DNA from: an uncultured Alphaproteobacteria bacterium
GTDB taxonomy: Bacteria; Pseudomonadota; Alphaproteobacteria; RF32; CAG-239
Direction of reading: 5' to 3'
NCBI GenBank assembly: GCA_944393215.1
Contig: CALXZL010000006.1
Span: forward strand, 29,119-93,118
Length of the DNA: 64,000 nt
In this document: one piece after another, positions 1-64,000 of the stretch
How positions within the stretch are numbered: the stretch's first letter is position 1
How the letters are laid out: every line of letters begins with the position of its first letter
Program-made: the position numbers and the translations under genes
The notes under the pieces: generated by a model
What the model was told of the DNA's origin: nothing
The model's database searches: none
Seen by the model: only the letters and a program-made list of their open reading frames with translations

Positions 1-56
1 ATAAAAAATTTTTATTGTAGAGAAAAAAATTAAGCTTACCCTAAATTTTTAGAGAT

Positions 57-1529
57 TTATTGTTTAGGCAAAGCCAATTCGAGCAAATTTTGCGGAATAT
101 CATTAATGGAAACCAGAGCAATAATGATGCAAATAAGGGCATAGACTTGAATCATCTGCATCATCCCCCGATTCTTTAAGACCGGCAAAAAGCCATGATA
201 TTTTTCAATCGCCCAATTAATGGCAAGCATGAGCAAAGTAACAAAAATAGCTTGAATACCGAGACCTACGGATAAAATTTGTTCCGATAACGGAGCCAAT
301 AATTTATATAAAAAAGTAAAAAAGAGCATATAAACGGTTAAAACGGCATAAGAAACAATTTGCATTTTGTGGGCAAAAGCCAGTTTTTTCAGTTTATTTT
401 GTTGCATATGCTCCGTTGTCAAGGAATTGACATCCAAACCGCGGATCATTTCAGGAGTTTCTTTTTGTTTTTTGATATTTGAAAGTTTATGGTAGAATTT
501 ATTTTCCACCATGCACAGACCGCAACCTTTAGCCGTAAAAAAGACATGATTTTTATCTTTTTTGCAAATTTTAAGATTATGCATAAGCTTCCAAAGATGC
601 TCCTGCCATTCTTGAGCCGTAGGACGATTTCCGCTTTTGGTAAAAGCGCGTTCAAACATTTCGAGTGTATCTTTGTCAAAATATTCATGAATACTATAAG
701 GATGAGGCGCTTGATAAGTATCGGGCCACAATCCGTAAGCATAATGAAATTGTTCGATTCGGTCTTGGATAGTCAGCATAGGCTCGTCTTTTTTTCTGGG
801 CGTTCCTGAAAAAGGATGAATCCCGTTATTTAAGAGGCGAAAGATAATCACGGCAAGGGCAAATTTATCTTGCTCTTCTCCCATTTCTTCACAATTTTGT
901 TCCATCCCTTCCGGGTATATATATTCTTCGCTGACAAATTCGGCAGGATAGCGTCCGAATTCACCTTTAATCGAGAATCCGTCGCAATCGACCATGGCAA
1001 CCATCATATTATTTTTATATACGGAAACATTGGAAGGTTTTAAATCCACAATATAATGTTCGCATTTATGCAGAGCCGCCACCATGGAGGCAAGGTTATA
1101 CGCGGCAAAAATACGATAAGCATAACTTTCGGGTAGATTTAACTTTTTTCGTATGGCTTTTTGCATCAAATGGTCGAGAGAAACGGCATCGCTCATTTTA
1201 ATAAAAGGCATAAGATAGCCGACACAAAAACCGTTTTCATCTTCTAAAAGAGCTTCGGGCCAAGCAATTTGTACATAATTAATTCCGTCAATAACGGCGT
1301 CGGGAAAATGAGGCCGATTAAGAAGCATGGCTTCTAACTTTTGCCGATTGGTAGAACTTTTGCTTTTAGAGTGAAAAATTTTAACAACCTGATTAGGATT
1401 ATCGGCATTAAGATATATTTTGCCGGCGGCACCGCCTTTATGAATTAACTCACCCAAGCGGATTTTTTCAAAATGTCCGTCACCGAAAATAGCATTAAAT
1501 TCATTAACCTCAAGTTCCATATTATCCAT
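57..1529 (-). CDS. Membrane-anchored Ser/Thr protein kinase of a TerY-P/YegI-type triad
   Basis: Eukaryotic-like protein kinase, 490 aa. A glycine-rich loop (GGAAGK, about residues 32-37), an ATP-lysine candidate in VVKIF (K50), the catalytic loop VDLKPSN (D162, N167) and a DCDGF metal-binding motif (181-185) are visible. The DCDG form of the DFG motif is typical of the YegI/PknY-like kinases paired with PP2C and vWA proteins. After the kinase domain comes a zinc-ribbon-like C322/H328/C336/C339 arrangement and then three hydrophobic segments (about 388-412, 420-442, 455-475), so the kinase probably faces the cytoplasm from the inner membrane. It is the last gene of the set, 3 bp after the phosphatase. 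The start follows AAGG with 8-nt spacing. The kinase fold is certain; its targets are unknown. Confidence 0.87.
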   Translation of the reverse strand: MDNMELEVNEFNAIFGDGHFEKIRLGELIHKGGAAGKIYLNADNPNQVVKIFHSKSKSSTNRQKLEAMLLNRPHFPDAVIDGINYVQIAWPEALLEDENGFCVGYLMPFIKMSDAVSLDHLMQKAIRKKLNLPESYAYRIFAAYNLASMVAALHKCEHYIVDLKPSNVSVYKNNMMVAMVDCDGFSIKGEFGRYPAEFVSEEYIYPEGMEQNCEEMGEEQDKFALAVIIFRLLNNGIHPFSGTPRKKDEPMLTIQDRIEQFHYAYGLWPDTYQAPHPYSIHEYFDKDTLEMFERAFTKSGNRPTAQEWQEHLWKLMHNLKICKKDKNHVFFTAKGCGLCMVENKFYHKLSNIKKQKETPEMIRGLDVNSLTTEHMQQNKLKKLAFAHKMQIVSYAVLTVYMLFFTFLYKLLAPLSEQILSVGLGIQAIFVTLLMLAINWAIEKYHGFLPVLKNRGMMQMIQVYALICIIIALVSINDIPQNLLELALPKQ

Positions 1530-1532
1530 AAT

Positions 1533-2279
1533 TTACAACCTTGCCCATAAAAGAGTTTTATCATCGGAATTCAACCGTTTGGCTTTAGCATTATTGAGAG
1601 TATTCATTAAAGCGCGACGAGCTTTTTCATGGTTTTTTTCTTGCATAAAGAAATTATGAATCGGCAAAAGAAATTGCTTTTCAATATTTCTGAAATCAGC
1701 AGAAAAAGAAAAATTAGTCAATCCGTCGGTCATCAGAAAAATAGCATCCGCTTTATCAAACGGAGTAAAACGCAGGTTTTCGAGCCAATTTTCTTGGGTG
1801 TAAAAAAAAGTTTCGCACGAAAAAGCTCCATTAGCGGGAGGAGAGGCAATAAAGTCATTAACATTTTCCTCACAAAGGGCAAGAGCCGCACCGTCTCCGA
1901 TATGAAAGAAAATGCCTTTTTTCTTATAACATACAACCCCGACAACGGTTGCGGAGAAATCCATCATGCTTTTGGAACAATGCGTTTTGTTAAGGCGGTG
2001 TCGCAAAACTTTTGCCCGAGCAATTTCAATGGCATTTCGAACCGATTCCTGAATATTTTTGAAAGAAGAATTTTTCAATAAGTCAATGAGCGTATTGCAA
2101 ACAATTTTTGCACCGATTTTGCCGAATTTAGCGGAGCCTGCGCCGTCAGAAACAACGGCAACAAAATTTTTTCCGCGAGAAAAATGCCGACAAAAATCTT
2201 GACAGGGAATATTTTTATTATGATGAAGCGGTCCCTGAATTGTGGCAGCAATAACTTTAACATTATTAATTTTCTTCAT
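1533..2279 (-). CDS. PP2C-family protein phosphatase (YegK/PphC-like)
   Basis: Metal-dependent Ser/Thr phosphatase expected to reverse the action of the adjacent kinase. PP2C motifs are clear: VVSDGAGSAKFG (about residues 42-53) with the metal-binding Asp-Gly, DFSATVVGV, the HIGDGAA motif near 125 and LMTDGLTNF near 185. At about 248 aa it is a minimal catalytic domain without membrane segment or signal peptide. I chose the ATG at 2279, which has GGAG 7 nt upstream; an upstream in-frame start at 2315 would add 12 residues. The start lies 14 nt inside the end of the vWA gene, which indicates translational coupling. Such a phosphatase between a vWA protein and a kinase is the arrangement described for TerY-P triads. 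Confidence 0.87.
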   Translation of the reverse strand: MKKINNVKVIAATIQGPLHHNKNIPCQDFCRHFSRGKNFVAVVSDGAGSAKFGKIGAKIVCNTLIDLLKNSSFKNIQESVRNAIEIARAKVLRHRLNKTHCSKSMMDFSATVVGVVCYKKKGIFFHIGDGAALALCEENVNDFIASPPANGAFSCETFFYTQENWLENLRFTPFDKADAIFLMTDGLTNFSFSADFRNIEKQFLLPIHNFFMQEKNHEKARRALMNTLNNAKAKRLNSDDKTLLWARL

Positions 2280-2955
2280 CCCAATCTCCGGTATCTTCGA
2301 GAAAATCAGGCACATTGGGCGCTGCTTTTGAAATACAGGATACCGAACGACTGAGCCACAGGAAAAATTCGGTAAACTTGAGTCCGGTTAGCCTTTTGGG
2401 AGACAAAGTAGAAAATTTAGCCAATTTTTCCAAATTAGCATCTTGAGTCCCGACGGCATGAATAACAACTTTTTTATTTTGTTGCGCATAACGACATTTT
2501 TCAGCAACAATTTCCCAATCATAGTCGGTTGGTTCCCCGTCACTGATAAGAAAGATCCAAGGTCTTTTGGAGGTAATACCACAACTATCATAGAGACATT
2601 TTTGCTCTTCAATCTTCTGTAAAGCAAGTTCCATGGCTTTTCCGAGAGGAGTTAAACCGCCGGCTTCCATGGTCGGTGCCGAAAAATTCATGGCATCGGT
2701 CCAATCGGAAGAAACGGTAGTTTCATCTTTGCCGAAAGCCTTAATAATTAAGAGCTGAACGCGAGAGCTGGCATCGATATCCTCTTTAAGTTCTTTTTCA
2801 AGAGCTTTAAGACCGGCATTAAGCTGTTTAATCGGTTCGCCGCGCATGGAGCCGGAACAATCTAAGACCAAGACGCAAGGTGTCCGTTCATTGGCATTAT
2901 CGGCAAATTCGACATAAGGAATCATTTCATCAATAAAATCATTATCGGCAACCAT
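2266..2955 (-). CDS. von Willebrand factor A domain protein, TerY/YegL-like
   Basis: A 229-aa single-domain vWA protein. The MIDAS metal site is intact: DCSGS (D32, S34, S36), a GLTPLGKAM threonine loop, and the ISDGEPTD aspartate loop. It has no signal peptide, so it is probably cytosolic, like TerY and E. coli YegL. In characterised families such proteins act as metal-dependent protein-binding platforms paired with a kinase and a phosphatase. The start is supported by AGGAG a few nucleotides upstream of the ATG. It is first of the triad, and a short lipoprotein gene lies 14 bp upstream on the same strand. Confidence 0.87.
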   Translation of the reverse strand: MVADNDFIDEMIPYVEFADNANERTPCVLVLDCSGSMRGEPIKQLNAGLKALEKELKEDIDASSRVQLLIIKAFGKDETTVSSDWTDAMNFSAPTMEAGGLTPLGKAMELALQKIEEQKCLYDSCGITSKRPWIFLISDGEPTDYDWEIVAEKCRYAQQNKKVVIHAVGTQDANLEKLAKFSTLSPKRLTGLKFTEFFLWLSRSVSCISKAAPNVPDFLEDTGDWDEEN

Positions 2956-2969
2956 GAACTTCTCCTAAC

Positions 2970-3104
2970 TTAATGACGCGGGTAAGAGTGCGGGTAACCA
3001 CTTCCTTCAAGGGGAGAAGGAGAAGAAACTTTACCACAGGCAGAAATACCGAACACGCAGGCAACTAAAAACATAACTATCAACAATTTACGAAAAAAAA
3101 TCAT
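2970..3104 (-). CDS. Small lipoprotein, LptM-like (44 aa)
   Basis: Short reading frame read directly from the minus strand. It begins MIFFRKLLIVMFLVAC, has a lipobox ISAC-G, and ends in a compact tail with CGK, SPL, EGSGYP and SYPRH. An AAGGTGG ribosome site sits just upstream of the ATG, and the stop lies 14 bp before the vWA gene start. Conserved 'CGxKGPxxPPxGSxYPxxYP' mini-lipoproteins occur in alphaproteobacteria, and the YifL/LptM family chaperones the LptD translocon. The resemblance is in the Cys-Gly-Lys and Pro-Leu positions and the Tyr-Pro tail. The assignment is by motif only; a lineage-specific lipoprotein is the alternative. Confidence 0.6.
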   Translation of the reverse strand: MIFFRKLLIVMFLVACVFGISACGKVSSPSPLEGSGYPHSYPRH

Positions 3105-3192
3105 TATCCACCTTACCATTTTTATCTTTTATTTATATATTAAACATATACTCTTAAATAGAACTTAATCAAAACCAAAAAAGAAGTTATTA
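3105..3192. promoter_or_regulatory. Divergent intergenic promoter region
   Basis: An AT-rich spacer of about 90 bp separates the minus-strand lipoprotein/vWA operon from the plus-strand thioredoxin gene, so both promoters must lie here or inside the genes. A TATACT hexamer at 3147-3152 is a reasonable plus-strand -10 element, but no good -35 lies 16-18 bp upstream. No dyad operator is seen. Confidence 0.35.
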
Positions 3193-3720
3193 ATGAAAAA
3201 ATATATTTTAATTTTTTTATCAGCTTTTTTGTTCAGTCTGAGTGTCAGTGCACGAGATAAGGCTGTAAACATATATGAAGTTCCGCGTGAGATGCCGCAA
3301 AGAGAAATCTTCAATGAATTTGGTCATAAAATTAAATTGGACTCATTCAAAGGAGAATTTGTGCTGTTGATGGTATGGTCACGCAACTGTACGCCCTGTG
3401 TAAAAGAATTGAAAAATATAAATGGCTTTGTAAATAAGACACGAGAAGATAAAATAAGAGTAGTGATGTTATCTCCGAATACGGAGTGGAATACGTTGGA
3501 AGAGCAACGATATTTTGTAAATAAATTCGGCGGTTCTGATTTAGAGCTTTATACGGACAAAGACGGAAAATTAGCAGAAGATTTAGGAATATTTACCTCT
3601 CCGCACACGGTGTTGATAGATACCAAAGGTCAAGAGATTGGTCGGATTCGCGGTGCAGCGGAGTGGGATGACGATAAAATAATAGAATATATAAGAAATT
3701 TAAAGGAACAACACGGATAA
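3193..3720 (+). CDS. TlpA/ResA-like periplasmic thioredoxin
   Basis: Exported thiol-disulfide protein of 175 aa. An N-terminal signal peptide ends at about VSA (residue 20), and a thioredoxin fold follows with the active site CTPC (C66, C69) in the context VWSRNCTPCVKEL. A cis-proline loop, TSPHT, lies near residue 137. The spacing and the GEFVLLMVWS strand match AhpC/TSA-type TlpA proteins that reduce periplasmic disulfides, for example during cytochrome c maturation or to protect exported proteins. The next gene starts 3 bp after the stop, so the two are co-transcribed. Many neighbouring exported T4SS proteins are cysteine-rich, which would give such a reductase substrates, but no link is shown. 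Confidence 0.85.
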   Translation: MKKYILIFLSAFLFSLSVSARDKAVNIYEVPREMPQREIFNEFGHKIKLDSFKGEFVLLMVWSRNCTPCVKELKNINGFVNKTREDKIRVVMLSPNTEWNTLEEQRYFVNKFGGSDLELYTDKDGKLAEDLGIFTSPHTVLIDTKGQEIGRIRGAAEWDDDKIIEYIRNLKEQHG

Positions 3721-3723
3721 ACC

Positions 3724-4155
3724 ATGACAGAAAAGATATATATAAGTTGGGAAGAATTTCATCAAGATACCAAAGATTTATGCCAAAAGATAAAAGCAAC
3801 GGGAAAATATAATAAAATCATCGCCGTCAGTCGCGGCGGATTAATTCCGGCAGGCATCATCGCTTATGAGTTGGATATCAGAAATAATGAAGCCATAAAT
3901 TTTTCCAGTTATGATAATGATGAGCAACGAAAAACTCAAGATATAGAATTTGCGGCGGAAGTAGGAAATGTTGATGAAAACACGCTGATAATTGACGATT
4001 TGGCGGATTCGGGGCAAACCTTCCAAATCCTGCGGCAACATTATCCGCAAGCTCGCTTCGTTACGGTATATGCCAAAGAACCAGGCGCTAAGCAAGTAGA
4101 TATCTACGCTAAAGATATACCTAATAAATGGATAGTATTTCCCTGGGATATTTAA
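3724..4155 (+). CDS. gpt: Xanthine-guanine phosphoribosyltransferase
   Basis: Type I phosphoribosyltransferase of 143 aa, close to the usual size of Gpt (about 150 aa). It transfers ribose-5-phosphate from PRPP to xanthine or guanine in purine salvage. The PRPP-binding loop LIIDDLADSG is at about 88-97, the SRGGLIPAG loop at 36-44, and the C-terminal KWIVFPWDI matches the purine-binding hood of the XGPRT family. It starts 3 bp after the thioredoxin stop with only a weak ribosome site, suggesting translational coupling. A bidirectional terminator follows directly. Confidence 0.85.
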   Translation: MTEKIYISWEEFHQDTKDLCQKIKATGKYNKIIAVSRGGLIPAGIIAYELDIRNNEAINFSSYDNDEQRKTQDIEFAAEVGNVDENTLIIDDLADSGQTFQILRQHYPQARFVTVYAKEPGAKQVDIYAKDIPNKWIVFPWDI

Positions 4156-4160
4156 AAATA

Positions 4161-4190
4161 AAAAACAGCTTTTTTAAGAAGCTGTTTTTT
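4161..4190. terminator. Bidirectional intrinsic terminator
   Basis: Inverted repeat AAACAGCTT / AAGCTGTTT with a 7-nt loop, flanked by A-runs and T-runs. It separates the converging gpt and PilT-like genes and can serve both. Confidence 0.85.
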
Positions 4191-4197
4191 ATAAAGG

Positions 4198-5163
4198 TTA
4201 AGATAAATCGGGAAATAAGCTCATGCCTTTGCGCATACGCGTCATTTGCGTTTCAATGGATGTTGCCAAATTAAGATTTCCGGTCTTAATAATGCCTCGA
4301 ACCTGATCACCTTTGGTGGTATCAGGATTAGCAAACAAGTAGTTAATCAAGGGACGTTTTTCTTCCACGCCAACCAAAGTTTGATGCAAAACACCAAGTA
4401 TACCGCGAGAAAAGAGGTCATAAGCCAAATCTTCACTCATAGAGGTTGAAGAAGCATATTTCACAACAGAATTGATGGCATCTGTAATATTATTAGCATG
4501 AATACTTGAAAGAACCAAATGTCCGGAAGTAGCGGCACGCAAAACTTGGCTTGCGGTTTCGGGGGTTCTGATTTCTCCCACAAGAATAAATCTTGGTTTA
4601 GAACGAAGAGCCGATTTTAAAGAATCTCCCCAATTATCATTAAAAGGCTGCGTTTGTTTACACAAACCCAAACCACCCTTCATCGATTTATAAATTCCGT
4701 CAAGAGGCATTTCGGAAGGATCTTCAATCGTATAAGCAAATCCGCCTTCCATAGTCAAATATTCTTTAAGCAAAGCGGAAATAGCCGTTGTTTTACCGGC
4801 GCCGGTCGGACCGGACCAAAGAATTAAGCCACAGGCATTGCTAAGGGAAAGAAGATGTCTGGTCAGCTCCCGTGGAAAATTGAGTGCGGCAATCGGCGGA
4901 ACTTTTTCAGGCATTTTTCTGCAACAATATTGCACTCCGTAAATGGTAACGGAACGCTCAATACGATAAAAAATATTTTCATAAAGAACGGAATAGCTCG
5001 GATTATCTCCATCCCAAGTTTCTTCTAACAGGGTATAAAACACATCCATATCTTCAGGCTTAATAATAGCCAATCCGTTTTCGGTTCGCCCATCAGGCAC
5101 AAAAAAAGTTTTTTCGGGGGTAATATAAAGATCGGAAAAGCGAATAGTATTGAGTTTAACCAT
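4198..5163 (-). CDS. PilT/DotB-type secretion ATPase of the thin pilus locus
   Basis: Hexameric traffic ATPase of the PilT/GspE superfamily, 321 aa. Walker A is SGPTGAGKTT (117-126), Walker B RFILVGEIR (191-199), and the His box SGHLVLSSIHANN (213-225). It lacks the long N-terminal domain and the zinc tetracysteine of assembly ATPases such as PilQ, which points to a retraction ATPase (PilT) or a DotB/TraJ-like enzyme. It lies downstream of the pilS prepilin gene but beyond a terminator, so it depends on readthrough or a separate promoter that I could not identify. A role in pilus retraction is the simplest reading; service to the nearby T4SS is possible, although that has its own VirB11. Confidence 0.8.
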   Translation of the reverse strand: MVKLNTIRFSDLYITPEKTFFVPDGRTENGLAIIKPEDMDVFYTLLEETWDGDNPSYSVLYENIFYRIERSVTIYGVQYCCRKMPEKVPPIAALNFPRELTRHLLSLSNACGLILWSGPTGAGKTTAISALLKEYLTMEGGFAYTIEDPSEMPLDGIYKSMKGGLGLCKQTQPFNDNWGDSLKSALRSKPRFILVGEIRTPETASQVLRAATSGHLVLSSIHANNITDAINSVVKYASSTSMSEDLAYDLFSRGILGVLHQTLVGVEEKRPLINYLFANPDTTKGDQVRGIIKTGNLNLATSIETQMTRMRKGMSLFPDLS

Positions 5164-5252
5164 TATAAAATTTCCAAATAAAAAAGTAAATCTATGGAAT
5201 CAATCATAAAAAAATTCGGTAAAAAAAGAGTAAATCATAAAAAAATGCCAAC

Positions 5253-5285
5253 AAAAAAGCTCTGATTTTATCATCAGAGCTTTTT
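5253..5285 (-). terminator. Intrinsic terminator after pilS
   Basis: Inverted repeat AAGCTCTGAT / ATCAGAGCTT with a 6-nt loop and, on the minus strand, a following run of T residues. It ends the main pilus transcript and separates it from the PilT-like gene. Confidence 0.85.
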
Positions 5286-5300
5286 GACAAACTTAGGAAA

Positions 5301-5852
5301 TTAATAGTATTCCCAAGTAATGGAGTTAGCCGAATCCGTTTGATCACAATCTTTAACGGCAACAGTAGCTCTGATAGGTAAGTCAGACTGATCATAATCG
5401 GAATCATTAATAAGCATGCTGACCAAACCTTCAGTACCCCAGTCAGAAGAAGCCAAACTGGTGCAAGTTTCACGTCCCAGACCGGCAAAAGTGATTGTAA
5501 AATGCTGAGCATTGTTTGTAGCTTCGGAAATGGTAACGGCACCGGAAAAAGCATTAACAATCTTGCCATCAGTTGCCGCCAAACCGCTCGGCAACATATC
5601 TGCCGGAACAATATTTAACATAACGGCGGTAGAATTGCTCAATTCCTTATAGCTTGATGAACCGGAAAAAGCCGTACGAATATTAATCAACAACATAGAT
5701 AATTGATCTTGAGCTTTAGTCAATTTATATTTAGCCATAGCTTTTGAATATCCGGAAATACCACCAACGGACAAAACGCCGATAATTGCAAGCACGCCAA
5801 GCATTTCTACCATTGAACGACCGGATTGTTCTATTTTATTTAATATTTTCAT
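5301..5852 (-). CDS. pilS: Type IVb prepilin, PilS-like major pilin
   Basis: Prepilin with a short basic leader ending in QSG, then RSMVEMLGVLAIIGVLSVGG. The glycine before the processing site and the glutamate at mature position 5 are both present, followed by the hydrophobic assembly helix. The mature domain carries a cysteine pair (C in GRETCTSL and C in VAVKDCDQT) that would close the usual C-terminal disulfide loop. The pre-protein is 183 aa, near the size of R64 PilS. I chose the ATG at 5852 because GGAGGG lies just upstream; a GTG four codons earlier overlaps that site. It is the last gene before the terminator. No prepilin peptidase gene is in the window. Confidence 0.85.
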   Translation of the reverse strand: MKILNKIEQSGRSMVEMLGVLAIIGVLSVGGISGYSKAMAKYKLTKAQDQLSMLLINIRTAFSGSSSYKELSNSTAVMLNIVPADMLPSGLAATDGKIVNAFSGAVTISEATNNAQHFTITFAGLGRETCTSLASSDWGTEGLVSMLINDSDYDQSDLPIRATVAVKDCDQTDSANSITWEYY

Positions 5853-5945
5853 GTATCCCTCCACAAATCAGTATTTTGATCATATAATAATTATATAAGA
5901 TTAAAAAAATATAAACAAGATTGGCAATAGATATATAACTTTAGT

Positions 5946-6506
5946 CTATAAGTAGATATTCCAAAGCAAATCATTATTTTCTTTACAAGCCTTCTGCGCA
6001 TTTTGTTTATTTATCGGAAGCGAATTTGCGCTTCCCCAAGAAAACAAAAGAGTTGTATCATTAATAATACTGACAGAATCAATAGAAAGCATTGTTTTTT
6101 CAGAAAAAGGATATGTTGCCAATTCAACGCACTCATCATAATTAAGATTTTTATAAACGATGGCAAAAGTAGGGCTTCCGGGCATAACGGTATTTCCAAG
6201 CACATCAGCTCCCAACAGAACATCCTTATTCAAACTGTTTCTGATTTGTCTGCCATTTAACATGTTGGAAGGAATAATATGATTTATAATGGAAGAATAA
6301 GTGTTTAATCCCCAAGCGTTAGGTTTATTTTTATAAAAATTTCGCACTTGATTAATAAGTAAATTGACTTGCTCTCCGGCAAGTGTGATTTTAGAATCTG
6401 TTTTAATCAAACAAAATACGCCCCAAGCCAGAACTAAGATAGCAAGGGAAGCAAAAGCATAAACTTTATGTTTTTGCAAAGAAGAAAGTATATTTTTGAT
6501 ATACAT
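5946..6506 (-). CDS. Pilin-domain paralogue of PilS without prepilin leader
   Basis: A 186-aa protein with an N-terminal hydrophobic helix (AFASLAILVLAWGVFCLI) and a globular domain that lines up with PilS: conserved 'iiPsnML' (IVPADML in PilS), an 'NAFSG-like' turn, FAIVYKNLNYDECVEL against FTITFAGLGRETCTSL, and a second late cysteine. Unlike PilS it has no Gly-1/Glu+5 processing site before its helix, so it should not be cut by a prepilin peptidase. I used the ATG at 6506 downstream of GGGAGCG; an upstream in-frame start at 6575 would run into the pilR gene. It is probably a membrane-retained minor pilin or assembly factor. Confidence 0.65.
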   Translation of the reverse strand: MYIKNILSSLQKHKVYAFASLAILVLAWGVFCLIKTDSKITLAGEQVNLLINQVRNFYKNKPNAWGLNTYSSIINHIIPSNMLNGRQIRNSLNKDVLLGADVLGNTVMPGSPTFAIVYKNLNYDECVELATYPFSEKTMLSIDSVSIINDTTLLFSWGSANSLPINKQNAQKACKENNDLLWNIYL

Positions 6507-6514
6507 TTTTACGA

Positions 6515-7645
6515 CTACGCTCCCATTTGATTGGTAATTTGATCTTGCATGGCAAAAGTCCCCATAACCGCCCAAGCAATAACACCGGCAACAGCCAAGA
6601 TGGCAACCATGTTTAACAAAGATGCTTTTTGTTCAATTAAGTAGACGGATTCGTCAAGCCACTCATTGGCTAAAGATTCCAAGGCTTCTTCAAAATTATC
6701 CAATTCGGAATAAATTTTTAAGTCGGCAATAATTTCACGGTCAGGGAAATCTAATTTAGTTTTCTGCAGAGCAACCCCGAGGTTATCACCGTTATTAATA
6801 AAGACGAGCGTTTTATCAATACGTTCTTTAAGATAGCGCGTAGCGTCACGACGAAGTGCGCGCAAAGCCGTAGAGACCGGGGTTCCGCCTTTTACCAAAG
6901 CAGAAAGAGCCAATAGCCAACTGATGCCGACAAAAACCTTATATAAAGAATACGGCGGCATATTGTCAATCATGGCTCTGATTCTGCCTGTCCAAATGCT
7001 AATGGTAGAATAAATAATAAGCATGATAACCGGCAAAGCACTAAACGCTACAAGCCAATATTCCTTAATCCACCCGGATAAATCAACCAAGTCGCGCGCC
7101 ATTCCGGTCCATCGGGTATCCGGAGCGGCATCAAGCATGGGTGGCACCATATAAACACCGATACCGTAAATAATCAAAACTGCCATCATAAACAAAAATG
7201 ATGGATAAGCGATAGCGCCTATAATCGGGCGCACCATTTTGGTAGAACCTTCGGTCACGCGAATAAGGTTTATCAAAGCACCTTCCAAGTCGGAAACGTC
7301 ACCGACGGAGAGCATCAAACGTTCACGGTCGGGAGCCCAGCCTTTAAGCGCATCAGAGAATGGAAGACCGTTGTTTAGGGCTCTTGCCCAGCAAGCAATG
7401 GCAATAGCCATAGGTTCGCCCGGATTTTTTCCTCCGTTACTGACACTATCATGTAACATATCCAAGGCGCTCATTAAAGAGAAGCGGTTTTTCATCAAGG
7501 ATGCAATTTTACGATATATTTTTAATCTGGCATCATTAGAAAAATTACAAATCATCTTGGCATAATATTCTTCCACAACGTTCAACTGACGCATTGCTTT
7601 GTGAATAGAATTTGATGTACTTTTCTTTTCGTTTTCTTCTGCCAT
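6515..7645 (-). CDS. pilR: Type IVb pilus inner-membrane platform protein PilR (GspF family)
   Basis: GspF/PilC-family polytopic protein, 376 aa, the usual length. Two helical cytoplasmic repeats are present: the first includes GLPFSDALKGWAPDRERLML and the second PVSTALRALRRDA. They are separated by membrane segments near 155-175 (SFLFMMAVLIIYGIGVYMV) and 200-220, and a final membrane helix lies near 345-365 (MVAILAVAGVIAWAVMGTF). It would anchor the PilQ ATPase under the growing pilus. It begins 15 bp after pilQ and has a GAGAGG ribosome site. Its last helix carries the AMQDQITNQMGA tail found in R64 PilR-type proteins. Confidence 0.88.
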   Translation of the reverse strand: MAEENEKKSTSNSIHKAMRQLNVVEEYYAKMICNFSNDARLKIYRKIASLMKNRFSLMSALDMLHDSVSNGGKNPGEPMAIAIACWARALNNGLPFSDALKGWAPDRERLMLSVGDVSDLEGALINLIRVTEGSTKMVRPIIGAIAYPSFLFMMAVLIIYGIGVYMVPPMLDAAPDTRWTGMARDLVDLSGWIKEYWLVAFSALPVIMLIIYSTISIWTGRIRAMIDNMPPYSLYKVFVGISWLLALSALVKGGTPVSTALRALRRDATRYLKERIDKTLVFINNGDNLGVALQKTKLDFPDREIIADLKIYSELDNFEEALESLANEWLDESVYLIEQKASLLNMVAILAVAGVIAWAVMGTFAMQDQITNQMGA

Positions 7646-7660
7646 ATTAACCTCTCAATC

Positions 7661-9343
7661 TTAATATGCCGGACGCTGATCCAGTAATCCGCACCAACGT
7701 TCCACTTCTTCCAAATCAATATACCCTTTAACCATACGTTCGATAGCGGCATCCTTCATGGTTCTACCGCCCAAGTCACTGGTCCAATAGTCAATAGCTT
7801 TACGCGTTTCTCCTTTGATAATGAGTTCCAAAAAAGTAGCATCCGGCAAAATAATTTCTTGAATACTCATTCGACCTTTAATTCCGGTACCGTCACAAAA
7901 TTTGCATCCGGGACCGCGAATATAAGTATTTTCAATTCCAAAGTCTCCGAGAGCCACTTTTAATCGTTGTACGGAGGGAAGATTTAATTGATCTTTAACG
8001 GAAATGCGGCAATGCGGACAAAGTTTTCGGAATAAGCGTTGTCCGATAAGCCCTTTAACCAATTCCGGATCTCCGAGTTTAAAAGTTTCAACGCCCATAT
8101 CACGCAATCTGGGAATAATTGCCGGAGCCGAGTTTGCGTGCAAAGTTGTCCACATTCCGTGTCCGGATAAGGCGCCCTTAAATGTAAGCTGTGCGGCAGA
8201 GAGAGAACGAATCTCACCAACCATCATCACATCCGGGTCAGAACGTAATGCAGCAGACAAAGCCTTAGTAAATTGTTCATCTTTTTCTTCTTCGGTATTA
8301 GCGTTTGTCACCGGCATTTGTCGAGCTCCGGGAATAGGATATTCCGGAGGATCTTCCACGGTAATGAGGTTAATTTCATAATTTTTCTCTTGCAAAAGTT
8401 TAATCATGTTTCTTTGCAAGGTCGTACTTTTACCACTACCCGTCGGTCCGGATACAATGTTAACTCCGGTTGGAACGGAACGAAGCCTGAAAAACAAATT
8501 TTCTTCATATTCGGTCAAGCCCAAAGAAGCCAAATCGCCGGAACCATTAGGATTATCATCGGCGTATAACAAGCGCATAACCAAATATTGAGAACCGAAA
8601 GCAATCGGGTTAAATTGCAAACGAATAGCCAACACATTGTGCGGAAGCATTAATTTACCTTTAGAACCGCGCAAAGGCGTAGAACCAAGCTTTTGGGCAC
8701 CTTGGAATTCGTTTTGAGCATAGTTTGAATCGGAAATATCTGCAGAGGCAAAAGCAGCACGAACAAAAGATTCGCCCCAATCTTTATTATATTCCATTTC
8801 AATAGACATCATACCGTTAATACGGAACATGATCTGAGTGCTGTCGGCAACCACAACGTGAATATCCGACACCTTTTTTTCTGCGGCGCGTGTAATAACA
8901 TTGACAAAGTCTTTTTGCATTTGCAAAGAAGCTAAGTCTTCGTCACCTTCAATATCCACAGCATTACGTTCGGCATAATTATAAATAGCATTTAATTCAT
9001 TTTGGCTAACATAAACAGGCTTGGCAATCATAAGTTTTTTCTTACGAGCCAGCACTTCAAAACTTAAAACGCGTCCATCAAATTTATGATTTTCGGAAAC
9101 AAGAAAGCTTCCGTCAGAAAACAAAGCTAAAAGTCTTCTGGTATCATCATTAATACTAAGACTTCCGCCGGGGATGGTAAGAAGTTTTCTTCCGTTTTTA
9201 AAATATAATTCCAGTTGTCCCAGAGAACCGGTAATTTCTTCCGTCTTAGCCGTTTCATCTGTAGCGGAATCTGTCTTAGAGTTTTCTTGTTCGGAAGAAG
9301 TTGCCTCTACACGTTCTTCATCATTTTCCATATCGGGCGCCAT
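7661..9343 (-). CDS. pilQ: Type IVb pilus assembly ATPase PilQ (GspE family)
   Basis: Assembly ATPase of about 560 aa. An N-terminal region rich in Glu/Ser/Thr precedes the GspE core with Walker A SGPTGSGKST (about residue 300), Walker B PDVMMVGEIRS (about 374), a His box GHGMWTTLHANS, and a zinc-binding tetracysteine CPHC...CKFC (about 439 and 479). The zinc module marks it as an assembly rather than a retraction ATPase. R64 PilQ performs this role for the thin pilus. I chose the ATG at 9343, preceded by AGGGTGG, over a GTG three codons earlier. It lies between pilP and pilR, as in the R64 order. Confidence 0.88.
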   Translation of the reverse strand: MAPDMENDEERVEATSSEQENSKTDSATDETAKTEEITGSLGQLELYFKNGRKLLTIPGGSLSINDDTRRLLALFSDGSFLVSENHKFDGRVLSFEVLARKKKLMIAKPVYVSQNELNAIYNYAERNAVDIEGDEDLASLQMQKDFVNVITRAAEKKVSDIHVVVADSTQIMFRINGMMSIEMEYNKDWGESFVRAAFASADISDSNYAQNEFQGAQKLGSTPLRGSKGKLMLPHNVLAIRLQFNPIAFGSQYLVMRLLYADDNPNGSGDLASLGLTEYEENLFFRLRSVPTGVNIVSGPTGSGKSTTLQRNMIKLLQEKNYEINLITVEDPPEYPIPGARQMPVTNANTEEEKDEQFTKALSAALRSDPDVMMVGEIRSLSAAQLTFKGALSGHGMWTTLHANSAPAIIPRLRDMGVETFKLGDPELVKGLIGQRLFRKLCPHCRISVKDQLNLPSVQRLKVALGDFGIENTYIRGPGCKFCDGTGIKGRMSIQEIILPDATFLELIIKGETRKAIDYWTSDLGGRTMKDAAIERMVKGYIDLEEVERWCGLLDQRPAY

Positions 9344-9353
9344 GAATACCACC

Positions 9354-10817
9354 CTAACGAATTGTCATTTCCGAAGCCACACTAGGTATTCCGGTAGTCA
9401 TAACGGCAGGAGCAACAGCCTTTTTCTCTTCTTCCGGAGATGAAACTTTAATCTTCAGTTCTTCATTTTGCTCGGGCTCTTTATCCAATACGCCGCCGGC
9501 TGAAAAGTATAAATAACTTTTAACGCCTTCTTTGTCGGCACGCACATAAGTAGATGAAATTTCATCAATAATATGTCCGCTTTGTAAAGCAGTGCCAACC
9601 TTAACCATAAAAGGAATACCGCTTTCATTAATTAATTTTGCAGCGATTTTGTTCCCTTGCCCTCTGATTTCCATAACAGCATACAGATCACTAAGCTTTG
9701 CATTTTTTTCTTCAGCATCTTCTGCAGCATTGGAATTTTCTGCAAAAGGATTTTTCCGATCATTTGCTTCCAAACGGGCATTAAGGATAGAAATTTGTGT
9801 TTGCAAATCAGAAACGGTTTTAGCATAACTGTCACGAACACGAATAGCATCACTGGTAACTTGATCGGCAATTTTGGTTAATTGCAAAAAACGACCTTTG
9901 AAATCATTGATTAAAGCTTCTCTTTCTTCTTTTAATTTTGCAATTTCTTGAAACATCTCTTCACGAGCAGTAATCATATCTTGAGATTGCTCCAACATTT
10001 TATTTTTATAGTTTTTCAAAATTTTTTCTTGCCGTTCTTGTTCATATGCAATTTCCAAATTTTTTAATTTTTGCTGTTCTTGCAAAAGCTTACGCTTTTC
10101 TTCATTTTCCCAAGCCTGAGCTTTGCGTTTTTTCTCTTCTTGGCGAGCTTTTTCTTCTTCTTTAGCCTTTTCTTGAACAGCTTTCAGCGATTCAATATCG
10201 CTTTTAACCCTCTCTTTTTTGAGCTCCAAATTCAAGATTGCTGTTTGCTTTTCCAAATCTGACATCTGGTTGAAAATAGAATCATCAACATCAGAAACAA
10301 GCTGCATATCAATACCTTGAGGCGATTTCAACACTGTGGCAGGAGAAGGTTGAGATGTCGCGGATTGTACTTTATTATCCTTTTTGTCATTTAAAGCCTG
10401 AGCCGAAGCCTCTGGAGCTTTTTCGTCTTTTTTAGAATTTTTATTTCCGAGCAATTCAGCGGCAGATTTAACATTTCCTTTAGCTGCAGATTTTCTTGCC
10501 GCCAACAATTCTTTGGCAGATTTAACTCCGGAACTGGGTTTAGCTTGGGGTTGTTGTGCTTTTTTGTTCTTTTTTCCTAATATTTCGGCAGCAGATTTCA
10601 CACCGGTAGTAGATTTTGCCGGAGTAATTACTTTTACATCAGCACTATCATCTCCGAACAATGAAATTTCATCAGGAATTTCATTTGCATTATCATCAGC
10701 CTTAGCGCTGTCGCTTAAACTGACAACACCTTGAGCAGAGCACACATGAACAAAGCCTAAACTCAAAATCAAAGCCAAGGCTGACGTGCCCAATATTTTT
10801 TTCATATTATAATGCAT
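9354..10817 (-). CDS. pilP: Type IV pilus biogenesis protein PilP-like, extended
   Basis: Exported protein of 487 aa. A signal peptide ends at about VCSAQ. Next come three near-copies of a short motif (GVKSAAEILGKK, GVKSAKELLAARK, NVKSAAELLGNK), then a long charged coiled coil (about 190-350, rich in Glu/Lys/Gln), and a C-terminal PilP-type beta domain (about 385-470: KLSDLYAVMEIRGQGNKIAA and VGTALQSGHIID). R64 PilP is only about 150 aa and consists essentially of the last domain, so this protein is enlarged by the repeats and coiled coil. PilP links the inner-membrane platform to the secretin. The chosen ATG (10817) has GGGAG 7 nt upstream and overlaps the pilO end. Confidence 0.75.
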   Translation of the reverse strand: MHYNMKKILGTSALALILSLGFVHVCSAQGVVSLSDSAKADDNANEIPDEISLFGDDSADVKVITPAKSTTGVKSAAEILGKKNKKAQQPQAKPSSGVKSAKELLAARKSAAKGNVKSAAELLGNKNSKKDEKAPEASAQALNDKKDNKVQSATSQPSPATVLKSPQGIDMQLVSDVDDSIFNQMSDLEKQTAILNLELKKERVKSDIESLKAVQEKAKEEEKARQEEKKRKAQAWENEEKRKLLQEQQKLKNLEIAYEQERQEKILKNYKNKMLEQSQDMITAREEMFQEIAKLKEEREALINDFKGRFLQLTKIADQVTSDAIRVRDSYAKTVSDLQTQISILNARLEANDRKNPFAENSNAAEDAEEKNAKLSDLYAVMEIRGQGNKIAAKLINESGIPFMVKVGTALQSGHIIDEISSTYVRADKEGVKSYLYFSAGGVLDKEPEQNEELKIKVSSPEEEKKAVAPAVMTTGIPSVASEMTIR

Positions 10818-12084
10818 AAATTGCTCCCTCATAAGTCCAATCACTACCGTTATAATTAATTACTTTAATATCAAGTCCTGAAAATTTTGTTAATAAACTG
10901 CTCCAAACCAAAGGATTATAAGTTGAAGTAAAACTAAATCCAATATATCGATAAGTATAGCGTTCATCTTCACTTATCGCTTGAGAAAACGATCCATTAT
11001 TAAGAGTTATAGTCCCGCCAATACTTTGAAATAAATTATTCAAGGTTTCTCTCAATTTGGGAATGCTCAGCGTTGGAGGAGATGAGATAACCTCTATTTT
11101 AGGATAATTGATTCCGGCAGCCACACTATTACCGTCATTAGCAAAATTAGCGTAAGAAACCTTAAATTTGGTCTTATCTAAAGCCATTTTCATCCAAGAC
11201 ATCCGACCAAAAGTTCTGGTCCAAGAAGTTGTTACCCCGTTTTGGGAGCAAGAAAACGTTCCGATATCCCATCCCGGAGGTAAAATGCTCTTAAATTGAC
11301 GAATACCTAAAACGCAAGAAGACATAATCTGAGAAGGATTCTTTAGTTTTTCCCAAGGCTTTATTACCGGCGCACGCTCAACTTTTTTCACAACCTTAGG
11401 CTGGACGGGAACAACAACAGGTCTTTCGACGGGAGTAAACAACAAGGCGTCAATCAAGCTGGAGAGCAACCACAATCCGACAACGACGGAAATTCCGACG
11501 ACCATCAATAACTTAGCGCCGCGTAATCCTTTAATCTTTTGGAGTTTTGCCGTTGTACCGCGTTGCAAAATATGTTCGAGCTGAATATTTTCAACATCTT
11601 CAATATTCCAACTTTCGGGAGCAATTTTCCGTCCCCAATCAGGCACTGCCAACATGGAGGTAAATTGGTTCCTGGCATCTTCCTCGTTTAAGAAAAGCAT
11701 ATCACCGTCAGAAAGAATAATATCATTTCTGACGCAGGTATACCACCATCCTTCAGGGACTTTAAATACGGCAATAAATGAAGAGCGGTCAGCCAAAGCC
11801 GTTGCTAAAGAAACGGCAGCGGCAACGGTACCGCCTTTATATCCTTCTTGAGAAACGCAAATACCAAACTGAGGCGCTTTTCCGGGCTTGATACAGTACA
11901 AATCGGCTCCTTCCAAAATACCTTCGGAGGCTTCGATAATCTCTGTAATAGGCTCTTCCTGATTTTGTAGAGGCTGCCAAAACAGGCTGGTCGCATAAGT
12001 CTGACCGGAAACGGTTATATGCGTGCCCCATGTCCGAGCTACGTCATCGGCATTATTATCAGAAATATTTGTGTTATCAAGCAC
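10807..12084 (-). CDS. pilO: Type 4b pilus protein PilO2
   Basis: Bitopic assembly protein, 425 aa. The N-terminal cytoplasmic domain (SLFWQPLQ, GICVSQEGYKGGTVAAAVSLA) and a single membrane helix (about 186-206, AKLLMVVGISVVVGLWLLSS) are followed by a Pro/Val linker and a periplasmic domain. Length and layout match the PilO protein of R64-like thin pili, which is unrelated to the P. aeruginosa PilO. It probably connects the PilQ/PilR engine with PilP and PilN. The start codon is GTG with AAGG upstream, 13 bp after pilN. The reading frame ends inside the pilP start, so the genes are coupled. Confidence 0.8.
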   Translation of the reverse strand: MLDNTNISDNNADDVARTWGTHITVSGQTYATSLFWQPLQNQEEPITEIIEASEGILEGADLYCIKPGKAPQFGICVSQEGYKGGTVAAAVSLATALADRSSFIAVFKVPEGWWYTCVRNDIILSDGDMLFLNEEDARNQFTSMLAVPDWGRKIAPESWNIEDVENIQLEHILQRGTTAKLQKIKGLRGAKLLMVVGISVVVGLWLLSSLIDALLFTPVERPVVVPVQPKVVKKVERAPVIKPWEKLKNPSQIMSSCVLGIRQFKSILPPGWDIGTFSCSQNGVTTSWTRTFGRMSWMKMALDKTKFKVSYANFANDGNSVAAGINYPKIEVISSPPTLSIPKLRETLNNLFQSIGGTITLNNGSFSQAISEDERYTYRYIGFSFTSTYNPLVWSSLLTKFSGLDIKVINYNGSDWTYEGAIYAL

Positions 12085-12097
12085 TGTTTTTTACCTT

Positions 12098-13717
12098 TTA
12101 ATAAGTTTTCATTCTTGATTCGGGCGTCAAAGGAGACTCTAACACAATCGGGGTTAAAATAATCACTAAGAGGCTTCGATCTTTGGTTGCAACGGCAGTA
12201 CCGCCGAGTAAAGAGTTATCAGCAGAGCCGACACCGGTCTTTTTAGCTTCACTTTCAACACGTTCATAACCACTGAGGATCAAAGATTCACCTGATTTCA
12301 GAGCCACTTCCTGGGTGAAACCGCGAGTTTCAATAATCGGGTTCTGAATATATTCACCGGAGGCAGGCTGCGTTGGATCTTCGTTGGTTTGTAAGTAAAC
12401 TTTTTCCAAAGAGATCAAATCAGACAATGTTAAGTTAAACATCATTAACAAACGACCATGCTCCATAATACGCGGCAACACGTTAAGTGTAAAACCGGTT
12501 TCAATTTCTTCGGTTTCTGTAGAAATATCATAATCCGAACCGGAATCAGAACTTCCTGAGTTAGTCTTTGTAATTTCGGAAATATAATTTTCTTTACGTG
12601 TAACCTGAATCGGGGCGGGTTTATTATTCAAAGTTGTAACCGTACCGCTGGTAACCAAAGTCGTATTATTCTTTTCGGACAGAGCTTGAATAAAGGAGGT
12701 GACGCTCCAATTTCCAGGCGTAATTGTCATATTGATATTTTTCTCAATTTCTTCAGACAATCCAGAAGGACTGGATATGCTCAAGGATGACTTTCCGTCA
12801 TTAAAACCGGCAGACAAGTCTAAGCCATATTGATCGGAATCTGATAACGTCACTTGCAAAACTTTTACGCTGATGGCAACCTGACGGGACAAACGATTAT
12901 TTTGTTCATTAATATAGACAGCCACCTTTTTAATTTCGATAGGTGTACCGGTTAAAGTAACGGTTCCGTTTACGGAATCAACGCTGAGCTTAGAATCTTT
13001 ACCAATCATGGATTCGATAGCTTTTTGCATATTAGTCCATAATTCAAGTTCTGCCCCAGATTTTAATGTTGCCGAAGCATTTCCGCTTTCTCCGGATGAT
13101 TCTCCTCCCATATTAACTTGCAAAGAAGGCTTTGTCGGCAAGCTATATACGGTAAAGGTTCTAGTCTCATATCTATAAAAGAACAATTCGTCTTTATCAT
13201 ATTTCCACCATAGTCCGAAACGGGAAGATATTTCATTTAAGAGCCCGCTCAAAGGTCCTTTGTAAGAAACCAACATTTTATCCGGCTCAGCCCAATCACT
13301 ATTAATAGTTTCAGGATCAGGCTTATTAGATCTCGCAACCTCCATCATATTTTCTTCCAAATGGTTGGCAAACCGAACTTTAATGGAAGTAATTTTATTG
13401 ATCATATCTCCGATTTCGTATAAGGATATCGGACGATTACTGACTAATGTAATTCCGTCTTTAGCTTCCAAATAACTGGGCAAAGGTTGACCATTGTATT
13501 CGATTTCGGACTTATCACCGAGCCAAATATCATTTTTAACGCGAACAACATCTTCCGGAGCGGCTTTAGTTGGCATTTTTGATTTTTCGTTTAATTCGGT
13601 CGCCGTTTTAACTTCATGTTCAATTTCAGCATCAAGTTGGGTAGACAAAGAGCAAGCAGCAATAATTGCCGTAGCGGATAACCCCAAAGCAATTTTCAAA
13701 TAATTATTCATAAGCAT
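12098..13717 (-). CDS. pilN: Type IVb pilus outer-membrane secretin lipoprotein PilN
   Basis: Secretin of about 539 aa that would form the outer-membrane channel. A lipoprotein signal with lipobox IAAC is near residue 20. Periplasmic N-domains (FYRYETRTFTVYSLP, then SVDSVNGTVTLTGTP with the KKVAVYINEQNNRLSRQVAI strand) precede the beta-barrel region and its end signature (QEVALKSGESLILSGYERV ... LLVIILTPIVLESPL). R64 PilN is likewise a lipoprotein secretin. I placed the start at 13717, where GGAGG lies 6 nt upstream; this is within the last codons of pilL. The full secretin signature and the context make the call firm. Confidence 0.88.
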   Translation of the reverse strand: MLMNNYLKIALGLSATAIIAACSLSTQLDAEIEHEVKTATELNEKSKMPTKAAPEDVVRVKNDIWLGDKSEIEYNGQPLPSYLEAKDGITLVSNRPISLYEIGDMINKITSIKVRFANHLEENMMEVARSNKPDPETINSDWAEPDKMLVSYKGPLSGLLNEISSRFGLWWKYDKDELFFYRYETRTFTVYSLPTKPSLQVNMGGESSGESGNASATLKSGAELELWTNMQKAIESMIGKDSKLSVDSVNGTVTLTGTPIEIKKVAVYINEQNNRLSRQVAISVKVLQVTLSDSDQYGLDLSAGFNDGKSSLSISSPSGLSEEIEKNINMTITPGNWSVTSFIQALSEKNNTTLVTSGTVTTLNNKPAPIQVTRKENYISEITKTNSGSSDSGSDYDISTETEEIETGFTLNVLPRIMEHGRLLMMFNLTLSDLISLEKVYLQTNEDPTQPASGEYIQNPIIETRGFTQEVALKSGESLILSGYERVESEAKKTGVGSADNSLLGGTAVATKDRSLLVIILTPIVLESPLTPESRMKTY

Positions 13718-14369
13718 TTTCATCCTCCAATGTCTCCACAACCAATACACGGTTTCCTTTATAGAAAGTAGCAATCGGTGCCGGTTTTGCACGGGCAAAC
13801 GCACGGATTAAAGCCGAACTGACATCGGCAAACCGTCCGCGGAACATTGCACCAGCGGTTAAAGTATAATTGCGGTTCGTATTCCAAACCAATCTCCATC
13901 CGGCACGATCACTCCATTCGGTCAACAGAGTTTTGAGAGTTTTTCCTTCTTCTGCCAACCAATCTTCAACCGGATCTTCGGTAAGATTTTCATCATTTTG
14001 ACTTCCTTGAGCACCTTGAGCCTCTTCCGTCTCTGTCATTTGAACGGTTTCTTCATAATCTATGACCTCATCTTCGATTGTCGGAGGAATGGATGACGAT
14101 AAGTTACTCCCGGCGCCGCCTTGAACAATAAGCTGATCCCGAGGAGTTCTTTCTCCATACTCTTTATAATCGGCAGCCACTTCGGTGTAGTCAACAAAAT
14201 CATTGCTTACGGGAGGTGTGTTCTGAATGGCATCCTGTGTCGTATTAACCTGAGCTGTAGAAGAAGCCGCAGGGGTTTGATTTGTCTTATTCAGAGGTGT
14301 AAAAACAGAACATCCTGATAATATAATGCAACAAGATAAAAACATAAATAGACGTTGTTTTTTGTTCAT
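13704..14369 (-). CDS. pilL: PilL-like lipoprotein of the type IVb pilus
   Basis: Lipoprotein of about 221 aa with signal MNKKQRLFMFLSCCIILSGC. A low-complexity acidic/Gln-rich stretch follows, then a C-terminal domain of about 70 aa (LKTLLTEWSDRAGWRLVW, FRGRFADVSSALIRAFARA) that matches the TcpQ/PilL C-terminal fold, which resembles a secretin N-domain. TcpQ/PilL proteins accompany the secretin and help its assembly. I chose the ATG at 14369 because it gives a textbook lipoprotein signal; an upstream ATG at 14399 adds 10 residues. It heads the pilL-N-O-P-Q-R-S order. Confidence 0.75.
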   Translation of the reverse strand: MNKKQRLFMFLSCCIILSGCSVFTPLNKTNQTPAASSTAQVNTTQDAIQNTPPVSNDFVDYTEVAADYKEYGERTPRDQLIVQGGAGSNLSSSIPPTIEDEVIDYEETVQMTETEEAQGAQGSQNDENLTEDPVEDWLAEEGKTLKTLLTEWSDRAGWRLVWNTNRNYTLTAGAMFRGRFADVSSALIRAFARAKPAPIATFYKGNRVLVVETLEDENAYE

Positions 14370-14457
14370 TTTTAAGGTTCCCAAGCAATATTTTGTCATA
14401 ATTTTTTACCTATCATACATACGGAAAAATAAATAATCAAGCGCAAGCAACAACTTA

Positions 14458-16254
14458 TTACCATTGCAAATATCGATTTTTGTCATTTGTCTGAATATTT
14501 GAAATCTCCTTGTTAATTCTAACAGTTCTTAAAATAAAGGAATTTGGTTCCCTGACGGTAAAAACCGTGTTTATTTTTTCAGGAAGGGCACCTTCATTTA
14601 TTAAAATATTTTGCAACAAGTTTAGTCGTCTTCTTTGCAAGAGAGGAGAACTTGTGCCGTCAATTCTAATTTCCAAGCCGGTAGTCGGCTCTTCGGCGGT
14701 TTTTTGTGCAAAGGCTTTGATCCAGCGGAGGGTTTGTCCGGAAATTTCTGCGCGATTGGGTTGAAAAGACAATCTGATTTCGGTCGGCAGAATTTTTGAC
14801 ATCAATTTATTCTGTTTTCTTGAAAAAGCAGAAAAAAGGGAGTTGGTGGATTCTTCTTCGTTTTCATTTACTCCGATTTCAGGGGTGGTGTCGGAATTTG
14901 TTGAAAACAGAGAAGTGATACTATCAAGGATATTGCTGCTTTTCCCATTAGAGTTTTTGTCTTCACGAACAAACTCATCAGAATTTGAATCTTGAAGATT
15001 GTTTTGTTTGTTTTCCTCTTCTTTTCGAATTAATCCTTTGGCTTCTAATTCTTCTTTAATTTCTTGATTCTTTGGAGATGAAATAAGCTGAGGTGTTAAA
15101 TTTTCATCATTTAAAATATCTTCCGGTATGGGAATAAGGAGGTTATCAACGGTTTTTGATGCCAGTAAAACTTCATCATTAGAAGGAGTGGCATCTTTTT
15201 TTAAAAAAAGTTTGTCAACCTCTTTATCGCTCAGATTAAATTTTTTGTCATCTTGCAACATCTGATTTTTAGGAAAGCTTTTACCTTTTGCAACCAACCA
15301 GGGATCATCATCTGGACGCTTGTCTTTCATGCTTTGCCAAGTGCGGGTTTCTGCGCTTTTTTGTGTTTGTGTTGAAATATTTTTATTTGTCATGCTGCGG
15401 ATGGGAACATTTTGAGAATTCAGCGCAACTTGATTGGATGTGGCGTCAAGGGAGGTCTTTACTTTTGCATCGGCAAAAAGCTTTTCTGAAGAGCTTTCTA
15501 ACGGAATAAGCATTAAAGGAGGATTTTGTTCTTGTACTTTGTCATCTTTTTTCAAATCAGAAGAAAACCTATCTGCAACTGCTTGTTCGGGGTTTAGCTG
15601 CGCAACTTGATGAGCCTTTTTTTCAAAATTAATATCTTCTTTGCTTTTAGGATTATTGTCGGTTAGGGGCAGAGGTTCGTCCTGCTTCTGAAGTTTTGCC
15701 GGAGTTAAAGAGGCAATATCTCTTTGTTGGTGAGAAGAAGCAATTTGATTTGTCTTTTCAGGGGTGTAAATCGGTTTTTTATCAATTTTCTCAATAACAA
15801 GAGGAATATCCGCAGAAATATCTGTTGATATGGAAGCCTTATTATCCGCAACCGTAGATAGTTGTGAAATATCCTTATCTTCTTTTTGAACTGCGGAATT
15901 TAGAGCAACAACCTTCTCGTTAAGAGGAGCAATTTCTAAAGGCAAAGCCGGAGTGTCTGCAGAAACAATATCTTTGGTAGATTCAATAATCGGAATATTG
16001 ATATCTGGAGCAGAAGAAACTTCAGGTTTGCTGATTGACATATCGGATAAAATAATTTTTTTAGTAGGAACGGCTACGGTTTTAATAGGGGATATATCGT
16101 TGTTTTTTATAAATAAAACAACGTTTTTATTTGATATTTTGAGAGGGGATTTTTCTTCTTGAGAGGCATCAAAAAATGCTCTGTTTAATGTAAAAATAAC
16201 AAACAGAGAAAAAACAAAGCTGTAAACAAAAGTTTTAAAAGCCGTTTTTTTCAT
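14458..16254 (-). CDS. Membrane-anchored protein with long disordered stalk and OmpA-like C-terminal domain
   Basis: About 598 aa. A basic N-terminus (MKKTAFK) and one membrane helix (YSFVFSLFVIFTLNRAFF) are followed by some 440 residues of Lys/Ser/Asp/Pro-rich, probably disordered sequence. The compact C-terminal domain (about 500-590) contains IRLSFQPNRAEISGQTLRWI and RRRLNLLQNILINEGALPEKI, which match the OmpA/MotB peptidoglycan-binding pattern (beta strand, helix, 'RR.L' helix). The chosen ATG at 16254 has GAGGGG upstream; the longer open frame to 16398 is hydrophobic filler. It lies upstream of pilL on the same strand and could tether pilus or T4SS parts to the cell wall. The function is inferred from domain layout only. 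Confidence 0.6.
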   Translation of the reverse strand: MKKTAFKTFVYSFVFSLFVIFTLNRAFFDASQEEKSPLKISNKNVVLFIKNNDISPIKTVAVPTKKIILSDMSISKPEVSSAPDINIPIIESTKDIVSADTPALPLEIAPLNEKVVALNSAVQKEDKDISQLSTVADNKASISTDISADIPLVIEKIDKKPIYTPEKTNQIASSHQQRDIASLTPAKLQKQDEPLPLTDNNPKSKEDINFEKKAHQVAQLNPEQAVADRFSSDLKKDDKVQEQNPPLMLIPLESSSEKLFADAKVKTSLDATSNQVALNSQNVPIRSMTNKNISTQTQKSAETRTWQSMKDKRPDDDPWLVAKGKSFPKNQMLQDDKKFNLSDKEVDKLFLKKDATPSNDEVLLASKTVDNLLIPIPEDILNDENLTPQLISSPKNQEIKEELEAKGLIRKEEENKQNNLQDSNSDEFVREDKNSNGKSSNILDSITSLFSTNSDTTPEIGVNENEEESTNSLFSAFSRKQNKLMSKILPTEIRLSFQPNRAEISGQTLRWIKAFAQKTAEEPTTGLEIRIDGTSSPLLQRRRLNLLQNILINEGALPEKINTVFTVREPNSFILRTVRINKEISNIQTNDKNRYLQW

Positions 16255-16555
16255 AAAATAACCCCTCAAAAAAGTAGATAAATCAAAATGCGACTCTTGG
16301 CAAGAAGTTAAAAAAAAATGATAAAAAGTTGTGGATTCTTTTAAATTAAAAGCATAGAGGAATAAAAGAGAAAAACATAAAAAAAATAACAAAAACAAAA
16401 ATATAAACTGTGAATTTTTTGTTACGAGAAAAAAATCTGCCTGTAAACAATATGTTAACTCTTTTCGTGTAATAACAAAAATGCTGGAAAAAAAAGAAAA
16501 ATTTAGTTATGCTATAAAGAGAATAGTATAATTGAATTAAACAAGGAGAAAAAAT
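16255..16555. promoter_or_regulatory. Divergent intergenic region with candidate virB2 promoter and dyad operator
   Basis: About 300 bp of AT-rich DNA between the OmpA-like gene (minus) and the first virB2-like gene (plus). An imperfect dyad GTAAACA-NNN-TGTTAAC lies at 16443-16459 and resembles an operator for a dimeric helix-turn-helix protein. Two -10 candidates for virB2 are an extended -10 TGCTATAAA (16510-16518) and TATAAT (16527-16532); neither has a convincing -35. AAGGAG at 16543-16548 is the ribosome site. No gene is seen in the spacer. Confidence 0.45.
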
Positions 16556-16903
16556 ATGCGTTTTATAAAGAAAAATCTTTGCACAATTTTGTGTTTGGCA
16601 CTTTTTGTTGTTCTCGGAACAACAGATGCCGCATTTGCACAAGCCGTAGACTTGGTAGATACAGCTCAAAACAAAGCCATTGCCGTATTTAAGGCAGTAA
16701 AGAGCATCATCTTTATTGTTGGTGGTTTTGGTTTGGTTGTATTGGCATTTATGGCAATTTTCGGAAAGTTAGACTGGAAGAAATTTTCTATGTTAGCCGT
16801 AGGTTTGGCAATTTTGGCAGCAGCAGGATCAATCGTAGACTACGCTACAGGTGATAGTGAAGGTACTGCATTGGGTGATACATTCAGCAATTCTGCACAA
16901 TAA
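16556..16903 (+). CDS. virB2: VirB2-like T4SS pilin (copy 1)
   Basis: Small pilin of 115 aa. A cleavable signal ends at about AAFAQA, then two hydrophobic helices (IIFIVGGFGLVVLAFMAIFG and MLAVGLAILAAAGSIVDYA) are joined by a short basic loop KLDWKK, as in TrbC/VirB2 pilins. The same pattern, F-G-(K/N)-(I/L)-(D/S/N)-W-K followed by a second helix, recurs in the next two genes, making a three-member paralogous set. It has a strong AAGGAG ribosome site and stands first in the operon, which fits the most abundant subunit. A hairpin follows that may separate its expression from the rest. Confidence 0.82.
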   Translation: MRFIKKNLCTILCLALFVVLGTTDAAFAQAVDLVDTAQNKAIAVFKAVKSIIFIVGGFGLVVLAFMAIFGKLDWKKFSMLAVGLAILAAAGSIVDYATGDSEGTALGDTFSNSAQ

Positions 16904-16925
16904 TATAATAATACAAAATAACATC

Positions 16926-16977
16926 AAGGAGGCTGGTCATGGAAAATTTAATTTTAAATTTGATATGCAGCCTCCTT
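16926..16977 (+). promoter_or_regulatory. RNA hairpin sequestering a consensus Shine-Dalgarno before virB2 copy 2
   Basis: AAGGAGGCTG (16926-16935) pairs perfectly with CAGCCTCCTT (16968-16977). Inside the loop a second short stem, AAATTTA/TAAATTT, can form. The 5' arm is an ideal Shine-Dalgarno for the ATG at 16939, which lies in the loop. No U-run follows, so it is not a classical terminator; it could instead gate translation or protect the upstream pilin mRNA. Confidence 0.6.
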
Positions 16978-17355
16978 ATTGTTAACTATTATATAAGAAG
17001 AGAGAGACAAATGGAAAAGCTGTACATAAGAGTAAAGAAAATGAGTCGATTGGTAATATTATCACTGATATTTTCTTCAGTCTTATTTATAGCGCCGTCA
17101 TATGCGGCAGAGGCGAGCCTATTTGGCGATTTAACGGCGAAGGGTATAGAAATATTTACGGGAATGCGTGATATTATCTATGTTGTTGCCGGGTTTGGTA
17201 TTATAGGTGTGGCAATTGGCGGATTTTTCGGGAATATTAACTGGAAATGGCTGGGTGCCATAGTTATAGGTTTAATGGTAATTGGTTTAACGGGAGGAAT
17301 CTTGACCTATATAGGTGGTAGTGATGCTCCTGCAATATCAGATACCTTAAAATAA
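16939..17355 (+). CDS. virB2: VirB2-like T4SS pilin (copy 2)
   Basis: A 138-aa reading frame ending in a VirB2 domain: signal peptide (RLVILSLIFSSVLFIAPSYA), then two hydrophobic helices (IIYVVAGFGIIGVAIGGFFG and AIVIGLMVIGLTGGILTYI) around the loop NINWKW. The ATG at 16939 has a perfect AAGGAGG six nucleotides upstream, but that site is buried in a hairpin. Starting there would add an unusual hydrophobic stretch before the signal peptide. An internal ATG at 17011 (after AGAGAGA) gives a conventional signal peptide and may be the working start. I report the longer frame because its ribosome site is far better. It is paralogous to the genes on either side. Confidence 0.75.
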   Translation: MENLILNLICSLLIVNYYIRRERQMEKLYIRVKKMSRLVILSLIFSSVLFIAPSYAAEASLFGDLTAKGIEIFTGMRDIIYVVAGFGIIGVAIGGFFGNINWKWLGAIVIGLMVIGLTGGILTYIGGSDAPAISDTLK

Positions 17356-17376
17356 TGTAAAAGAAGGAGAAAAGCA

Positions 17377-19707
17377 ATGAAGCATAGTGGAAAAATAGTA
17401 CTTTTGTTTTCGTTTTGTTGCTTGGCTCTTATTTTTATGAGCGGAGACGCATATGCTGCCGATGTTTTGCAAACGGTTAGGGATAAAGCAGCATCATTTA
17501 TAAAAAGTTTACGCCCGTTAATTTTTATTTTGGCAGGCTTTGGCTTAATAGGTTTTGCCTTCGGTGCAATTTTTGGAAAAATAAGCTGGAAGTGGTTTGC
17601 CCATATTGCTATCGGGTTGTTTTTGGTTGCCAATGTCGGATTATTTATTGACTATTTTGCCACGAGAAGCGGTGCGGCAGGACAATATGCCCAAGATTTG
17701 GGATATGGAAAATATTTAGATGCATCGGGAGGATATACACCCACCGATGGTTCTCCGTCAGATCCGCAATCGCAGAAGACGCCGAGCGAGAGTGGAGATG
17801 GTCAAGACAATAGCAGTAGTGAAAATGCAGATTCCACATGTGTACCGGGAACAGGAACGGGTTGCGAAAAAAATTATTTTGAAAATGTTAATGAAGATTT
17901 ATTGGATCCCTCTAAAGATATGGCAATGCAAAATTGTACACTTAGGGGTGGAAAATGGAATTCTTCGAGTTCGTCGTGCGAGTATGAGGCTCTGAATTCT
18001 CCGATAAGCATACCAGGTATTAATAACAACACCAACAATACGACTAATAACAACACCAACAATACGACTAATAACAACACGTCAAATGTTCCTTCCGGAG
18101 AACAAATGAATTCTTTGGCTCAAAAAGCGCAAGATCAATACAATTCAAATGGAAAGATTGATATGAATCAGCTTTTGCGAGATGAGATAGCTGCCGGAAA
18201 TATGACGCCGGAACAAGCGGCTCAGGCAGGAGCGATATTTACCGAAGTTGCAAATGCCACAGGTGGTGATGTTGGCAAAGCCATTGAAGACGTATTGAGG
18301 GGATCGCAGGAGCAGATGGAAGAAGAAAAAGAAAAGGCTAATGAAAATCAATCAGCTGATATGACAGCTTCGGGCTCTTCATCCGATTCTTCAGTATCGG
18401 CAAACCAAGATATAATCGATGGAAGTGGTGTTCCGAGCGAAAACCAGGCTTCAGAGGTTAGTGATTTGTTCAATCAACTTTCAAGCGGGGAATCAGGAAC
18501 AGCACCGGCTACTGAAAATAGCGGAACAGATACTCCGTCAAATGAACCTAAGCAAAATCAGACGGATACGGAACAACAAAAATGCACTGCAAATAATGGA
18601 TATTGGGATGGTGAAAAATGCATAACATCATCCGCAGGCGTTGATATGAGCAAAATAAAAGAAGTTATCACTGTGAATGGTAGACAGACGGGAGTTACAG
18701 AAAATGGACGTTATGTCGATTTAGCAACCGGTGAAGAAGATACCTTTATGGATTTAATAGATGCTGATGGTAATGAGTGGCTGTATAATAAGGAAACGCA
18801 AGAATATTTTAATCCGAAAACAGGAGAAACAACAACGGCAGAAATGCTGAGAGCTGAGGGACCAGTTTATGATGCGGATCAGTATAAAGAAAATCAAGAA
18901 AAAAGAGCTTGCATGCTTAAATTTTCTAAGGGATATAGCTGGGTTAACGGAAAATGTTTGACTCCGGAAGAGACAGCAGAAAAAGAGGCTCAGGAACAGA
19001 AAGAAAAAGAAGAAAAAACGAAGAAATATTGTAAAGAAGGACAAGAATATATTGGCGAAGGTGATATGACAGGACCTATCTGTGTGGATACAGAAGAAAC
19101 AAAAGCAAAGAAAAAAGCAGAGCAAGAGGAAGCTAGGAAAAAAGCAGAACAAGAGGAAGCTAGGAAAAAAGCAGAACAAGAGGAAGCAGAAGATGACGCT
19201 CCATTAGAAGATGAAGCGATGACAGAGGTAGATTGTAGATCTTTAGAATTAGAATGTAAAAATAAATATGCAGCGGCCTTAGAAGCATGTGATGCAGGAA
19301 CAGAACGAATGACTCAAAAGGAATGGTGTCAAAAAAACCCAAGCAAATGTGCGTATGAAAATAGGGAATATGACAATATGGCTAAAAAACCAAAGGATGC
19401 GGAAGATTATAATAAATATATAGAGGAAATGTATGAAGAGAAGCGTAGATGTGAAGAGGCAAGATTAGATACATGTCATTTTGATAGAACACCATCTGAA
19501 GAGACATACTGCGAAAGATATCCAAGCCGCTGTACAGAAGTAAAAACAGGCTCAACTCAAGATTCAGGAATGTATCCGACAGGGGAAGGTAAGAATGACT
19601 ATAGAGCTTATGTTATGGAAGTAGCTCAAAATAAAAAGAATCTTGAAAAATGTAAGGAAGCAGCTGGGGATGCTGCAGATAAATGCTATGCTGCTTGCTC
19701 TAAATAA
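17377..19707 (+). CDS. VirB2-domain protein with a 670-residue Cys- and Gln/Glu-rich C-terminal extension
   Basis: 776 aa. Residues 1-95 are a complete VirB2-like unit: signal peptide ending AYAA, helices IFILAGFGLIGFAFGAIFG and WFAHIAIGLFLVANVGLFIDY, loop KISWKW. Instead of stopping, the protein continues through Asn/Thr repeats and acidic/Gln-rich segments. Three 'C-x(6-10)-W-x(4-7)-C' motifs occur (GGKWNSSSSSC, NGYWDGEKC, GYSWVNGKC), then three AEQEEARK repeats and a cysteine-rich end with the repeated patterns WCQKNPSKC and YCERYPSRC. If the tail is extracellular, the protein would present a surface-exposed, disulfide-rich domain on or at the base of the pilus. AAGGAG precedes the ATG. 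It is the last gene before a terminator. Confidence 0.75.
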   Translation: MKHSGKIVLLFSFCCLALIFMSGDAYAADVLQTVRDKAASFIKSLRPLIFILAGFGLIGFAFGAIFGKISWKWFAHIAIGLFLVANVGLFIDYFATRSGAAGQYAQDLGYGKYLDASGGYTPTDGSPSDPQSQKTPSESGDGQDNSSSENADSTCVPGTGTGCEKNYFENVNEDLLDPSKDMAMQNCTLRGGKWNSSSSSCEYEALNSPISIPGINNNTNNTTNNNTNNTTNNNTSNVPSGEQMNSLAQKAQDQYNSNGKIDMNQLLRDEIAAGNMTPEQAAQAGAIFTEVANATGGDVGKAIEDVLRGSQEQMEEEKEKANENQSADMTASGSSSDSSVSANQDIIDGSGVPSENQASEVSDLFNQLSSGESGTAPATENSGTDTPSNEPKQNQTDTEQQKCTANNGYWDGEKCITSSAGVDMSKIKEVITVNGRQTGVTENGRYVDLATGEEDTFMDLIDADGNEWLYNKETQEYFNPKTGETTTAEMLRAEGPVYDADQYKENQEKRACMLKFSKGYSWVNGKCLTPEETAEKEAQEQKEKEEKTKKYCKEGQEYIGEGDMTGPICVDTEETKAKKKAEQEEARKKAEQEEARKKAEQEEAEDDAPLEDEAMTEVDCRSLELECKNKYAAALEACDAGTERMTQKEWCQKNPSKCAYENREYDNMAKKPKDAEDYNKYIEEMYEEKRRCEEARLDTCHFDRTPSEETYCERYPSRCTEVKTGSTQDSGMYPTGEGKNDYRAYVMEVAQNKKNLEKCKEAAGDAADKCYAACSK
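18022..18078 (+). repeat. Asn/Thr-coding 24-bp tandem repeats
   Basis: Just over two copies of a 24-bp unit encoding NNNTNNTT within the extension of the VirB2-fusion gene. The copies are nearly identical, which suggests recent slippage; copy change would keep the frame. Confidence 0.8.
19113..19187 (+). repeat. 24-bp tandem repeats coding AEQEEARK
   Basis: Three nearly identical 24-bp copies encoding a charged helical octapeptide in the VirB2-fusion tail, likely to form an extended single helix. Confidence 0.8.
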
Positions 19708-19740
19708 TAGAACAATACGTTAACGCATTATTCATAAAAA

Positions 19741-19776
19741 AAAGATACACTCTTACCATGAGTGTATCTTTTTTTG
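19741..19776 (+). terminator. Intrinsic terminator after the virB2 cluster
   Basis: Perfect 9-bp stem GATACACTC / GAGTGTATC with a 7-nt loop, followed by seven T residues. It ends the three-gene virB2 transcript and so uncouples pilin expression from virB3-virB11. Confidence 0.9.
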
Positions 19777-19811
19777 ATTCGCTTTGTTTGTGACAAAAGA
19801 AGATGTTTTTG

Positions 19812-19840
19812 TTGCCAACGAAAGAGTAAAAAGATATCAT
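19812..19840 (+). promoter_or_regulatory. Sigma-70-type promoter for virB3-virB4
   Basis: TTGCCA (19812-19817) and TATCAT (19835-19840) are separated by 17 bp. The site lies between the virB2 terminator and the virB3 start codon, exactly where a new transcript is needed. Confidence 0.65.
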
Positions 19841-19874
19841 AAAAACAAATGGAAAAATGTTGAGGGTTTAAAGC

Positions 19875-20165
19875 ATGAGAGAAATGATTCTTAAAGCAGT
19901 AGCAAATCCTCCCAAAATATTATGGGGGCCGTTTTTGCCGGTGTTGCTTAATATCGGCTTGCAATTTCCCATAATGTTTATGGCGATAGGTGTGCTGAAT
20001 ATGAACCCGCTGTTTTTTTTGGTGAGTATTTTGATAATGCATTTGGTCATTATATCTTTAGGCTTAAAAGAGCCTCATCTTTCCACCATGCTTCAGGCTT
20101 ATGGTCAAACATATAAGCCGACAACCAATCTATACAAAGCAAAGGGGATGAAATTTGCACCCTAG
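19875..20165 (+). CDS. virB3: VirB3-like T4SS protein
   Basis: 96-aa membrane protein. Two adjacent hydrophobic helices (ILWGPFLPVLLNIGLQFPIMFMA-type and FFLVSILIMHLVIISLGL) are followed by the short conserved end EPHLSTMLQAYGQTY, which matches the VirB3/TrbD family's 'P.....l......'. VirB3 sits in the inner membrane and works with VirB4; the two genes are adjacent and overlap by 11 nt here. A GAGGG ribosome site lies 8 nt before the ATG. The size is as expected for the family. Confidence 0.82.
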   Translation: MREMILKAVANPPKILWGPFLPVLLNIGLQFPIMFMAIGVLNMNPLFFLVSILIMHLVIISLGLKEPHLSTMLQAYGQTYKPTTNLYKAKGMKFAP

Positions 20166-22587
20166 TACCGATTTTTTTGATATATTTGTGCAAGGATTAT
20201 CGAGCGTTGAAGTAATGGTCGCTTTTATCGGCTTTATTTCAGCGGCGGCATTTGCCGGCTTTTGGGCAACCAAATTCGGACATTTGGTTTTGCCGCAACC
20301 TCGAGAATCACGAGTGTCAGACTTTTTGCCGTTTAATAAAATGTTATCAGACGGCATTACAATCAAATGCTATAATAATTCATTGGTCAGGGTATTCAAA
20401 GTAGAAGGTGTGGATTTGGCTTTTGCCAATGAAGAAAAAGTATTATCCATGCATGAAGCGCGCAAATCATGGATAGACGGGATGTCTGATTTGCAGGTAA
20501 CATGTCGAGTTATTACGTTACGCGAGAGAATACCGCTGGAAGAAGATGCCGGAGATTTCGGCAATCAGCTATTGGAACAAGTATCGCAAGTCTGGGCACA
20601 CAATATCGACAGAGTTTTTTCCAATACACACTACATAATATTGTCGGTTCCGGATCGACAAGATGCCTTAAAAGATTTAAACTATGCATCGCAAGCTTTG
20701 TTGGCAACCTTAAATGATTATGGCGTCAAAACCATGTATGAAACACCGGACAGCCCGGCAACAGATAGCCCTTTATATGTATTTTCCAGAATATGCAGCC
20801 CGATTTCTAAGCCCATGCCGAAGATCAGAAATTCGGAAGGGGCAATGCTTAATCAAATGTTGACGGCAGATCACATCCACTTTACCGGAGAAAACGGAAT
20901 AATCCGGTTTTTCTCGGGGGATCAAGAGTGCTTCGAAATAACTATGGGAATACGAACGTCCGGAGACTATATGGATGAAGCCATGATAGCCTCTTTATTG
21001 GCAATAGACTGCGAGTTAACATTGCTCCATAATATAAAACCGATATTTCGCTCTCATGCCCGAGCTTTGTTGATGCAACAACAAAAAATGGCGGGAATAA
21101 CCAGTTTTTCTCCGGAAGTTATAGAACAATATAGTGTGGCATTATCTTCGATTGAAGATAGTGATGCCAACTATCAAGCCTTAACCGAATATGCCATGTC
21201 GGTAATAATTCGCGGTCAGAGTATTGACGAGGTTGAATTTGGAGAAAGCGAAGTCCAAAGAATATGCCGTTTATTCAGTGTAACGCCGGTAAGAGAAGGC
21301 TGGGTTTGTGAAGCCACGTTTTTTAATCAGTTCCCGACCTATGATACTTATCCTCGGACATATAGATATTTGTCTCGTGTTGTTGCTACCGCCATATGTT
21401 TTGATAAGCCGTCTGAAGGTTTCAGTAAATCCGACTGGGGAAAAGGAGCCATCAGCATATTCAGAACGACCTCGGGTTCACCCTATCGTTTCCAATTTCA
21501 CGTATCTTCGGAAGAAGCTGCCGTTGCGCACTGTTGTATTATCGGACCGACCGGACAAGGTAAAACAACCTTGCTGACATTTTTGGCAGGACAAGCCATG
21601 CGCCACCATGATCTAAAAGTGTTTTTCTTTGATAGACACCGAGGTGCAGAAATCTTTACCAGGTCAATCGGCGGGGCATACATCGGTTTTGACGGCGATG
21701 AAAAAAATGTGTCCTTAAACCCGTTTGACTGCGAAAATATTCCCAATAACAGAGCCTTTTTACGTCGCTGGTTAAAAGCAATCACCATGGTTGATGATGC
21801 TTTGGCAGAAAAAGAGATAGCCCGAGCCGTAACCACGGCATTTGATTATCTTCGTCCGGAAGAAAGAATTATGAAAAATTTATATAAGAGCTGTTTTTCA
21901 CCGACGGGAAACATGCGCCGCGAGTTGTTCAAGTGGGTTAATCCGGATCAATACGGTAATATTTTCAATGCCGATACGGATAGTTTGGACTTAAAAAGCA
22001 AACGATTTATGGCATTTGACTTTACCCATATTTTTGAAGATGAAACTCTGGCTCCGGCAGTAATCAGCTACATTATGCACCGAATTATGTCAGAAACCGG
22101 AGATGCCGGTATTCCTGCCTTGATTATGATAGATGAAACAGCGCCGATGTTAAAACACCCGATGTTTAGAGATTATTTCATCATTGGCTTGCAAGAAGGA
22201 CGTAAAAAAAGACAAGCTTACTTATGTGCGTTTCAACAGCCAAGCATTATAGATAAATTAGGCGTCGGTGAAGTTATTCGCGGACAATGTCAAACCGTGT
22301 TATTTTTCCGCAATCCTCAAGCCCAGCTTGAAGATTATGCCAACTGGAATTTAACGCAAAGTGAGCTCGATTTCATATTTGGTCGAAGCTATCGCGATTT
22401 CCCGTACGCAATTTTATTATCTCGCCCGGCAACCGGAGAATCAGTGATATTAGATGTCGATTTGAGCGGATTAGGCGTATATCTGAAGCTGTATAATTCG
22501 GGCAGAAAAAATGTTTTATTGGTTGAAGAATTAATAAAAGAATATGGTGAAGACAACTTTGTTACAAAATATTTAAATATTGCGTAA
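20155..22587 (+). CDS. virB4: VirB4-type T4SS ATPase
   Basis: 810-aa ATPase of the VirB4/TrbE family, which powers substrate transfer and pilus assembly at the inner membrane. Walker A is GPTGQGKTT (about 463-471) and Walker B LIMIDE (about 655-660), with the family's FFDRHRGAEIF and EGRKKRQAYLCAFQQPS segments also present. A hydrophobic N-terminal helix (VEVMVAFIGFISAAAFAGFWA) is seen in VirB4s that pair tightly with VirB3. The start is TTG, overlapping the virB3 stop, with AGGGGA about 8 nt upstream; no ATG with a ribosome site is nearby. This is the only VirB4 in the window, unlike rickettsial loci with two. Confidence 0.92.
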   Translation: MHPSTDFFDIFVQGLSSVEVMVAFIGFISAAAFAGFWATKFGHLVLPQPRESRVSDFLPFNKMLSDGITIKCYNNSLVRVFKVEGVDLAFANEEKVLSMHEARKSWIDGMSDLQVTCRVITLRERIPLEEDAGDFGNQLLEQVSQVWAHNIDRVFSNTHYIILSVPDRQDALKDLNYASQALLATLNDYGVKTMYETPDSPATDSPLYVFSRICSPISKPMPKIRNSEGAMLNQMLTADHIHFTGENGIIRFFSGDQECFEITMGIRTSGDYMDEAMIASLLAIDCELTLLHNIKPIFRSHARALLMQQQKMAGITSFSPEVIEQYSVALSSIEDSDANYQALTEYAMSVIIRGQSIDEVEFGESEVQRICRLFSVTPVREGWVCEATFFNQFPTYDTYPRTYRYLSRVVATAICFDKPSEGFSKSDWGKGAISIFRTTSGSPYRFQFHVSSEEAAVAHCCIIGPTGQGKTTLLTFLAGQAMRHHDLKVFFFDRHRGAEIFTRSIGGAYIGFDGDEKNVSLNPFDCENIPNNRAFLRRWLKAITMVDDALAEKEIARAVTTAFDYLRPEERIMKNLYKSCFSPTGNMRRELFKWVNPDQYGNIFNADTDSLDLKSKRFMAFDFTHIFEDETLAPAVISYIMHRIMSETGDAGIPALIMIDETAPMLKHPMFRDYFIIGLQEGRKKRQAYLCAFQQPSIIDKLGVGEVIRGQCQTVLFFRNPQAQLEDYANWNLTQSELDFIFGRSYRDFPYAILLSRPATGESVILDVDLSGLGVYLKLYNSGRKNVLLVEELIKEYGEDNFVTKYLNIA

Positions 22588-22602
22588 GAGCAATATTTTA
22601 GA

Positions 22603-22631
22603 TTTAATAATAAGAGATTTTTTGGTATACT
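22603..22631 (+). promoter_or_regulatory. Candidate promoter for the exported coiled-coil gene array
   Basis: Extended -10 TGGTATACT (TATACT at 22626-22631) with a weak -35 TTTAAT at 22603-22608 and a 17-bp spacer. It lies in the 78-bp gap after virB4. Confidence 0.4.
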
Positions 22632-22665
22632 GAAATTATATCAAATTATTAATCGGAGGTGGAAC

Positions 22666-23622
22666 ATGAGTACATTTCGCAAAATATTATCAGCACTTTT
22701 TATAAGTGTATTTATCATTTCTGTTTCACCGCAGCCGAGTTATGGATTCGGCATTCCGTCCATAGATGTTCAAGGGCTTGTTCAAGCCGTAAAAAGAGCA
22801 ATCACTGATGTCCAAAATTCATCCCAATTAGCATGGGCGACCAAAGCTGCCAAAAATGTGCAAGGAGCACTGGGCAAATTTAATGAAGCGATGAACGGCT
22901 TTATTAAAAATAATATATTGGCGCGTGTTGAAGATTTAAAAAAAGCCAAAGAAAAATATGAAAAGAAATGGGAAGCGGCTAAAAACAATAAATGGGTTAA
23001 AAAAGGTATGGAAGTCGTTGACAAGGTCAAAGAAGGCGTAGAACTTGCCAAACGAGGAAAGGCTCTCTTAGATGAAGCAGAAGCCATAAAAAAACAAGCA
23101 GATCAATTAATCAGTGATGCAAAGGCATCAATAGAAGAAGGTAAAAGATTAATATCTGAAGCAGACAAATTAAAGAATGATGCGAAAAAGATGGCTTCAG
23201 ATGCAATAGAATATGCCAGCGAAGGTCCAAAATTGTTGAAGGAAGGAAAAGATTTACTGGCAGAGGCAGAAGACTTGTTTGCTCAAGCCAAAGCCGTAGC
23301 AAATACCAAAAGTAAGGAAGAAGTTGATGCCATGCTTAAAATGGCAGAAGACAAGAAGAAGGAAGCAGAAGATTTAGTGAAAAAAGGCGAAAAATGGATT
23401 AATGATGCCAAGCAATTTGAAAATGAATCTAAAGAACTAGAGAAGAGAGCAAAAAAATTGGTAGACGACGGAGAGGCGCTCCTTGATAAAGCCGATGAAT
23501 ATAAGAAAAGAGCTGAAAATCTTTATAAACAAGCAGAAGCTTTAATTAAGAAAGGAGAAGCTTTGATGAAAGATGTCGGAAGTTTTGTAAGCGGAAATAA
23601 AGATAAAGAAGAGAAAAAATAG
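22666..23622 (+). CDS. Exported alpha-helical repeat protein in the T4SS operon
   Basis: 318 aa. A signal peptide (LFISVFIISVSPQPSYGFG) is followed by an almost uninterrupted Lys/Glu/Ala-rich helix built of imperfect repeats of about 11-18 residues, such as AKKMASDAIEYASEGPKLL and AEDLFAQAKA. The pattern resembles LEA-like or apolipoprotein-like coiled coils. No cysteines or catalytic motifs are seen. It is the first of six exported proteins between virB4 and virB8, the place where VirB5 minor pilins are normally encoded. The ribosome site GGAGGT is strong. A periplasmic spacer or tip-associated fibre is possible; the function is unknown. Confidence 0.6.
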   Translation: MSTFRKILSALFISVFIISVSPQPSYGFGIPSIDVQGLVQAVKRAITDVQNSSQLAWATKAAKNVQGALGKFNEAMNGFIKNNILARVEDLKKAKEKYEKKWEAAKNNKWVKKGMEVVDKVKEGVELAKRGKALLDEAEAIKKQADQLISDAKASIEEGKRLISEADKLKNDAKKMASDAIEYASEGPKLLKEGKDLLAEAEDLFAQAKAVANTKSKEEVDAMLKMAEDKKKEAEDLVKKGEKWINDAKQFENESKELEKRAKKLVDDGEALLDKADEYKKRAENLYKQAEALIKKGEALMKDVGSFVSGNKDKEEKK

Positions 23623-23633
23623 GAGGATAAAAA

Positions 23634-24653
23634 ATGAGTAAAATGACAAGAATAAAACTTCTGAAAAGCAGTTTATATGGCATATTTTTCTCTTCTCTGC
23701 TTGTAAGCAGCGGATATGCCGCTACAATAGCCGAATTACAGGCACGGGCAGCTAAACTTGAAACGGAAGTTTCATCGGTAGGGAAGCAAAGTCAACAAAT
23801 TGAGGAACAATTAAACAAAATAGAAGAAGAATATCAAGAAGAGATATCCATAGCTAAAGAAAATCCGCAAGGAGTAGATGCCTATGATGCTAAAATTGCT
23901 GCAGCAAAAGCTAAAAAAGAACAAACGCAAAAGGCTGAAGTAAAAGAAGAGACAGTAGAAGAAACAATAAAAGAAGAAACAGAAAAAGCTACACCGTCAT
24001 CGCCAAAGGAAAAGGTTGTTCCATATCCATTGGAAAGAAATCCACGTTATGTTGCGCCAAAAAACACAACTCGTGGAAGAAGACCATTTACCAAAAGTGA
24101 TAATGATTATTTAAAATCAGAAATACACTATGCACAAAGAAACGGCACAGAAGAATTGTCTTTTGCAAAAGAAGAAGCAGTACAAGCCTATGTCGGAACA
24201 ACCGAAGAAAATGTTTTTGTCTTTTCTGATAATTTAGCCAATTATTGTAAATTTGATACGACCAGTTTGGATAAAATGACAGAGTGTCTGAACAGTATCC
24301 TCTCGAAAAGAGCTGAAGGTACGCAAAGTGCCAAAGGGCAAATGAACGAGCTGTTTCAAGAATCATTAATAGATACCACAACACATGCCATAGCAGATGC
24401 GGCAAGGTTTAAAAATGATTCGTCAGGATATGAAAAAGATGTATTATTACCATTGCAGGAAAAATCATCAAAAGCTACGGATGAAAGGGGAGATATAGAA
24501 GTATTAACTTTAACGGAAATGGAAGCATTGAAGTTAAAGAATAAGTTATTGCAGATATATGCCACGCAGTTAGGTTTAGATGCGTTCAGAGATTTTGGCA
24601 CATTTGAAGTCAATAACAGAGATTTAACCAACATTGATGAAGAAACAGAATAA
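23634..24653 (+). CDS. Exported coiled-coil protein of unknown function in the T4SS operon
   Basis: 339 aa with a signal peptide ending near SSGYAA. An N-terminal coiled coil (ELQARAAKLETEVSS, QQIEEQLNKIEEEYQEEI) and a Lys/Glu-rich linker lead to a C-terminal helical domain with two cysteines (NYCKFDTTSLDKMTECL). That domain resembles the helical core of VirB5-like proteins only in general character. The ribosome site TAGGAGG and an 11-bp gap place it in one operon with the genes on either side. I do not recognise the family. Confidence 0.55.
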   Translation: MSKMTRIKLLKSSLYGIFFSSLLVSSGYAATIAELQARAAKLETEVSSVGKQSQQIEEQLNKIEEEYQEEISIAKENPQGVDAYDAKIAAAKAKKEQTQKAEVKEETVEETIKEETEKATPSSPKEKVVPYPLERNPRYVAPKNTTRGRRPFTKSDNDYLKSEIHYAQRNGTEELSFAKEEAVQAYVGTTEENVFVFSDNLANYCKFDTTSLDKMTECLNSILSKRAEGTQSAKGQMNELFQESLIDTTTHAIADAARFKNDSSGYEKDVLLPLQEKSSKATDERGDIEVLTLTEMEALKLKNKLLQIYATQLGLDAFRDFGTFEVNNRDLTNIDEETE

Positions 24654-24680
24654 CAGAGCGGATGGAAAAGGGAGAAAATC

Positions 24681-25406
24681 ATGAAGACCTCCTTTAAAAT
24701 AGTATTAATGATTATATTTACCGGAAGTTTAACGATTTCTTCCGCACATGCCTTTTTTCCGATACCAGTTCCGCTAATCGGAACCGATATAGCAAATAAT
24801 GCTGCCGATTTAGTCGAAAATTTAAATGCCATTGGGGAACAGGTTGAACAAGTAGAAGCGACAATCCAGAAAACAATAGAAGAAGTAAAATCGGGTAGTT
24901 TTGGTTTTGATGCGATCAAAAGTTATACCGAGACATTAAAAAAGATAGATGTATCGAGATTGATTCCCAAAACCCAAGCTCCATCAAAATTAGCAGAAAA
25001 TATAAATGATCCGGATAAAGCCTCAGCGGCGGTAGAAGAGGTATATTTGAGCAGTTTTTCCGAAGAAGGCAATCATATGGAACAAGCAAAGAAAAACCGC
25101 CAAAAACAGATAGAATTATTACAAATGAACGTTTCTGCAATGTATGCACATGCCTTGGCAACGCGCGTCAATTTAGCGCAGGAAAGAGAATTACCGGAAA
25201 CAACACTGGAAAGTGAAAACACGCGAGAAATAATACAAGGTAATCGAGCCATGGCAGAAAAGATAGTCAAAAGGTTAAATGATATTGTCTTTATGGAATC
25301 ACAAATTAATGAATATAAAGCAACACAAATAATGACAAAGATTACTTTAGATTCGCAAACGGCGGCAGAAAGACAAGCCTCCTCAACGCAAGGAGATAAT
25401 CAATGA
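24681..25406 (+). CDS. virB5: VirB5/TrbJ-like T4SS minor pilin
   Basis: 241 aa. A signal peptide ends at SSAHA, followed by FFPIPVPLIGTDIANNAADLV and then a long helical domain with a coiled-coil start (AIGEQVEQVEATIQKTIEEV). This agrees with the VirB5/TrbJ pattern of a mature 'PV.D' N-terminus, a helical bundle, and a C-terminal 'MESQINEYKATQIM' helix (TKITLDSQTAAERQ). VirB5 sits at the pilus tip and helps adhesion and assembly. The stop overlaps the next start (ATGA), which indicates coupling. Of the exported proteins here this is the best VirB5 candidate. Confidence 0.65.
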   Translation: MKTSFKIVLMIIFTGSLTISSAHAFFPIPVPLIGTDIANNAADLVENLNAIGEQVEQVEATIQKTIEEVKSGSFGFDAIKSYTETLKKIDVSRLIPKTQAPSKLAENINDPDKASAAVEEVYLSSFSEEGNHMEQAKKNRQKQIELLQMNVSAMYAHALATRVNLAQERELPETTLESENTREIIQGNRAMAEKIVKRLNDIVFMESQINEYKATQIMTKITLDSQTAAERQASSTQGDNQ

Positions 25407-26575
25407 GAAGAATATTAAGTGCATTGATTTTGAGTATATTTATTACGTTGGGGACAACAGCGCCCGCATCGGCATGGCTTTTGATGAAATTGTCAAACAT
25501 GGCGGAAGATGTTACGACAACGGTAACAAAGATAGGAAAAAAAGCACAAAACTTATTGGACAAAGCAGGAAACTGGACGGTTGTCAAGACAATAGGAAAA
25601 GGTTTTGCCGAAGCACGTACCTGGATAAAAAATAATGTCAGCAAATTAAAATCATTTGCAGATGAAGTAAAAGCAGACGTAGATGCATATAAGAAAATAT
25701 ATGAGGAAAGCAAAAAAATCTATGATGAAAACATGGGTGGTTATTTGAAGGTAGCCGCAGACATAAAAGCACTGCAAGCCAGTTATGATTCAATACAGTT
25801 AAAAATAAAAGAAGTAGAAACCTCGTTTAAGGCACAGATTGAAGCCCAAAAAACAACAATTTCGGGGCAAATTGACGCCTGTACTGAAAATATGTCAAAT
25901 TTGAAAAAATTGATTGATGAAAATTCAATCGATAAAGAAGCCTATGAAAAAGAATATAATCAGTGGAATGAGAAACAAAAACAATTAGTTAAGCAAATAG
26001 ATGATTTGGATGTGGTTGCTCAAAAGGAACTGGATTCAATGCTCAACACATATAAAAATGAATTATCAACAGTAAAATCACAGCTGAGCCAGCTCAAGGC
26101 CGATTTAAGCAAATTGGCAGGTCTGTCGGATGAAGAACAAAGTGATGAAGATGCACTGTTAAATACGGCAAATTTATATTTTCTGCAATATGACGAAGAA
26201 TTAAGCCCCAAGCGTCAAGATGCGATAAGATATAATCGATTAAAAGAGAGAAGAGAAAGCATAATAAACGGCTATAGTAAAGCGCTGTCAAAAATTCCGG
26301 AGTATGTAACCAAAGATGATGAAACGGAAGATTTGGGGTATAACGGATCCACTATGGATACAACGGCGGGAGCCTGGGGTGTTGCGGCACAATTACAGAT
26401 AGACAACGTAAAAGCATTGAGTACGCTGGCACACTTATTGGTCTATGATTTAAAACGCCAAACAGCGGTAGAAATGTCTAATTTAACTTTTTATAAGTTG
26501 CAGAAGGAACAAAAGAATATAGCGGAATTTACACTGGATGATTATGTTTATAAAAAGAAAGGAGGTAATAAATAA
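25403..26575 (+). CDS. VirB5-like exported coiled-coil protein
   Basis: 390 aa. A signal peptide ends near APASA, and the mature protein starts WLLMKLSNMAEDVTTTVTKI. A central coiled coil (about 95-240) carries a heptad pattern and one cysteine. The C-terminal part, AAQLQIDNVKALSTLAHLLV followed by DLKRQTAVEMSNLTFYKL, matches the closing helix region of VirB5-type proteins, where a polar helix lists 'Q..Q......L......QT.E..N'. It therefore looks like a VirB5 domain with an inserted coiled coil. AAGGAG precedes its start, and it overlaps the genes on both sides by 1-4 nt. Confidence 0.58.
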   Translation: MRRILSALILSIFITLGTTAPASAWLLMKLSNMAEDVTTTVTKIGKKAQNLLDKAGNWTVVKTIGKGFAEARTWIKNNVSKLKSFADEVKADVDAYKKIYEESKKIYDENMGGYLKVAADIKALQASYDSIQLKIKEVETSFKAQIEAQKTTISGQIDACTENMSNLKKLIDENSIDKEAYEKEYNQWNEKQKQLVKQIDDLDVVAQKELDSMLNTYKNELSTVKSQLSQLKADLSKLAGLSDEEQSDEDALLNTANLYFLQYDEELSPKRQDAIRYNRLKERRESIINGYSKALSKIPEYVTKDDETEDLGYNGSTMDTTAGAWGVAAQLQIDNVKALSTLAHLLVYDLKRQTAVEMSNLTFYKLQKEQKNIAEFTLDDYVYKKKGGNK

Positions 26576-27237
26576 TGAAAAAAATATATATAAAAATAAT
26601 TATCTTCTTTGGCTTAATCATATCATTGGGTATTATTTCTCATCCCAAAGACGCCGTAGCCTTTATTGATCCGGGAAGTTTAACGACGCAAGTACCGAAT
26701 ACGGTAGCATCCGTTGCCAATAAAGTGACAACATATGCCAATAAAGCCATAAAAATGACCTTACAGGCATACAAATCGATAGAAGATTTCTTTAAGAATT
26801 TATTCAGCCGTAAAAAGACTAAAATACCGGGTACCAAGAAAATAAAGAAGAGTAAAGTCGCCGATATAACGGATGAGGAGTCAATAAGAAACGCCTTTCC
26901 AAAGTTATTTTTCCGTTATCCGTCCAATGAGCCGGATGATCAGCTTGGTTACAAGCATGAAGGGCAAGAGTTTTTTGAAGATACAATGATAGAAGCCTTC
27001 ACGGCAGTAAGAGAATTAGAAAAAAAGCTGACGGAAATTGACACGCAAATAGTAGAAGCGGAAGAAAAATATACACAAGCAGATGATTTAAATGGCGGAT
27101 TATATAATAAATATATGATATCAGCCACAACGGATCAGATTTTAATAATTATACAAGAACTTGTAGCCATAAAGTCACAGATGACGGCGGCATATGCGGT
27201 TCACGGAGAAGTCGAACCGTTGTATATAGAAGAATAA
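26575..27237 (+). CDS. Exported helical protein related to the VirB5-like set
   Basis: 220 aa with a signal peptide ending in DAVAF and mature start IDPGSLTTQVPNTVASVANK. A basic patch (FSRKKTKIPGTKKIKKSK) divides two helical regions; the C-terminal helices (TAVRELEKKLTEIDTQIVEA, SATTDQILIIIQELVAIKSQM) parallel the end of the preceding gene. It is shorter than VirB5 and may be a diverged copy or a companion subunit. A strong AAGGAGG site precedes the start, which shares one base with the previous stop. Confidence 0.55.
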   Translation: MKKIYIKIIIFFGLIISLGIISHPKDAVAFIDPGSLTTQVPNTVASVANKVTTYANKAIKMTLQAYKSIEDFFKNLFSRKKTKIPGTKKIKKSKVADITDEESIRNAFPKLFFRYPSNEPDDQLGYKHEGQEFFEDTMIEAFTAVRELEKKLTEIDTQIVEAEEKYTQADDLNGGLYNKYMISATTDQILIIIQELVAIKSQMTAAYAVHGEVEPLYIEE

Positions 27238-27258
27238 ATATTATTTGGGAGAATGATC

Positions 27259-30200
27259 ATGAAGGAGCTTAAAAGGATAAAAGTTATACAACAAGCCATC
27301 AGTTTGTTTATAGCCGGTTTTTTTGCCTGCGGAGCATCAGCACAAGAGAGTTATTCTCCTTTTTACAGCGGCGCCGAAAACAGCAAGACATCTGCGCAAC
27401 AAAGCACGTCAAGTGCCCCCAAAATGAGCAGTATTCTAAACATAGAAGACTCTCAGCCGACACAAGAGACGCACCCGTTTTCCGGTTCAGAAGAAACAAT
27501 GGAGGAGTTAGATAAGTTAGAGCCCATTAATACAAATTTAAAAGCAGCGGTAGATGCGCATAATTTGATAAACAGATTGAGAGGTTATAAGAATATTCAG
27601 AAACAATACAATAACATGGTAAAATTACATGATCGCTCAGTCGAATTATTACAAAATTCGGAACAATGCACCATAGATTATATGAGCAGATATTTTAAAG
27701 ATCCGATAAAAGTTTGGTCGGGACGAGACATGAGTGCCACTCCGCAAAATCATGATCTGAGACAAGGTCTTTCCGCATGGGCGGTAGCAATGTTTGAAAC
27801 AGCAAAATCGGCAGAGGTATCTCCGATAGATATAGATGATGTAGTCAGCGTAGATTTACAAACAAAAGATACGGTAGATGAAGACGGTAATGTTTTGGAA
27901 GTAGAGTCAACAATCAACAGCAGTACCAGCACGGTTGGTATTGAAGTTGCGGAAATGGGAGAAGAAAATAATCTTGAAACCATAGGAGCCCAAAGTACAA
28001 AACAAGTTGAGAATTTAGATGCCCAAACCGGAGGGGTATACTTCAAAGAGCCCAGCCGACAAGAAGAATTAGAAGCCGAAGATCGAAAAACCGATTTAAT
28101 GACCAAAGATATAGGTGCCGAAGTTGCTATATGGATGGCAGATTATTTAGCCGGCTATACAACAAGTCAAGGTCCGGAGTGGAACGGAGGAGATTTGGGC
28201 GGAGTCAAACAAAGATTTCCGGTATGGACGGATCAGAAAACATTTTATGGTCAATATTTGATAAGAAAATACAAACATATAAAGCAGTATATAAAAGATT
28301 ACAGAGTTCCGGAAGACGTAAGAAAAAGAATAGCGGATAAGGTTTTTGAACGTCAGGAAGAATATATGGATGAAGCGGAAAAACAAATAACACAGGCAGC
28401 TGTTAATGCCCGTTTGACGGCGCTTGGAATTTATAATCAAGAGACGGCACAAACGCAAAAGAAATATGAAGAAACATCCACAACAATCGAAGAAGAGCGA
28501 GATAAAACAACAAAACAACTCGACAAAGAATTAAAAGAAACTGTAGCGGTATATAACGCAGAGCAAGCGGAAGGAAACCAAAAACGCGATCAATATATGG
28601 AGCAAATAAGCGACATAAATACGGAAAACAGCAACTTATCACAAGAAATAAATGAATTAAAACAAGAAGTGAGCAATTATGATACCTTGTTGGCGGACAG
28701 TGAGTTGACGGAAGAACAACGGACCGAATATGAAGAATTAAAAGCCGGGGTTCAAACCGAAATCAGCAATACGGAAGCCAAAATACAAAGTCAAATTTCC
28801 GAAAGAGATAATTTACAAAAATTATATGATGAACAAACGGCATATGTCGCCCAAAAGCAACAAGAAAAGGCAGATTTTGAAAGTGATATTCAAACGAAAA
28901 AAGGTCAGGTCAATGATAAAGCGGCATATGAACAACAGGTTGCCTTAAATGAATATAATGCAAAGATAGCAAAGATAGAAAAAGAATATAAGGAAAAAAT
29001 AGAAAGGATAGATGCCGCTGAAGTAGCCGCTAAAGCGACAATAGGAAGCAAGTCCATGGTAACGGCACAACAAATTATCGGACAAACGGATTTGATAATA
29101 GAAGATGCCAAGCAGATTGCCTATGACAATACGGATAAGACTTTAGCGGCATTGAGAGCGCTGGGGGATGATTTGTATAGAGGACAAGCTCAAGCAACCA
29201 TAGCATCATACCATCAGGCATTAATAGATACATTAAAAGGAAAAGAGGCTAATGTTGCCGGATTGGGATTAGAAGCAGCCGATGCAAAAGTCAGAGATAT
29301 AACCAATTTTAACGTAGACATAGTCATCAGCTCTTACATGGATGCGCAAATGCGAGAAATGTATTTAAGTAATTATCGCAATTCCGTGCATAATACCACA
29401 ATATTGCTGAGAATTCCGCTGTTTGATAAAATGCTGGAAGGCGTTTACACGGGAGTAGACAGTCAATATTTTGTAGGCTTGCATCCGAAGGAGGGAGATT
29501 TTGCAGCCCCCAAAGCATTGCCTGATTATAATCTTCCGCCTTTAAGAGAATATGTAAGATTGGATTATATAGATTTGCAAAATATAGGAAAAGACACGCC
29601 TAAAATGGAAGTAGGTAGATATAAGACCATAACGCTTCCGCTGGGAGGAACCAGGCGAGTATGGGAGAAGACGGAAAGCTTGCCGATTTCAATCATAGAT
29701 AAAGAAAAATTCTTATCTTATGGAGGCAAGATACCGGAAATCTGGAAATTAATGTTGAAAGATAAAGCTTTTGTAGATAGCGAGTTTTATTTGACGGCAG
29801 ATATGGATACGGAACCGGACGGAACCACACCGACGGAATATAATCCGTTGCAACTCGGTGCAGAAATGTCAACATTATACCGAGGAGGAGTATATCCTTG
29901 CGTATTAAAAAATATCAAAAGTGATAAAGGAACATGTACGGCATCCGGAGTAATTGATAACGGAACCGGGGTGGTAGATGTTGCCATAATAGATAAGGGC
30001 AAGACCAATTCTAATGAATATTTCATGAGCTTAAGTTTTGTTAAGGGAGAGAGACGGACACAATTATTGTCACAAGGTTTGCCGACCTGCCAAGAAGTAT
30101 CAGCCAAATGCAAAACCAGGATAGGCATAACGGAAAATGGTATCGGGATAGTATCATCACCTTATTTAACCTTATTAAATAAGGACGATGAAAGCGGAAA

Positions 30201-30942
30201 TACATCAACTTCATTTGTAACGGAAGGTGAGTCGAGCGAATTAGGTAGTATAATAAATGTCTATAGCGGAAAAATGTTATCAGACGGAAGCTATGTTCAG
30301 AGAGCCTTTGGCTATAGTCCGTACATGCAATCGGTAGTTAATTACGGAATACGTATGGAAGAACGTGGACAACAAGATGATGCGGAAAAATTAAATGCCG
30401 CGGAGCAACAAAATGATGACATATATGTCCGAGCTCAATATAATAACAATCAGGTTGGAGATTTTCTGGATCACGTTGAACTTGAACAAAATTATCAACA
30501 AGCTCTGGATGAGCTAGAAGAACAGGTCAAAGAAACCAAAGAAGAACTATATAGTAGTTTAAAAGAATTTGGCTTTGAACCGAGTGCAGATTTTGATATA
30601 TCGAAAACAGAAGATTATGATTTAGCGGTTAAACAGTTAAAAACAGCGAAGGAAAACTATATGAACACAGCCAAAGGGGGAATAGATAGCATTGAACCCG
30701 GAGATTCGGAAGTATTGTCAGATAGTAAAAATTCGTATCAGAGAATATATCAAGGTTTGCTGTTAGATAATGAAGCCGTTGTATCGATGACGATGGATGT
30801 AGATAATTTATCGGACTTTTCTGAGCAAATTAAAACGGCAACAACCAATAATACGGTAGGAGATGAATATGAGAAAAATGCCGATGAGGACTTTGAAGAA
30901 ACTTTAAGGTCAATGAAACCGGCATATTGTGCGGCATATTAG
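27259..30942 (+). CDS. Giant exported coiled-coil protein of the T4SS operon
   Basis: About 1227 aa. A signal peptide (LFIAGFFACGASAQ) is followed by a Ser/Thr-rich stretch, a globular N-terminal region with one cysteine (QCTIDYMSRYFKDPIKVW), a coiled coil from about 390 to 620 with heptads such as NLSQEINELKQEVSNYDTL, and a C-terminal region of about 600 residues. That region contains mixed alpha/beta sequence with cysteines in VYPCVLKN, KGTCTASG and PTCQEVSAKCKTR, and a last helical segment ending CAAY. I chose the ATG at 27259 (GGGAG 7 nt upstream) instead of the ATG six bases earlier. It matches no family I know. Its size and export suggest an extracellular or periplasmic structural part. 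Confidence 0.58.
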   Translation: MKELKRIKVIQQAISLFIAGFFACGASAQESYSPFYSGAENSKTSAQQSTSSAPKMSSILNIEDSQPTQETHPFSGSEETMEELDKLEPINTNLKAAVDAHNLINRLRGYKNIQKQYNNMVKLHDRSVELLQNSEQCTIDYMSRYFKDPIKVWSGRDMSATPQNHDLRQGLSAWAVAMFETAKSAEVSPIDIDDVVSVDLQTKDTVDEDGNVLEVESTINSSTSTVGIEVAEMGEENNLETIGAQSTKQVENLDAQTGGVYFKEPSRQEELEAEDRKTDLMTKDIGAEVAIWMADYLAGYTTSQGPEWNGGDLGGVKQRFPVWTDQKTFYGQYLIRKYKHIKQYIKDYRVPEDVRKRIADKVFERQEEYMDEAEKQITQAAVNARLTALGIYNQETAQTQKKYEETSTTIEEERDKTTKQLDKELKETVAVYNAEQAEGNQKRDQYMEQISDINTENSNLSQEINELKQEVSNYDTLLADSELTEEQRTEYEELKAGVQTEISNTEAKIQSQISERDNLQKLYDEQTAYVAQKQQEKADFESDIQTKKGQVNDKAAYEQQVALNEYNAKIAKIEKEYKEKIERIDAAEVAAKATIGSKSMVTAQQIIGQTDLIIEDAKQIAYDNTDKTLAALRALGDDLYRGQAQATIASYHQALIDTLKGKEANVAGLGLEAADAKVRDITNFNVDIVISSYMDAQMREMYLSNYRNSVHNTTILLRIPLFDKMLEGVYTGVDSQYFVGLHPKEGDFAAPKALPDYNLPPLREYVRLDYIDLQNIGKDTPKMEVGRYKTITLPLGGTRRVWEKTESLPISIIDKEKFLSYGGKIPEIWKLMLKDKAFVDSEFYLTADMDTEPDGTTPTEYNPLQLGAEMSTLYRGGVYPCVLKNIKSDKGTCTASGVIDNGTGVVDVAIIDKGKTNSNEYFMSLSFVKGERRTQLLSQGLPTCQEVSAKCKTRIGITENGIGIVSSPYLTLLNKDDESGNTSTSFVTEGESSELGSIINVYSGKMLSDGSYVQRAFGYSPYMQSVVNYGIRMEERGQQDDAEKLNAAEQQNDDIYVRAQYNNNQVGDFLDHVELEQNYQQALDELEEQVKETKEELYSSLKEFGFEPSADFDISKTEDYDLAVKQLKTAKENYMNTAKGGIDSIEPGDSEVLSDSKNSYQRIYQGLLLDNEAVVSMTMDVDNLSDFSEQIKTATTNNTVGDEYEKNADEDFEETLRSMKPAYCAAY

Positions 30943-30962
30943 TTGGGGCTGGAAAGTAAAAA

Positions 30963-31721
30963 ATGAATGAAATAAATTCTCTGGGGCAAGGAACAAAAAT
31001 CTTGTCCATAACGGACAAGAATAAAGATGCACATGTCAATTTTCTGAGCAAAGAAGAAAATGAAAAATTATCATTTAAGCTGGTATATTACATGTGGTTG
31101 TCGAGATTGTTCATTTTTTTCAGTACCATATCCCTTCTGGTATTTTTAAGCTCAAGTTTATCTTTATTTCGTCTGGCGCCGTTGGTGGAGGTAGAACCCT
31201 TTTTAATTATTCGACAAGATAATTCGGACAATTTAGTGAGATCAGAACCCATTTCCAATAATATGGCGTCCAAAGATTTATTATTGGAAACATTTATCAA
31301 ACAATATGTAATTTTACGCAATACTGTCATTAGTGATGAAGCAGAAATGAGTAGCCGCTGGCTTCCCGGCGGGATGATAAATTTCTTGTCGTCCTGGCCT
31401 GTATTTTACCAATTCCGCGACAGCACCTCCAAAATGATGGAAAAGAAGGAATATTATACATTTGTCAGAGAAGTCGAGATTATTTCCATTGGAAGGCAAG
31501 GCGGTAAAAAGAGTGAAGTTTGGAAGGTGGATTTTAAAACTTATGACTTAAGACCGGGCAATTCAAATACCGGAGGAGCATTGATAATGAAGGAAAGATA
31601 TTGGACGGCATCGGTCACCGCAAGATTTTATCCGGAAAGAGTATTTATGGGAAGAAGATTAATCAATCCGATTGGTTTTACGGTTGTTAGGTATTCACAA
31701 TCAGAAGTAGAAATATTCTAA
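30963..31721 (+). CDS. virB8: VirB8/DotI-like T4SS inner-membrane protein (copy 1)
   Basis: 252 aa bitopic protein. A short cytoplasmic N-terminus and one membrane helix (about 41-66) lead to a periplasmic NTF2-like domain. Family landmarks are APLVEVEPFLIIRQ just after the membrane, the ETFIKQYVILRN helix, and the closing NPIGFTVVRYS, which corresponds to the VirB8 'NPLGF.V..Y' signature. VirB8 nucleates assembly between the inner-membrane complex and the core. A second VirB8 follows after a small lipoprotein, and the two share the pattern 'RWLPGG' / 'RWMPGG', so they are paralogues. Confidence 0.85.
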   Translation: MNEINSLGQGTKILSITDKNKDAHVNFLSKEENEKLSFKLVYYMWLSRLFIFFSTISLLVFLSSSLSLFRLAPLVEVEPFLIIRQDNSDNLVRSEPISNNMASKDLLLETFIKQYVILRNTVISDEAEMSSRWLPGGMINFLSSWPVFYQFRDSTSKMMEKKEYYTFVREVEIISIGRQGGKKSEVWKVDFKTYDLRPGNSNTGGALIMKERYWTASVTARFYPERVFMGRRLINPIGFTVVRYSQSEVEIF

Positions 31722-31809
31722 ATAAAAAATCAAAAAAAACATATATACCTGTTGATAAGTTGGGGATTTTATCTGCTTGATATTAGACATTTATGTTAAA
31801 AGAGTTTAA

Positions 31810-31824
31810 TTGTTAAAATAACAA
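31810..31824. promoter_or_regulatory. Perfect inverted repeat upstream of the VirB7-like gene
   Basis: TTGTTA-AAA-TAACAA forms a 6-bp dyad in the 133-bp gap between virB8 copy 1 and the small lipoprotein. It resembles a small helix-turn-helix operator but could equally be a chance palindrome in AT-rich DNA. No promoter hexamers are convincing nearby. Confidence 0.25.
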
Positions 31825-31854
31825 GAAGAATATTTAAATCAGAGAAAGGCCTTA

Positions 31855-32046
31855 ATGATGAGAAATTCTTATAAACTTTTGACATTGTTAACATTGTTTT
31901 TATTATCAGGCTGTTTTGGCTCGTATTATGAACCTGAGCCTGTAGGTATAGGTAAAGGTGTAAATGAGTTAAAATTATCTCCATGCGCCTGCATGCATAT
32001 AGAATTACCGAAGACATTGCCGGATTGGTATATTGAAACCATTTAA
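31855..32046 (+). CDS. virB7: VirB7-like small lipoprotein
   Basis: 63-aa lipoprotein with signal MMRNSYKLLTLLTLFLLSGC and lipobox LSGC. The mature part is about 44 aa with a CAC motif and ends KTLPDWYIETI. Short lipoproteins next to VirB8/VirB9 are typically VirB7, which stabilises VirB9 in the outer-membrane ring, sometimes through a disulfide; here two cysteines besides the lipidated one are available. It lies between the two virB8 copies and just upstream of virB9. AGAAAGG is the ribosome site. The identification rests on size, lipobox and position. Confidence 0.65.
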   Translation: MMRNSYKLLTLLTLFLLSGCFGSYYEPEPVGIGKGVNELKLSPCACMHIELPKTLPDWYIETI

Positions 32047-32064
32047 TTTTTTTGGAAACAAACA

Positions 32065-32802
32065 ATGGTAGAAAGTCTTCAGGGAAATAACAATGTCGAA
32101 CAAAGACTAATCGGAAGCAACCAGCCTCGTAGAGCTCCGCAGGCGCAGAGACCGAGGACGGAGAACGTTTTTGTGGCAAATTTGGCAGAAAAAAGATATT
32201 TGTGGACAGCCAGAGCCTTTGCCATAGTTACGGCGATCAGTATATGTTGCAATATAGTTTTAATTTTGGCAATTTTCCAAGTTATGCCGCTTTTTCGCGT
32301 TGAACCCTTTTTGCTCTCGTTTCAAGATAAGGACGAGCAAGTGTTTAATATTGTTCCGCTAAAAAATTTAGAGGATGAAAAAGCCGTTACCGAAATTTTT
32401 GTAAGACAATATGTCTTGTTACGTAGTTCGTTTACATCCAATATTCCGGAAATGGAAGCGCGCTGGATGCCCGGCGGACCGATACAGGAAATGTCCTCTC
32501 CTGCCGTATATGAAGACTTTCAAAAAAGAACGGCAGTTAAAGCGTTGAGTATAATTAGAAGCAAAGGTTTAACGCGCGCCGTAAAGATTATATCCGTCAA
32601 CGAGCTAACAAGAGGATTATGGCAGGTCGAATATGAAACAAGAGATATGTTCCCTGACTCCAGCAAGCCTCAAGTTAATTACTGGACAGCTTCATTGAGA
32701 ATTACCTATAGAGGAAAAACAGTAAAATCGGGAGAGAGATTGAAAAATCCGGTTGGTTTTACGGTAGACAGATATTCATTAACCTATAACAAAGTACAAT
32801 AG
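32065..32802 (+). CDS. virB8: VirB8/DotI-like T4SS inner-membrane protein (copy 2)
   Basis: 245 aa bitopic protein. The cytoplasmic tail (about 50 residues, Arg/Gln rich) is longer than in copy 1; the membrane helix spans about 50-74. The periplasmic domain begins MPLFRVEPFLLSFQ and includes EIFVRQYVLLRSSF, the RWMPGGPIQEM motif, and closes NPVGFTVDRYS, the VirB8 signature. Two VirB8 paralogues also occur in rickettsial T4SS, where one is thought to be structural and the other regulatory or partner-specific. It directly precedes virB9. Confidence 0.85.
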   Translation: MVESLQGNNNVEQRLIGSNQPRRAPQAQRPRTENVFVANLAEKRYLWTARAFAIVTAISICCNIVLILAIFQVMPLFRVEPFLLSFQDKDEQVFNIVPLKNLEDEKAVTEIFVRQYVLLRSSFTSNIPEMEARWMPGGPIQEMSSPAVYEDFQKRTAVKALSIIRSKGLTRAVKIISVNELTRGLWQVEYETRDMFPDSSKPQVNYWTASLRITYRGKTVKSGERLKNPVGFTVDRYSLTYNKVQ

Positions 32803-32817
32803 TATAAAAAAGATGGA

Positions 32818-34545
32818 ATGGTGCAAAATATGCTTCACAGAATAAAAATATTTTTTCTCGGATTGTTGGTGCTGACACAAGCAGGCATAACACATGCCCA
32901 AGAAAACAGTCTGGACCAGAGTGCAGACCAAGATCAAGGACAGTATCGTTCCATGGATATGAGTTATGCCGGTTTTGGCTCAATCGGTATGATGCAAAGT
33001 GCCTGGCTGGATCCCTTGCAAAATTTAGGCGAAGGTCAAACCAAACCGGCATATTCAAAATATTATTGGTCTCCAGATTTGGTTTTGCCGGTTCGTCTGC
33101 GAGAGGGCATGATTACAATGATAAATTTCCCCGATTGGGAAATGGTTGAAGATGTTTATATTGGTGATAATTCAACATTTGACGGTCAAATATCCGGACC
33201 GAGCACAGTATTGTTGTATCCGAAAAAAGGAGCCAATGTCGGTGTTGATACCAACGTTATCATTTTTGGACGCTCGGGTAATCGCTATGTATTTTATGTA
33301 AGAAGTGAGGGCGTGAATACCGAGCGTTTGACAAACTCCATTATAGATATAGATGTCATAGGAGCGGAAAGCCCGAGTGGTTCATCGATAGGAGGTTTTG
33401 GAAGTAGTGTGTCGAACGGAGGTAAAGGAGCATCGGGTTATGGTAATAGCAACCCTAAATCTGTAGCGTCAACATACACACGCCGCAATCAAAAGGATGA
33501 TTGGCTGAAATCAATACCCGTAGATCCTGAAAAATTTCGCTTTGATATAGAGGTTTATGTCCCCAATCCGGAAGATGTTGTGATTGCACCGGAGAGAGTA
33601 TGGCGGGATGACATATTCACATACATAGATTTGGGAAACAAAGCCATAAATATGACACAGCGCCCGATAGTAACTTTAATAAATGAAAAAGTGGAAACGC
33701 CGGTTGGCTTTCGTTCTAAAGGACCGAATAACCGATTGATTGTGGTTGAAGCTGTCGGAGATATGGTCTTGAGAAACGGAAAGCGTATAGTTTGTTTAAA
33801 ACTGAGACGCTCAGATGCAGCCGGTTTGGAATATGGTGTCTATGCAGATGATGCAGCTCCGGGTTGGGATGTCCCGCCTCCGCTTAAAAACGGAGATTTG
33901 GAAACGGCATTTAGTCCGCAAGCAACGCAAAGCGGAGGAAAAGGCGTATCACCTTATAATATGTCGGGTAGCAATATGCAAGGAGCAGGAGAAAACGGAC
34001 AATATATTTATCCGCAATATGGTGTAAATAACGGAACAATGTCGAACATGCTCATCGGAACCGGCGGTGTAAATTCGGGAACCGGAATGATGATGATGAA
34101 CGGAAGTTCCGGTGCCGGGATGATGATGGGCGGAAATATGGGGGTAACGCCGCATCAGGGAGCCGTAGCCGGAGCTTATGATTATACAAAAATGCAGAGA
34201 CTGCCCAATCAAACAATAGCCAACCAAACCAACGGCAATAGCAAATATTTGCAGCAGTTTGGATATGGGAGCGGTTTTGATGCCAACACCAATATATCAA
34301 TAGAATTGGGTACGGATGCAGATGTCAGTAAGTTAGAAACGCTTTGGGACGGTTTGAGCCGTAAATATAAATCAGATTTGTCCGGATATGAACCGTTTTA
34401 CTCGGTAGATACTCCGGCAGACGGACAAGGAAAAGAACTATTCCATTTAAGAGTAGGTCCGGTAAAAAGTCTGGAAGAAGGAGATGCTGTATGCTCAAAG
34501 CTTGGAAGAAATGGAATATTTTGTAGTGTAGTCAGAACCCAATGA
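32818..34545 (+). CDS. virB9: VirB9-like core protein fused to a C-terminal SPOR domain
   Basis: 575 aa, about twice the usual VirB9. A signal peptide ends near THAQ. The N-terminal VirB9 domain (SPDLVLPVRLREGMITMINF, MVEDVYIGD, VIIFGRSGNRYVFYV) and the C-terminal VirB9 domain (APERVWRDDIFTYIDLG, VGFRSKGPNNRLIVVEAVG, LRNGKRIVCLKL) are both clear. A Gly/Met/Asn-rich linker (about 385-490) then leads to a SPOR domain (about 495-575) with DVSKLETLWDGLSRKYKSD, LFHLRVGPVKSLEEGDAVC and NGIFCSVVR, the alphaproteobacterial SPOR form. SPOR domains bind denuded septal glycan strands, so the T4SS core may be directed to the division site. The next gene overlaps by 4 nt. Confidence 0.87.
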   Translation: MVQNMLHRIKIFFLGLLVLTQAGITHAQENSLDQSADQDQGQYRSMDMSYAGFGSIGMMQSAWLDPLQNLGEGQTKPAYSKYYWSPDLVLPVRLREGMITMINFPDWEMVEDVYIGDNSTFDGQISGPSTVLLYPKKGANVGVDTNVIIFGRSGNRYVFYVRSEGVNTERLTNSIIDIDVIGAESPSGSSIGGFGSSVSNGGKGASGYGNSNPKSVASTYTRRNQKDDWLKSIPVDPEKFRFDIEVYVPNPEDVVIAPERVWRDDIFTYIDLGNKAINMTQRPIVTLINEKVETPVGFRSKGPNNRLIVVEAVGDMVLRNGKRIVCLKLRRSDAAGLEYGVYADDAAPGWDVPPPLKNGDLETAFSPQATQSGGKGVSPYNMSGSNMQGAGENGQYIYPQYGVNNGTMSNMLIGTGGVNSGTGMMMMNGSSGAGMMMGGNMGVTPHQGAVAGAYDYTKMQRLPNQTIANQTNGNSKYLQQFGYGSGFDANTNISIELGTDADVSKLETLWDGLSRKYKSDLSGYEPFYSVDTPADGQGKELFHLRVGPVKSLEEGDAVCSKLGRNGIFCSVVRTQ

Positions 34546-37500
34546 TGGAAAATAACAAAGAAGAACAAGCTCCGCTGACACATTCGGAGAATTATGTAAA
34601 AAAAACCAACCGCATAATATTAATTGTCGGTATATCTTCGCTTATTATTTTTTTATTGGGTGTAATGCTTCTGATTTCAGAAGATAACAACACATATGAG
34701 TATGAAGAACCCTCATTTACGGATAATGATGATGCCATCAATATCGGAGAAACAAACCCTCTGCTGGATAATAGTATCGAATTTCAAACCATAGAAGATA
34801 TAGGCACGCCGATAACCACAACACCTAATCCGGTGCCCATGGGGCAGGTTGTCCTTGGTACGGATGCTCAAAATGTTTTAACAATAGGAACAAACGGAAA
34901 AGCGTCAATAAAAATAGTAACGGTATTATTGGCAGATCCTCCGGCAGAAGGTTTTAGTTTTAATGACGGGTGCAGCGGTAAAACTTTGGTAGGAAAAGAT
35001 ACTTGCCATATCACAATGACATGGGTTCCGGTTGTTGCCGGAAATGTTCAAAACAATTTTATAATAACCTGGCATGAAACAAACGTAGCGGCACAAAATG
35101 CAAAGTCAGAAAAAGTTCCGGTGATCGGAAATGCCGTAACCAAAGAAGATTGCTCTTCGTGTGAGCTTCCGCTAAACGGAAACATCTCTGCCTCACAGGG
35201 AGATGCAGTAAAACAAGCCATTGGAACAGATGGACAAGTTATCGGCTCAATTGATAAAGAAGGTTTGGTTCGCGATAGCAATCAAAAAATAATAGGACGC
35301 ACAAATAGCAACGGATTGATAGTTGATGACAATGGCAACATAATAGGAATATCGGAAAACCAAAGAGTAGTCCTGGATGAAAATGGAAACGTAATCGGCT
35401 ATATCAACGCCGACGGACAGGTTGTAGATAAAAACGGCAATATCATCGGGCGTGTATTACCGGACGGAACGGTAGTAGATAAAGATGGAAATGTAATAGG
35501 TCGAGCCGTAGAGACAGGCTATGTATATGATGAAAATGGCAATGTCATCGGAAAAGTGATGCCGGACGGGAGTGTCGTAGATAAAGACGGCAATATTATA
35601 GGACGAGTAAACGGTAGGGGAGAGGTTGTAGATTTAAAAGGAAATATCCTAGGAACAGTATCCAAACAAGGACGAGTAGCCGTAGATAAAGACGGCAATA
35701 ATCTAGGCGTGGTCATGCCAAATGGTTCAGTCGTCAATTCATCGGGACGAGTTGTTGGTCATATAGATGAAAATGGCAATGTTGTAAAAGATAAAATTAT
35801 CGGCATGACAGGCAACCGAGGAAAATTGGCAGTTACATCAGAAGGGAAAGTGCTGGGATACATTAATGATAAAAATCAAGTTGTTGACAGTCATGGCAAT
35901 ATCACGGCACAGTTAGATGCCAATGGAAATGTATTACAAAGAAAAAAACTAGGCAGTATAGGAGAGAGCAGAAGGTTAGCTTATGACAGTAATGGCAATG
36001 TGATCGGCTATGTACAAGATGACGGAACGGTTGTAGATTTTGCCGGAAATGTTATCGGAACAGTAGATGAAAACGGACAAATCAGAGATAAAGACGGCAA
36101 AATAATAGGAAAAGCAGGTTCAGAGGTTAATTTAATATATGACAAAAACGGCAATGTAATCGGGTATGCGGAAGACGGAAAAGCCTACAATCTAAAGGGA
36201 GAATATATTGGTGAGGTTGATGAGAGTGGAAATGTATTACAAAGAAAAAAACTTGGTAGTATAGGAGAGAGCAGAAGATTAGCCTATGATAACAACGGAA
36301 ATGTGATAGGTTATATACAAGAGGACGGAACGGTTGTAGATTTTGCCGGAAATGTTATCGGAACAGTTGATGAAAACGGGCAAATTAAAGACAAAAACGG
36401 CAACATAATAGGAAAAGCGGGTTCTGAGGTTAATTTAATATATGATGAAAACGGCAATGTAATCGGGTATGCGGAAGACGGAAAAGCCTACAATCTAAAG
36501 GGAGAATATATTGATGAGGTTGATGAGAACGGAGATGTCTATACCAAAGATTTAGAAATTGTCGGCAAAATCGATACCTCAATGAATTTAGCCCTAGACA
36601 ATGAGGGAAATGTTATCGGATATATCGATAAAAACGGCACGGCAAAAGATTTTTCAGGATCTGAATTGGGAAAAGTCAACGAAAATGGTCGTATAATAGG
36701 TAACACCCCGGAAATTCTCGGAGCGTTGGTAGAAACGACAATGTTGCCGATAACCCCAAAAGGAACTGTGCTCGGACGAGTAGAAAATGACGGAAGCATC
36801 CACAATCCGCAACAAGAGATAATAGGAAGAGTTTTATCAAACGGACTAGTTAAAGACGTATCCGGTTCAGAAGTAATCGCCCAAATGCAAAAAGGCGGAT
36901 TGGTTGTTGGTTTTGGATGCAAACAAATAGGCATTCTGGATAAGGACGGCAAAGTAAAGCAAAATAATGAAGATACGCAGGCAAAGATAAATTTTGACGG
37001 AACGGTAACGGATAGTTCAGGAAAATATTTGGGCGAAGTTGTTCCGGTAGGGAAAATTTATGACAACAAATGCAGCTATATTGGCGATTCTCGCGTGGAT
37101 GGACTAGCCTATAACAATGCCGGAAAATATATAGGATGTGTCAATCCGGACGGTAGTGTTTTGGATGAAAAAGGAATAGTTATCGGAAGAGTTGCCCAAA
37201 GAGGATTAGTCGTTGATAATAATAATAAATATTTGGGTATGGTCGGAGAGAACAACTTAGTTTATAACGTAAAAAAAGTAGCAGTTGGATGTCTCAATAT
37301 GGACGGCGAGGTTATAAATAAAAAAGGAGGCTATGCCGGAAGATTATTGGGTAAAAAATATGCCTTTGATTTAGAAGGAAATTTTTTGAATGTGGTAGAT
37401 GATGCCGGAATAATTTCTCTGCCGGGAGATGAAGGAAAATTATCAGTCAATGATTTAGTTTTGGATTCCAAAAATAATATCATCGGAATAACTTTGGATG

Positions 37501-38579
37501 AAAAAAGTAGCATATATGATGCGCAAGGACAAATTATTGGGCGTCCATTTTTTGATGGAAAGGTATATAATGCCAAAGGAATCAACGTAGGAAAGCTAAA
37601 GGGAGAATATAGTTTTTACGGTAAGTCTCTGGGAAGAGCAATAGCTCCGGAAAAAGTTGTTGATTTTAATGGTAACATAATAGGAATGAGCCTTCCGGAT
37701 GGACAAGTGGTGAATAAATTTGGAGAAGTTTTAGGAAATATAGACGCTAAGGGCATATTCTTTAACAAAAAGGGAGAATATCAGGGTGCCTTACTGAAAC
37801 AAGGAGCTGCAATTGGTTATGATGGCTCATACTTGGGATATGTAACTCAAACGGCAAAAGTTATGGATTCGGAAGGAAAAGATAATGGAAAAGCCACTTC
37901 AGACGGAAAGATAATCAATGCCAAAGGAGAAGTTATAGGAGAAGTGATTCCAGAAAACATGGTTATAGACACATGGGGACATTACAAAGGAATGGTCAAC
38001 GGATTGGGAGATATCTGGAATATGAACAATGAAACCATTGGCATAATTTTACCCGGAGGCTCATCAGACAACGGATACAGCTTATTAAGAAATGGACCTG
38101 TTATTAATTTTTCGGGAGAAATCAGCGGAGCAGTTCAAACAAACGGAGCCGCAATAGATGAAAATAATACGGTAATCGGCAGAGCATTACCGGACGGAAG
38201 CGTGATAAGCGAAGCCGGAAAATTATACGGAGATGTCTTAACCGGAGATATAATAATCGGCAATAATGATAAAGTTGTGGGTTATGTAAATATAGATGGT
38301 ACAATTCGTGCAAAAGATGGTAACATAATCGGCAGAACATTGTCTAAAGATTTGGCAATGGATAATAACGGAAAAATAATCGGCAGAATATTCAAAATCG
38401 GAGCAACTGTTTTGGATAATAATGGTAGATATGTCGGAAGATTGACTCCGGAAGGAAAAGTTATTAACTCCGGCGGAGAGACAATGGGATATATAAAGAA
38501 TAGCGGATCTTATATAGATTTGGATAAAAAAGTGTCTGGCTACGTATTGCAAGAAGTAGCAAAGAACCGGAGGAATTAA
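34542..38579 (+). CDS. Membrane-anchored 17-residue-repeat protein, N-terminal half of a split VirB10/DotG
   Basis: 1345 aa. A short cytoplasmic tail and one membrane helix (about 24-46, RIILIVGISSLIIFLLGVML) precede a beta-sandwich-like domain (about 85-205) with two cysteines (DGCSGK, KDTCHITMTW). From about 220 to the end the protein is a long series of degenerate 17-residue repeats of the type VVDKDGNIIGRVLPDGT, as seen in DotG/IcmE-like proteins and some LEA-type sequences. It has no VirB10 C-terminal domain; that lies on the next gene, 3 bp downstream. The pair therefore seems to divide the parts of a DotG/VirB10: this one gives the inner-membrane anchor and a periplasmic fibre. It overlaps virB9 by 4 nt. 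Confidence 0.78.
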   Translation: MMENNKEEQAPLTHSENYVKKTNRIILIVGISSLIIFLLGVMLLISEDNNTYEYEEPSFTDNDDAINIGETNPLLDNSIEFQTIEDIGTPITTTPNPVPMGQVVLGTDAQNVLTIGTNGKASIKIVTVLLADPPAEGFSFNDGCSGKTLVGKDTCHITMTWVPVVAGNVQNNFIITWHETNVAAQNAKSEKVPVIGNAVTKEDCSSCELPLNGNISASQGDAVKQAIGTDGQVIGSIDKEGLVRDSNQKIIGRTNSNGLIVDDNGNIIGISENQRVVLDENGNVIGYINADGQVVDKNGNIIGRVLPDGTVVDKDGNVIGRAVETGYVYDENGNVIGKVMPDGSVVDKDGNIIGRVNGRGEVVDLKGNILGTVSKQGRVAVDKDGNNLGVVMPNGSVVNSSGRVVGHIDENGNVVKDKIIGMTGNRGKLAVTSEGKVLGYINDKNQVVDSHGNITAQLDANGNVLQRKKLGSIGESRRLAYDSNGNVIGYVQDDGTVVDFAGNVIGTVDENGQIRDKDGKIIGKAGSEVNLIYDKNGNVIGYAEDGKAYNLKGEYIGEVDESGNVLQRKKLGSIGESRRLAYDNNGNVIGYIQEDGTVVDFAGNVIGTVDENGQIKDKNGNIIGKAGSEVNLIYDENGNVIGYAEDGKAYNLKGEYIDEVDENGDVYTKDLEIVGKIDTSMNLALDNEGNVIGYIDKNGTAKDFSGSELGKVNENGRIIGNTPEILGALVETTMLPITPKGTVLGRVENDGSIHNPQQEIIGRVLSNGLVKDVSGSEVIAQMQKGGLVVGFGCKQIGILDKDGKVKQNNEDTQAKINFDGTVTDSSGKYLGEVVPVGKIYDNKCSYIGDSRVDGLAYNNAGKYIGCVNPDGSVLDEKGIVIGRVAQRGLVVDNNNKYLGMVGENNLVYNVKKVAVGCLNMDGEVINKKGGYAGRLLGKKYAFDLEGNFLNVVDDAGIISLPGDEGKLSVNDLVLDSKNNIIGITLDEKSSIYDAQGQIIGRPFFDGKVYNAKGINVGKLKGEYSFYGKSLGRAIAPEKVVDFNGNIIGMSLPDGQVVNKFGEVLGNIDAKGIFFNKKGEYQGALLKQGAAIGYDGSYLGYVTQTAKVMDSEGKDNGKATSDGKIINAKGEVIGEVIPENMVIDTWGHYKGMVNGLGDIWNMNNETIGIILPGGSSDNGYSLLRNGPVINFSGEISGAVQTNGAAIDENNTVIGRALPDGSVISEAGKLYGDVLTGDIIIGNNDKVVGYVNIDGTIRAKDGNIIGRTLSKDLAMDNNGKIIGRIFKIGATVLDNNGRYVGRLTPEGKVINSGGETMGYIKNSGSYIDLDKKVSGYVLQEVAKNRRN
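35925..36530 (+). repeat. Tandem 303-bp duplication in the repeat gene
   Basis: Two adjacent 303-bp units (35925-36227 and 36228-36530), each encoding 101 residues and starting GNVLQRKKLGSIGESRRLAY. They are nearly identical, well above the similarity of the other 17-residue repeats, so this is a recent in-frame duplication. Confidence 0.9.
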
Positions 38580-38582
38580 ACG

Positions 38583-41500
38583 TTGAATTTTATACGGGGA
38601 AAATTATTTGGACAAGTGTTTCACACGGCAAAAGTATTAGCTTTTGTCTTTTGTTGTTTATGCATTAAAGCGCAAAATGTTCAAGCACAAGAAATCACGG
38701 CAATAGATTTCAACGGAGAAGTTTTAGGAAAAGTTATTCCGGACGGAAATGTTGTCGGTATGGACAATCGCTTAATCGGAAATATCACTGCAGACAGCAT
38801 GATTATTAATTTTGACGGAAAACTAATCGGCGGAGTTGTCCCTCAAGGAATAGCCATATCCAATGATACCAGCTTTTTGGGTAAGGTCAGCACGGATGGT
38901 ACGGTTCGTTCTCCGTCTGGTAAAGTTTTGGGAAAAGCCTTACCGAGTGGATTGGTTGTTAATGACTATTTTGAAATATTAGGAGCTGTATTATTTCCCG
39001 GTCTTGTATATGATGATTCGGGAAATACGGTCGGAAGATTAACCGGAGACGGACAATATTCCGATTTGCAAGGAAGAAAAATTGGCTTTATGACGCCGGA
39101 TGGTTACGCATATCGAAGAGTAGGAGAAGAATTTCTTTTAGACGGCCGTTTAATATCAAGTAAAATGGTTGTTTCGCAAAATGGAGATTTTTTGGGTAGT
39201 ATCACGCCGGGAGGAGAAGTCTCAGATTTTGACGGGAATATTATCGGAAAAATAAAAGCAAACGGTTATGTCTATAATGATAAAAACGAGATTATCGGGG
39301 GTATGGTAAGATCCGGCTATGCTTTTGATAATTATGGTCGTTATTTGGGCTATATTGGGTATAACGGCGAGGTTCAAAATAACGGAAAAATAATGGGGCA
39401 TCAACGTGCCGACGGTTCAATCTTAAATGAAAATCAAGAAGTTGTTGGTGTAACGATAAGTCTTTCCGCCACGGCAACGGATAACAAAGGTCAATATATA
39501 GGAAGAATAATACCGGACGGAAATATTGCCCGTACCAAAGATGCCAACGGAGTAATAATGGCAAGAGGAGCCATATTAAATTCCAAAGGAGAATTATTTG
39601 GCAATTTAATAAAGACCGGCCCCGTTTTTGATTATAAATCAAAGATAATTGGTCATGCTTTAAATAATGGTCAAGCAATTTCATTAGGTGGCAGTAATAT
39701 AGGCAAAGTGCAAAAAAATAATGTATATAACATGCAAGGACGCATTATTGGTCAGACCATGAGCGCACAACTGGTTTATGATAATAATAATCAATTTATC
39801 GGCGTGAGCGGAATCAATGGAAAAGTGGGAGACGCAGGTAATCAAATACAGGTAACGCCATATGGTAGTGTATTGAATTCAGAAGGTGCTTTTGCCGGAA
39901 TGAGTTTCCTGCCGCAACCACTTTATAATAAAATCGGCGCTTTATTTGCCGAGATAAATTTGGCAGGTAATGCCGAAAGCGCTGGTAAAAATATAGAAGG
40001 GAAAGTAACTCAGACCGGAATTTTGGTTAATGAACAAAATGAATTTTTGGGACAAATTTCTTTAGCCGACTATGCCGTAAATCATCAAGGTCAAAATATA
40101 GGCTTGGTCTCGCAAACCAATATAGTTACGGATAGAAATAAAAAGATAATAGGCAAAATTATGCCCGGCGGTGCAGTAGTAAAGTCGGACAAGGAAACAA
40201 CGTCAGATATAATGCCGCAAATAGGAAACGGATTATCAGCCAATATGTTTTTTGGTTTTGACGGAATATTACAAGGCTATGTAAATTCTGACGGGCAGGT
40301 ATTTGATTTTAATTACAGCCCAATCGGTAAAGTTCTTGCCGACAAAAAGGTGATTGATAACAACAATATCTTAAGCGGCTATGTTATGTCTGTACAAAAT
40401 GTAGCAGATGATAATTGTAATTTATCAGGTTTTGTAACCCCGAAAGGAGAGGTGAGAAATTTCAAAGATATTTTTGTTGGCCATATACTTGGAAACGGAC
40501 AAGTTATTAATGAAACGGGAGCAGTTGTCGGGCACGGCATTCCGGAGGGGCTGGTAACAGACCAAAACGGAAAAATAATCGGAAGTTTTAACGGTGTCGG
40601 ACAAGTCATGGATTCCCAAGGAAAAATTTTGGGATGTTCCGATTATCGTCATTTTGTAAAAAATAATAACGGAGAATTTTTTGCCGGCTATATTCCGCAA
40701 GGATCCGTAATCGGTTTTGATGGAAAAATCAAAGGAAGAAGTTCGGAAGAAGGCAGCGTTATCGGAATCGACAGCAAAAATTTAGGCTATGTTCAACCAA
40801 GCGGCAATGTTAAAAACCGAAGCGGGGAATCTATAGGACAAATATTAAGATACAAGGTAGCTTTTGATAATTCCGATCATTATATGGGCAGAATATCTGA
40901 TGACGGCAATGTCTATGACGAGAAAAATAACCCAATAGGAGCGGTTGATTTTGACGGTTTTGTTGTTCGGGAAAATGATAAAATTGGCTATGCCTTATAT
41001 GATTTCTATGTTTATGACAATAATTTCAAGGTCGTCGGCTTAATAGAAAAAGACGGAGTGGTAAAAAATTTCGGAAACCGAACATTGGGCAGATTGAAAA
41101 GAGGATTTGTTCTCAACAATTCGGATGAAGTTATTGCCCGTGGAAATCGAGATTTTTATATAAGATCCGCCAGACAAGAAATTATGGGAGAATTATTGCT
41201 TAACGGAGATGTGGTTAACGATTCTCAGCAAGTTATAGGTAAATTAGGCACGTCAGGCAATATATTAAATGATAAGGGAGAAAAAATAGCGCAAGCCAAC
41301 CCCTTGCAATTTTATAGTCGAATAGGCTTAGTTGAAGAATCAGGAAAAAATATAGCTATTGGAGGAGACGGTACGGTTCTCGGCTATGTTGATGCCAAAG
41401 GCAATCTTTTTGATAAAGACGGAAATAAAATAAAAGATCAAAAAGTGAATAAAAAGGGACTTATTGTTAATAGTTCGGGAGAAGTCGTTGGCAAGGTTAT

Positions 41501-43655
41501 AAATCCGAACAATGTTGTTGATAAAGACGGAAATATTATTGGTCAAAAGCGAGATGACGGAAGTGTTGTTGACGAAAACGGCGTAGAAATCGGAAAGATA
41601 GATGCATCCGGTTTTGTGAGAAACAGCAACAATGAGATAATTGGCTATAGCGGAGATAGTAATAATGTTGTTGACGAAGACGGAAAAATAATCGGTCGTT
41701 TGCAGGAAAACGGCAACGTAATAAATGAAAAAGGTCAAACCATAGGCAGTAAAGATGCCAATAACAACATTGTTGATAAAGACGGGAATGTCATCGGTAT
41801 TTTAGATGATAGCAATGCCGTAAGAGATAAAACAGGAAAAATTATTGCCCATGTTCAACCGGATAATAAAGTTGTAGATTTCAAAGGAAAAATTATCGGA
41901 ATTAAAGATGCTACCGGAAGAATATTAGATAGTATGGGTAATCTTCTTGGAAAAGTTTTCAGTGACGGGAAGATTTTTGATGAACGAGGAAATTTGGTTG
42001 GACAGTTGCAAGCTGACGGCACGATCAAAGATTTAAATGGAAAAGTTGTCGGTCAAATAGATGATGAAGGCAACGCTCGAGATGCCAATAAAAATATCAT
42101 AGGTGGCATGGGAAATAATTGGTATGAAAAAGTAAAATCTCCGAAAATAAAGAAAAGAGATGAAAGCATACCAGTAATCGGTACTTTGGGTGATGAAAAG
42201 AAGCCGCAAACGTTAGATACAAAATATCGCAAATCGTTAAACATAGCTCTGACACCGGATGGAAGTTATTTGGGCGAAATTATGGATGACGGAAGTGTTG
42301 TTGATAAAAAGGGAAGAGTAATCGGTCACAAATTACCGGATGGTTTGGTTGTTGACAAGGACGGAACCTTAATCGGAATTGAGGAAATAGAAAAGCCCAA
42401 AGGAGGAGAAATTTTTGTTCCGGCAGGTAGTTTTGGCGAAGGATCGGCATACGGAACCGGAGTAGGGCCGGGAGATAATCTCGGGCCTGGCGGTGGGTAT
42501 GGTCCCGGAGAAAGGTATAATCCACAGAGGAGTGCCGCATTGTCGGTAGCGCAAGGACAAAGACGCCAAAATATGCAGGTAGGAAAAATCAGCACCAATA
42601 TCAGAAAAGAAGCTTTTGACGGAATGCAAAAAGATTGGAGCGAACAAGGTATAGAGAAATCTATCTCCTCATGGCGTGTAGATATGAGTGAAATGATATT
42701 GTCAGATAAACCGATTCCGGCAGTTTTGGCTCGCTCGATAGATTCAAACAACCCGACACCGGTAACAGCCTTTGTTGAAAGAAATGTCTATGCGGAAGAA
42801 GGAAGAAATATATTAATACCGGCAGGCAGCAGATTTATAGGAGAATTGGGTGGTTTGTCACCGACATCGGAAGCATCTTCTGAATCGGCAAAAGTTCAAA
42901 TTAGTTGGCAACGCTTAATACGTCCAGACGGATCAATGTTTAAGTTTGACGGTTTAACGGCAGATGCCCAAGGTCGCGGAGGCGCATTAGGTTACATGGA
43001 CAAACAGTTGTTCAAGCGCTACACCATGCCGATAATGACCACGGTTTTAACAAGTACCATGGCATATATGATGTCAACGGATGATAGCAGTGACGGAGAA
43101 ACGGAAAGCTCAAAACAAGAAGCCGCCAATGATGCGCGTCAAAATTTCTTAGACCAAATGAATCAGATGTTTGAACAAATATTGCAAGACAAATCAAGTA
43201 TACAAGCAATGTCGTATGTCCCTGCGGGAACACGAATTATTATTTTCCCGAAAGTTGATTTGTGGTTAAGAACGGTAGATAATGATGCCGATGCTCAATA
43301 CATGGGAGAAGCAAAAGTTTTGATTAATGATGAGGCTCGTCTCCAAGGTCAAGGCGGACCGGTAGGAACATCAGGTGGCGTATCATCCACAGGGGGAAGT
43401 TCCGATAACGGACAAGTAAGTTATGAAGAGAGTAACGATGGTGGCTCGCAATCAGTCCCATTAATTGCTTCGGACAGATATAAAAATAATAGGAATAAAC
43501 AACCGGTAGCAGTTCCGCCGCCACCGCCGTCATCATCAGGCAGTACAGCATCAACACCGTCAAGCAGCAGTGCGGGAACATCAACAGGCGGTTCAAACAC
43601 AAGCAGTAGCGGAAAAAGTGGATCGAGTAATACATCGGTTCCCCAACTATTCTAA
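38583..43655 (+). CDS. virB10: VirB10/DotG-like core protein with signal peptide and long 17-residue repeat region
   Basis: 1690 aa. Instead of the usual VirB10 membrane anchor it has a cleavable-looking signal peptide (AKVLAFVFCCLCIKAQNVQAQ). About 1230 residues of 17-residue repeats (for example VVDKDGNIIGQKRDDGS) follow, then a Gly/Pro-rich linker (FGEGSAYGTGVGPGDN) and a VirB10/TrbI C-terminal domain (about 1366-1590): MSEMILSDKPIPAVLARS, ILIPAGSRFIGELGG, SWQRLIRPDGSMFKFD, the GALGYMDKQLFKRYTMPIM antenna region, and YVPAGTRIIIFPKVDLWLR. A Ser/Gly/Pro tail ends it. The start is TTG, 3 bp after the preceding stop, so translation probably depends on the upstream gene. With no membrane helix, its inner-membrane link would have to come from its neighbour. 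Confidence 0.87.
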   Translation: MNFIRGKLFGQVFHTAKVLAFVFCCLCIKAQNVQAQEITAIDFNGEVLGKVIPDGNVVGMDNRLIGNITADSMIINFDGKLIGGVVPQGIAISNDTSFLGKVSTDGTVRSPSGKVLGKALPSGLVVNDYFEILGAVLFPGLVYDDSGNTVGRLTGDGQYSDLQGRKIGFMTPDGYAYRRVGEEFLLDGRLISSKMVVSQNGDFLGSITPGGEVSDFDGNIIGKIKANGYVYNDKNEIIGGMVRSGYAFDNYGRYLGYIGYNGEVQNNGKIMGHQRADGSILNENQEVVGVTISLSATATDNKGQYIGRIIPDGNIARTKDANGVIMARGAILNSKGELFGNLIKTGPVFDYKSKIIGHALNNGQAISLGGSNIGKVQKNNVYNMQGRIIGQTMSAQLVYDNNNQFIGVSGINGKVGDAGNQIQVTPYGSVLNSEGAFAGMSFLPQPLYNKIGALFAEINLAGNAESAGKNIEGKVTQTGILVNEQNEFLGQISLADYAVNHQGQNIGLVSQTNIVTDRNKKIIGKIMPGGAVVKSDKETTSDIMPQIGNGLSANMFFGFDGILQGYVNSDGQVFDFNYSPIGKVLADKKVIDNNNILSGYVMSVQNVADDNCNLSGFVTPKGEVRNFKDIFVGHILGNGQVINETGAVVGHGIPEGLVTDQNGKIIGSFNGVGQVMDSQGKILGCSDYRHFVKNNNGEFFAGYIPQGSVIGFDGKIKGRSSEEGSVIGIDSKNLGYVQPSGNVKNRSGESIGQILRYKVAFDNSDHYMGRISDDGNVYDEKNNPIGAVDFDGFVVRENDKIGYALYDFYVYDNNFKVVGLIEKDGVVKNFGNRTLGRLKRGFVLNNSDEVIARGNRDFYIRSARQEIMGELLLNGDVVNDSQQVIGKLGTSGNILNDKGEKIAQANPLQFYSRIGLVEESGKNIAIGGDGTVLGYVDAKGNLFDKDGNKIKDQKVNKKGLIVNSSGEVVGKVINPNNVVDKDGNIIGQKRDDGSVVDENGVEIGKIDASGFVRNSNNEIIGYSGDSNNVVDEDGKIIGRLQENGNVINEKGQTIGSKDANNNIVDKDGNVIGILDDSNAVRDKTGKIIAHVQPDNKVVDFKGKIIGIKDATGRILDSMGNLLGKVFSDGKIFDERGNLVGQLQADGTIKDLNGKVVGQIDDEGNARDANKNIIGGMGNNWYEKVKSPKIKKRDESIPVIGTLGDEKKPQTLDTKYRKSLNIALTPDGSYLGEIMDDGSVVDKKGRVIGHKLPDGLVVDKDGTLIGIEEIEKPKGGEIFVPAGSFGEGSAYGTGVGPGDNLGPGGGYGPGERYNPQRSAALSVAQGQRRQNMQVGKISTNIRKEAFDGMQKDWSEQGIEKSISSWRVDMSEMILSDKPIPAVLARSIDSNNPTPVTAFVERNVYAEEGRNILIPAGSRFIGELGGLSPTSEASSESAKVQISWQRLIRPDGSMFKFDGLTADAQGRGGALGYMDKQLFKRYTMPIMTTVLTSTMAYMMSTDDSSDGETESSKQEAANDARQNFLDQMNQMFEQILQDKSSIQAMSYVPAGTRIIIFPKVDLWLRTVDNDADAQYMGEAKVLINDEARLQGQGGPVGTSGGVSSTGGSSDNGQVSYEESNDGGSQSVPLIASDRYKNNRNKQPVAVPPPPPSSSGSTASTPSSSSAGTSTGGSNTSSSGKSGSSNTSVPQLF

Positions 43656-43669
43656 AGGAGAAGAATATT

Positions 43670-44638
43670 ATGACATTTGCGGTATTAGAATCAGTGCTTC
43701 GCCCTTTATCTTATTGGTATAATCAGGACAATATCGAGGAAGTTGCAATCAACAGATCCGGTCAAATATGGCTTCGCCTAAGAGGAAAAAGAGCCTATCC
43801 GTGGGTAATGTATAAGGATGAAAAATTAACCAAAGATTATTTAGTTGATTTGTTATACATCATAGCCAACACATATGAGCTTCCGTTTGATCCGGTATCA
43901 GGAAGTCCGGTTGTATATGCCACGATTCCCGGAGAACACCGTTTTTCGGCAATAGCTGGAAAAAATGTCATGTATGATCAGGATGATTTAACCGGAGGCG
44001 TTGCTTTAACCATCCGTATTCATAGTGACGATGTAGCTTTTGGTTTGGGAGATTATGGATTATCACAAGGCGCAAAACTACATCAAATAAACGTATTAAA
44101 GCAAATCCAAGATCCGGAAGATCCTTATGAAAAATTGTTACTGAGTATCAAAAGAGGGGATCATATATTGGTATCAGGAGCAACGGCAACCGGAAAAACT
44201 ACTTTTTTGAATAACCTGCTAAAAATTTTGGATATACATAAACGAATATTAACCATAGAAGATACTCGAGAACTTATAGTTCCGCATCCGAACCGCGTAC
44301 ACATAACGTTGTCTCGTACCGAGCAAACCAATGATTTGACATATGCCAAGGTGATAGACTTGGTGGTTCGTTTTACGCCGGATGCCATAATCGGCGGAGA
44401 GATATCAACGAGTAATGCTTCGGCAATATGGGAATTGATGGGATCAGGTCACGACAACTGTCTGGCAACCATCCACGCTGAAAGCTCGGAAGCAGCGTAT
44501 AATGCTTTTGTTGATCGTATTATGCACGCTTCTCCAACAATCGATAGAAACAAAACAATACAAGAAATGAAGAAAAAGTTGCGTGTTGTTCAAATCAATC
44601 GAGACGGCAACCTCCGTGCCGTTACGGAAGTTACGTAG
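43670..44638 (+). CDS. virB11: VirB11-type T4SS ATPase
   Basis: 322 aa hexameric ATPase that works with VirB4 at the cytoplasmic entrance. The N-terminal domain (SYWYNQDNIEEVAINRSGQI, SPVVYATIPGEHRFSAI) precedes Walker A SGATATGKTTF (about 167-177), the Asp box IEDTREL, Walker B PDAIIGGEIS, and the His box GHDNCLATIHAESS. The length is typical and VirB11 features distinguish it from the PilT- and PilQ-type ATPases elsewhere in the window. AAGGAG lies upstream of the ATG, and the gene ends the plus-strand T4SS operon before a bidirectional terminator. Confidence 0.92.
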   Translation: MTFAVLESVLRPLSYWYNQDNIEEVAINRSGQIWLRLRGKRAYPWVMYKDEKLTKDYLVDLLYIIANTYELPFDPVSGSPVVYATIPGEHRFSAIAGKNVMYDQDDLTGGVALTIRIHSDDVAFGLGDYGLSQGAKLHQINVLKQIQDPEDPYEKLLLSIKRGDHILVSGATATGKTTFLNNLLKILDIHKRILTIEDTRELIVPHPNRVHITLSRTEQTNDLTYAKVIDLVVRFTPDAIIGGEISTSNASAIWELMGSGHDNCLATIHAESSEAAYNAFVDRIMHASPTIDRNKTIQEMKKKLRVVQINRDGNLRAVTEVT

Positions 44639-44644
44639 GCAACA

Positions 44645-44675
44645 AAAAAAATCCCGAGAAATCGGGATTTTTTTT
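44645..44675. terminator. Bidirectional intrinsic terminator
   Basis: ATCCCGA / TCGGGAT stem with a GAAA loop between an A-run and a T-run. It separates the converging virB11 operon and the minus-strand secretin-lipoprotein cassette. Confidence 0.92.
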
Positions 44676-44690
44676 GCATTAAGAAGAAAA

Positions 44691-45380
44691 TTATTGAAGA
44701 GGAGGAATGTTAAATTGAGCAATTTCTCCGGGTTTAATTTTCCGGTTAGAATAACGCATATTACCTGTCTCGATAATGAAGCGCTGACGACCGGTTAATT
44801 GCGATGCTAAATCATAAAAATCACTTGCACTGAGTTCTTGGCGTTGAGGGTTCATAATATAAAGGACGCAGCCTTGAGTTTTTTCGGCAACACCGCAACG
44901 AGCTCTTCCTCTTGGAACCTCGGAATTAACAACCACGCCTTGCAAACCGTCACGGACAACTTTTTGCTCGCCCAAGATAAGTTTTGCAAATAAAATTCCG
45001 ATAACAAAAGCGCCGATACCGATAGCAATGGCAATTTTCTTAGTAACAACATTTCCGGCAACAGAATTAAAAGCAGCCGGATTTTGTTCATAAGCCAATT
45101 CTTCATCGTTAATGAAATGCGGCATTTCATTTTGTGATAAAGATTGCATATTATCTTCATTGGATAAAGTGGGTAAATTAGAATTTTCGGAATATGAATC
45201 CATATTAAATGCGTGAGCATTATTCTGATTTTGAGCGGCGTTAGTATTCACCTGATTAACGGGAGAAATCGGCGCATTAGCTCCTTGAGGCACAATACGT
45301 TTAATCGGACGTTTAACTTTTTTAAGGCGCCTTTCTGGATTTGGATTCATTGGGTTTTGTAAATTAGGCATATCGTTCAT
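44691..45380 (-). CDS. Bitopic membrane protein next to a secretin-like lipoprotein
   Basis: 229 aa. A basic, Pro/Asn-rich cytoplasmic N-terminus (RRLKKVKRPIKRIVP) of about 110 residues leads to one membrane helix (IAIAIGIGAFVIGILFAKLIL) and a periplasmic domain of about 90 residues with two cysteines (RARCGVAEKTQGCVLYIM) and an FIIETGNMRYSNRKIKPGEI strand. It is the last gene of the minus-strand cassette, 24 bp after the secretin-like gene. I do not recognise the family. Layout and position suggest an inner-membrane partner of that lipoprotein, comparable to PilO/PilP-type or GspC-like connectors. Confidence 0.55.
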   Translation of the reverse strand: MNDMPNLQNPMNPNPERRLKKVKRPIKRIVPQGANAPISPVNQVNTNAAQNQNNAHAFNMDSYSENSNLPTLSNEDNMQSLSQNEMPHFINDEELAYEQNPAAFNSVAGNVVTKKIAIAIGIGAFVIGILFAKLILGEQKVVRDGLQGVVVNSEVPRGRARCGVAEKTQGCVLYIMNPQRQELSASDFYDLASQLTGRQRFIIETGNMRYSNRKIKPGEIAQFNIPPLQ

Positions 45381-45404
45381 GTTAAAAATTTCCTTTAACC
45401 AGAA

Positions 45405-46670
45405 TTAAATTTTATTTTGTAAGTGTTGATTGGTTTTCATGGTTCGTATAATTCTTGGAACCATAAAAACAATAGTTTGAGAATCTTTGTCTTTAGAACC
45501 AAATATTTCATTAGGAATACCGATAATCAGGAAGTTTTCTCCAAGCTGACTACGGATAGAAAACTGAGAAACTTCGCCTTCTGTTGAATCTAACGTAATA
45601 TTTGAAAAGATTTTATTATTTTGCTCAATAGAAGCTTTAGCCAAGATAGATAGGTTAGCATTAATATCATTTCTTTGTCCGCATTTTCCGACATCAAAAC
45701 GAGCATACCAAAGATTCGGCACAACAAATTTACCTTGAGCAACGGGAACAACTTTTCCCTGCATGGATAAGAAGAGGTTAAGCGCCTCAATATTGAGTTC
45801 GTTAGACGTTGTCAGAACTCTACCGATAACACCGGTCTTCGCCGTTTTGATAGTGCCGTAATCAAAAGTATTAAGCAAATTTTGCCACTGAATATCTTTT
45901 TGAGGATTTGTCGGATAGACTTTAACAACATAAACATCAAAAGCAATAAGCAACGGATTTTCTTCAAAATATCCGATAAGTGTCAATATTTTGTTTTTAA
46001 GCTCAAAATCGGCATCAAAGGTAATAGAATAATCATCCCAGTCAGAGGTGATATCAGTAATGCCGGAGCCGCGCAACACGTCGAGTAAAGCCAGCAGAAT
46101 AGGTCTAGACTTAGGAACATAGAGACTAAAATTAGCTTTACGGCTGATACGCAAAGTTTTGTTATGAGCATCATAAGCATAATAAATTTCAGCGGCATCA
46201 GCAATCATTTTAATAACTTCAGAGAGTTCTCCGCGCAAATTTTCTGCAGAGATACTGGCATAAGGAGGATCTTTGGCAATTAATTTAATTCCGGCTTCTT
46301 TGGTAAGTTTATATAAAGCTTTTTCGGCGGGCATTGTTTCGAAGGAAAATCCGGTAACCTCGAATCTGGGCATCAAATCATTATTTCCGTTTTGAACTAA
46401 ATTAAAAGCCTTAATATTATAAGGGATAGTTGTAATCATTTGTTGTGTTTGCCAATTAACGGAACAACGCAATGGGGTTTCCAGATCAAAAACGCGGGCT
46501 CCTTTAGGTGTTCTGATAATGTTAGAATTCTGAGGTATGGTAATTTTAGCCTCAATACCGGATTTTTTGAAATTGATAATTTGCTTAGGTTCCTCGTGCT
46601 GTTGACAAGCAGTCAAAGCAATCACCAAGGAAAACAAACAGGACAGATATGTAAATTTTGAAAGCTTCAT
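45405..46670 (-). CDS. Secretin-like lipoprotein associated with the T4SS locus
   Basis: 421 aa lipoprotein (signal ending VIALTAC). Periplasmic segments resemble secretin N-domains: FSFETMPAEKALYKLTKEAG with the following IKLIAKDPPYASISAENLRG, AAEIYYAYDAHNKTLRI, and PLLIAFDVYVVKVYP. The end matches a secretin closing signature, with EGEVSQFSIRSQLGENFLII, then IFGSKDKDSQTIVFMVPRII. It is about 120 residues shorter than the pilus PilN in this window and only distantly like it. It could form or line a small outer-membrane channel, or dock on the T4SS core. Its start shares one base with the stop of the preceding gene. Confidence 0.62.
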   Translation of the reverse strand: MKLSKFTYLSCLFSLVIALTACQQHEEPKQIINFKKSGIEAKITIPQNSNIIRTPKGARVFDLETPLRCSVNWQTQQMITTIPYNIKAFNLVQNGNNDLMPRFEVTGFSFETMPAEKALYKLTKEAGIKLIAKDPPYASISAENLRGELSEVIKMIADAAEIYYAYDAHNKTLRISRKANFSLYVPKSRPILLALLDVLRGSGITDITSDWDDYSITFDADFELKNKILTLIGYFEENPLLIAFDVYVVKVYPTNPQKDIQWQNLLNTFDYGTIKTAKTGVIGRVLTTSNELNIEALNLFLSMQGKVVPVAQGKFVVPNLWYARFDVGKCGQRNDINANLSILAKASIEQNNKIFSNITLDSTEGEVSQFSIRSQLGENFLIIGIPNEIFGSKDKDSQTIVFMVPRIIRTMKTNQHLQNKI

Positions 46671-47344
46671 TATTCTTCAACCTTATCAGGTACAGCCTGC
46701 GGATTTTGCGGAGCAACAGGTTTAATAATTTTAACAAGTTTTTTCACGGCTTGGGGCTGTGGCTGAGAAGCTGGAGGAGCGCTGTTTTCAACCGGTTTTT
46801 GTTGTTCTTTGCTCAAAGCCAAAGAGCTTCCTTCAACGGCTTCCAAATTTTGTTTTGCCATCAGCTTTTCAATAACTTCATCCATACTCATACCGGCACC
46901 AACCGTAGGATCCTGAGCTTTATCCGCCTCAACGGAGCCAAGGGCTTCCTTCATTTTTTCCAACTCTTGAGCAGCATCTTGCTTAATCATATCCGGAGTA
47001 GAATTGTTTCTAAGTTCGGTTTTATAATCATTAAGATTTTTTTGAAAAGCTTGTAACCCGCCGGCAATTTTCTTTTCCACATAAGGATACAATTCTTTGT
47101 GAGCCAAAATAAAATCACCGCTTTCGCTTATTTCCTCTAAAACATCCAGAATATAATTATAGAACGGATACTCTTCAATAGCGATATTTCCTTTGCGAAT
47201 ACAACGGGCAGCAATTCGAGAAACGGTTCTGTCAAGATAGTCTTTAAGCAAGATATAATTATCCAATACCCAAAGAGTATCTTTATCTACCTGAGGCAAT
47301 TTTGGTGTTGTATTTTGCTGTTCATCCATTGTGAGCTCCTTCAA
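46670..47344 (-). CDS. Cytosolic helical protein of unknown function in the T4SS-linked cassette
   Basis: 224 aa without signal peptide or membrane helix. The N-terminal 100 residues form a compact helical domain (TLWVLDNYILLKDYLDRTVS, FYNYILDVLEEISESGDFIL) and the rest is Gln/Pro/Ala/Glu-rich, ending in a basic KKLVKIIKPVAP stretch that resembles the N-terminus of the membrane protein two genes on (KKVKRPIKRIVP). It lies between the acidic repeat protein and the secretin-like lipoprotein and overlaps the latter by one base. A cytosolic adaptor or chaperone is possible. No known family is recognised. Confidence 0.55.
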   Translation of the reverse strand: MKELTMDEQQNTTPKLPQVDKDTLWVLDNYILLKDYLDRTVSRIAARCIRKGNIAIEEYPFYNYILDVLEEISESGDFILAHKELYPYVEKKIAGGLQAFQKNLNDYKTELRNNSTPDMIKQDAAQELEKMKEALGSVEADKAQDPTVGAGMSMDEVIEKLMAKQNLEAVEGSSLALSKEQQKPVENSAPPASQPQPQAVKKLVKIIKPVAPQNPQAVPDKVEE

Positions 47345-47389
47345 TGAGTATTAATTTACTGTAGCCGGACAGCTTTGTAAATTATTATT

Positions 47390-50300
47390 TTAAGGTTTTA
47401 AATCACTATTTACATGATATGGCTCATTTTCATCAGATTCGGTCTTCGTATCGGGAATAAAGAACATGTCACTGCTTGGCGGAATATGTTGCCTTTGCGG
47501 GCGAACGGGATTTGAAGGCGCCGGGATATCCGGTTGCAGGGATATAATATCAGATTGTAAATTACTGTTTTCCAGACCGTCGGTATAACTGTTGTCTGCG
47601 ATATAAGGATCACTAACGGAAGATGTAAATGAGTCAAACAGTTCAGAAAAATCAGCATCACTATTCTGATTGTCTTCTGTTTCTGAACTTTGTGCCGATA
47701 TGTTGCTTGCTTCACCTTCTGTTGAAATATCTGAAACTATAGATGTATCGGATTCGTCAGAGGTGTCATCTTCATATTCCCACTCCCAATCTTCGCCGTT
47801 CTCATCCTCTTGAGCCGCAGCGTTTTGTTGCAGAGTTGTATCAGAAGATTCGTCAGAGGCATCATCTTCATATTCCCACTCCCAATCTTCGCTGTTTTCG
47901 TCCTCTTGAGCCGCAGCGTTTTGTTGCAGAGTTGTATCAGAAGATTCGTCAGAGGCATCATCTTCATATTCCCACTCCCAATCTTCGCCGTTCTCATCCT
48001 CTTGAGCCGCAGCGTTTTGTTGCAGAGTTGTATCAGAAGATTCGTCAGAGGCATCATCTTCATATTCCCACTCCCAATCTTCGCTGTTCACGTCATCTTG
48101 AGCCGCAGCGTTTTGTTGTGGAGTTTCATCAGAAGATTCGTCAGAGGCATCATCTTCATATTCCCACGCCCAATCTTCGCCGTTTTCGTCATCTTGAGCC
48201 GCAGCGTTTTGTTGCAGAGTTTCATCAGAGGATTCGTCAGAAACATCATCTTCATATTCCCACTCCCAATCTTCGCCGTTCTCATCATCTTGAGCCGCAG
48301 CGTTTTGTTGCGGAGTTTCATCAGAAGATTCGTCAGAGGCATCATCTTCATATTCCCACGCCCACTCTTCGCCGTTTTCATCCTCTTGAGCGGAAGCATT
48401 TTGTTGCAGAGTTGTATCAGAAGATTCGTCAGAGGCATTATCTTCATATTCCCACGCCCAATCTTCGCTGTTCACGTCCTCTTGAGCCGCAGTGTTTTGT
48501 TGTGGAGTTTCATCAGAAGATTCGTCAGAGGCATCATCTTCATATTCCCACGCCCAATCTTCGCCGTTTTCGTCATCTTGAGCCGCAGTGTTTTGTTGTG
48601 GAGTTTCATCAGAAGATTCACTAAGGGACTCTTCGGCATTAAAATTAATATCTATATCAGACGGTATGTCATGAAGTTCAAGCACATTATGATCTGTTTC
48701 GTCATAAACATTTTCTTCGGGACTATAGACAGGAGATGTATCTACTATTTCATCTGGTTTGCTATCGGACAAATTCGTGATTTGAGTATCTTCCGTTAAA
48801 GGTACGGAAAAATCTTGATTAGTTTCAAGGTTCGAAAAATCAGATATGATTTGATCCGATGCAACATCACTTGCGTCAGATGAAATTTCCGTTTGAAGAG
48901 GAATATTTTCAAACAATTCGTTTTCTGAGGAAACAGAAGCATTATTATCAGGGATATTTTCAGATTCCGTACCAAAACCGAACAATCTTTCCAATTCTAA
49001 ATTAGCATCAGAAACGGATTTAATATTATTTTCAGATTCGTTTTTCTTCTTCTTTTTTTTCTTCTTTTTCTTCTTTTTAGAAATGGTATCCTCGGGTTCT
49101 TCTGATAAATTTGTTTCTAAATCAACATCATCGGAAATATCAGAAAGATTTTCTGTGAGAGTGTCCGATTTTTCGGTTTCATTAAAAACATCATTGACAT
49201 CAGGCAAAGCGCCCATTTCTTGATTTTGAAGATTGTTAACATCAACTTCCTGCTCTTGTTGCTTATTTTGAGCACGATTAAACATATTGCTGAACACTCG
49301 TTTAAATCCGGCAGCAGCACCTTCTTCTTTGTCTTGATGCGTTTGTTTATAATCAAAATCAGCGGGTTGAACATCGGAGCCGACCACATTGGGAAGAGGT
49401 TGATACAAAACAGTTTTTTGCTGAGCTTGTTGTTTAAGAAAATTTAAGTTTTCCTTCTGAAATTCAGAAAGAGCCTTAATCAAAAATTGATTGGATAGAT
49501 GATTACTTTCCTTCAAAGCTCCGGAAATGATAGTAGAAATTTCCTTTGTTTGTTCTTTAGCCATTTCACGAAAAAGCTGAGATTGAGCTTTAATAATATC
49601 GGCAATCAGATCTTGCTGATTCGGAAAAGGAACATTGTTGATTTGAATATTATTAGCATTATTGGCATTATTATTTGCATTAATAGCATTTTGTTGCAAG
49701 AACATTTTAGCCATTTCTAATTGAGATTCTGTAATGGCTTTGGTAATTTCTTTTGTATTATCAATAACTTTAACGTTTCCCTCGGCGGTAGATACAATAC
49801 TTGCCGAATTTTCTTTAGCGGTAAGTTCCTTCAGCAAGGAAGCTGTTTGCTGTTGCTGAGATTTTGTCAAAGCTTGTGTCATAAGATATAATTCTTTGCT
49901 TCTTTTTTCGTCAGATTCGGTCAAAGCTTTAGAAATGACGGCAGCAATATCTTGAGCAAAAGCCGCGTCAGGTTTCACGATTGTCTGTGCTGCAGGCTGA
50001 TTTGTATATTGAGGTTGCGGCTGATTTTGCATATTTTTCATCATCAACAACATTTGTTTTTGCAGCTCCAGAGTTTGGGCGTTAATATTATTATTTTGCG
50101 CTGTCTGTGGCTGAGATTCTTTAGCTTGAGGCTGATTATCTGTAGCCAAAGCGCTGGCAAGAATATTAGAAGTATCAGGAGCAATATCACTAAAGCCAAG
50201 ATTTTGATTGGGGTTAATTCCGTTTTGTTCTTCCAAATCATCAATATATTCTTGCAAGACGGATCCTCCGGGAAGCACATTACACATATGGCGAATTTCG

Positions 50301-50464
50301 GGAGGTTGCTGCAAAATCATATTATTAAAATCGGCTTTTTGTTTGTCATCTAAGATATGCATTTGCCGAAAAATATTTAAAAGGCGTTGAACGATGACGA
50401 TCGGATCTTCAACTCCGGCCACCTTTTTATTCCTACGCGGAGATAATATATTTTCCTCGCTCAA
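47390..50464 (-). CDS. Large acidic repeat protein with poly-Lys tract
   Basis: 1024 aa, no signal peptide or membrane helix. The N-terminal 60-70 residues look folded (DPIVIVQRLLNIFRQMHILD, MCNVLPGGSVLQEYIDDLEE). A Gln/Asn-rich region with helical segments containing 'ITKAITESQ', 'ISGALKESN' and 'VISKALTESD' comes next, then an uninterrupted run of about twelve lysines (near residue 480), then an extremely acidic C-terminal half with nine 32-residue repeats. It is the first gene of the cassette after the XRE gene's terminator. Charge segregation and repeats suggest a flexible scaffold or a secreted effector-like protein; neither is demonstrated. Confidence 0.6.
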   Translation of the reverse strand: MSEENILSPRRNKKVAGVEDPIVIVQRLLNIFRQMHILDDKQKADFNNMILQQPPEIRHMCNVLPGGSVLQEYIDDLEEQNGINPNQNLGFSDIAPDTSNILASALATDNQPQAKESQPQTAQNNNINAQTLELQKQMLLMMKNMQNQPQPQYTNQPAAQTIVKPDAAFAQDIAAVISKALTESDEKRSKELYLMTQALTKSQQQQTASLLKELTAKENSASIVSTAEGNVKVIDNTKEITKAITESQLEMAKMFLQQNAINANNNANNANNIQINNVPFPNQQDLIADIIKAQSQLFREMAKEQTKEISTIISGALKESNHLSNQFLIKALSEFQKENLNFLKQQAQQKTVLYQPLPNVVGSDVQPADFDYKQTHQDKEEGAAAGFKRVFSNMFNRAQNKQQEQEVDVNNLQNQEMGALPDVNDVFNETEKSDTLTENLSDISDDVDLETNLSEEPEDTISKKKKKKKKKKKKNESENNIKSVSDANLELERLFGFGTESENIPDNNASVSSENELFENIPLQTEISSDASDVASDQIISDFSNLETNQDFSVPLTEDTQITNLSDSKPDEIVDTSPVYSPEENVYDETDHNVLELHDIPSDIDINFNAEESLSESSDETPQQNTAAQDDENGEDWAWEYEDDASDESSDETPQQNTAAQEDVNSEDWAWEYEDNASDESSDTTLQQNASAQEDENGEEWAWEYEDDASDESSDETPQQNAAAQDDENGEDWEWEYEDDVSDESSDETLQQNAAAQDDENGEDWAWEYEDDASDESSDETPQQNAAAQDDVNSEDWEWEYEDDASDESSDTTLQQNAAAQEDENGEDWEWEYEDDASDESSDTTLQQNAAAQEDENSEDWEWEYEDDASDESSDTTLQQNAAAQEDENGEDWEWEYEDDTSDESDTSIVSDISTEGEASNISAQSSETEDNQNSDADFSELFDSFTSSVSDPYIADNSYTDGLENSNLQSDIISLQPDIPAPSNPVRPQRQHIPPSSDMFFIPDTKTESDENEPYHVNSDLKP
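47753..48616 (-). repeat. Nine tandem 96-bp repeats coding acidic 32-residue units
   Basis: Nine in-frame copies of a unit of the form SSDETPQQNAAAQDDENGED followed by WEWEYEDDASDE. Variants alternate TP/TL, DE/TT, DD/ED and DWAW/DWEW in a mosaic, which suggests repeated unequal crossing-over. Long open frames on the opposite strand here are by-products of the repeat. Confidence 0.95.
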
Positions 50465-50562
50465 AATAACGCCCTCTAATCAAAAAAATATCTATACTCT
50501 ATCCATAATAGCAAGAATATAATAAATCTTGTAAATTTCAGGTTAATAAAGAAGAGAAAAAG

Positions 50563-50595
50563 CAAAAAAAACTCTGCAACAGCAGAGTTTTTTTG
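50563..50595 (-). terminator. Intrinsic terminator after the XRE regulator
   Basis: ACTCTGC / GCAGAGT stem with an AACA loop and flanking A- and T-runs, directly downstream of the XRE gene on the minus strand. The acidic-repeat gene that follows must therefore have its own promoter in 50465-50562; no convincing hexamers were found there. Confidence 0.88.
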
Positions 50596-50608
50596 AAAAG
50601 CCAAAAAA

Positions 50609-51580
50609 TTACAAATAAATGGCAACCACTTTATGAATTTTGTTCAAATCATCATTTCCAAGTTCAATGCGATCATCCGGATTCCAACGCATACCATACA
50701 ATTTGCCGTTTTCATCTTCACGGATACTCAATATTTTGGCATCATTTTCAGAAGTATAATAAATGGCAATATCACCAACACTGACCATTTCTTGAGGATC
50801 AACAAAAAGTACGGAACGTGTCGGTAAAAGACTTCCCAACCTTCTGGTACACAGATTAACGGCATAAGCATCTTTTTTGCCATAAAGCGTAGAAGGACGT
50901 TGAACTTTTCTTGTTTCTTGAGAAAAATCAATAAACACATCTCCGTCTTTACCGGCAATACCATAGACAGAAATTTTCAGTCCGTCTGGATTAGAACTTC
51001 CGAAGGAAGAAATTGCACCGCGAGGAGTAGACAACAATTTATATTTTGCGTCATTTCTCTGAATAATTTCATCAAGCATACCCTTATCTTCCAAAGCTTT
51101 AATGTCATTTTTCAAAGCATCAACGGAAGTATTTAAAGCCTTGGCAATATTTTTCATTTCCTTATCGGAAACTTCTCTTTGTCCCATTTCAATACGGTGA
51201 TACACAGACAATGTCATATCGGCACTTTCAGCAACTTCAATCAGGGTAAGATTCTTTTCATTTCTAATTTGTCGCAACCCAGCGCCTAAAGTTTTTAAGC
51301 CGGTTTTTTCATTAATTTTATTACGTCTTTCTTGTTCTCTGCGCCAAGCTTGAACAATTTCTTGTTGAGAATTCTGTTCATTAACAAACAAATCCTGTAA
51401 AGGGCAATCTAAAAACTCAGCTACACGTACCAACTGTTCTTGGTCGACGCGACGATATCCTTTTTCAATTTTTGAAATAGCCGAAAGGCTAACAGACAAA
51501 TGATCAGCCAATTCCTGCATGGAACGACCGCGCAAACGTCTGAACATTCTGATTTGATTCGGGAAAATAATTTCTTCCAT
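50609..51580 (-). CDS. XRE-family regulator with two HTH domains and a LexA/S24-like C-terminus
   Basis: 323 aa. Two Cro/CI-type helix-turn-helix domains lie in tandem, at about 8-65 (MQELADHLSVSLSAISKIEK) and about 97-155 (LTLIEVAESADMTLSVYHRI). The C-terminal third folds like an S24/LexA domain (AYAVNLCTRRLGSLLPTRSV, DPQEMVSVGDIAIYYT) but lacks the Ser-Met nucleophile motif where it should occur, so it is probably a ligand-sensing or dimerisation domain that cannot cleave itself. It lies between virB6 genes and the acidic-repeat cassette and is flanked by a terminator and by direct repeats upstream, which fits a local regulator of the T4SS genes. Confidence 0.82.
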   Translation of the reverse strand: MEEIIFPNQIRMFRRLRGRSMQELADHLSVSLSAISKIEKGYRRVDQEQLVRVAEFLDCPLQDLFVNEQNSQQEIVQAWRREQERRNKINEKTGLKTLGAGLRQIRNEKNLTLIEVAESADMTLSVYHRIEMGQREVSDKEMKNIAKALNTSVDALKNDIKALEDKGMLDEIIQRNDAKYKLLSTPRGAISSFGSSNPDGLKISVYGIAGKDGDVFIDFSQETRKVQRPSTLYGKKDAYAVNLCTRRLGSLLPTRSVLFVDPQEMVSVGDIAIYYTSENDAKILSIREDENGKLYGMRWNPDDRIELGNDDLNKIHKVVAIYL

Positions 51581-51661
51581 TTTTAGCGACCTCTTAAATT
51601 TTGATATAGGACTTTAACTAAGGCATATCTTAATATAAGAGAGAAATTAATCAAGGAAATA

Positions 51662-51689
51662 GTACAAAAAAAGACAATATGTGTACAAA
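51662..51689. promoter_or_regulatory. Candidate operator: GTACAAA direct repeats
   Basis: GTACAAA occurs at 51662-51668 and 51683-51689, 21 bp apart start to start (two helical turns), with a related GTGCCAAA at 51701-51708. They lie between the end of the first VirB6 gene and the XRE start, a plausible autoregulatory site for a protein with two tandem HTH domains. Confidence 0.3.
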
Positions 51690-51716
51690 TTTCTTTTTTT
51701 GTGCCAAAATTTTTGA

Positions 51717-54700
51717 CTAACGTAATTCGCCAATTCTGTCAGGTTGAGATTTTTGACGTTGTTTTAATAAAGCCTTTTTAATTTTTTGTTGTTCTTCTGG
51801 AGAAAAGGCAATGCCGCCTTTTTGTTCAAAAATCTGAGCAAAATCACCGTCGACATCAACACCGTATTGGGTACGTTGTGCATAATATTCCGATAATCCG
51901 TATCGCTCTGACGTCTCATATTTTCCGGTCTTTTGGTTAAAGGTTTTCACTTGCTTTTTATTAATCATTCCATCAGTTGCCAACGTCACTTCATTTCCGT
52001 CTTTATCTTTGTCAACGGATTCCAAAACGATTCGATTAGAGTCTGGATCGGTAGGCATGGTCATACGCAAAGTTTGAGAAGCACCGTTATTTCCGGTTTT
52101 GACAATTTCAACAACTTCTTGCCCGTTTTCATTTTGAGAAATTTTAACCTCATTTTCAGAAAAACCTTTATTAACGGGCAAACCGGACTGAGCCGCATAT
52201 TGTTGTAGGGCAGCAGCTTTAATCATTTTTTCGGAGAAGGCAGAATTTTTCAATGCAATATTTAAAGAAGCGGCATTAAAACTTCCGTCGCTGTTACGAG
52301 CCGCTTTAAGTCCTGCGGTTTGAATTTCCACTTCGGAAGAAACAACACGAATTTCACCGGTTTGAGCATCTTTTTTAGCTGTTTCAACCTGTTTTAGATA
52401 TCCGTCAGATCTGGTTGTTACAACTTTACCATTACCATAATCTTTACTGGATTCGAGCATTTTGGTTCCATTATTCATAACGGTAAGAGTTTTAGTTTTG
52501 TTTCTTCCTCTTGCCCAAGATTTACTTTCAATCGTATAAGTTTTTCCGATAACATTTCCGTCTTTATCGGTCACATCAACTTCTTTACCGTGTTTTTGCA
52601 AGTGGTTCATTTGTGCGTTGCGTCGCATATCACCAAGTTTTTCTTTGGCATTTTCAGCCAAAACACCACCGACTTTTTTAGCTCCGCCCACGGCTTTAAG
52701 TCCAAGCTGTTTTGTTCCTTGAGCAGCCATACCGCCGATCTGTTGTCCGATTCCGCCGGGAATACCGCTGGGGGCAAATTGGCTCGCAAAAGTATTAACT
52801 TCTTCCAAGATTACCCAAGTCAAAAGAAGAATAAATACAATTTTCAAAAGAGTAACGCCGCCCCAAACAAAGGTTGTAATAATGGCTTCTTGGAAGTTGG
52901 AGTCGGTTAACTGACCTACACCTCCTTCCATAATAGTATTTTCAATAGCTCCGGTCAGCACATAGATAACCAAACTCATAAATACAAAGTTGAATATGGC
53001 GTTCATAAATATTTTCCAAACTTCGCTGGAATATTTTTTTGTCAGTTCAAACGGATAAGAGCCGATAGCAGCAGGTAATAATGCACAAGCAACAGTCAAA
53101 TGGAAAATTGAATCGACTAAAAGGAACGGGAAAATAATTATGACGATTCCCGCCCCGCAAAAGATAAGTAATCCGGAAATCAGATAAGTAAAGGAAGGAA
53201 AGATAAATAAAACCCCTTTAACATGAAGCCCGACACACATGGTTGCAGCACCCAGAGCCATTGTTTCAAGTAATTTATTTTGAATAGCTTGTAACGCGCA
53301 TAAAATGCTTTCGCCCATAGATATCGGAAGACCGCCGTCTCGCATTAAATTATATTTGGCAATATCACAAGCTTGTTCGGAGCTTGCCATTTGAGCTAAT
53401 TTGAAACCGGTGTTAAAAATAGGTTCCATTAACATGGCAAAGAAGGTAGAAGAATCAGCTTGTAGAAAGACAACGACAATAAGAATAACAAAAGATTTAT
53501 TCAACAAAGTTTTAATCAAAGTCGGTGCATCTTGAGATTGAAAAGAAGAGACAAATTTCAATACTTGGAAGGCAATCCAAATAGCCCAAGCAAGCAAAAC
53601 AATAGTCAGAACGGGAGTTGCCAATTTATCGAAAGTCAATTTTGCAATATTACTTGCAGTATTGAAGATAACGGCAAACAGAGGACAAGTCATACAAGAG
53701 CCATAACTCATTTTATATTGGCTGGGAGAACAATCTTTATCAGATACGTGCGTAACATCACTTCCAGAACCACTTCCAGAACCACTTCCAGAACCGCTTC
53801 CCGAACCGCTGCTTCCGCCACTGCTACCGGAACCACCGCTGGCACCGCTTGCCGAACAGTTAAAAGATCCGGACTGATTCCCTGTGCAAGGATCTTTTCC
53901 GGTAACTTCTTTGACAATTTCTTCGTAAGATTTTTGTTGATTTGCAGGTTTTTGCTGTTCTGCTTCCCAGGCTTTACGAATTTTCATAGATTCGAGAGCT
54001 TCGGAACCTTCTTTAGCGTTACGTTTTTGTACTGATTCTCTGATTGCAGGAGATGAACTTCCGTAAAAGTAGTCACGACGAACATACATAGCTTCCAAAA
54101 GTTCTTCTTCAGACATTTGAGCCGGATCACCTATATTATTTTTAATAGATTTCATCAATTTGTTCACACCGCCAGGGGATCCCATGGCAACGGCAGCGGA
54201 AAAAAGAGCCATCTGCAATTCCGGAGACATAGAATTAAAATCAATTCCATAATTTTTTTTGACAGCATTAGCCGCAGTATCATAATACATTTTCTGCATA
54301 TATTTTTCTTGAGCGGCTTCGAAGCTGGCTGCTGCTTGAGAATCATTACAGATTCCCTTCCATTTGGAAGCAAAATCGGTCGCGGGAGCGGCACAAGCTC
54401 TGGAATTCATTTCTTCAACGGAACCACCACCGAGTTGAGACCATAAATTAGCATTTGACGATTTTAAAGTACTAAGGAAAGTTTTAAGACTACCCGATGA
54501 ACAAGCTAACTGACTCGAACCATAGCTACAACCGCCGATGTCGCCGGCAACGCAATTATTAAATGCGCAAGGATTTCCGGCAGATTCATATTTATGGTGC
54601 AATTGAGAAATATTATCTTCGGGATACATCTTAGCACATCCGGAAGAAGAACATTTAGAAGCCAAGGTTCCGCTGACGGATCCGGAAGAGGTATCAGCTG

Positions 54701-54833
54701 GAGTAGTATCGGTGGCAGTTGTTTGAGCCAAAGAAGAAAAAGAAAATAAACAGCCGACAAGAAAACAGATTCCGATAGCCAGTCGAATACTGCCTTTTTT
54801 TGCGTTAGTATGTCTATTTCCTTTTTTTACCAT
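51717..54833 (-). CDS. virB6: VirB6-like T4SS protein with N-terminal lysozyme-like domain
   Basis: 1038 aa. After a signal peptide (LAIGICFLVGCLFSFSSLAQ) comes a domain (about 75-300) with the landmarks of a phage/VgrG-associated lysozyme-like family: KYESAGNPCA (candidate catalytic E83), GDIGGCSYGSSQLA, LKTFLSTL, FEAAQEKYMQKMYYD, GIDFNSMSPELQMALFSAAV and MYVRRDYFYG. A Gly-Ser linker follows, then SCMTCPLF and the VirB6/TrbL membrane core with its helices (ATPVLTIVLLAWAIWIAFQV, LLIFCGAGIVIIIFPFLLVD). The 260-residue C-terminal tail is soluble. The fusion would bring peptidoglycan cleavage, normally done by VirB1, to the inner-membrane channel. It is the last of four virB6 genes in transcription order. 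Confidence 0.82.
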   Translation of the reverse strand: MVKKGNRHTNAKKGSIRLAIGICFLVGCLFSFSSLAQTTATDTTPADTSSGSVSGTLASKCSSSGCAKMYPEDNISQLHHKYESAGNPCAFNNCVAGDIGGCSYGSSQLACSSGSLKTFLSTLKSSNANLWSQLGGGSVEEMNSRACAAPATDFASKWKGICNDSQAAASFEAAQEKYMQKMYYDTAANAVKKNYGIDFNSMSPELQMALFSAAVAMGSPGGVNKLMKSIKNNIGDPAQMSEEELLEAMYVRRDYFYGSSSPAIRESVQKRNAKEGSEALESMKIRKAWEAEQQKPANQQKSYEEIVKEVTGKDPCTGNQSGSFNCSASGASGGSGSSGGSSGSGSGSGSGSGSGSGSDVTHVSDKDCSPSQYKMSYGSCMTCPLFAVIFNTASNIAKLTFDKLATPVLTIVLLAWAIWIAFQVLKFVSSFQSQDAPTLIKTLLNKSFVILIVVVFLQADSSTFFAMLMEPIFNTGFKLAQMASSEQACDIAKYNLMRDGGLPISMGESILCALQAIQNKLLETMALGAATMCVGLHVKGVLFIFPSFTYLISGLLIFCGAGIVIIIFPFLLVDSIFHLTVACALLPAAIGSYPFELTKKYSSEVWKIFMNAIFNFVFMSLVIYVLTGAIENTIMEGGVGQLTDSNFQEAIITTFVWGGVTLLKIVFILLLTWVILEEVNTFASQFAPSGIPGGIGQQIGGMAAQGTKQLGLKAVGGAKKVGGVLAENAKEKLGDMRRNAQMNHLQKHGKEVDVTDKDGNVIGKTYTIESKSWARGRNKTKTLTVMNNGTKMLESSKDYGNGKVVTTRSDGYLKQVETAKKDAQTGEIRVVSSEVEIQTAGLKAARNSDGSFNAASLNIALKNSAFSEKMIKAAALQQYAAQSGLPVNKGFSENEVKISQNENGQEVVEIVKTGNNGASQTLRMTMPTDPDSNRIVLESVDKDKDGNEVTLATDGMINKKQVKTFNQKTGKYETSERYGLSEYYAQRTQYGVDVDGDFAQIFEQKGGIAFSPEEQQKIKKALLKQRQKSQPDRIGELR

Positions 54834-54889
54834 ATTTCATATCCACATATTTTTATAAAATTCTTTTAATAAAAATTTATTAATTAATC

Positions 54890-57800
54890 TCACTTCGTGT
54901 TTCGATCTTGAGGGTTGTTAGGCGGTTCGCGCCGAGGTTCTTCTTGAGGACGAGGAGAAGGATTGTCTCGCCGGTTATTATCACCGACAGGAGGCGTATT
55001 CGAAGTCCGCGGCTGAGAAGGTCTATGTTCCTGCGAAGTCGTAGAGGTTGAAGACAGTTCATCCAATCGAGCCGCTTCGGCATCTTGTTCTTGTTGCCAA
55101 AGGTCTTGTTGTTCTCGCTGACGCTCTTGTTGCTCTTGTTGGCGCTCACGCTGACGTTCCCGTCTACGCTCTTCCTCGCGCTGGCGCCGACGTTCTTCTC
55201 TAAAGCGACGATTCTGTTCTCTTCTCTCGGCTTCATTTTCTTTAGAGCCGATTTCTTCTCCGGCGGCAGCCAGAATAACATTTCTGCCGAGTTTAAGAGT
55301 TTTGGCAGCCACAGAAAGAGTTTTGCTACCCGATTTAAGAGTCTTGGAAACAGCTTGCCCAACAACCGTTCTGTCTTTAACACCATGATATAAAACATTT
55401 GCACCTTGAACCAAAACATTTCCGGCTTGCATGGTTCCTTTGGTTAAAGATTCGGCAGCTTTATAGCCGGCATAAAGCGTATTATCAACAGTTTTAGCAG
55501 CAAATCCGAGAGTTTTCCCGACACCTTTTAACGGAGCTCCGACAAAAGTTCCGGCGAGAGGACGTGTTACGTATTTTGTATATTGATAAGCAACATTTAA
55601 GCGGCTGGCAACAACACTGATGGTATCTCCGGCAACCGAAGCCAAAGCCAGAGAACTATCTCCGATAGCGTAAGCACCGTAGGTTAGGGAGCTTGCAATA
55701 TTTTTAACCGGAGCTGTCACGGTTTGAGCAATACTAATTCCGGTAAGGAGCGCCCCTTCGGACAAATTATAAGCGCTGTCCAGCGTTTGGGTAGCGGTAT
55801 CGGCAATAGTCATTCCGAGCGCAACGGCAGGTCTGACAACACCGGTACCCAAAGTTTCAGCAATACCGTTTCTTGGACCTTCGGCAACGTATCCAACGCC
55901 GGAACGTATATTCCTTCCCAAGTTTCGAGCCGTGGCAATACCTAAAGAAATCCCGGTAAGATTAGCTACAGTATTAGCCGCATTGCTTTGCAAGCCGGTT
56001 TCTCTCTCCGTAGCGATTCTGAAATCATCAACAGTTTCTCTAAGATCATTAACACTATTAACCACATTACGTTTAAAGGCTTGAGGAGACAGGCTTTGAG
56101 CAGCTTCCTTCAGATCGGTTCCTGCTAAAGAAATTCTATCTTTGAAAGATTGTCCGATAGTGTTTAATCCACGAATATTTTGTTTGCTCCGTGAAATATC
56201 CTGTTGCGTTCGCTTATATTGATCGGCATAATATTTTCCAACAGGTTTCAAGAAGCTTCCGCTGGTAACATATTTGATAGATTTCTTGGAAAGAGCAGCC
56301 AATTTATCTGCAGCAGCACCGGACTTAATATTTTCATGAAGATTTTTCGCTTTAGAAAAGGCATTAGTAAGACCTCTTTTGCTCTTATTAAAGGTATTTG
56401 TTGCGCTTTGCGCCAAAGTAGAAGAGGCATTAGTAAGACCTTTGACAGATTTATTAAAGTCTTGATGTGCCGAGATGCGCATGGCATCCTTTTGTTCCAT
56501 GAGAGAATCAGCAAGTTTTCCGAGTTTTGGAGAGCGTTTCATGACTTTGATAAGCTTGTTAGGCGCCAAAGCGGCAACATTTTCCTTCAGAGCCCCGCCA
56601 AGATTTATTCCGGCATCTTTAATTTCAGCGCCCCCTTCTTTGGCAGCAGAAGCAATTCGACTAAAAGTATCTCGACCGGGAGACATCATAATATCTCCGC
56701 TTTTTTCCAAGCCTTTACCGAGTTTGTTGACTGATTTAGCAAGTCCTAAACCGACAGAGGCACTGATTTTCCCCAATTTACCTTGAAGTTTAGTAGCCGT
56801 TCCAGCATTATGCATTTTATTATAGTTATCCAAACTATCGGCGGCAGCTTTAAGATTTTTCTGCCTATTCACCCAACCGGCAGTTGCTTTGTTAATGCCT
56901 CGTCCGACAAATTTATTGGTAGCACCAAAGGCGGCACCGGCAGCTCCGATACCGACATTAGCGGCGGCTTTAGTTGCCGTAGTGGCGGCTTTACCGGCTT
57001 GGTGCGCCACAATTTGAGCTGCAGTTTTGAAGGGTGCGGAAATTTTATTAGTTGCCCACATGGTCGCAGCGGTTGCCATATGATGCAGGGGAGATCCGGC
57101 GGCACTGGTCATACCGGAAGCAAATTTACCGGGATAGTCATTGGTAATGGAAGAAATCATCTTAATACCGTAAATATAGCAGAAAAGGATAATAAGAAAG
57201 GCAGGACCAGTAAAATCAAATAAAGATTCGACATATTCCACGTTATCAACTTCAAAAGCTTTAAACAAAGCTTCTTTTCCAGAATAAGTTTGCCCGTTAA
57301 TATCCAAATCACCTTCAGCAGAAAATGCCTCACTGATAAGACGAATGGCATAAGAAGCAGATAAAGCCAAAAATAGGAAGGTAAAAGCTGCATTAAGAGC
57401 AATTTCAACCACAGACTTTAATTTATCGGAAGTCATTTTAAAAGGCCATAACCCGATAACAACCGGTAAAGCTATAATAGCAAAACCAATTTTAAAGGGA
57501 ATATCAATAAGATAGTAGCATACGGATAGAACCATCATAAAGCCGGCACACCAGATAGCAGCCCCACAGAGCCAAAGCCATATATCGGGAATATTAATTT
57601 CAATGATTCCTGGAACATAAATATGTAAACCGTTTTGGATGGAAAAACAAGTTAATCCGCTTCCGATAATAAGGTTGGTTGCAACTTCATTACTAACGCC
57701 TTCGGAAAGTTTTAATATTTTATCCATAACCGGTTTTGATACAATATCAGTTGGTCCCGAATATTGGTTTTCGGCAGCCGGATCGGAAGAAATATCAATA

Positions 57801-58396
57801 TTTTCGGTTTCAAGTAACATGGCAGAACCAAATTCAGCGCCGGCACCGAGAATAGGGTTTATGGCATAGCTGACAAGAGTTCCTATTCCGGAATTGATAA
57901 AACAATAAGCAACCAAAACTTTACCAAAGAAAATAATTAGTTCATTTGTCATGGTAGAAGGTTCTTCGTTTGCCAGGGAAGAAACTTTTTGTAAAGCCCA
58001 GAACGCCAACCATAGAGCACTACCAAGGAGCAAGAGCTTATTTCCGGCTTCTTTTGACACATCATAAACCTTGCTTGCGGCACGCATAAAAGAGGCGAGT
58101 AAAACATTAACAATTTCGCAAGGGAAACAATCCCCTTGATAACGTTCTTTTAAAACATTCATGCCGGGGCAAGCCACCCCGTTTTTGATATTTGAATTAT
58201 CAACTTGCGCTCTGAAATTTTTGTCAGTTAAATATTTCATTTCACATTGTTTTTTAGACATACCCTGACAAATATCGGAAGCATAAACGGAAGAAGAAAA
58301 ACAACAAGCGGAGATAAAGCACATAAAGACAGAGAACCAAAAAATTTTGGAAGCAAAGATTTTGACAAATATATCATACATATTTTTTATCAACAT
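54890..58396 (-). CDS. virB6: VirB6-like T4SS protein, large (1168 aa)
   Basis: A signal peptide (FWFSVFMCFISACCFSSSVYA) and a cysteine-rich leader (DICQGMSKKQCEMKYL, GDCFPCEIV) precede the VirB6 core, about 85-430: LLLLGSALWLAFWALQKVSS, NPILGAGAEFGSAMLL and DIPFKIGFAIIALPVVIGLW. From about 440 the protein continues with some 700 residues of alanine-rich amphipathic helices (AGKAATTATKAAANVGIGAA) and ends in an Arg/Glu/Gln-rich coil and a Pro/Arg-rich tail. The extended C-terminus is like rickettsial VirB6 proteins, whose tails are large. The tail's side of the membrane is not settled. AGGAAC precedes the ATG, and the gene starts 7 bp after the preceding virB6. Confidence 0.85.
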   Translation of the reverse strand: MLIKNMYDIFVKIFASKIFWFSVFMCFISACCFSSSVYASDICQGMSKKQCEMKYLTDKNFRAQVDNSNIKNGVACPGMNVLKERYQGDCFPCEIVNVLLASFMRAASKVYDVSKEAGNKLLLLGSALWLAFWALQKVSSLANEEPSTMTNELIIFFGKVLVAYCFINSGIGTLVSYAINPILGAGAEFGSAMLLETENIDISSDPAAENQYSGPTDIVSKPVMDKILKLSEGVSNEVATNLIIGSGLTCFSIQNGLHIYVPGIIEINIPDIWLWLCGAAIWCAGFMMVLSVCYYLIDIPFKIGFAIIALPVVIGLWPFKMTSDKLKSVVEIALNAAFTFLFLALSASYAIRLISEAFSAEGDLDINGQTYSGKEALFKAFEVDNVEYVESLFDFTGPAFLIILFCYIYGIKMISSITNDYPGKFASGMTSAAGSPLHHMATAATMWATNKISAPFKTAAQIVAHQAGKAATTATKAAANVGIGAAGAAFGATNKFVGRGINKATAGWVNRQKNLKAAADSLDNYNKMHNAGTATKLQGKLGKISASVGLGLAKSVNKLGKGLEKSGDIMMSPGRDTFSRIASAAKEGGAEIKDAGINLGGALKENVAALAPNKLIKVMKRSPKLGKLADSLMEQKDAMRISAHQDFNKSVKGLTNASSTLAQSATNTFNKSKRGLTNAFSKAKNLHENIKSGAAADKLAALSKKSIKYVTSGSFLKPVGKYYADQYKRTQQDISRSKQNIRGLNTIGQSFKDRISLAGTDLKEAAQSLSPQAFKRNVVNSVNDLRETVDDFRIATERETGLQSNAANTVANLTGISLGIATARNLGRNIRSGVGYVAEGPRNGIAETLGTGVVRPAVALGMTIADTATQTLDSAYNLSEGALLTGISIAQTVTAPVKNIASSLTYGAYAIGDSSLALASVAGDTISVVASRLNVAYQYTKYVTRPLAGTFVGAPLKGVGKTLGFAAKTVDNTLYAGYKAAESLTKGTMQAGNVLVQGANVLYHGVKDRTVVGQAVSKTLKSGSKTLSVAAKTLKLGRNVILAAAGEEIGSKENEAERREQNRRFREERRRQREEERRRERQRERQQEQQERQREQQDLWQQEQDAEAARLDELSSTSTTSQEHRPSQPRTSNTPPVGDNNRRDNPSPRPQEEPRREPPNNPQDRNTK

Positions 58397-58402
58397 CAGT
58401 TC

Positions 58403-59779
58403 CTACCTTTTCCCTGCCAGAGTAGCAATTTTTCTCTGAATTTCAGTATATTTTTCTTTAGCTGCTTTATATTTTCTGTTTGCAGCCATAGCCGCTTTAC
58501 CAATATGGCTGTTTTTAGCTTTATCCACGGCTTTTTGAACTTTTTCTATTTTCTGGACAGCCTCAAGCCCTTTTGAAGCCCCGGCGGTTAACCAAGCCAA
58601 AATTCCCTTACCGACCATTTTAACCAAGGCAGCCAATTTTTTCTGGAAGTTAGCTTTAATAGATTCTCCTCCGACAATGGCAGAAACCATTTTTTGCGCT
58701 ACGGATAAAGTATTTTTAATAAGGAAGGCAACGAGGAGTAGGGCTAAAATTGCGGGGTTTAATTCTTTAAACGTCTCTTTTTGATCGCCTTGCGGATTAA
58801 ATACATCGGGATTATCCTGCAAAATTTGCATAACGGCAAGCAACGCCATAGAGATTAAAATGGCAATCATCATCATAAAGGCTGCAGAATTGAGGATAGA
58901 TTTAAAACCGCTAACTGCCCATTTTTTTGTTTGATCAAAGGCATAAGACATAATCAGGATAGGGAGCATAACAATCATCAAAGTAAATTTAAAAATAGTA
59001 TCAACAAGATAAAATACAAAAGACAATTTGATGATTGTAAAGGTAACCAAAATAAGGAGCCCGACAATGGTAGCCATAAATCCCGGCATTTTCATAACTT
59101 CAAAAGCTAGAGCGTTACCCAAGGTCAGGCGTTCGTTAACGGCACAAATCATACACTCCATCATTTCTCTGGGAGCAGAAGGGAAGCCTGAGGTTGAAGC
59201 CTGCATAGAACCGGTAGCACGACAAACCACATTTGAACCGGCAGTAATGGTTTCGCCAAAAACAACCACGGTATTATTTCCTGCCGCATCGGCACCTGAT
59301 GTAGCCTCAAGCACTTTACTCCCGAATTCTAAAAAGGCATTATATACAGGAAAAATAATCATATTAAGCACCCAAAGTAAGCCATCAGTAGAAGAAGCCA
59401 GCCATCCGCAGACAAAACAAATTAAGAGCTTTTTCAGTGTCTCATTCCACATTTGAGCATTTTCCCCGCCAGTATCCTTAATAGAACTGACAAATTTAAG
59501 AAGACGGAAGGAAAACCAAACGGCAAAGGCGACCAACATCAAAGTAAGAGCCCCTTTGGTAATTTTAGAATACATCCCCATAGAGACAGAGCCCATAGTA
59601 TCATAAAGAACAGTTAACATAGACTTTTGCCAACAGTTGCGATGCTCTTTAGCCACATCTTCTGAGTTTACACCTTCAGGAGTTGTGCCATCTTTTGAAC
59701 AACCGGACAGGGTAAAGGATACTGCAACCAAAAGAAGCAGCATTGCCAAAAATCTGATTATGTTTACCCTTCGAGTCAT
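58403..59779 (-). CDS. virB6: VirB6-like T4SS protein, lipoprotein signal (458 aa)
   Basis: The shortest VirB6 of the set. The N-terminus has a lipobox-like signal (MLLLLVAVSFTLSGC), then NCWQKSMLTVLYDTMGSV and the VirB6 core: ALTLMLVAFAVWFSFRLLKF, FPVYNAFLEFGSKVLEATSG, FVFYLVDTIFKFTLMIVMLP and MSYAFDQTKKWAV. The basic C-terminal helix (KAAMAANRKYKAAKEKYTEI) is short. Lipidation of a VirB6 would be unusual; the signal may instead act as a first membrane helix. It lacks the CxxC of its three paralogues. Order and strand put it in one operon with the other virB6 genes. Confidence 0.83.
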   Translation of the reverse strand: MTRRVNIIRFLAMLLLLVAVSFTLSGCSKDGTTPEGVNSEDVAKEHRNCWQKSMLTVLYDTMGSVSMGMYSKITKGALTLMLVAFAVWFSFRLLKFVSSIKDTGGENAQMWNETLKKLLICFVCGWLASSTDGLLWVLNMIIFPVYNAFLEFGSKVLEATSGADAAGNNTVVVFGETITAGSNVVCRATGSMQASTSGFPSAPREMMECMICAVNERLTLGNALAFEVMKMPGFMATIVGLLILVTFTIIKLSFVFYLVDTIFKFTLMIVMLPILIMSYAFDQTKKWAVSGFKSILNSAAFMMMIAILISMALLAVMQILQDNPDVFNPQGDQKETFKELNPAILALLLVAFLIKNTLSVAQKMVSAIVGGESIKANFQKKLAALVKMVGKGILAWLTAGASKGLEAVQKIEKVQKAVDKAKNSHIGKAAMAANRKYKAAKEKYTEIQRKIATLAGKR

Positions 59780-59814
59780 AGCACAATTCCATTATAGAAT
59801 ATTAATAAACGTTA

Positions 59815-60184
59815 TTATTCCTCTTCTTTTTCCTCTGTTTCCGTTGGTGTTGCACTATTAGCTTCTTTTACCTTTCCGGCTGTTTTAGAAACTGTAGCTC
59901 CGGTCTCTTTAACCGCTTTACCGGTTGTCTTCATAGCGCTACCGGCAACTTTTCCTGTAACAGCAGTAGCCTTCATCGTTGCGCCTGCAACCATACCGGC
60001 ACTTCCGGCAACAATTCCTCCGACACTACCGGAAGCCAAAGCCGACTTACTGGCATTCATTGTTGCATTAGCTCCTTTATCAACAACATTGCTTACATCT
60101 TTAACGGCTTTTCCTCCGGTTTCCATAGCTCTTCCGGCAGTTTCAACAGTCTTACCTGCAACTTGAGCAGTGGATGCTGCAAAA
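59815..60184 (-). pseudogene. Out-of-frame C-terminal tail of the upstream VirB6
   Basis: About 120 codons in a reading frame shifted by one base relative to the VirB6 gene at 60185-62221. The encoded sequence (NFAASTAQVAGKTVETAGRA, then GTAGKVKEANSATP-like helices ending ETEEKEEE) is the amphipathic Ala/Thr/Lys tail typical of VirB6 proteins and has no start of its own. It joins directly to the Gly-rich repeat where the upstream frame stops, so it is most simply the detached end of that protein. Confidence 0.7.
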
Positions 60185-62221
60185 TTAACCGCCGCCGCCA
60201 CCGGAACCGCCGCCACCACCGGGAGCGCCACCACCACCAGGTGCACCAGCTCCACCGGGAGCGCCACCACCGGGAGCACCAGCACCACCAGGTGCACCAG
60301 CTCCACCGGGAGCACCGGCACCACCAGGTGCACCAGCTCCACCGGGAGCACCGGCACCACCGGGAGCACCGGCACCACCGGGAGCACCGGCACCGGCTCG
60401 CCCGCCACCACCGGGAGCGCCACCACCGGGAGCTGCAGCATTTGCACCGGTTTTGCCTCCAAATTTTCCTAATCCCAATTTTTTAGCCACAGCATTTCCG
60501 GCTTTAGATGTCACATCTTTTGCCTTATTTGCAGCGGCTTGTCGTACAGGTCTAGTAGCCGTTTTAGCAAGATTAGCAGCGCCACGGGCAGCCATACCGC
60601 CAATTCCTGAAGCAATATTAATACCAGCACCGCCAGCCATTTTATTAGCTAAAGTAGAAGATTGGCTTGAAAACTTAAACCCAAAAATACAACAAAAGAT
60701 CAAAATTAAGAATCCCCCAAAACCTAAATCGGTTAATTCCTTCACTTCATCAATATTATCCCCGCTGAGAGCCTCCGCTAAAGTAGACATACCTCCGGCA
60801 GTAGAAGAAGAATCTGAAGATTCTGTTTGAGTGGCAGAAGCAGAACTGTTCATCGCCTGTCCGATAAGTTGAGAGTTAATACTGACAACAATTCCCACAA
60901 ATACAAATGTAAAGAACACATTAAGGAACATATCAATTCCGGTTTTGGAATATTTATTTGTAATTTTAAAGGGCCAGCAAGCAATCAAGAATGGCATCAA
61001 AGCACCGACAATACCTAAAGTGACTACGCCGTCAATTAAAAAGAATGCAAAAGCCAAGGACAGCATTAAAGAAAAGCCCCAAATAAATAGTCCTTGGAAC
61101 ACCATGTTAAAATCCCAAAATCCGGCAATTTTACCAGCGGCAGCATGTCTGCCGACGCACATTAATGAAGAACCGATAGCTTGGTTTGTAGCAATCTCCA
61201 CTTGAACGGTACGAACATAGCAGTCTAATTTTGCATAAAGAGATACAGGTAATAGTGCCGTATCGTTTTCAACAGACATCCCTAAGCATTCTTGAGCCAT
61301 ATCCGAAGCTTGAAAAAGCATGGCAGAACCAAATTCTAATCCCGCACCTAAGACGGGAGAAATAAAATATTGATAAATTTGATCAGGATTCATCAAAAAC
61401 AAAAAGGCAAGAAGAACTTTAAAACTTTGTGTCAACAATTCTTTAATAAACGGAGGTGCATCAGTTTTGGTAAAGGAGCTGACATGAGCCAACACTTTAA
61501 AGGCAATATAGATAGCAAAACCGAGCAACATAACGGTAGCCATAGGCGTAGCCAATTTTCCGAAAGACAATTCAGCCATTTCCTGAGCCGCACCGTATAA
61601 AACAGCAAACAAGGGACAGAACGTACAACTCGAAGCATCTGCAATGGCAATGGGAAGAGGGGGACAACCTTTAAGGTTACCTTTAATAGCAGCAGCACCA
61701 CCGAAAATAGTTTTTGTATATTTGATTGTTTCGCCGGTAGCCGGATCAACATATTCATAAATATCGCCTGTTATGCTTAAGTTACTGAAGAAATTGAAAG
61801 CAGTTTTAATTCCGCCTAAAGAAAAGCTGACACCTGTTTTGACAACACCTTTCAACGCTTCCCAAGCAGCGCTTCCGTAATTTCCTTCTTCCCATTCTTT
61901 TTTTGTGGCAGCAGCAGATTCTGTGGCAGTATCGACCACATCTTTAGCTGCATCATAAATAGCATCACCGGCAGCATTTAAGCCGGTATAATTATCTCCG
62001 GTATCTTTTCCTTTTGAACTTTCAATTCTATCTTTTTCGTTTTGCTGGGCTTGGTTAAGATAATCATGAACGTTGGCACTTGTACCGGAAGAAGAATCAG
62101 AACCCGAATTGCTTCCCGGAGCGGCAGTCTGAGCAAAAGCAATGGTCGGCATTTGAACAAAAGCCAAAGCAAAGATAAAAGTAGATATTCTAAAAAAATT
62201 AATTATCTTTGTTGTTCTCAT
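60185..62221 (-). CDS. virB6: VirB6-like T4SS protein, ends prematurely in a Gly-rich repeat
   Basis: About 678 aa. A signal peptide (FALAFVQMPTIAFAQ), a soluble segment of about 130 residues, a cysteine motif SCTFCPLF matching the lysozyme-bearing paralogue, and the VirB6 core: ATPMATVMLLGFAIYIAFKV, SPVLGAGLEFGSAMLF, GFSLMLSLAFAFFLIDGVVT and LMPFLIACWPFKI. The end is a run of GAPGGA repeats closing GGGGSGGGGG and a stop. Reading on in the +1 frame gives a further VirB6-like tail, so the gene is probably frameshifted or the repeat misassembled. I chose the ATG at 62221 (GGAGGG upstream), not the TTG at 62356, because it begins a proper signal peptide. It is first in the virB6 run. Confidence 0.8.
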   Translation of the reverse strand: MRTTKIINFFRISTFIFALAFVQMPTIAFAQTAAPGSNSGSDSSSGTSANVHDYLNQAQQNEKDRIESSKGKDTGDNYTGLNAAGDAIYDAAKDVVDTATESAAATKKEWEEGNYGSAAWEALKGVVKTGVSFSLGGIKTAFNFFSNLSITGDIYEYVDPATGETIKYTKTIFGGAAAIKGNLKGCPPLPIAIADASSCTFCPLFAVLYGAAQEMAELSFGKLATPMATVMLLGFAIYIAFKVLAHVSSFTKTDAPPFIKELLTQSFKVLLAFLFLMNPDQIYQYFISPVLGAGLEFGSAMLFQASDMAQECLGMSVENDTALLPVSLYAKLDCYVRTVQVEIATNQAIGSSLMCVGRHAAAGKIAGFWDFNMVFQGLFIWGFSLMLSLAFAFFLIDGVVTLGIVGALMPFLIACWPFKITNKYSKTGIDMFLNVFFTFVFVGIVVSINSQLIGQAMNSSASATQTESSDSSSTAGGMSTLAEALSGDNIDEVKELTDLGFGGFLILIFCCIFGFKFSSQSSTLANKMAGGAGINIASGIGGMAARGAANLAKTATRPVRQAAANKAKDVTSKAGNAVAKKLGLGKFGGKTGANAAAPGGGAPGGGGRAGAGAPGGAGAPGGAGAPGGAGAPGGAGAPGGAGAPGGAGAPGGGAPGGAGAPGGGGAPGGGGGSGGGGG
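60188..60436 (-). repeat. GC-rich tandem repeats coding GAPGGA
   Basis: About a dozen imperfect 18-bp units encoding Gly-Ala-Pro-Gly-Gly-Ala, with shorter GGC-rich units at each end. It is strikingly GC-rich for this AT-rich window and coincides with the reading-frame change in the VirB6 gene. Confidence 0.92.
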
Positions 62222-62399
62222 TAGAATTGCCCTCCGTAAAAGGATTCCCGATAACCTTCCACCCAATGAATAATAAGATAAAAACAAGCAAGATGGCAAA
62301 AAACAAAGCATAACGACCGGTAAACCAGCCAAAAAAGTCAAGATAATATGCTGCAAAAATCAGCAGCAGGATAAAAATATTAACTAAATATGTTTTCAT
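62199..62399 (-). CDS. Small two-helix membrane protein upstream of the virB6 set
   Basis: 66 aa. Two hydrophobic helices (YLVNIFILLLIFAAYYLDFF and YALFFAILLVFILLFIGWKV) and a polar tail NPFTEGNSNENNKDN. Its end overlaps the start of the first virB6 gene by 23 nt, so it is translated from the same message. A TATAAT hexamer at 62419-62424 (minus strand) could be its -10. Small membrane proteins of this kind accompany several T4SS loci; its own role is unknown. Confidence 0.55.
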   Translation of the reverse strand: MKTYLVNIFILLLIFAAYYLDFFGWFTGRYALFFAILLVFILLFIGWKVIGNPFTEGNSNENNKDN

Positions 62400-62461
62400 G
62401 TCATTACTTCTTATTTCTATTATATTACCATAAAATCCTTTAAAACAGTGTTACAGTTTTT

Positions 62462-63313
62462 TTATTTTTTAAAATATCCGTTTTTTAAGAAAAAAATTGT
62501 CTGTTGAACAATTTGACTATTTTTCAAAGGGTTAAAATGCCAATTCTTAATATTAAAATATTCCTTTATGTTAGAAGCAGTCGTCTCATTAACCATATAT
62601 ATCTTTTTACGATAATCATCAGGTAAAAGAGCAATAAGATTATTGATTGGTCCACCGCAATTAATGACGCCGCACTCAATGGTTTTATCAATATCTGGAA
62701 GATAATTAACCTTTTGAGGAGTGGCATCTTTGAGCATCGGACCAAAAACCAAATTAGCAATTTTATATTGAGCAAGAAAGGAAAAGAGTTTAGAACCTTG
62801 GTTTGGTGGATCAATTTCAACAATGCGGTTAATTTTGATTTTTTTTGCCCATTCCATATTTTGTCTGTTTAGAAGCTCGCGCAAAATTAAAGCCCCTACG
62901 CCTTTGGTAACAAAAGAAACTTCATTAATATCAACTAAATTATTCAAAAACATTTCAAACTGAGAGACATGAGCATCGAGAGATTTTTGGGAAGAAGGAT
63001 AATTAACGGCAGCGGCACAAAATTTATGAGTGATAGCCGCTCGCCAAAGAGGTTTAAAAATATTTTTAGAATCGAACAATCCGTGAATCATAATAATCAT
63101 ATGCCCTTTTTGTCTCGGAAGTTCATAAATTTCGATATATTTATAAAATGCTTTGGAGCAAGTTTCAAAAGTTCCTGAGCAACGTTGAATATCCCAAGGA
63201 TCGAGCAATCGACATTTTTTAGATTCAAAATGTCTTTGAATCCGCCATTTTTGATAGAAGAAAATATCTTCCCAAAGTTGTGCGCCGCCAAAAGTAAAAA
63301 AGTCAAATTTCAT
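62462..63313 (-). CDS. Alpha/beta-hydrolase-fold protein lacking the nucleophile serine
   Basis: 283 aa. The fold is recognisable from MIIMIHGLFDSKNIFKPLWR (oxyanion-loop region, 72-91), the nucleophile-elbow strand SFVTKGVGALILRELL (133-148), IDPPNQGSKLFSFLAQYKI, and a C-terminal HFNPLKNSQIVQQTIFFLKNG in which the catalytic histidine is present. Related lipase-like proteins read VTHSMGG at the elbow; here it is VTKGVGA, so the nucleophile position is glycine (G138) and the preceding His is Lys. This protein is therefore probably not a serine hydrolase and may bind a lipid or protein instead. It has no signal peptide. It is followed by the virB6 operon after a short gap. Confidence 0.72.
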   Translation of the reverse strand: MKFDFFTFGGAQLWEDIFFYQKWRIQRHFESKKCRLLDPWDIQRCSGTFETCSKAFYKYIEIYELPRQKGHMIIMIHGLFDSKNIFKPLWRAAITHKFCAAAVNYPSSQKSLDAHVSQFEMFLNNLVDINEVSFVTKGVGALILRELLNRQNMEWAKKIKINRIVEIDPPNQGSKLFSFLAQYKIANLVFGPMLKDATPQKVNYLPDIDKTIECGVINCGGPINNLIALLPDDYRKKIYMVNETTASNIKEYFNIKNWHFNPLKNSQIVQQTIFFLKNGYFKK

Positions 63314-63322
63314 AATGCTCTC

Positions 63323-63745
63323 TTATCTATATGTATTTTGATTAGGAATAGCCGTTATGGTAACTTTAGATGAATCAGAACCGGTTGATTCAATTAAAAT
63401 TTGAACAACGCGTTTATTTCTTCCATATGTCATCTGACTAAATTTAGCACGAACCGTAGCCACTTCCACCCAATTCAACTTAGGCATTTCAGACATATAG
63501 AAGTCAAAGACGCTACTAGCGTTGTAGGGTGTATCAAAAGCAAGGGATCCGATCCAATTTTCTCCGCTTCCGAGAGCTTTGGTCTCATCCAAATCTACAT
63601 ATGATTCCTGAGGAAAAGGGATGTCGGGAAATTGAGCAAAAGCCGGAGGAATCGCCGAGCCATCAATAGCAGTGATTCTGGGTTTTTCAGAAGCACAAGC
63701 GGTAAAAATGAGTAAAGCTATTACTAATATACTGTTTTTCAACAT
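63323..63745 (-). CDS. Small lipoprotein of unknown function
   Basis: About 140 aa lipoprotein: signal MLKNSILVIALLIFTAC with a lipobox, then a compact alpha/beta domain with the segments SGENWIGSLAFDTPYNASSV and FYMSEMPKLNWVEVATVRAK, then QILIESTGSDSSKVTITAIP. A 'folded helix plus beta-strand with a W-V-E' layout resembles the small domains found in periplasmic DUF4810/BON-free lipoproteins only loosely, so I give no family. The ATG at 63745 is preceded by AGGACG; the longer frame from 63775 is less likely. It sits 10 bp upstream of the hydrolase-like gene on the same strand. Confidence 0.6.
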   Translation of the reverse strand: MLKNSILVIALLIFTACASEKPRITAIDGSAIPPAFAQFPDIPFPQESYVDLDETKALGSGENWIGSLAFDTPYNASSVFDFYMSEMPKLNWVEVATVRAKFSQMTYGRNKRVVQILIESTGSDSSKVTITAIPNQNTYR

Positions 63746-63840
63746 ATTAATTCGTCCTATAATTAAAAAATGCATTTTTATAAAAAAAATATCATAGAGA
63801 GGTTAAAAAAAAGAAAATATTAAATAAAAAAAGATTTTTA

Positions 63841-63929
63841 AATAAAACAAATGGTTAAAAGAAAAATAGCAAAAAAGAGAAAAAAATATAAAAAAAGGTG
63901 TTGACAATGGAGAGGAGGGAGGATATAAG
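63841..63929 (+). promoter_or_regulatory. Strong promoter with UP-like A-tracts, probably for a stable RNA
   Basis: TTGACA (63901-63906), a 17-bp spacer and TATAAG (63924-63929), preceded by phased A-tracts (63841-63899) that look like an UP element. Downstream the base composition changes to GC-richer sequence with no start codon plus ribosome site in the last 70 bp. This combination is usual for rRNA or tRNA operons. The 63746-63840 stretch holds no gene. Confidence 0.65.
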
Positions 63930-64000
63930 GCTGTTTGTCGCTGTGATGAGCGGTGGCGGTTATAGAAGAGAGTAAATAAGAGATTTAAGAGGATACGCAG

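What the first reader, a model, noticed from the sequence alone, without database searches (positions are those of the whole stretch)
34542..43655. VirB10/DotG split into an anchored repeat fibre and an exported repeat core protein
One gene has the membrane helix plus repeats and no VirB10 domain; the next, 3 bp away with a TTG start, has a signal peptide, repeats and the VirB10 C-terminus. Together they span the layout of one DotG. Both have an intact frame and the second has a real signal peptide, so this is not a simple frame break. Two repeat fibres could interact laterally in the periplasm. Their combined length is far above that of any ordinary VirB10.
Basis: partly seen in the sequence, partly recalled or inferred. 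Interest (0 to 1): 0.8.

Follow-up and report, generated by a model that had tools for sequence, protein, structure and literature searches.

The report
VirB10 naturally split in two

Summary
Gene A (34542-38579, 1345 aa) has an inner-membrane helix, a weakly matching ASH/Ig-like domain and beta-flower-type repeats, but no VirB10 domain. Gene B (TTG 38583-43655, 1690 aa) has a Sec-like leader, the same kind of repeats and the TrbI/VirB10 C-terminus. Here both lie in one frame with one stop between them, so a nonsense break or read-through had to be tested. Comparison excludes both: of 81 homologous loci, 74 show the junction and all 74 are split; B starts -1 to +19 nt from A's stop, in all three relative frames, usually with a ribosome site in A's last codons, and 26-37 leader residues. 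The other 7 are cut by contig ends or masking. Single-chain giant relatives (to 2838 aa) occur in other families of the class, so an ancestral long VirB10 was most likely split once. The break falls between whole 17-aa beta-hairpin repeats, and its two flanks are the least variable 15-residue blocks of the 300 residues compared on each side. I propose that A's end docks on B's start in the periplasm; this is inferred, not shown. The DotG label is not supported; the system is VirB-type. New variant of a known kind.

The parts
34542..38579 (+). Gene A, inner-membrane half of split VirB10: TM + ASH-like domain + beta-flower-type repeats, no TrbI domain (1345 aa)
   Evidence: ORF; Pfam; hydropathy; upstream partner in 74 of 74 visible junctions
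34614..34670 (+). Transmembrane helix of A (residues 25-43), preceded by KKTNR; N-in/C-out orientation is inferred
34812..35066 (+). ASH / choice-of-anchor-D Ig-like domain of A (residues about 91-175)
   Evidence: Pfam PF15780 (E 0.0023, or 0.00017 for the first 253 residues) and NCBIfam NF012200 (E 7.6e-5), all below the curated cut-offs
35742..36641 (+). Length-variable repeats of A (residues 401-700), including a 303-bp tandem duplication at 35924-36528
   Evidence: gap profile of 58 complete A proteins; TRF
36642..38576 (+). Almost gap-free, length-conserved repeat block of A (residues 701-1345) ending at the break
   Evidence: AlphaFold2 of the last 345 residues pLDDT 90.5, pTM 0.86
38550..38576 (+). 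Conserved C-terminal tail QEVAKNRRN of A; the last six residues are predicted disordered in isolation
38569..38573 (+). GGAGG, probable ribosome-binding site of B, inside the Arg-Arg codons of A
38583..43655 (+). Gene B, outer-membrane half of split VirB10: Sec-like leader + repeats + TrbI domain (1690 aa, TTG start)
38583..38687 (+). Sec-type leader of B (cleavage inferred after AQA)
   Evidence: leader statistics; no signal-peptide predictor available
38691..41240 (+). Almost gap-free, length-conserved repeat block of B (residues 1-850 counted from EITAIDF)
   Evidence: AlphaFold2 of the first 345 residues pLDDT 93.6, pTM 0.90
41241..42290 (+). Length-variable repeats of B
42696..43268 (+). 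TrbI/VirB10 C-terminal domain of B
   Evidence: PF03743 E 7.5e-36; PDB relatives ComB10, TraF, TrwE, VirB10
30963..31721 (+). VirB8 paralogue 1
   Evidence: PF04335
32065..32802 (+). VirB8 paralogue 2
   Evidence: PF04335
32818..34545 (+). VirB9 (CagX family) with a C-terminal SPOR domain; overlaps the start of A by 4 nt
43670..44638 (+). VirB11 ATPase
   Evidence: PF00437; TIGR02788 E 3.6e-42, below its curated cut-off
20155..22587 (+). VirB4 ATPase
   Evidence: PF03135; TIGR00929 E 1.3e-108, below its curated cut-off

Best explanation
This is a VirB10 protein split into two by an old gene fission in one lineage of Alphaproteobacteria. An ancestral single chain (inner-membrane helix, ASH-like domain, a long array of beta-hairpin repeats, TrbI outer-membrane domain) was broken between two repeats. 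The upstream half kept the anchor. The downstream half gained its own ribosome-binding site, in most loci encoded in the last codons of the upstream half, and a Sec leader. The two are made back to back, each is delivered to the periplasm by its own signal (helix for A, cleaved leader for B), and B assembles the outer-membrane core with VirB9. A's conserved C-terminal repeats and tail then dock end-on to B's conserved N-terminal repeats, rebuilding a trans-periplasmic strut without a peptide bond. Shown by sequence comparison: the split, its conservation, separate start signals, a leader-like segment, the clean repeat boundary (in a predicted structure). Inferred: export, leader cleavage, docking, and passage of any inner-to-outer signal through a non-covalent joint.
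For: 74 of 74 visible junctions are split (81 loci examined; 7 cut or masked), B starting -1 to +19 nt from A's stop. All three relative frames occur (28, 26 and 20), which excludes read-through as the general rule and a simple nonsense origin for the present pairs. GGAGG lies in A's last four codons in 65 of 74. Mean pairwise identity is 17% in the leaders against 76-81% in the flanks; the best hydrophobic 11-mer of the leaders has median 2.56 against 1.00 in repeat stretches; 73 of 74 end in a loosely defined signal-peptidase-like motif. Single-chain relatives: seven fetched proteins start with a strong helix (L059, L060, L143-L146, L149), four of the seven with a weak ASH match, and all 12 genomes of family f74 have open frames of 1975-2684 aa. 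Split and fused TrbI domains lie on two sides of one branch, support 93/90. The last 15 residues of A (0.47 bits) and the first 15 of B from EITAIDF (0.51 bits) are the lowest of the 20 blocks compared on each side. Both ends model confidently as whole beta-hairpin units of about 17 aa, and A's conserved last six residues are disordered alone, as expected of a docking tail. NRRN is kept in 8 of 9 loci that lost GGAGG, so the protein ending itself seems to be under selection.
Against: No direct evidence that A and B touch. Covariation between A's last and B's first 290 residues showed no enrichment at the junction (74 sequences, effective 62). An A-B length anticorrelation (Spearman -0.53) vanished with independent contrasts (r 0.055, p 0.66). 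The NRRN tail is not kept in the outlying split loci: the f2 genome ends KGKGH and the f51 genome SLGD. Branch support 93/90 is below the tool's star threshold, and with four short VirB10s added the split rows needed two changes. Hydropathy alone does not cleanly separate leaders from repeats: internal 15-aa maxima in eight single-chain or broken relatives reach 1.50-1.99, and 19 of 74 leaders lie below 1.93. The shape of the repeat array could not be read from the output, and no solved structure matches globally (best TM-score 0.17 among the 50 listed).
Confidence: 0.65

Rival explanations
1. The split is a recent nonsense mutation, assembly error or frame break of one long VirB10 gene, possibly read through.
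For: In the window A and B share one frame with only TAA ACG between them; fused relatives exist; a frame break without a leader does occur in this gene type, in genome G229 (L147).
Against: All 74 visible junctions are split, in three relative frames, with stop codons TAA 30, TAG 29 and TGA 15, and each B carries a 26-37-residue leader before its ITAIDF-type motif.
Confidence: 0.02
2. A and B arose by duplication of a whole VirB10 and reciprocal loss: one copy lost the TrbI domain, the other lost helix and ASH domain and gained a leader.
For: Both halves carry the same kind of repeats, and repeat arrays make duplication easy; the profiles of A's and B's blocks match each other's protein in part.
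Against: No TrbI match in A and no ASH match in B at E 0.1. The profile of B's block aligns to a single-chain relative as one long stretch (G320: profile 12-675 at residues 871-1535), consistent with fission, though repeat register makes this ambiguous.
Confidence: 0.12
3. A and B no longer form one strut: B alone is the outer-membrane core and A has become a separate inner-membrane periplasmic component, such as a sheath around the stalk.
For: Nothing tested shows contact; the conservation of A's end is partly explained by the ribosome site it encodes; no junction covariation.
Against: Conservation peaks on both sides of the break, including A residues outside the ribosome site (0.744 mean identity for the 25 residues before NRRN against 0.483 further in) and the start of B, which encodes no such site. 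Long fixed-length blocks flank the break in both proteins.
Confidence: 0.2
4. The single-chain giants are later fusions and the two-gene state is ancestral.
For: The tree without outgroups is drawn from its midpoint, so polarity does not follow from it.
Against: Single-chain proteins with an N-terminal helix and a C-terminal TrbI domain, with or without repeats, occur in several other lineages (L059, L060, L152), and VirB10 is described as one chain from inner to outer membrane (PMC9371333, PMC12624023, passages).
Confidence: 0.08

Closest known systems
VirB10 / TrbI / ComB10 of type IV secretion systems
   Same: C-terminal TrbI domain (PF03743; PDB relatives ComB10 E 2.2e-18, TraF, TrwE, VirB10), N-terminal inner-membrane helix on A, position between virB9 and virB11
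   Different: Two chains instead of one running from cytoplasm to outer membrane; extra ASH-like domain; over two thousand residues of repeats
CagY of Helicobacter pylori
   Same: VirB10 relative enlarged by a long repeat region that changes by recombination (starts of the abstracts of PMC5954226 and PMC8534286 in the listing)
   Different: Its repeat module is alpha-helical (title of PMC2581425), whereas these model as beta-hairpins; nothing in the listing suggests a split (one chain: recalled)
DotG/IcmE of the Dot/Icm system
   Same: VirB10-like C-terminus; described as an integral inner-membrane protein that also associates with the outer membrane (PMC7511231, PMC8486379, passages)
   Different: No DotG hit for B in NCBIfam or among PDB sequences; neighbours are VirB type
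Beta-flower repeat proteins (PF21784, PF21785; PMC10584680, passages)
   Same: Both A and B hit these Pfam families strongly
   Different: Described there as small barrels of 8, 10 or 12 strands; here dozens of units in a row, in a secretion machine
Giant single-chain VirB10 of related Alphaproteobacteria (families numbered f74, f91, f23 here)
   Same: N-terminal helix, the same kind of repeats, TrbI; weak ASH match in L143, L144 and L146, none at E 0.1 in L060, L145 and L149
   Different: Not split

Membership tests
VirB10 / TrbI | C-terminal TrbI domain | tested here: met
   B residues 1372-1562, PF03743 124.2 bits against cut-off 35
VirB10 / TrbI | N-terminal inner-membrane helix with cytoplasmic tail | tested here: met
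   On A only, residues 25-43; B has a leader instead
VirB10 / TrbI | One polypeptide spanning inner to outer membrane | tested here: not met
   Two separately started frames in 74 of 74 visible junctions. The pair, not one protein, corresponds to VirB10
VirB10 / TrbI | Gene order virB8-virB9-virB10-virB11 | tested here: met
VirB10 / TrbI | Outer-membrane antenna helices and ring of 14-16 copies | not testable with these tools
   no complex modelling available
DotG/IcmE (type IVB) | Closer to DotG than to VirB10 | tested here: not met
   PDB sequences at E up to 1: ComB10, two TraF, TrwE, VirB10, no DotG; NCBIfam hits VirB10, ComB10, TrbI. Presence of a DotG model in the libraries was not checked
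DotG/IcmE (type IVB) | Dot/Icm partners (DotH, DotC, DotD, DotF) in the locus | tested here: inconclusive
   27 window proteins scanned in Pfam (A and B included) gave VirB2, 4, 6, 8, 9, 11 and pilus-type families and no Dot component; 9 of the 27 had no match. Against: weak hits to LegT (18.6 bits, cut-off 1200, in A's ASH region) and, for the VirB11 gene, DotB (20.0 bits, cut-off 463)
Beta-flower repeats | Sequence match to PF21784/PF21785 | tested here: met
   15 and 11 Bflower_2 stretches in A and B, far over the cut-off
Beta-flower repeats | Closed shallow barrel of antiparallel hairpins | tested here: inconclusive
CagY-type enlarged VirB10 | Alpha-helical repeat module | tested here: not met
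   Models of both 345-residue ends are all-beta apart from two 3-residue helical turns in B

The most novel reading that the evidence does not exclude
The fission uncouples the two membranes' halves of the machine. A and B may be present in different copy numbers, matching the different symmetries of inner-membrane and outer-membrane rings, and the energy-sensing signal that VirB10 is thought to carry passes through a non-covalent, possibly reversible joint built by end-to-end stacking of beta-hairpin repeats. That would make the open symmetry-mismatch question testable by counting A and B separately.
Probability: 0.3. Interest if true: 0.82.

Novelty: new variant of a known kind. Interest (0 to 1): 0.62.

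Why it matters
[quoted passage not shown] passages read). A lineage-wide natural split suggests that covalent continuity is not needed, and gives a system where the inner and outer halves can be counted, tagged or removed separately. Full-text searches of the held library for VirB10 with 'gene fission', with 'split into two' and 'type iv secretion', with 'two separate genes', and for six phrases such as 'split VirB10' and 'two VirB10' found 0, 13 (12 listed), 1 and 5 papers. By the titles and abstract starts listed, plus passages of two of them (PMC11294453, PMC12102498), I saw no description of such a split; the other papers were not opened for this question. Most subscription papers and all bioRxiv preprints are outside the library.

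Tried and rejected
Nonsense mutation, assembly error and read-through: rejected. DotG assignment: not supported. A compensating length relation between A and B: Spearman -0.53, but independent contrasts gave r 0.055, p 0.66, so it is shared ancestry. Covariation at the junction: no signal. A first tree with four short VirB10s, in which three of them fell inside the split group, was rebuilt without them as probable long-branch trouble; both are reported. Solved relatives of the repeats by sequence: none (A whole; profiles of both ends). By fold: 650 Foldseek matches for B's N-terminal model, but best TM-score 0.17 and rmsd above 13 A in the 50 listed, so only local hairpin likeness (collected again as 114). 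A fold search for A's model was not run. Phylum-wide search: 1 of 398 genomes at E 1e-40, the window's own. A hydropathy scan for internal leaders in single-chain relatives was less clear-cut than first thought and is now listed as evidence against.

Full report
WHAT IS THERE. A (1345 aa) has one strong hydrophobic helix at residues 25-43, a weak ASH/choice-of-anchor-D match (below the curated cut-offs), and repeats that hit the beta-flower families; it has no TrbI match. B (1690 aa, TTG start) has a Sec-like leader, the same kind of repeats and a clear TrbI domain. TAA ends A, ACG follows, then B's TTG, all in one frame. That last point, not in the finding, means that one stop codon alone could explain the picture, so the real test is comparative. 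GGAGG, B's probable ribosome site, lies in the two Arg codons of A's ending NRRN.

NEIGHBOURHOOD. Around A/B lie VirB2-like, VirB4, two VirB8s, VirB9 (CagX) with a SPOR domain, VirB11, and on the other strand two proteins with VirB6/TrbL matches plus two large neighbours (51717-54833, 54890-58396) without one. A secretin/PilO/T2SSE/T2SSF pilus-type cluster lies at about 4-14 kb. Two genes elsewhere in the genome carry VirD4-type PF02534 matches, one strong and one weak. Of 27 window proteins scanned, 9 had no Pfam match. The nearest PDB sequences to B are ComB10, TraF, TrwE and VirB10. The system is VirB-type.

IS THE SPLIT REAL? One scan of named genomes gave 80 loci, the best 80 of 169 relatives found: uncultured Alphaproteobacteria or proteobacteria by title, among them Azospirillum sp. 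CAG:239; 15 of the 80 titles name a gut site such as cecum, colon or rumen (my reading), and one is titled Lactobacillaceae though its locus looks like the others. With the window that makes 81. In 74 both sides of the junction were found by the script; 7 are cut by contig ends or masking (L067, L068, L082, L094, L107, L119, L136). All 74 are split. B starts -1 to +19 nt from A's stop; the offset falls 28, 26 and 20 times in the three frames; stops are TAA 30, TAG 29, TGA 15; starts TTG 35, GTG 21, ATG 18 (starts chosen by script from a ribosome-site score). 26-37 residues precede the ITAIDF-type motif. So neither general read-through nor a simple nonsense mutation explains the present pairs.

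LEADER AND FLANKS. Mean pairwise identity is 0.17 for the last 25 leader residues, 0.76 for the first 25 of B from EITAIDF, 0.81 for the last 25 of A, and 0.48 and 0.37 at two interior control places. The best hydrophobic 11-mer of the leaders has median 2.56 (minimum 1.76) against 1.00 (95th percentile 1.79, maximum 2.54) in random repeat stretches; 73 of 74 end in a loosely defined signal-peptidase-like motif. No signal-peptide predictor was available. Column entropy is lowest at the break: 0.47 bits for the last 15 residues of A and 0.51 for the first 15 of B, each the lowest of 20 blocks. Part of A's conservation comes from the ribosome site, but NRRN survives in 8 of 9 loci that lost GGAGG, and the 25 residues before it are also conserved (0.744).

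ANATOMY. In 58 complete A open frames lengths run from 1051 to 2204 codons; the variation sits mainly in residues 401-700 of the window's A, where the window carries a 303-bp duplication. The 645 residues up to the break are almost gap-free. B is almost gap-free for its first 850 residues after the leader, varies in 851-1200, then runs into TrbI. So a block of about 1500 residues of nearly fixed length straddles the break.

STRUCTURE. AlphaFold2 with 69 and 70 natural sequences models the last 345 residues of A (pLDDT 90.5, pTM 0.86) and the first 345 of B after the leader (93.6, 0.90) as runs of beta-hairpins about every 17 residues. B's first strand is residues 2-5 and A's last strand 331-336, so the break lies between whole units. 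A's final six residues are predicted disordered although the 15-residue block that holds them is the most conserved. No solved structure matches B's model globally.

RELATIVES AND HISTORY. In the order, 122 of 154 genomes have the TrbI domain. Most open frames there are about 1380-1890 codons; shorter ones include frames cut by contig ends; two longer ones (2106 and 2372) belong to contigs seen split as L089 and L070; two of about 25,000 codons run on implausibly, one of them through masked sequence (L094), the other not examined. In an even draw of 385 class genomes, 75 match at E 1e-10. Giant single-chain forms: 12 of 12 in family f74 by open-frame length (1975-2684 aa; one, G389, cut by its contig end), f91 (2232 and 2193 aa), f23 (2838 aa), and a shorter one in f4 (1280 aa). 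Seven whose starts I read carry a strong N-terminal helix; four of these (L059, L143, L144, L146) have a weak ASH match and three (L060, L145, L149) none at E 0.1, though the stretch looks alike by eye. None shows an obvious internal leader, but hydropathy alone is not decisive (internal maxima 1.50-1.99 in eight proteins scanned; leaders 1.43 upward, median 2.13). One f91 genome (G229) has a plain frame break without a leader, a useful contrast. One distant genome (G079, f51) has a split with a leader; only the last part of its A is on the contig, and its B carries a further break at a 23-bp direct repeat seen by eye. In the TrbI tree the 14 split rows form one side of a branch, 93/90, below the star threshold; with short outgroups added the split rows need two changes. 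One fission is the simplest reading.

HOW IT MOST LIKELY WORKS. VirB10 is described as spanning from cytoplasm to outer membrane, contacting VirB4 and VirD4 below and gating the outer-membrane channel above, with copy numbers listed as 14/16/12/2x6 along its length (PMC12624023, passages). Here the lower part would be A and the upper part B. The best-supported guess is that A's last repeats and tail dock on B's first repeats in the periplasm and restore the strut. Against: no covariation at the junction, no length compensation after correction for kinship, and a tail that differs in the outlying split genomes. I hold the split itself at about 0.95 and the docking at about 0.65.

VERDICT. Observation confirmed; interpretation right on the split, not supported on DotG, untested on lateral pairing. 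New variant of a known kind; interest 0.62.

Noticed in passing
L061, L062, L153 (genomes G049, G040, G351): Short TrbI/VirB10 proteins (608, 537 and 576 aa open frames) of other class members begin with what looks like a lipoprotein leader (…TAC-GK, …ASC-GE, …TGC-GR) followed by an Ig/ASH-like domain (Pfam matches in L061 and L062): VirB10 apparently anchored by lipid instead of a helix.
   Followed up: partly
window 51717-54833 (-): Large multi-helix protein in the VirB6-like cluster whose residues 77-275 match PF21277 (VgrG3-like, C-terminal; E 1.1e-24) and weakly GH46: a possible cell-wall hydrolase domain fused to a T4SS membrane protein.
   Followed up: no
window 32818-34545 (+): VirB9 with a C-terminal SPOR domain, which could tie the outer-membrane core to peptidoglycan.
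   Followed up: no
window 47390-50464 (-): 1024-aa protein with a 96-bp tandem array (9.1 copies) of acidic EDWEWEYEDD-type units, next to the T4SS genes; function unknown.
   Followed up: no
L147 (genome G229): Single-chain-type giant VirB10 interrupted by a frame break without a leader.
   Followed up: partly
L150 (genome G079): A 23-bp direct duplication breaks the frame of gene B in the one distant split genome.
   Followed up: partly
L108: Record titled Lactobacillaceae MAG carries this locus of Alphaproteobacteria; most likely a mislabelled bin.
   Followed up: no
L134, L142, L056: Gene A open frames reach 2094, 2204 and 2734 codons in some relatives, so the repeat number of A varies more than twofold.
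   Followed up: no
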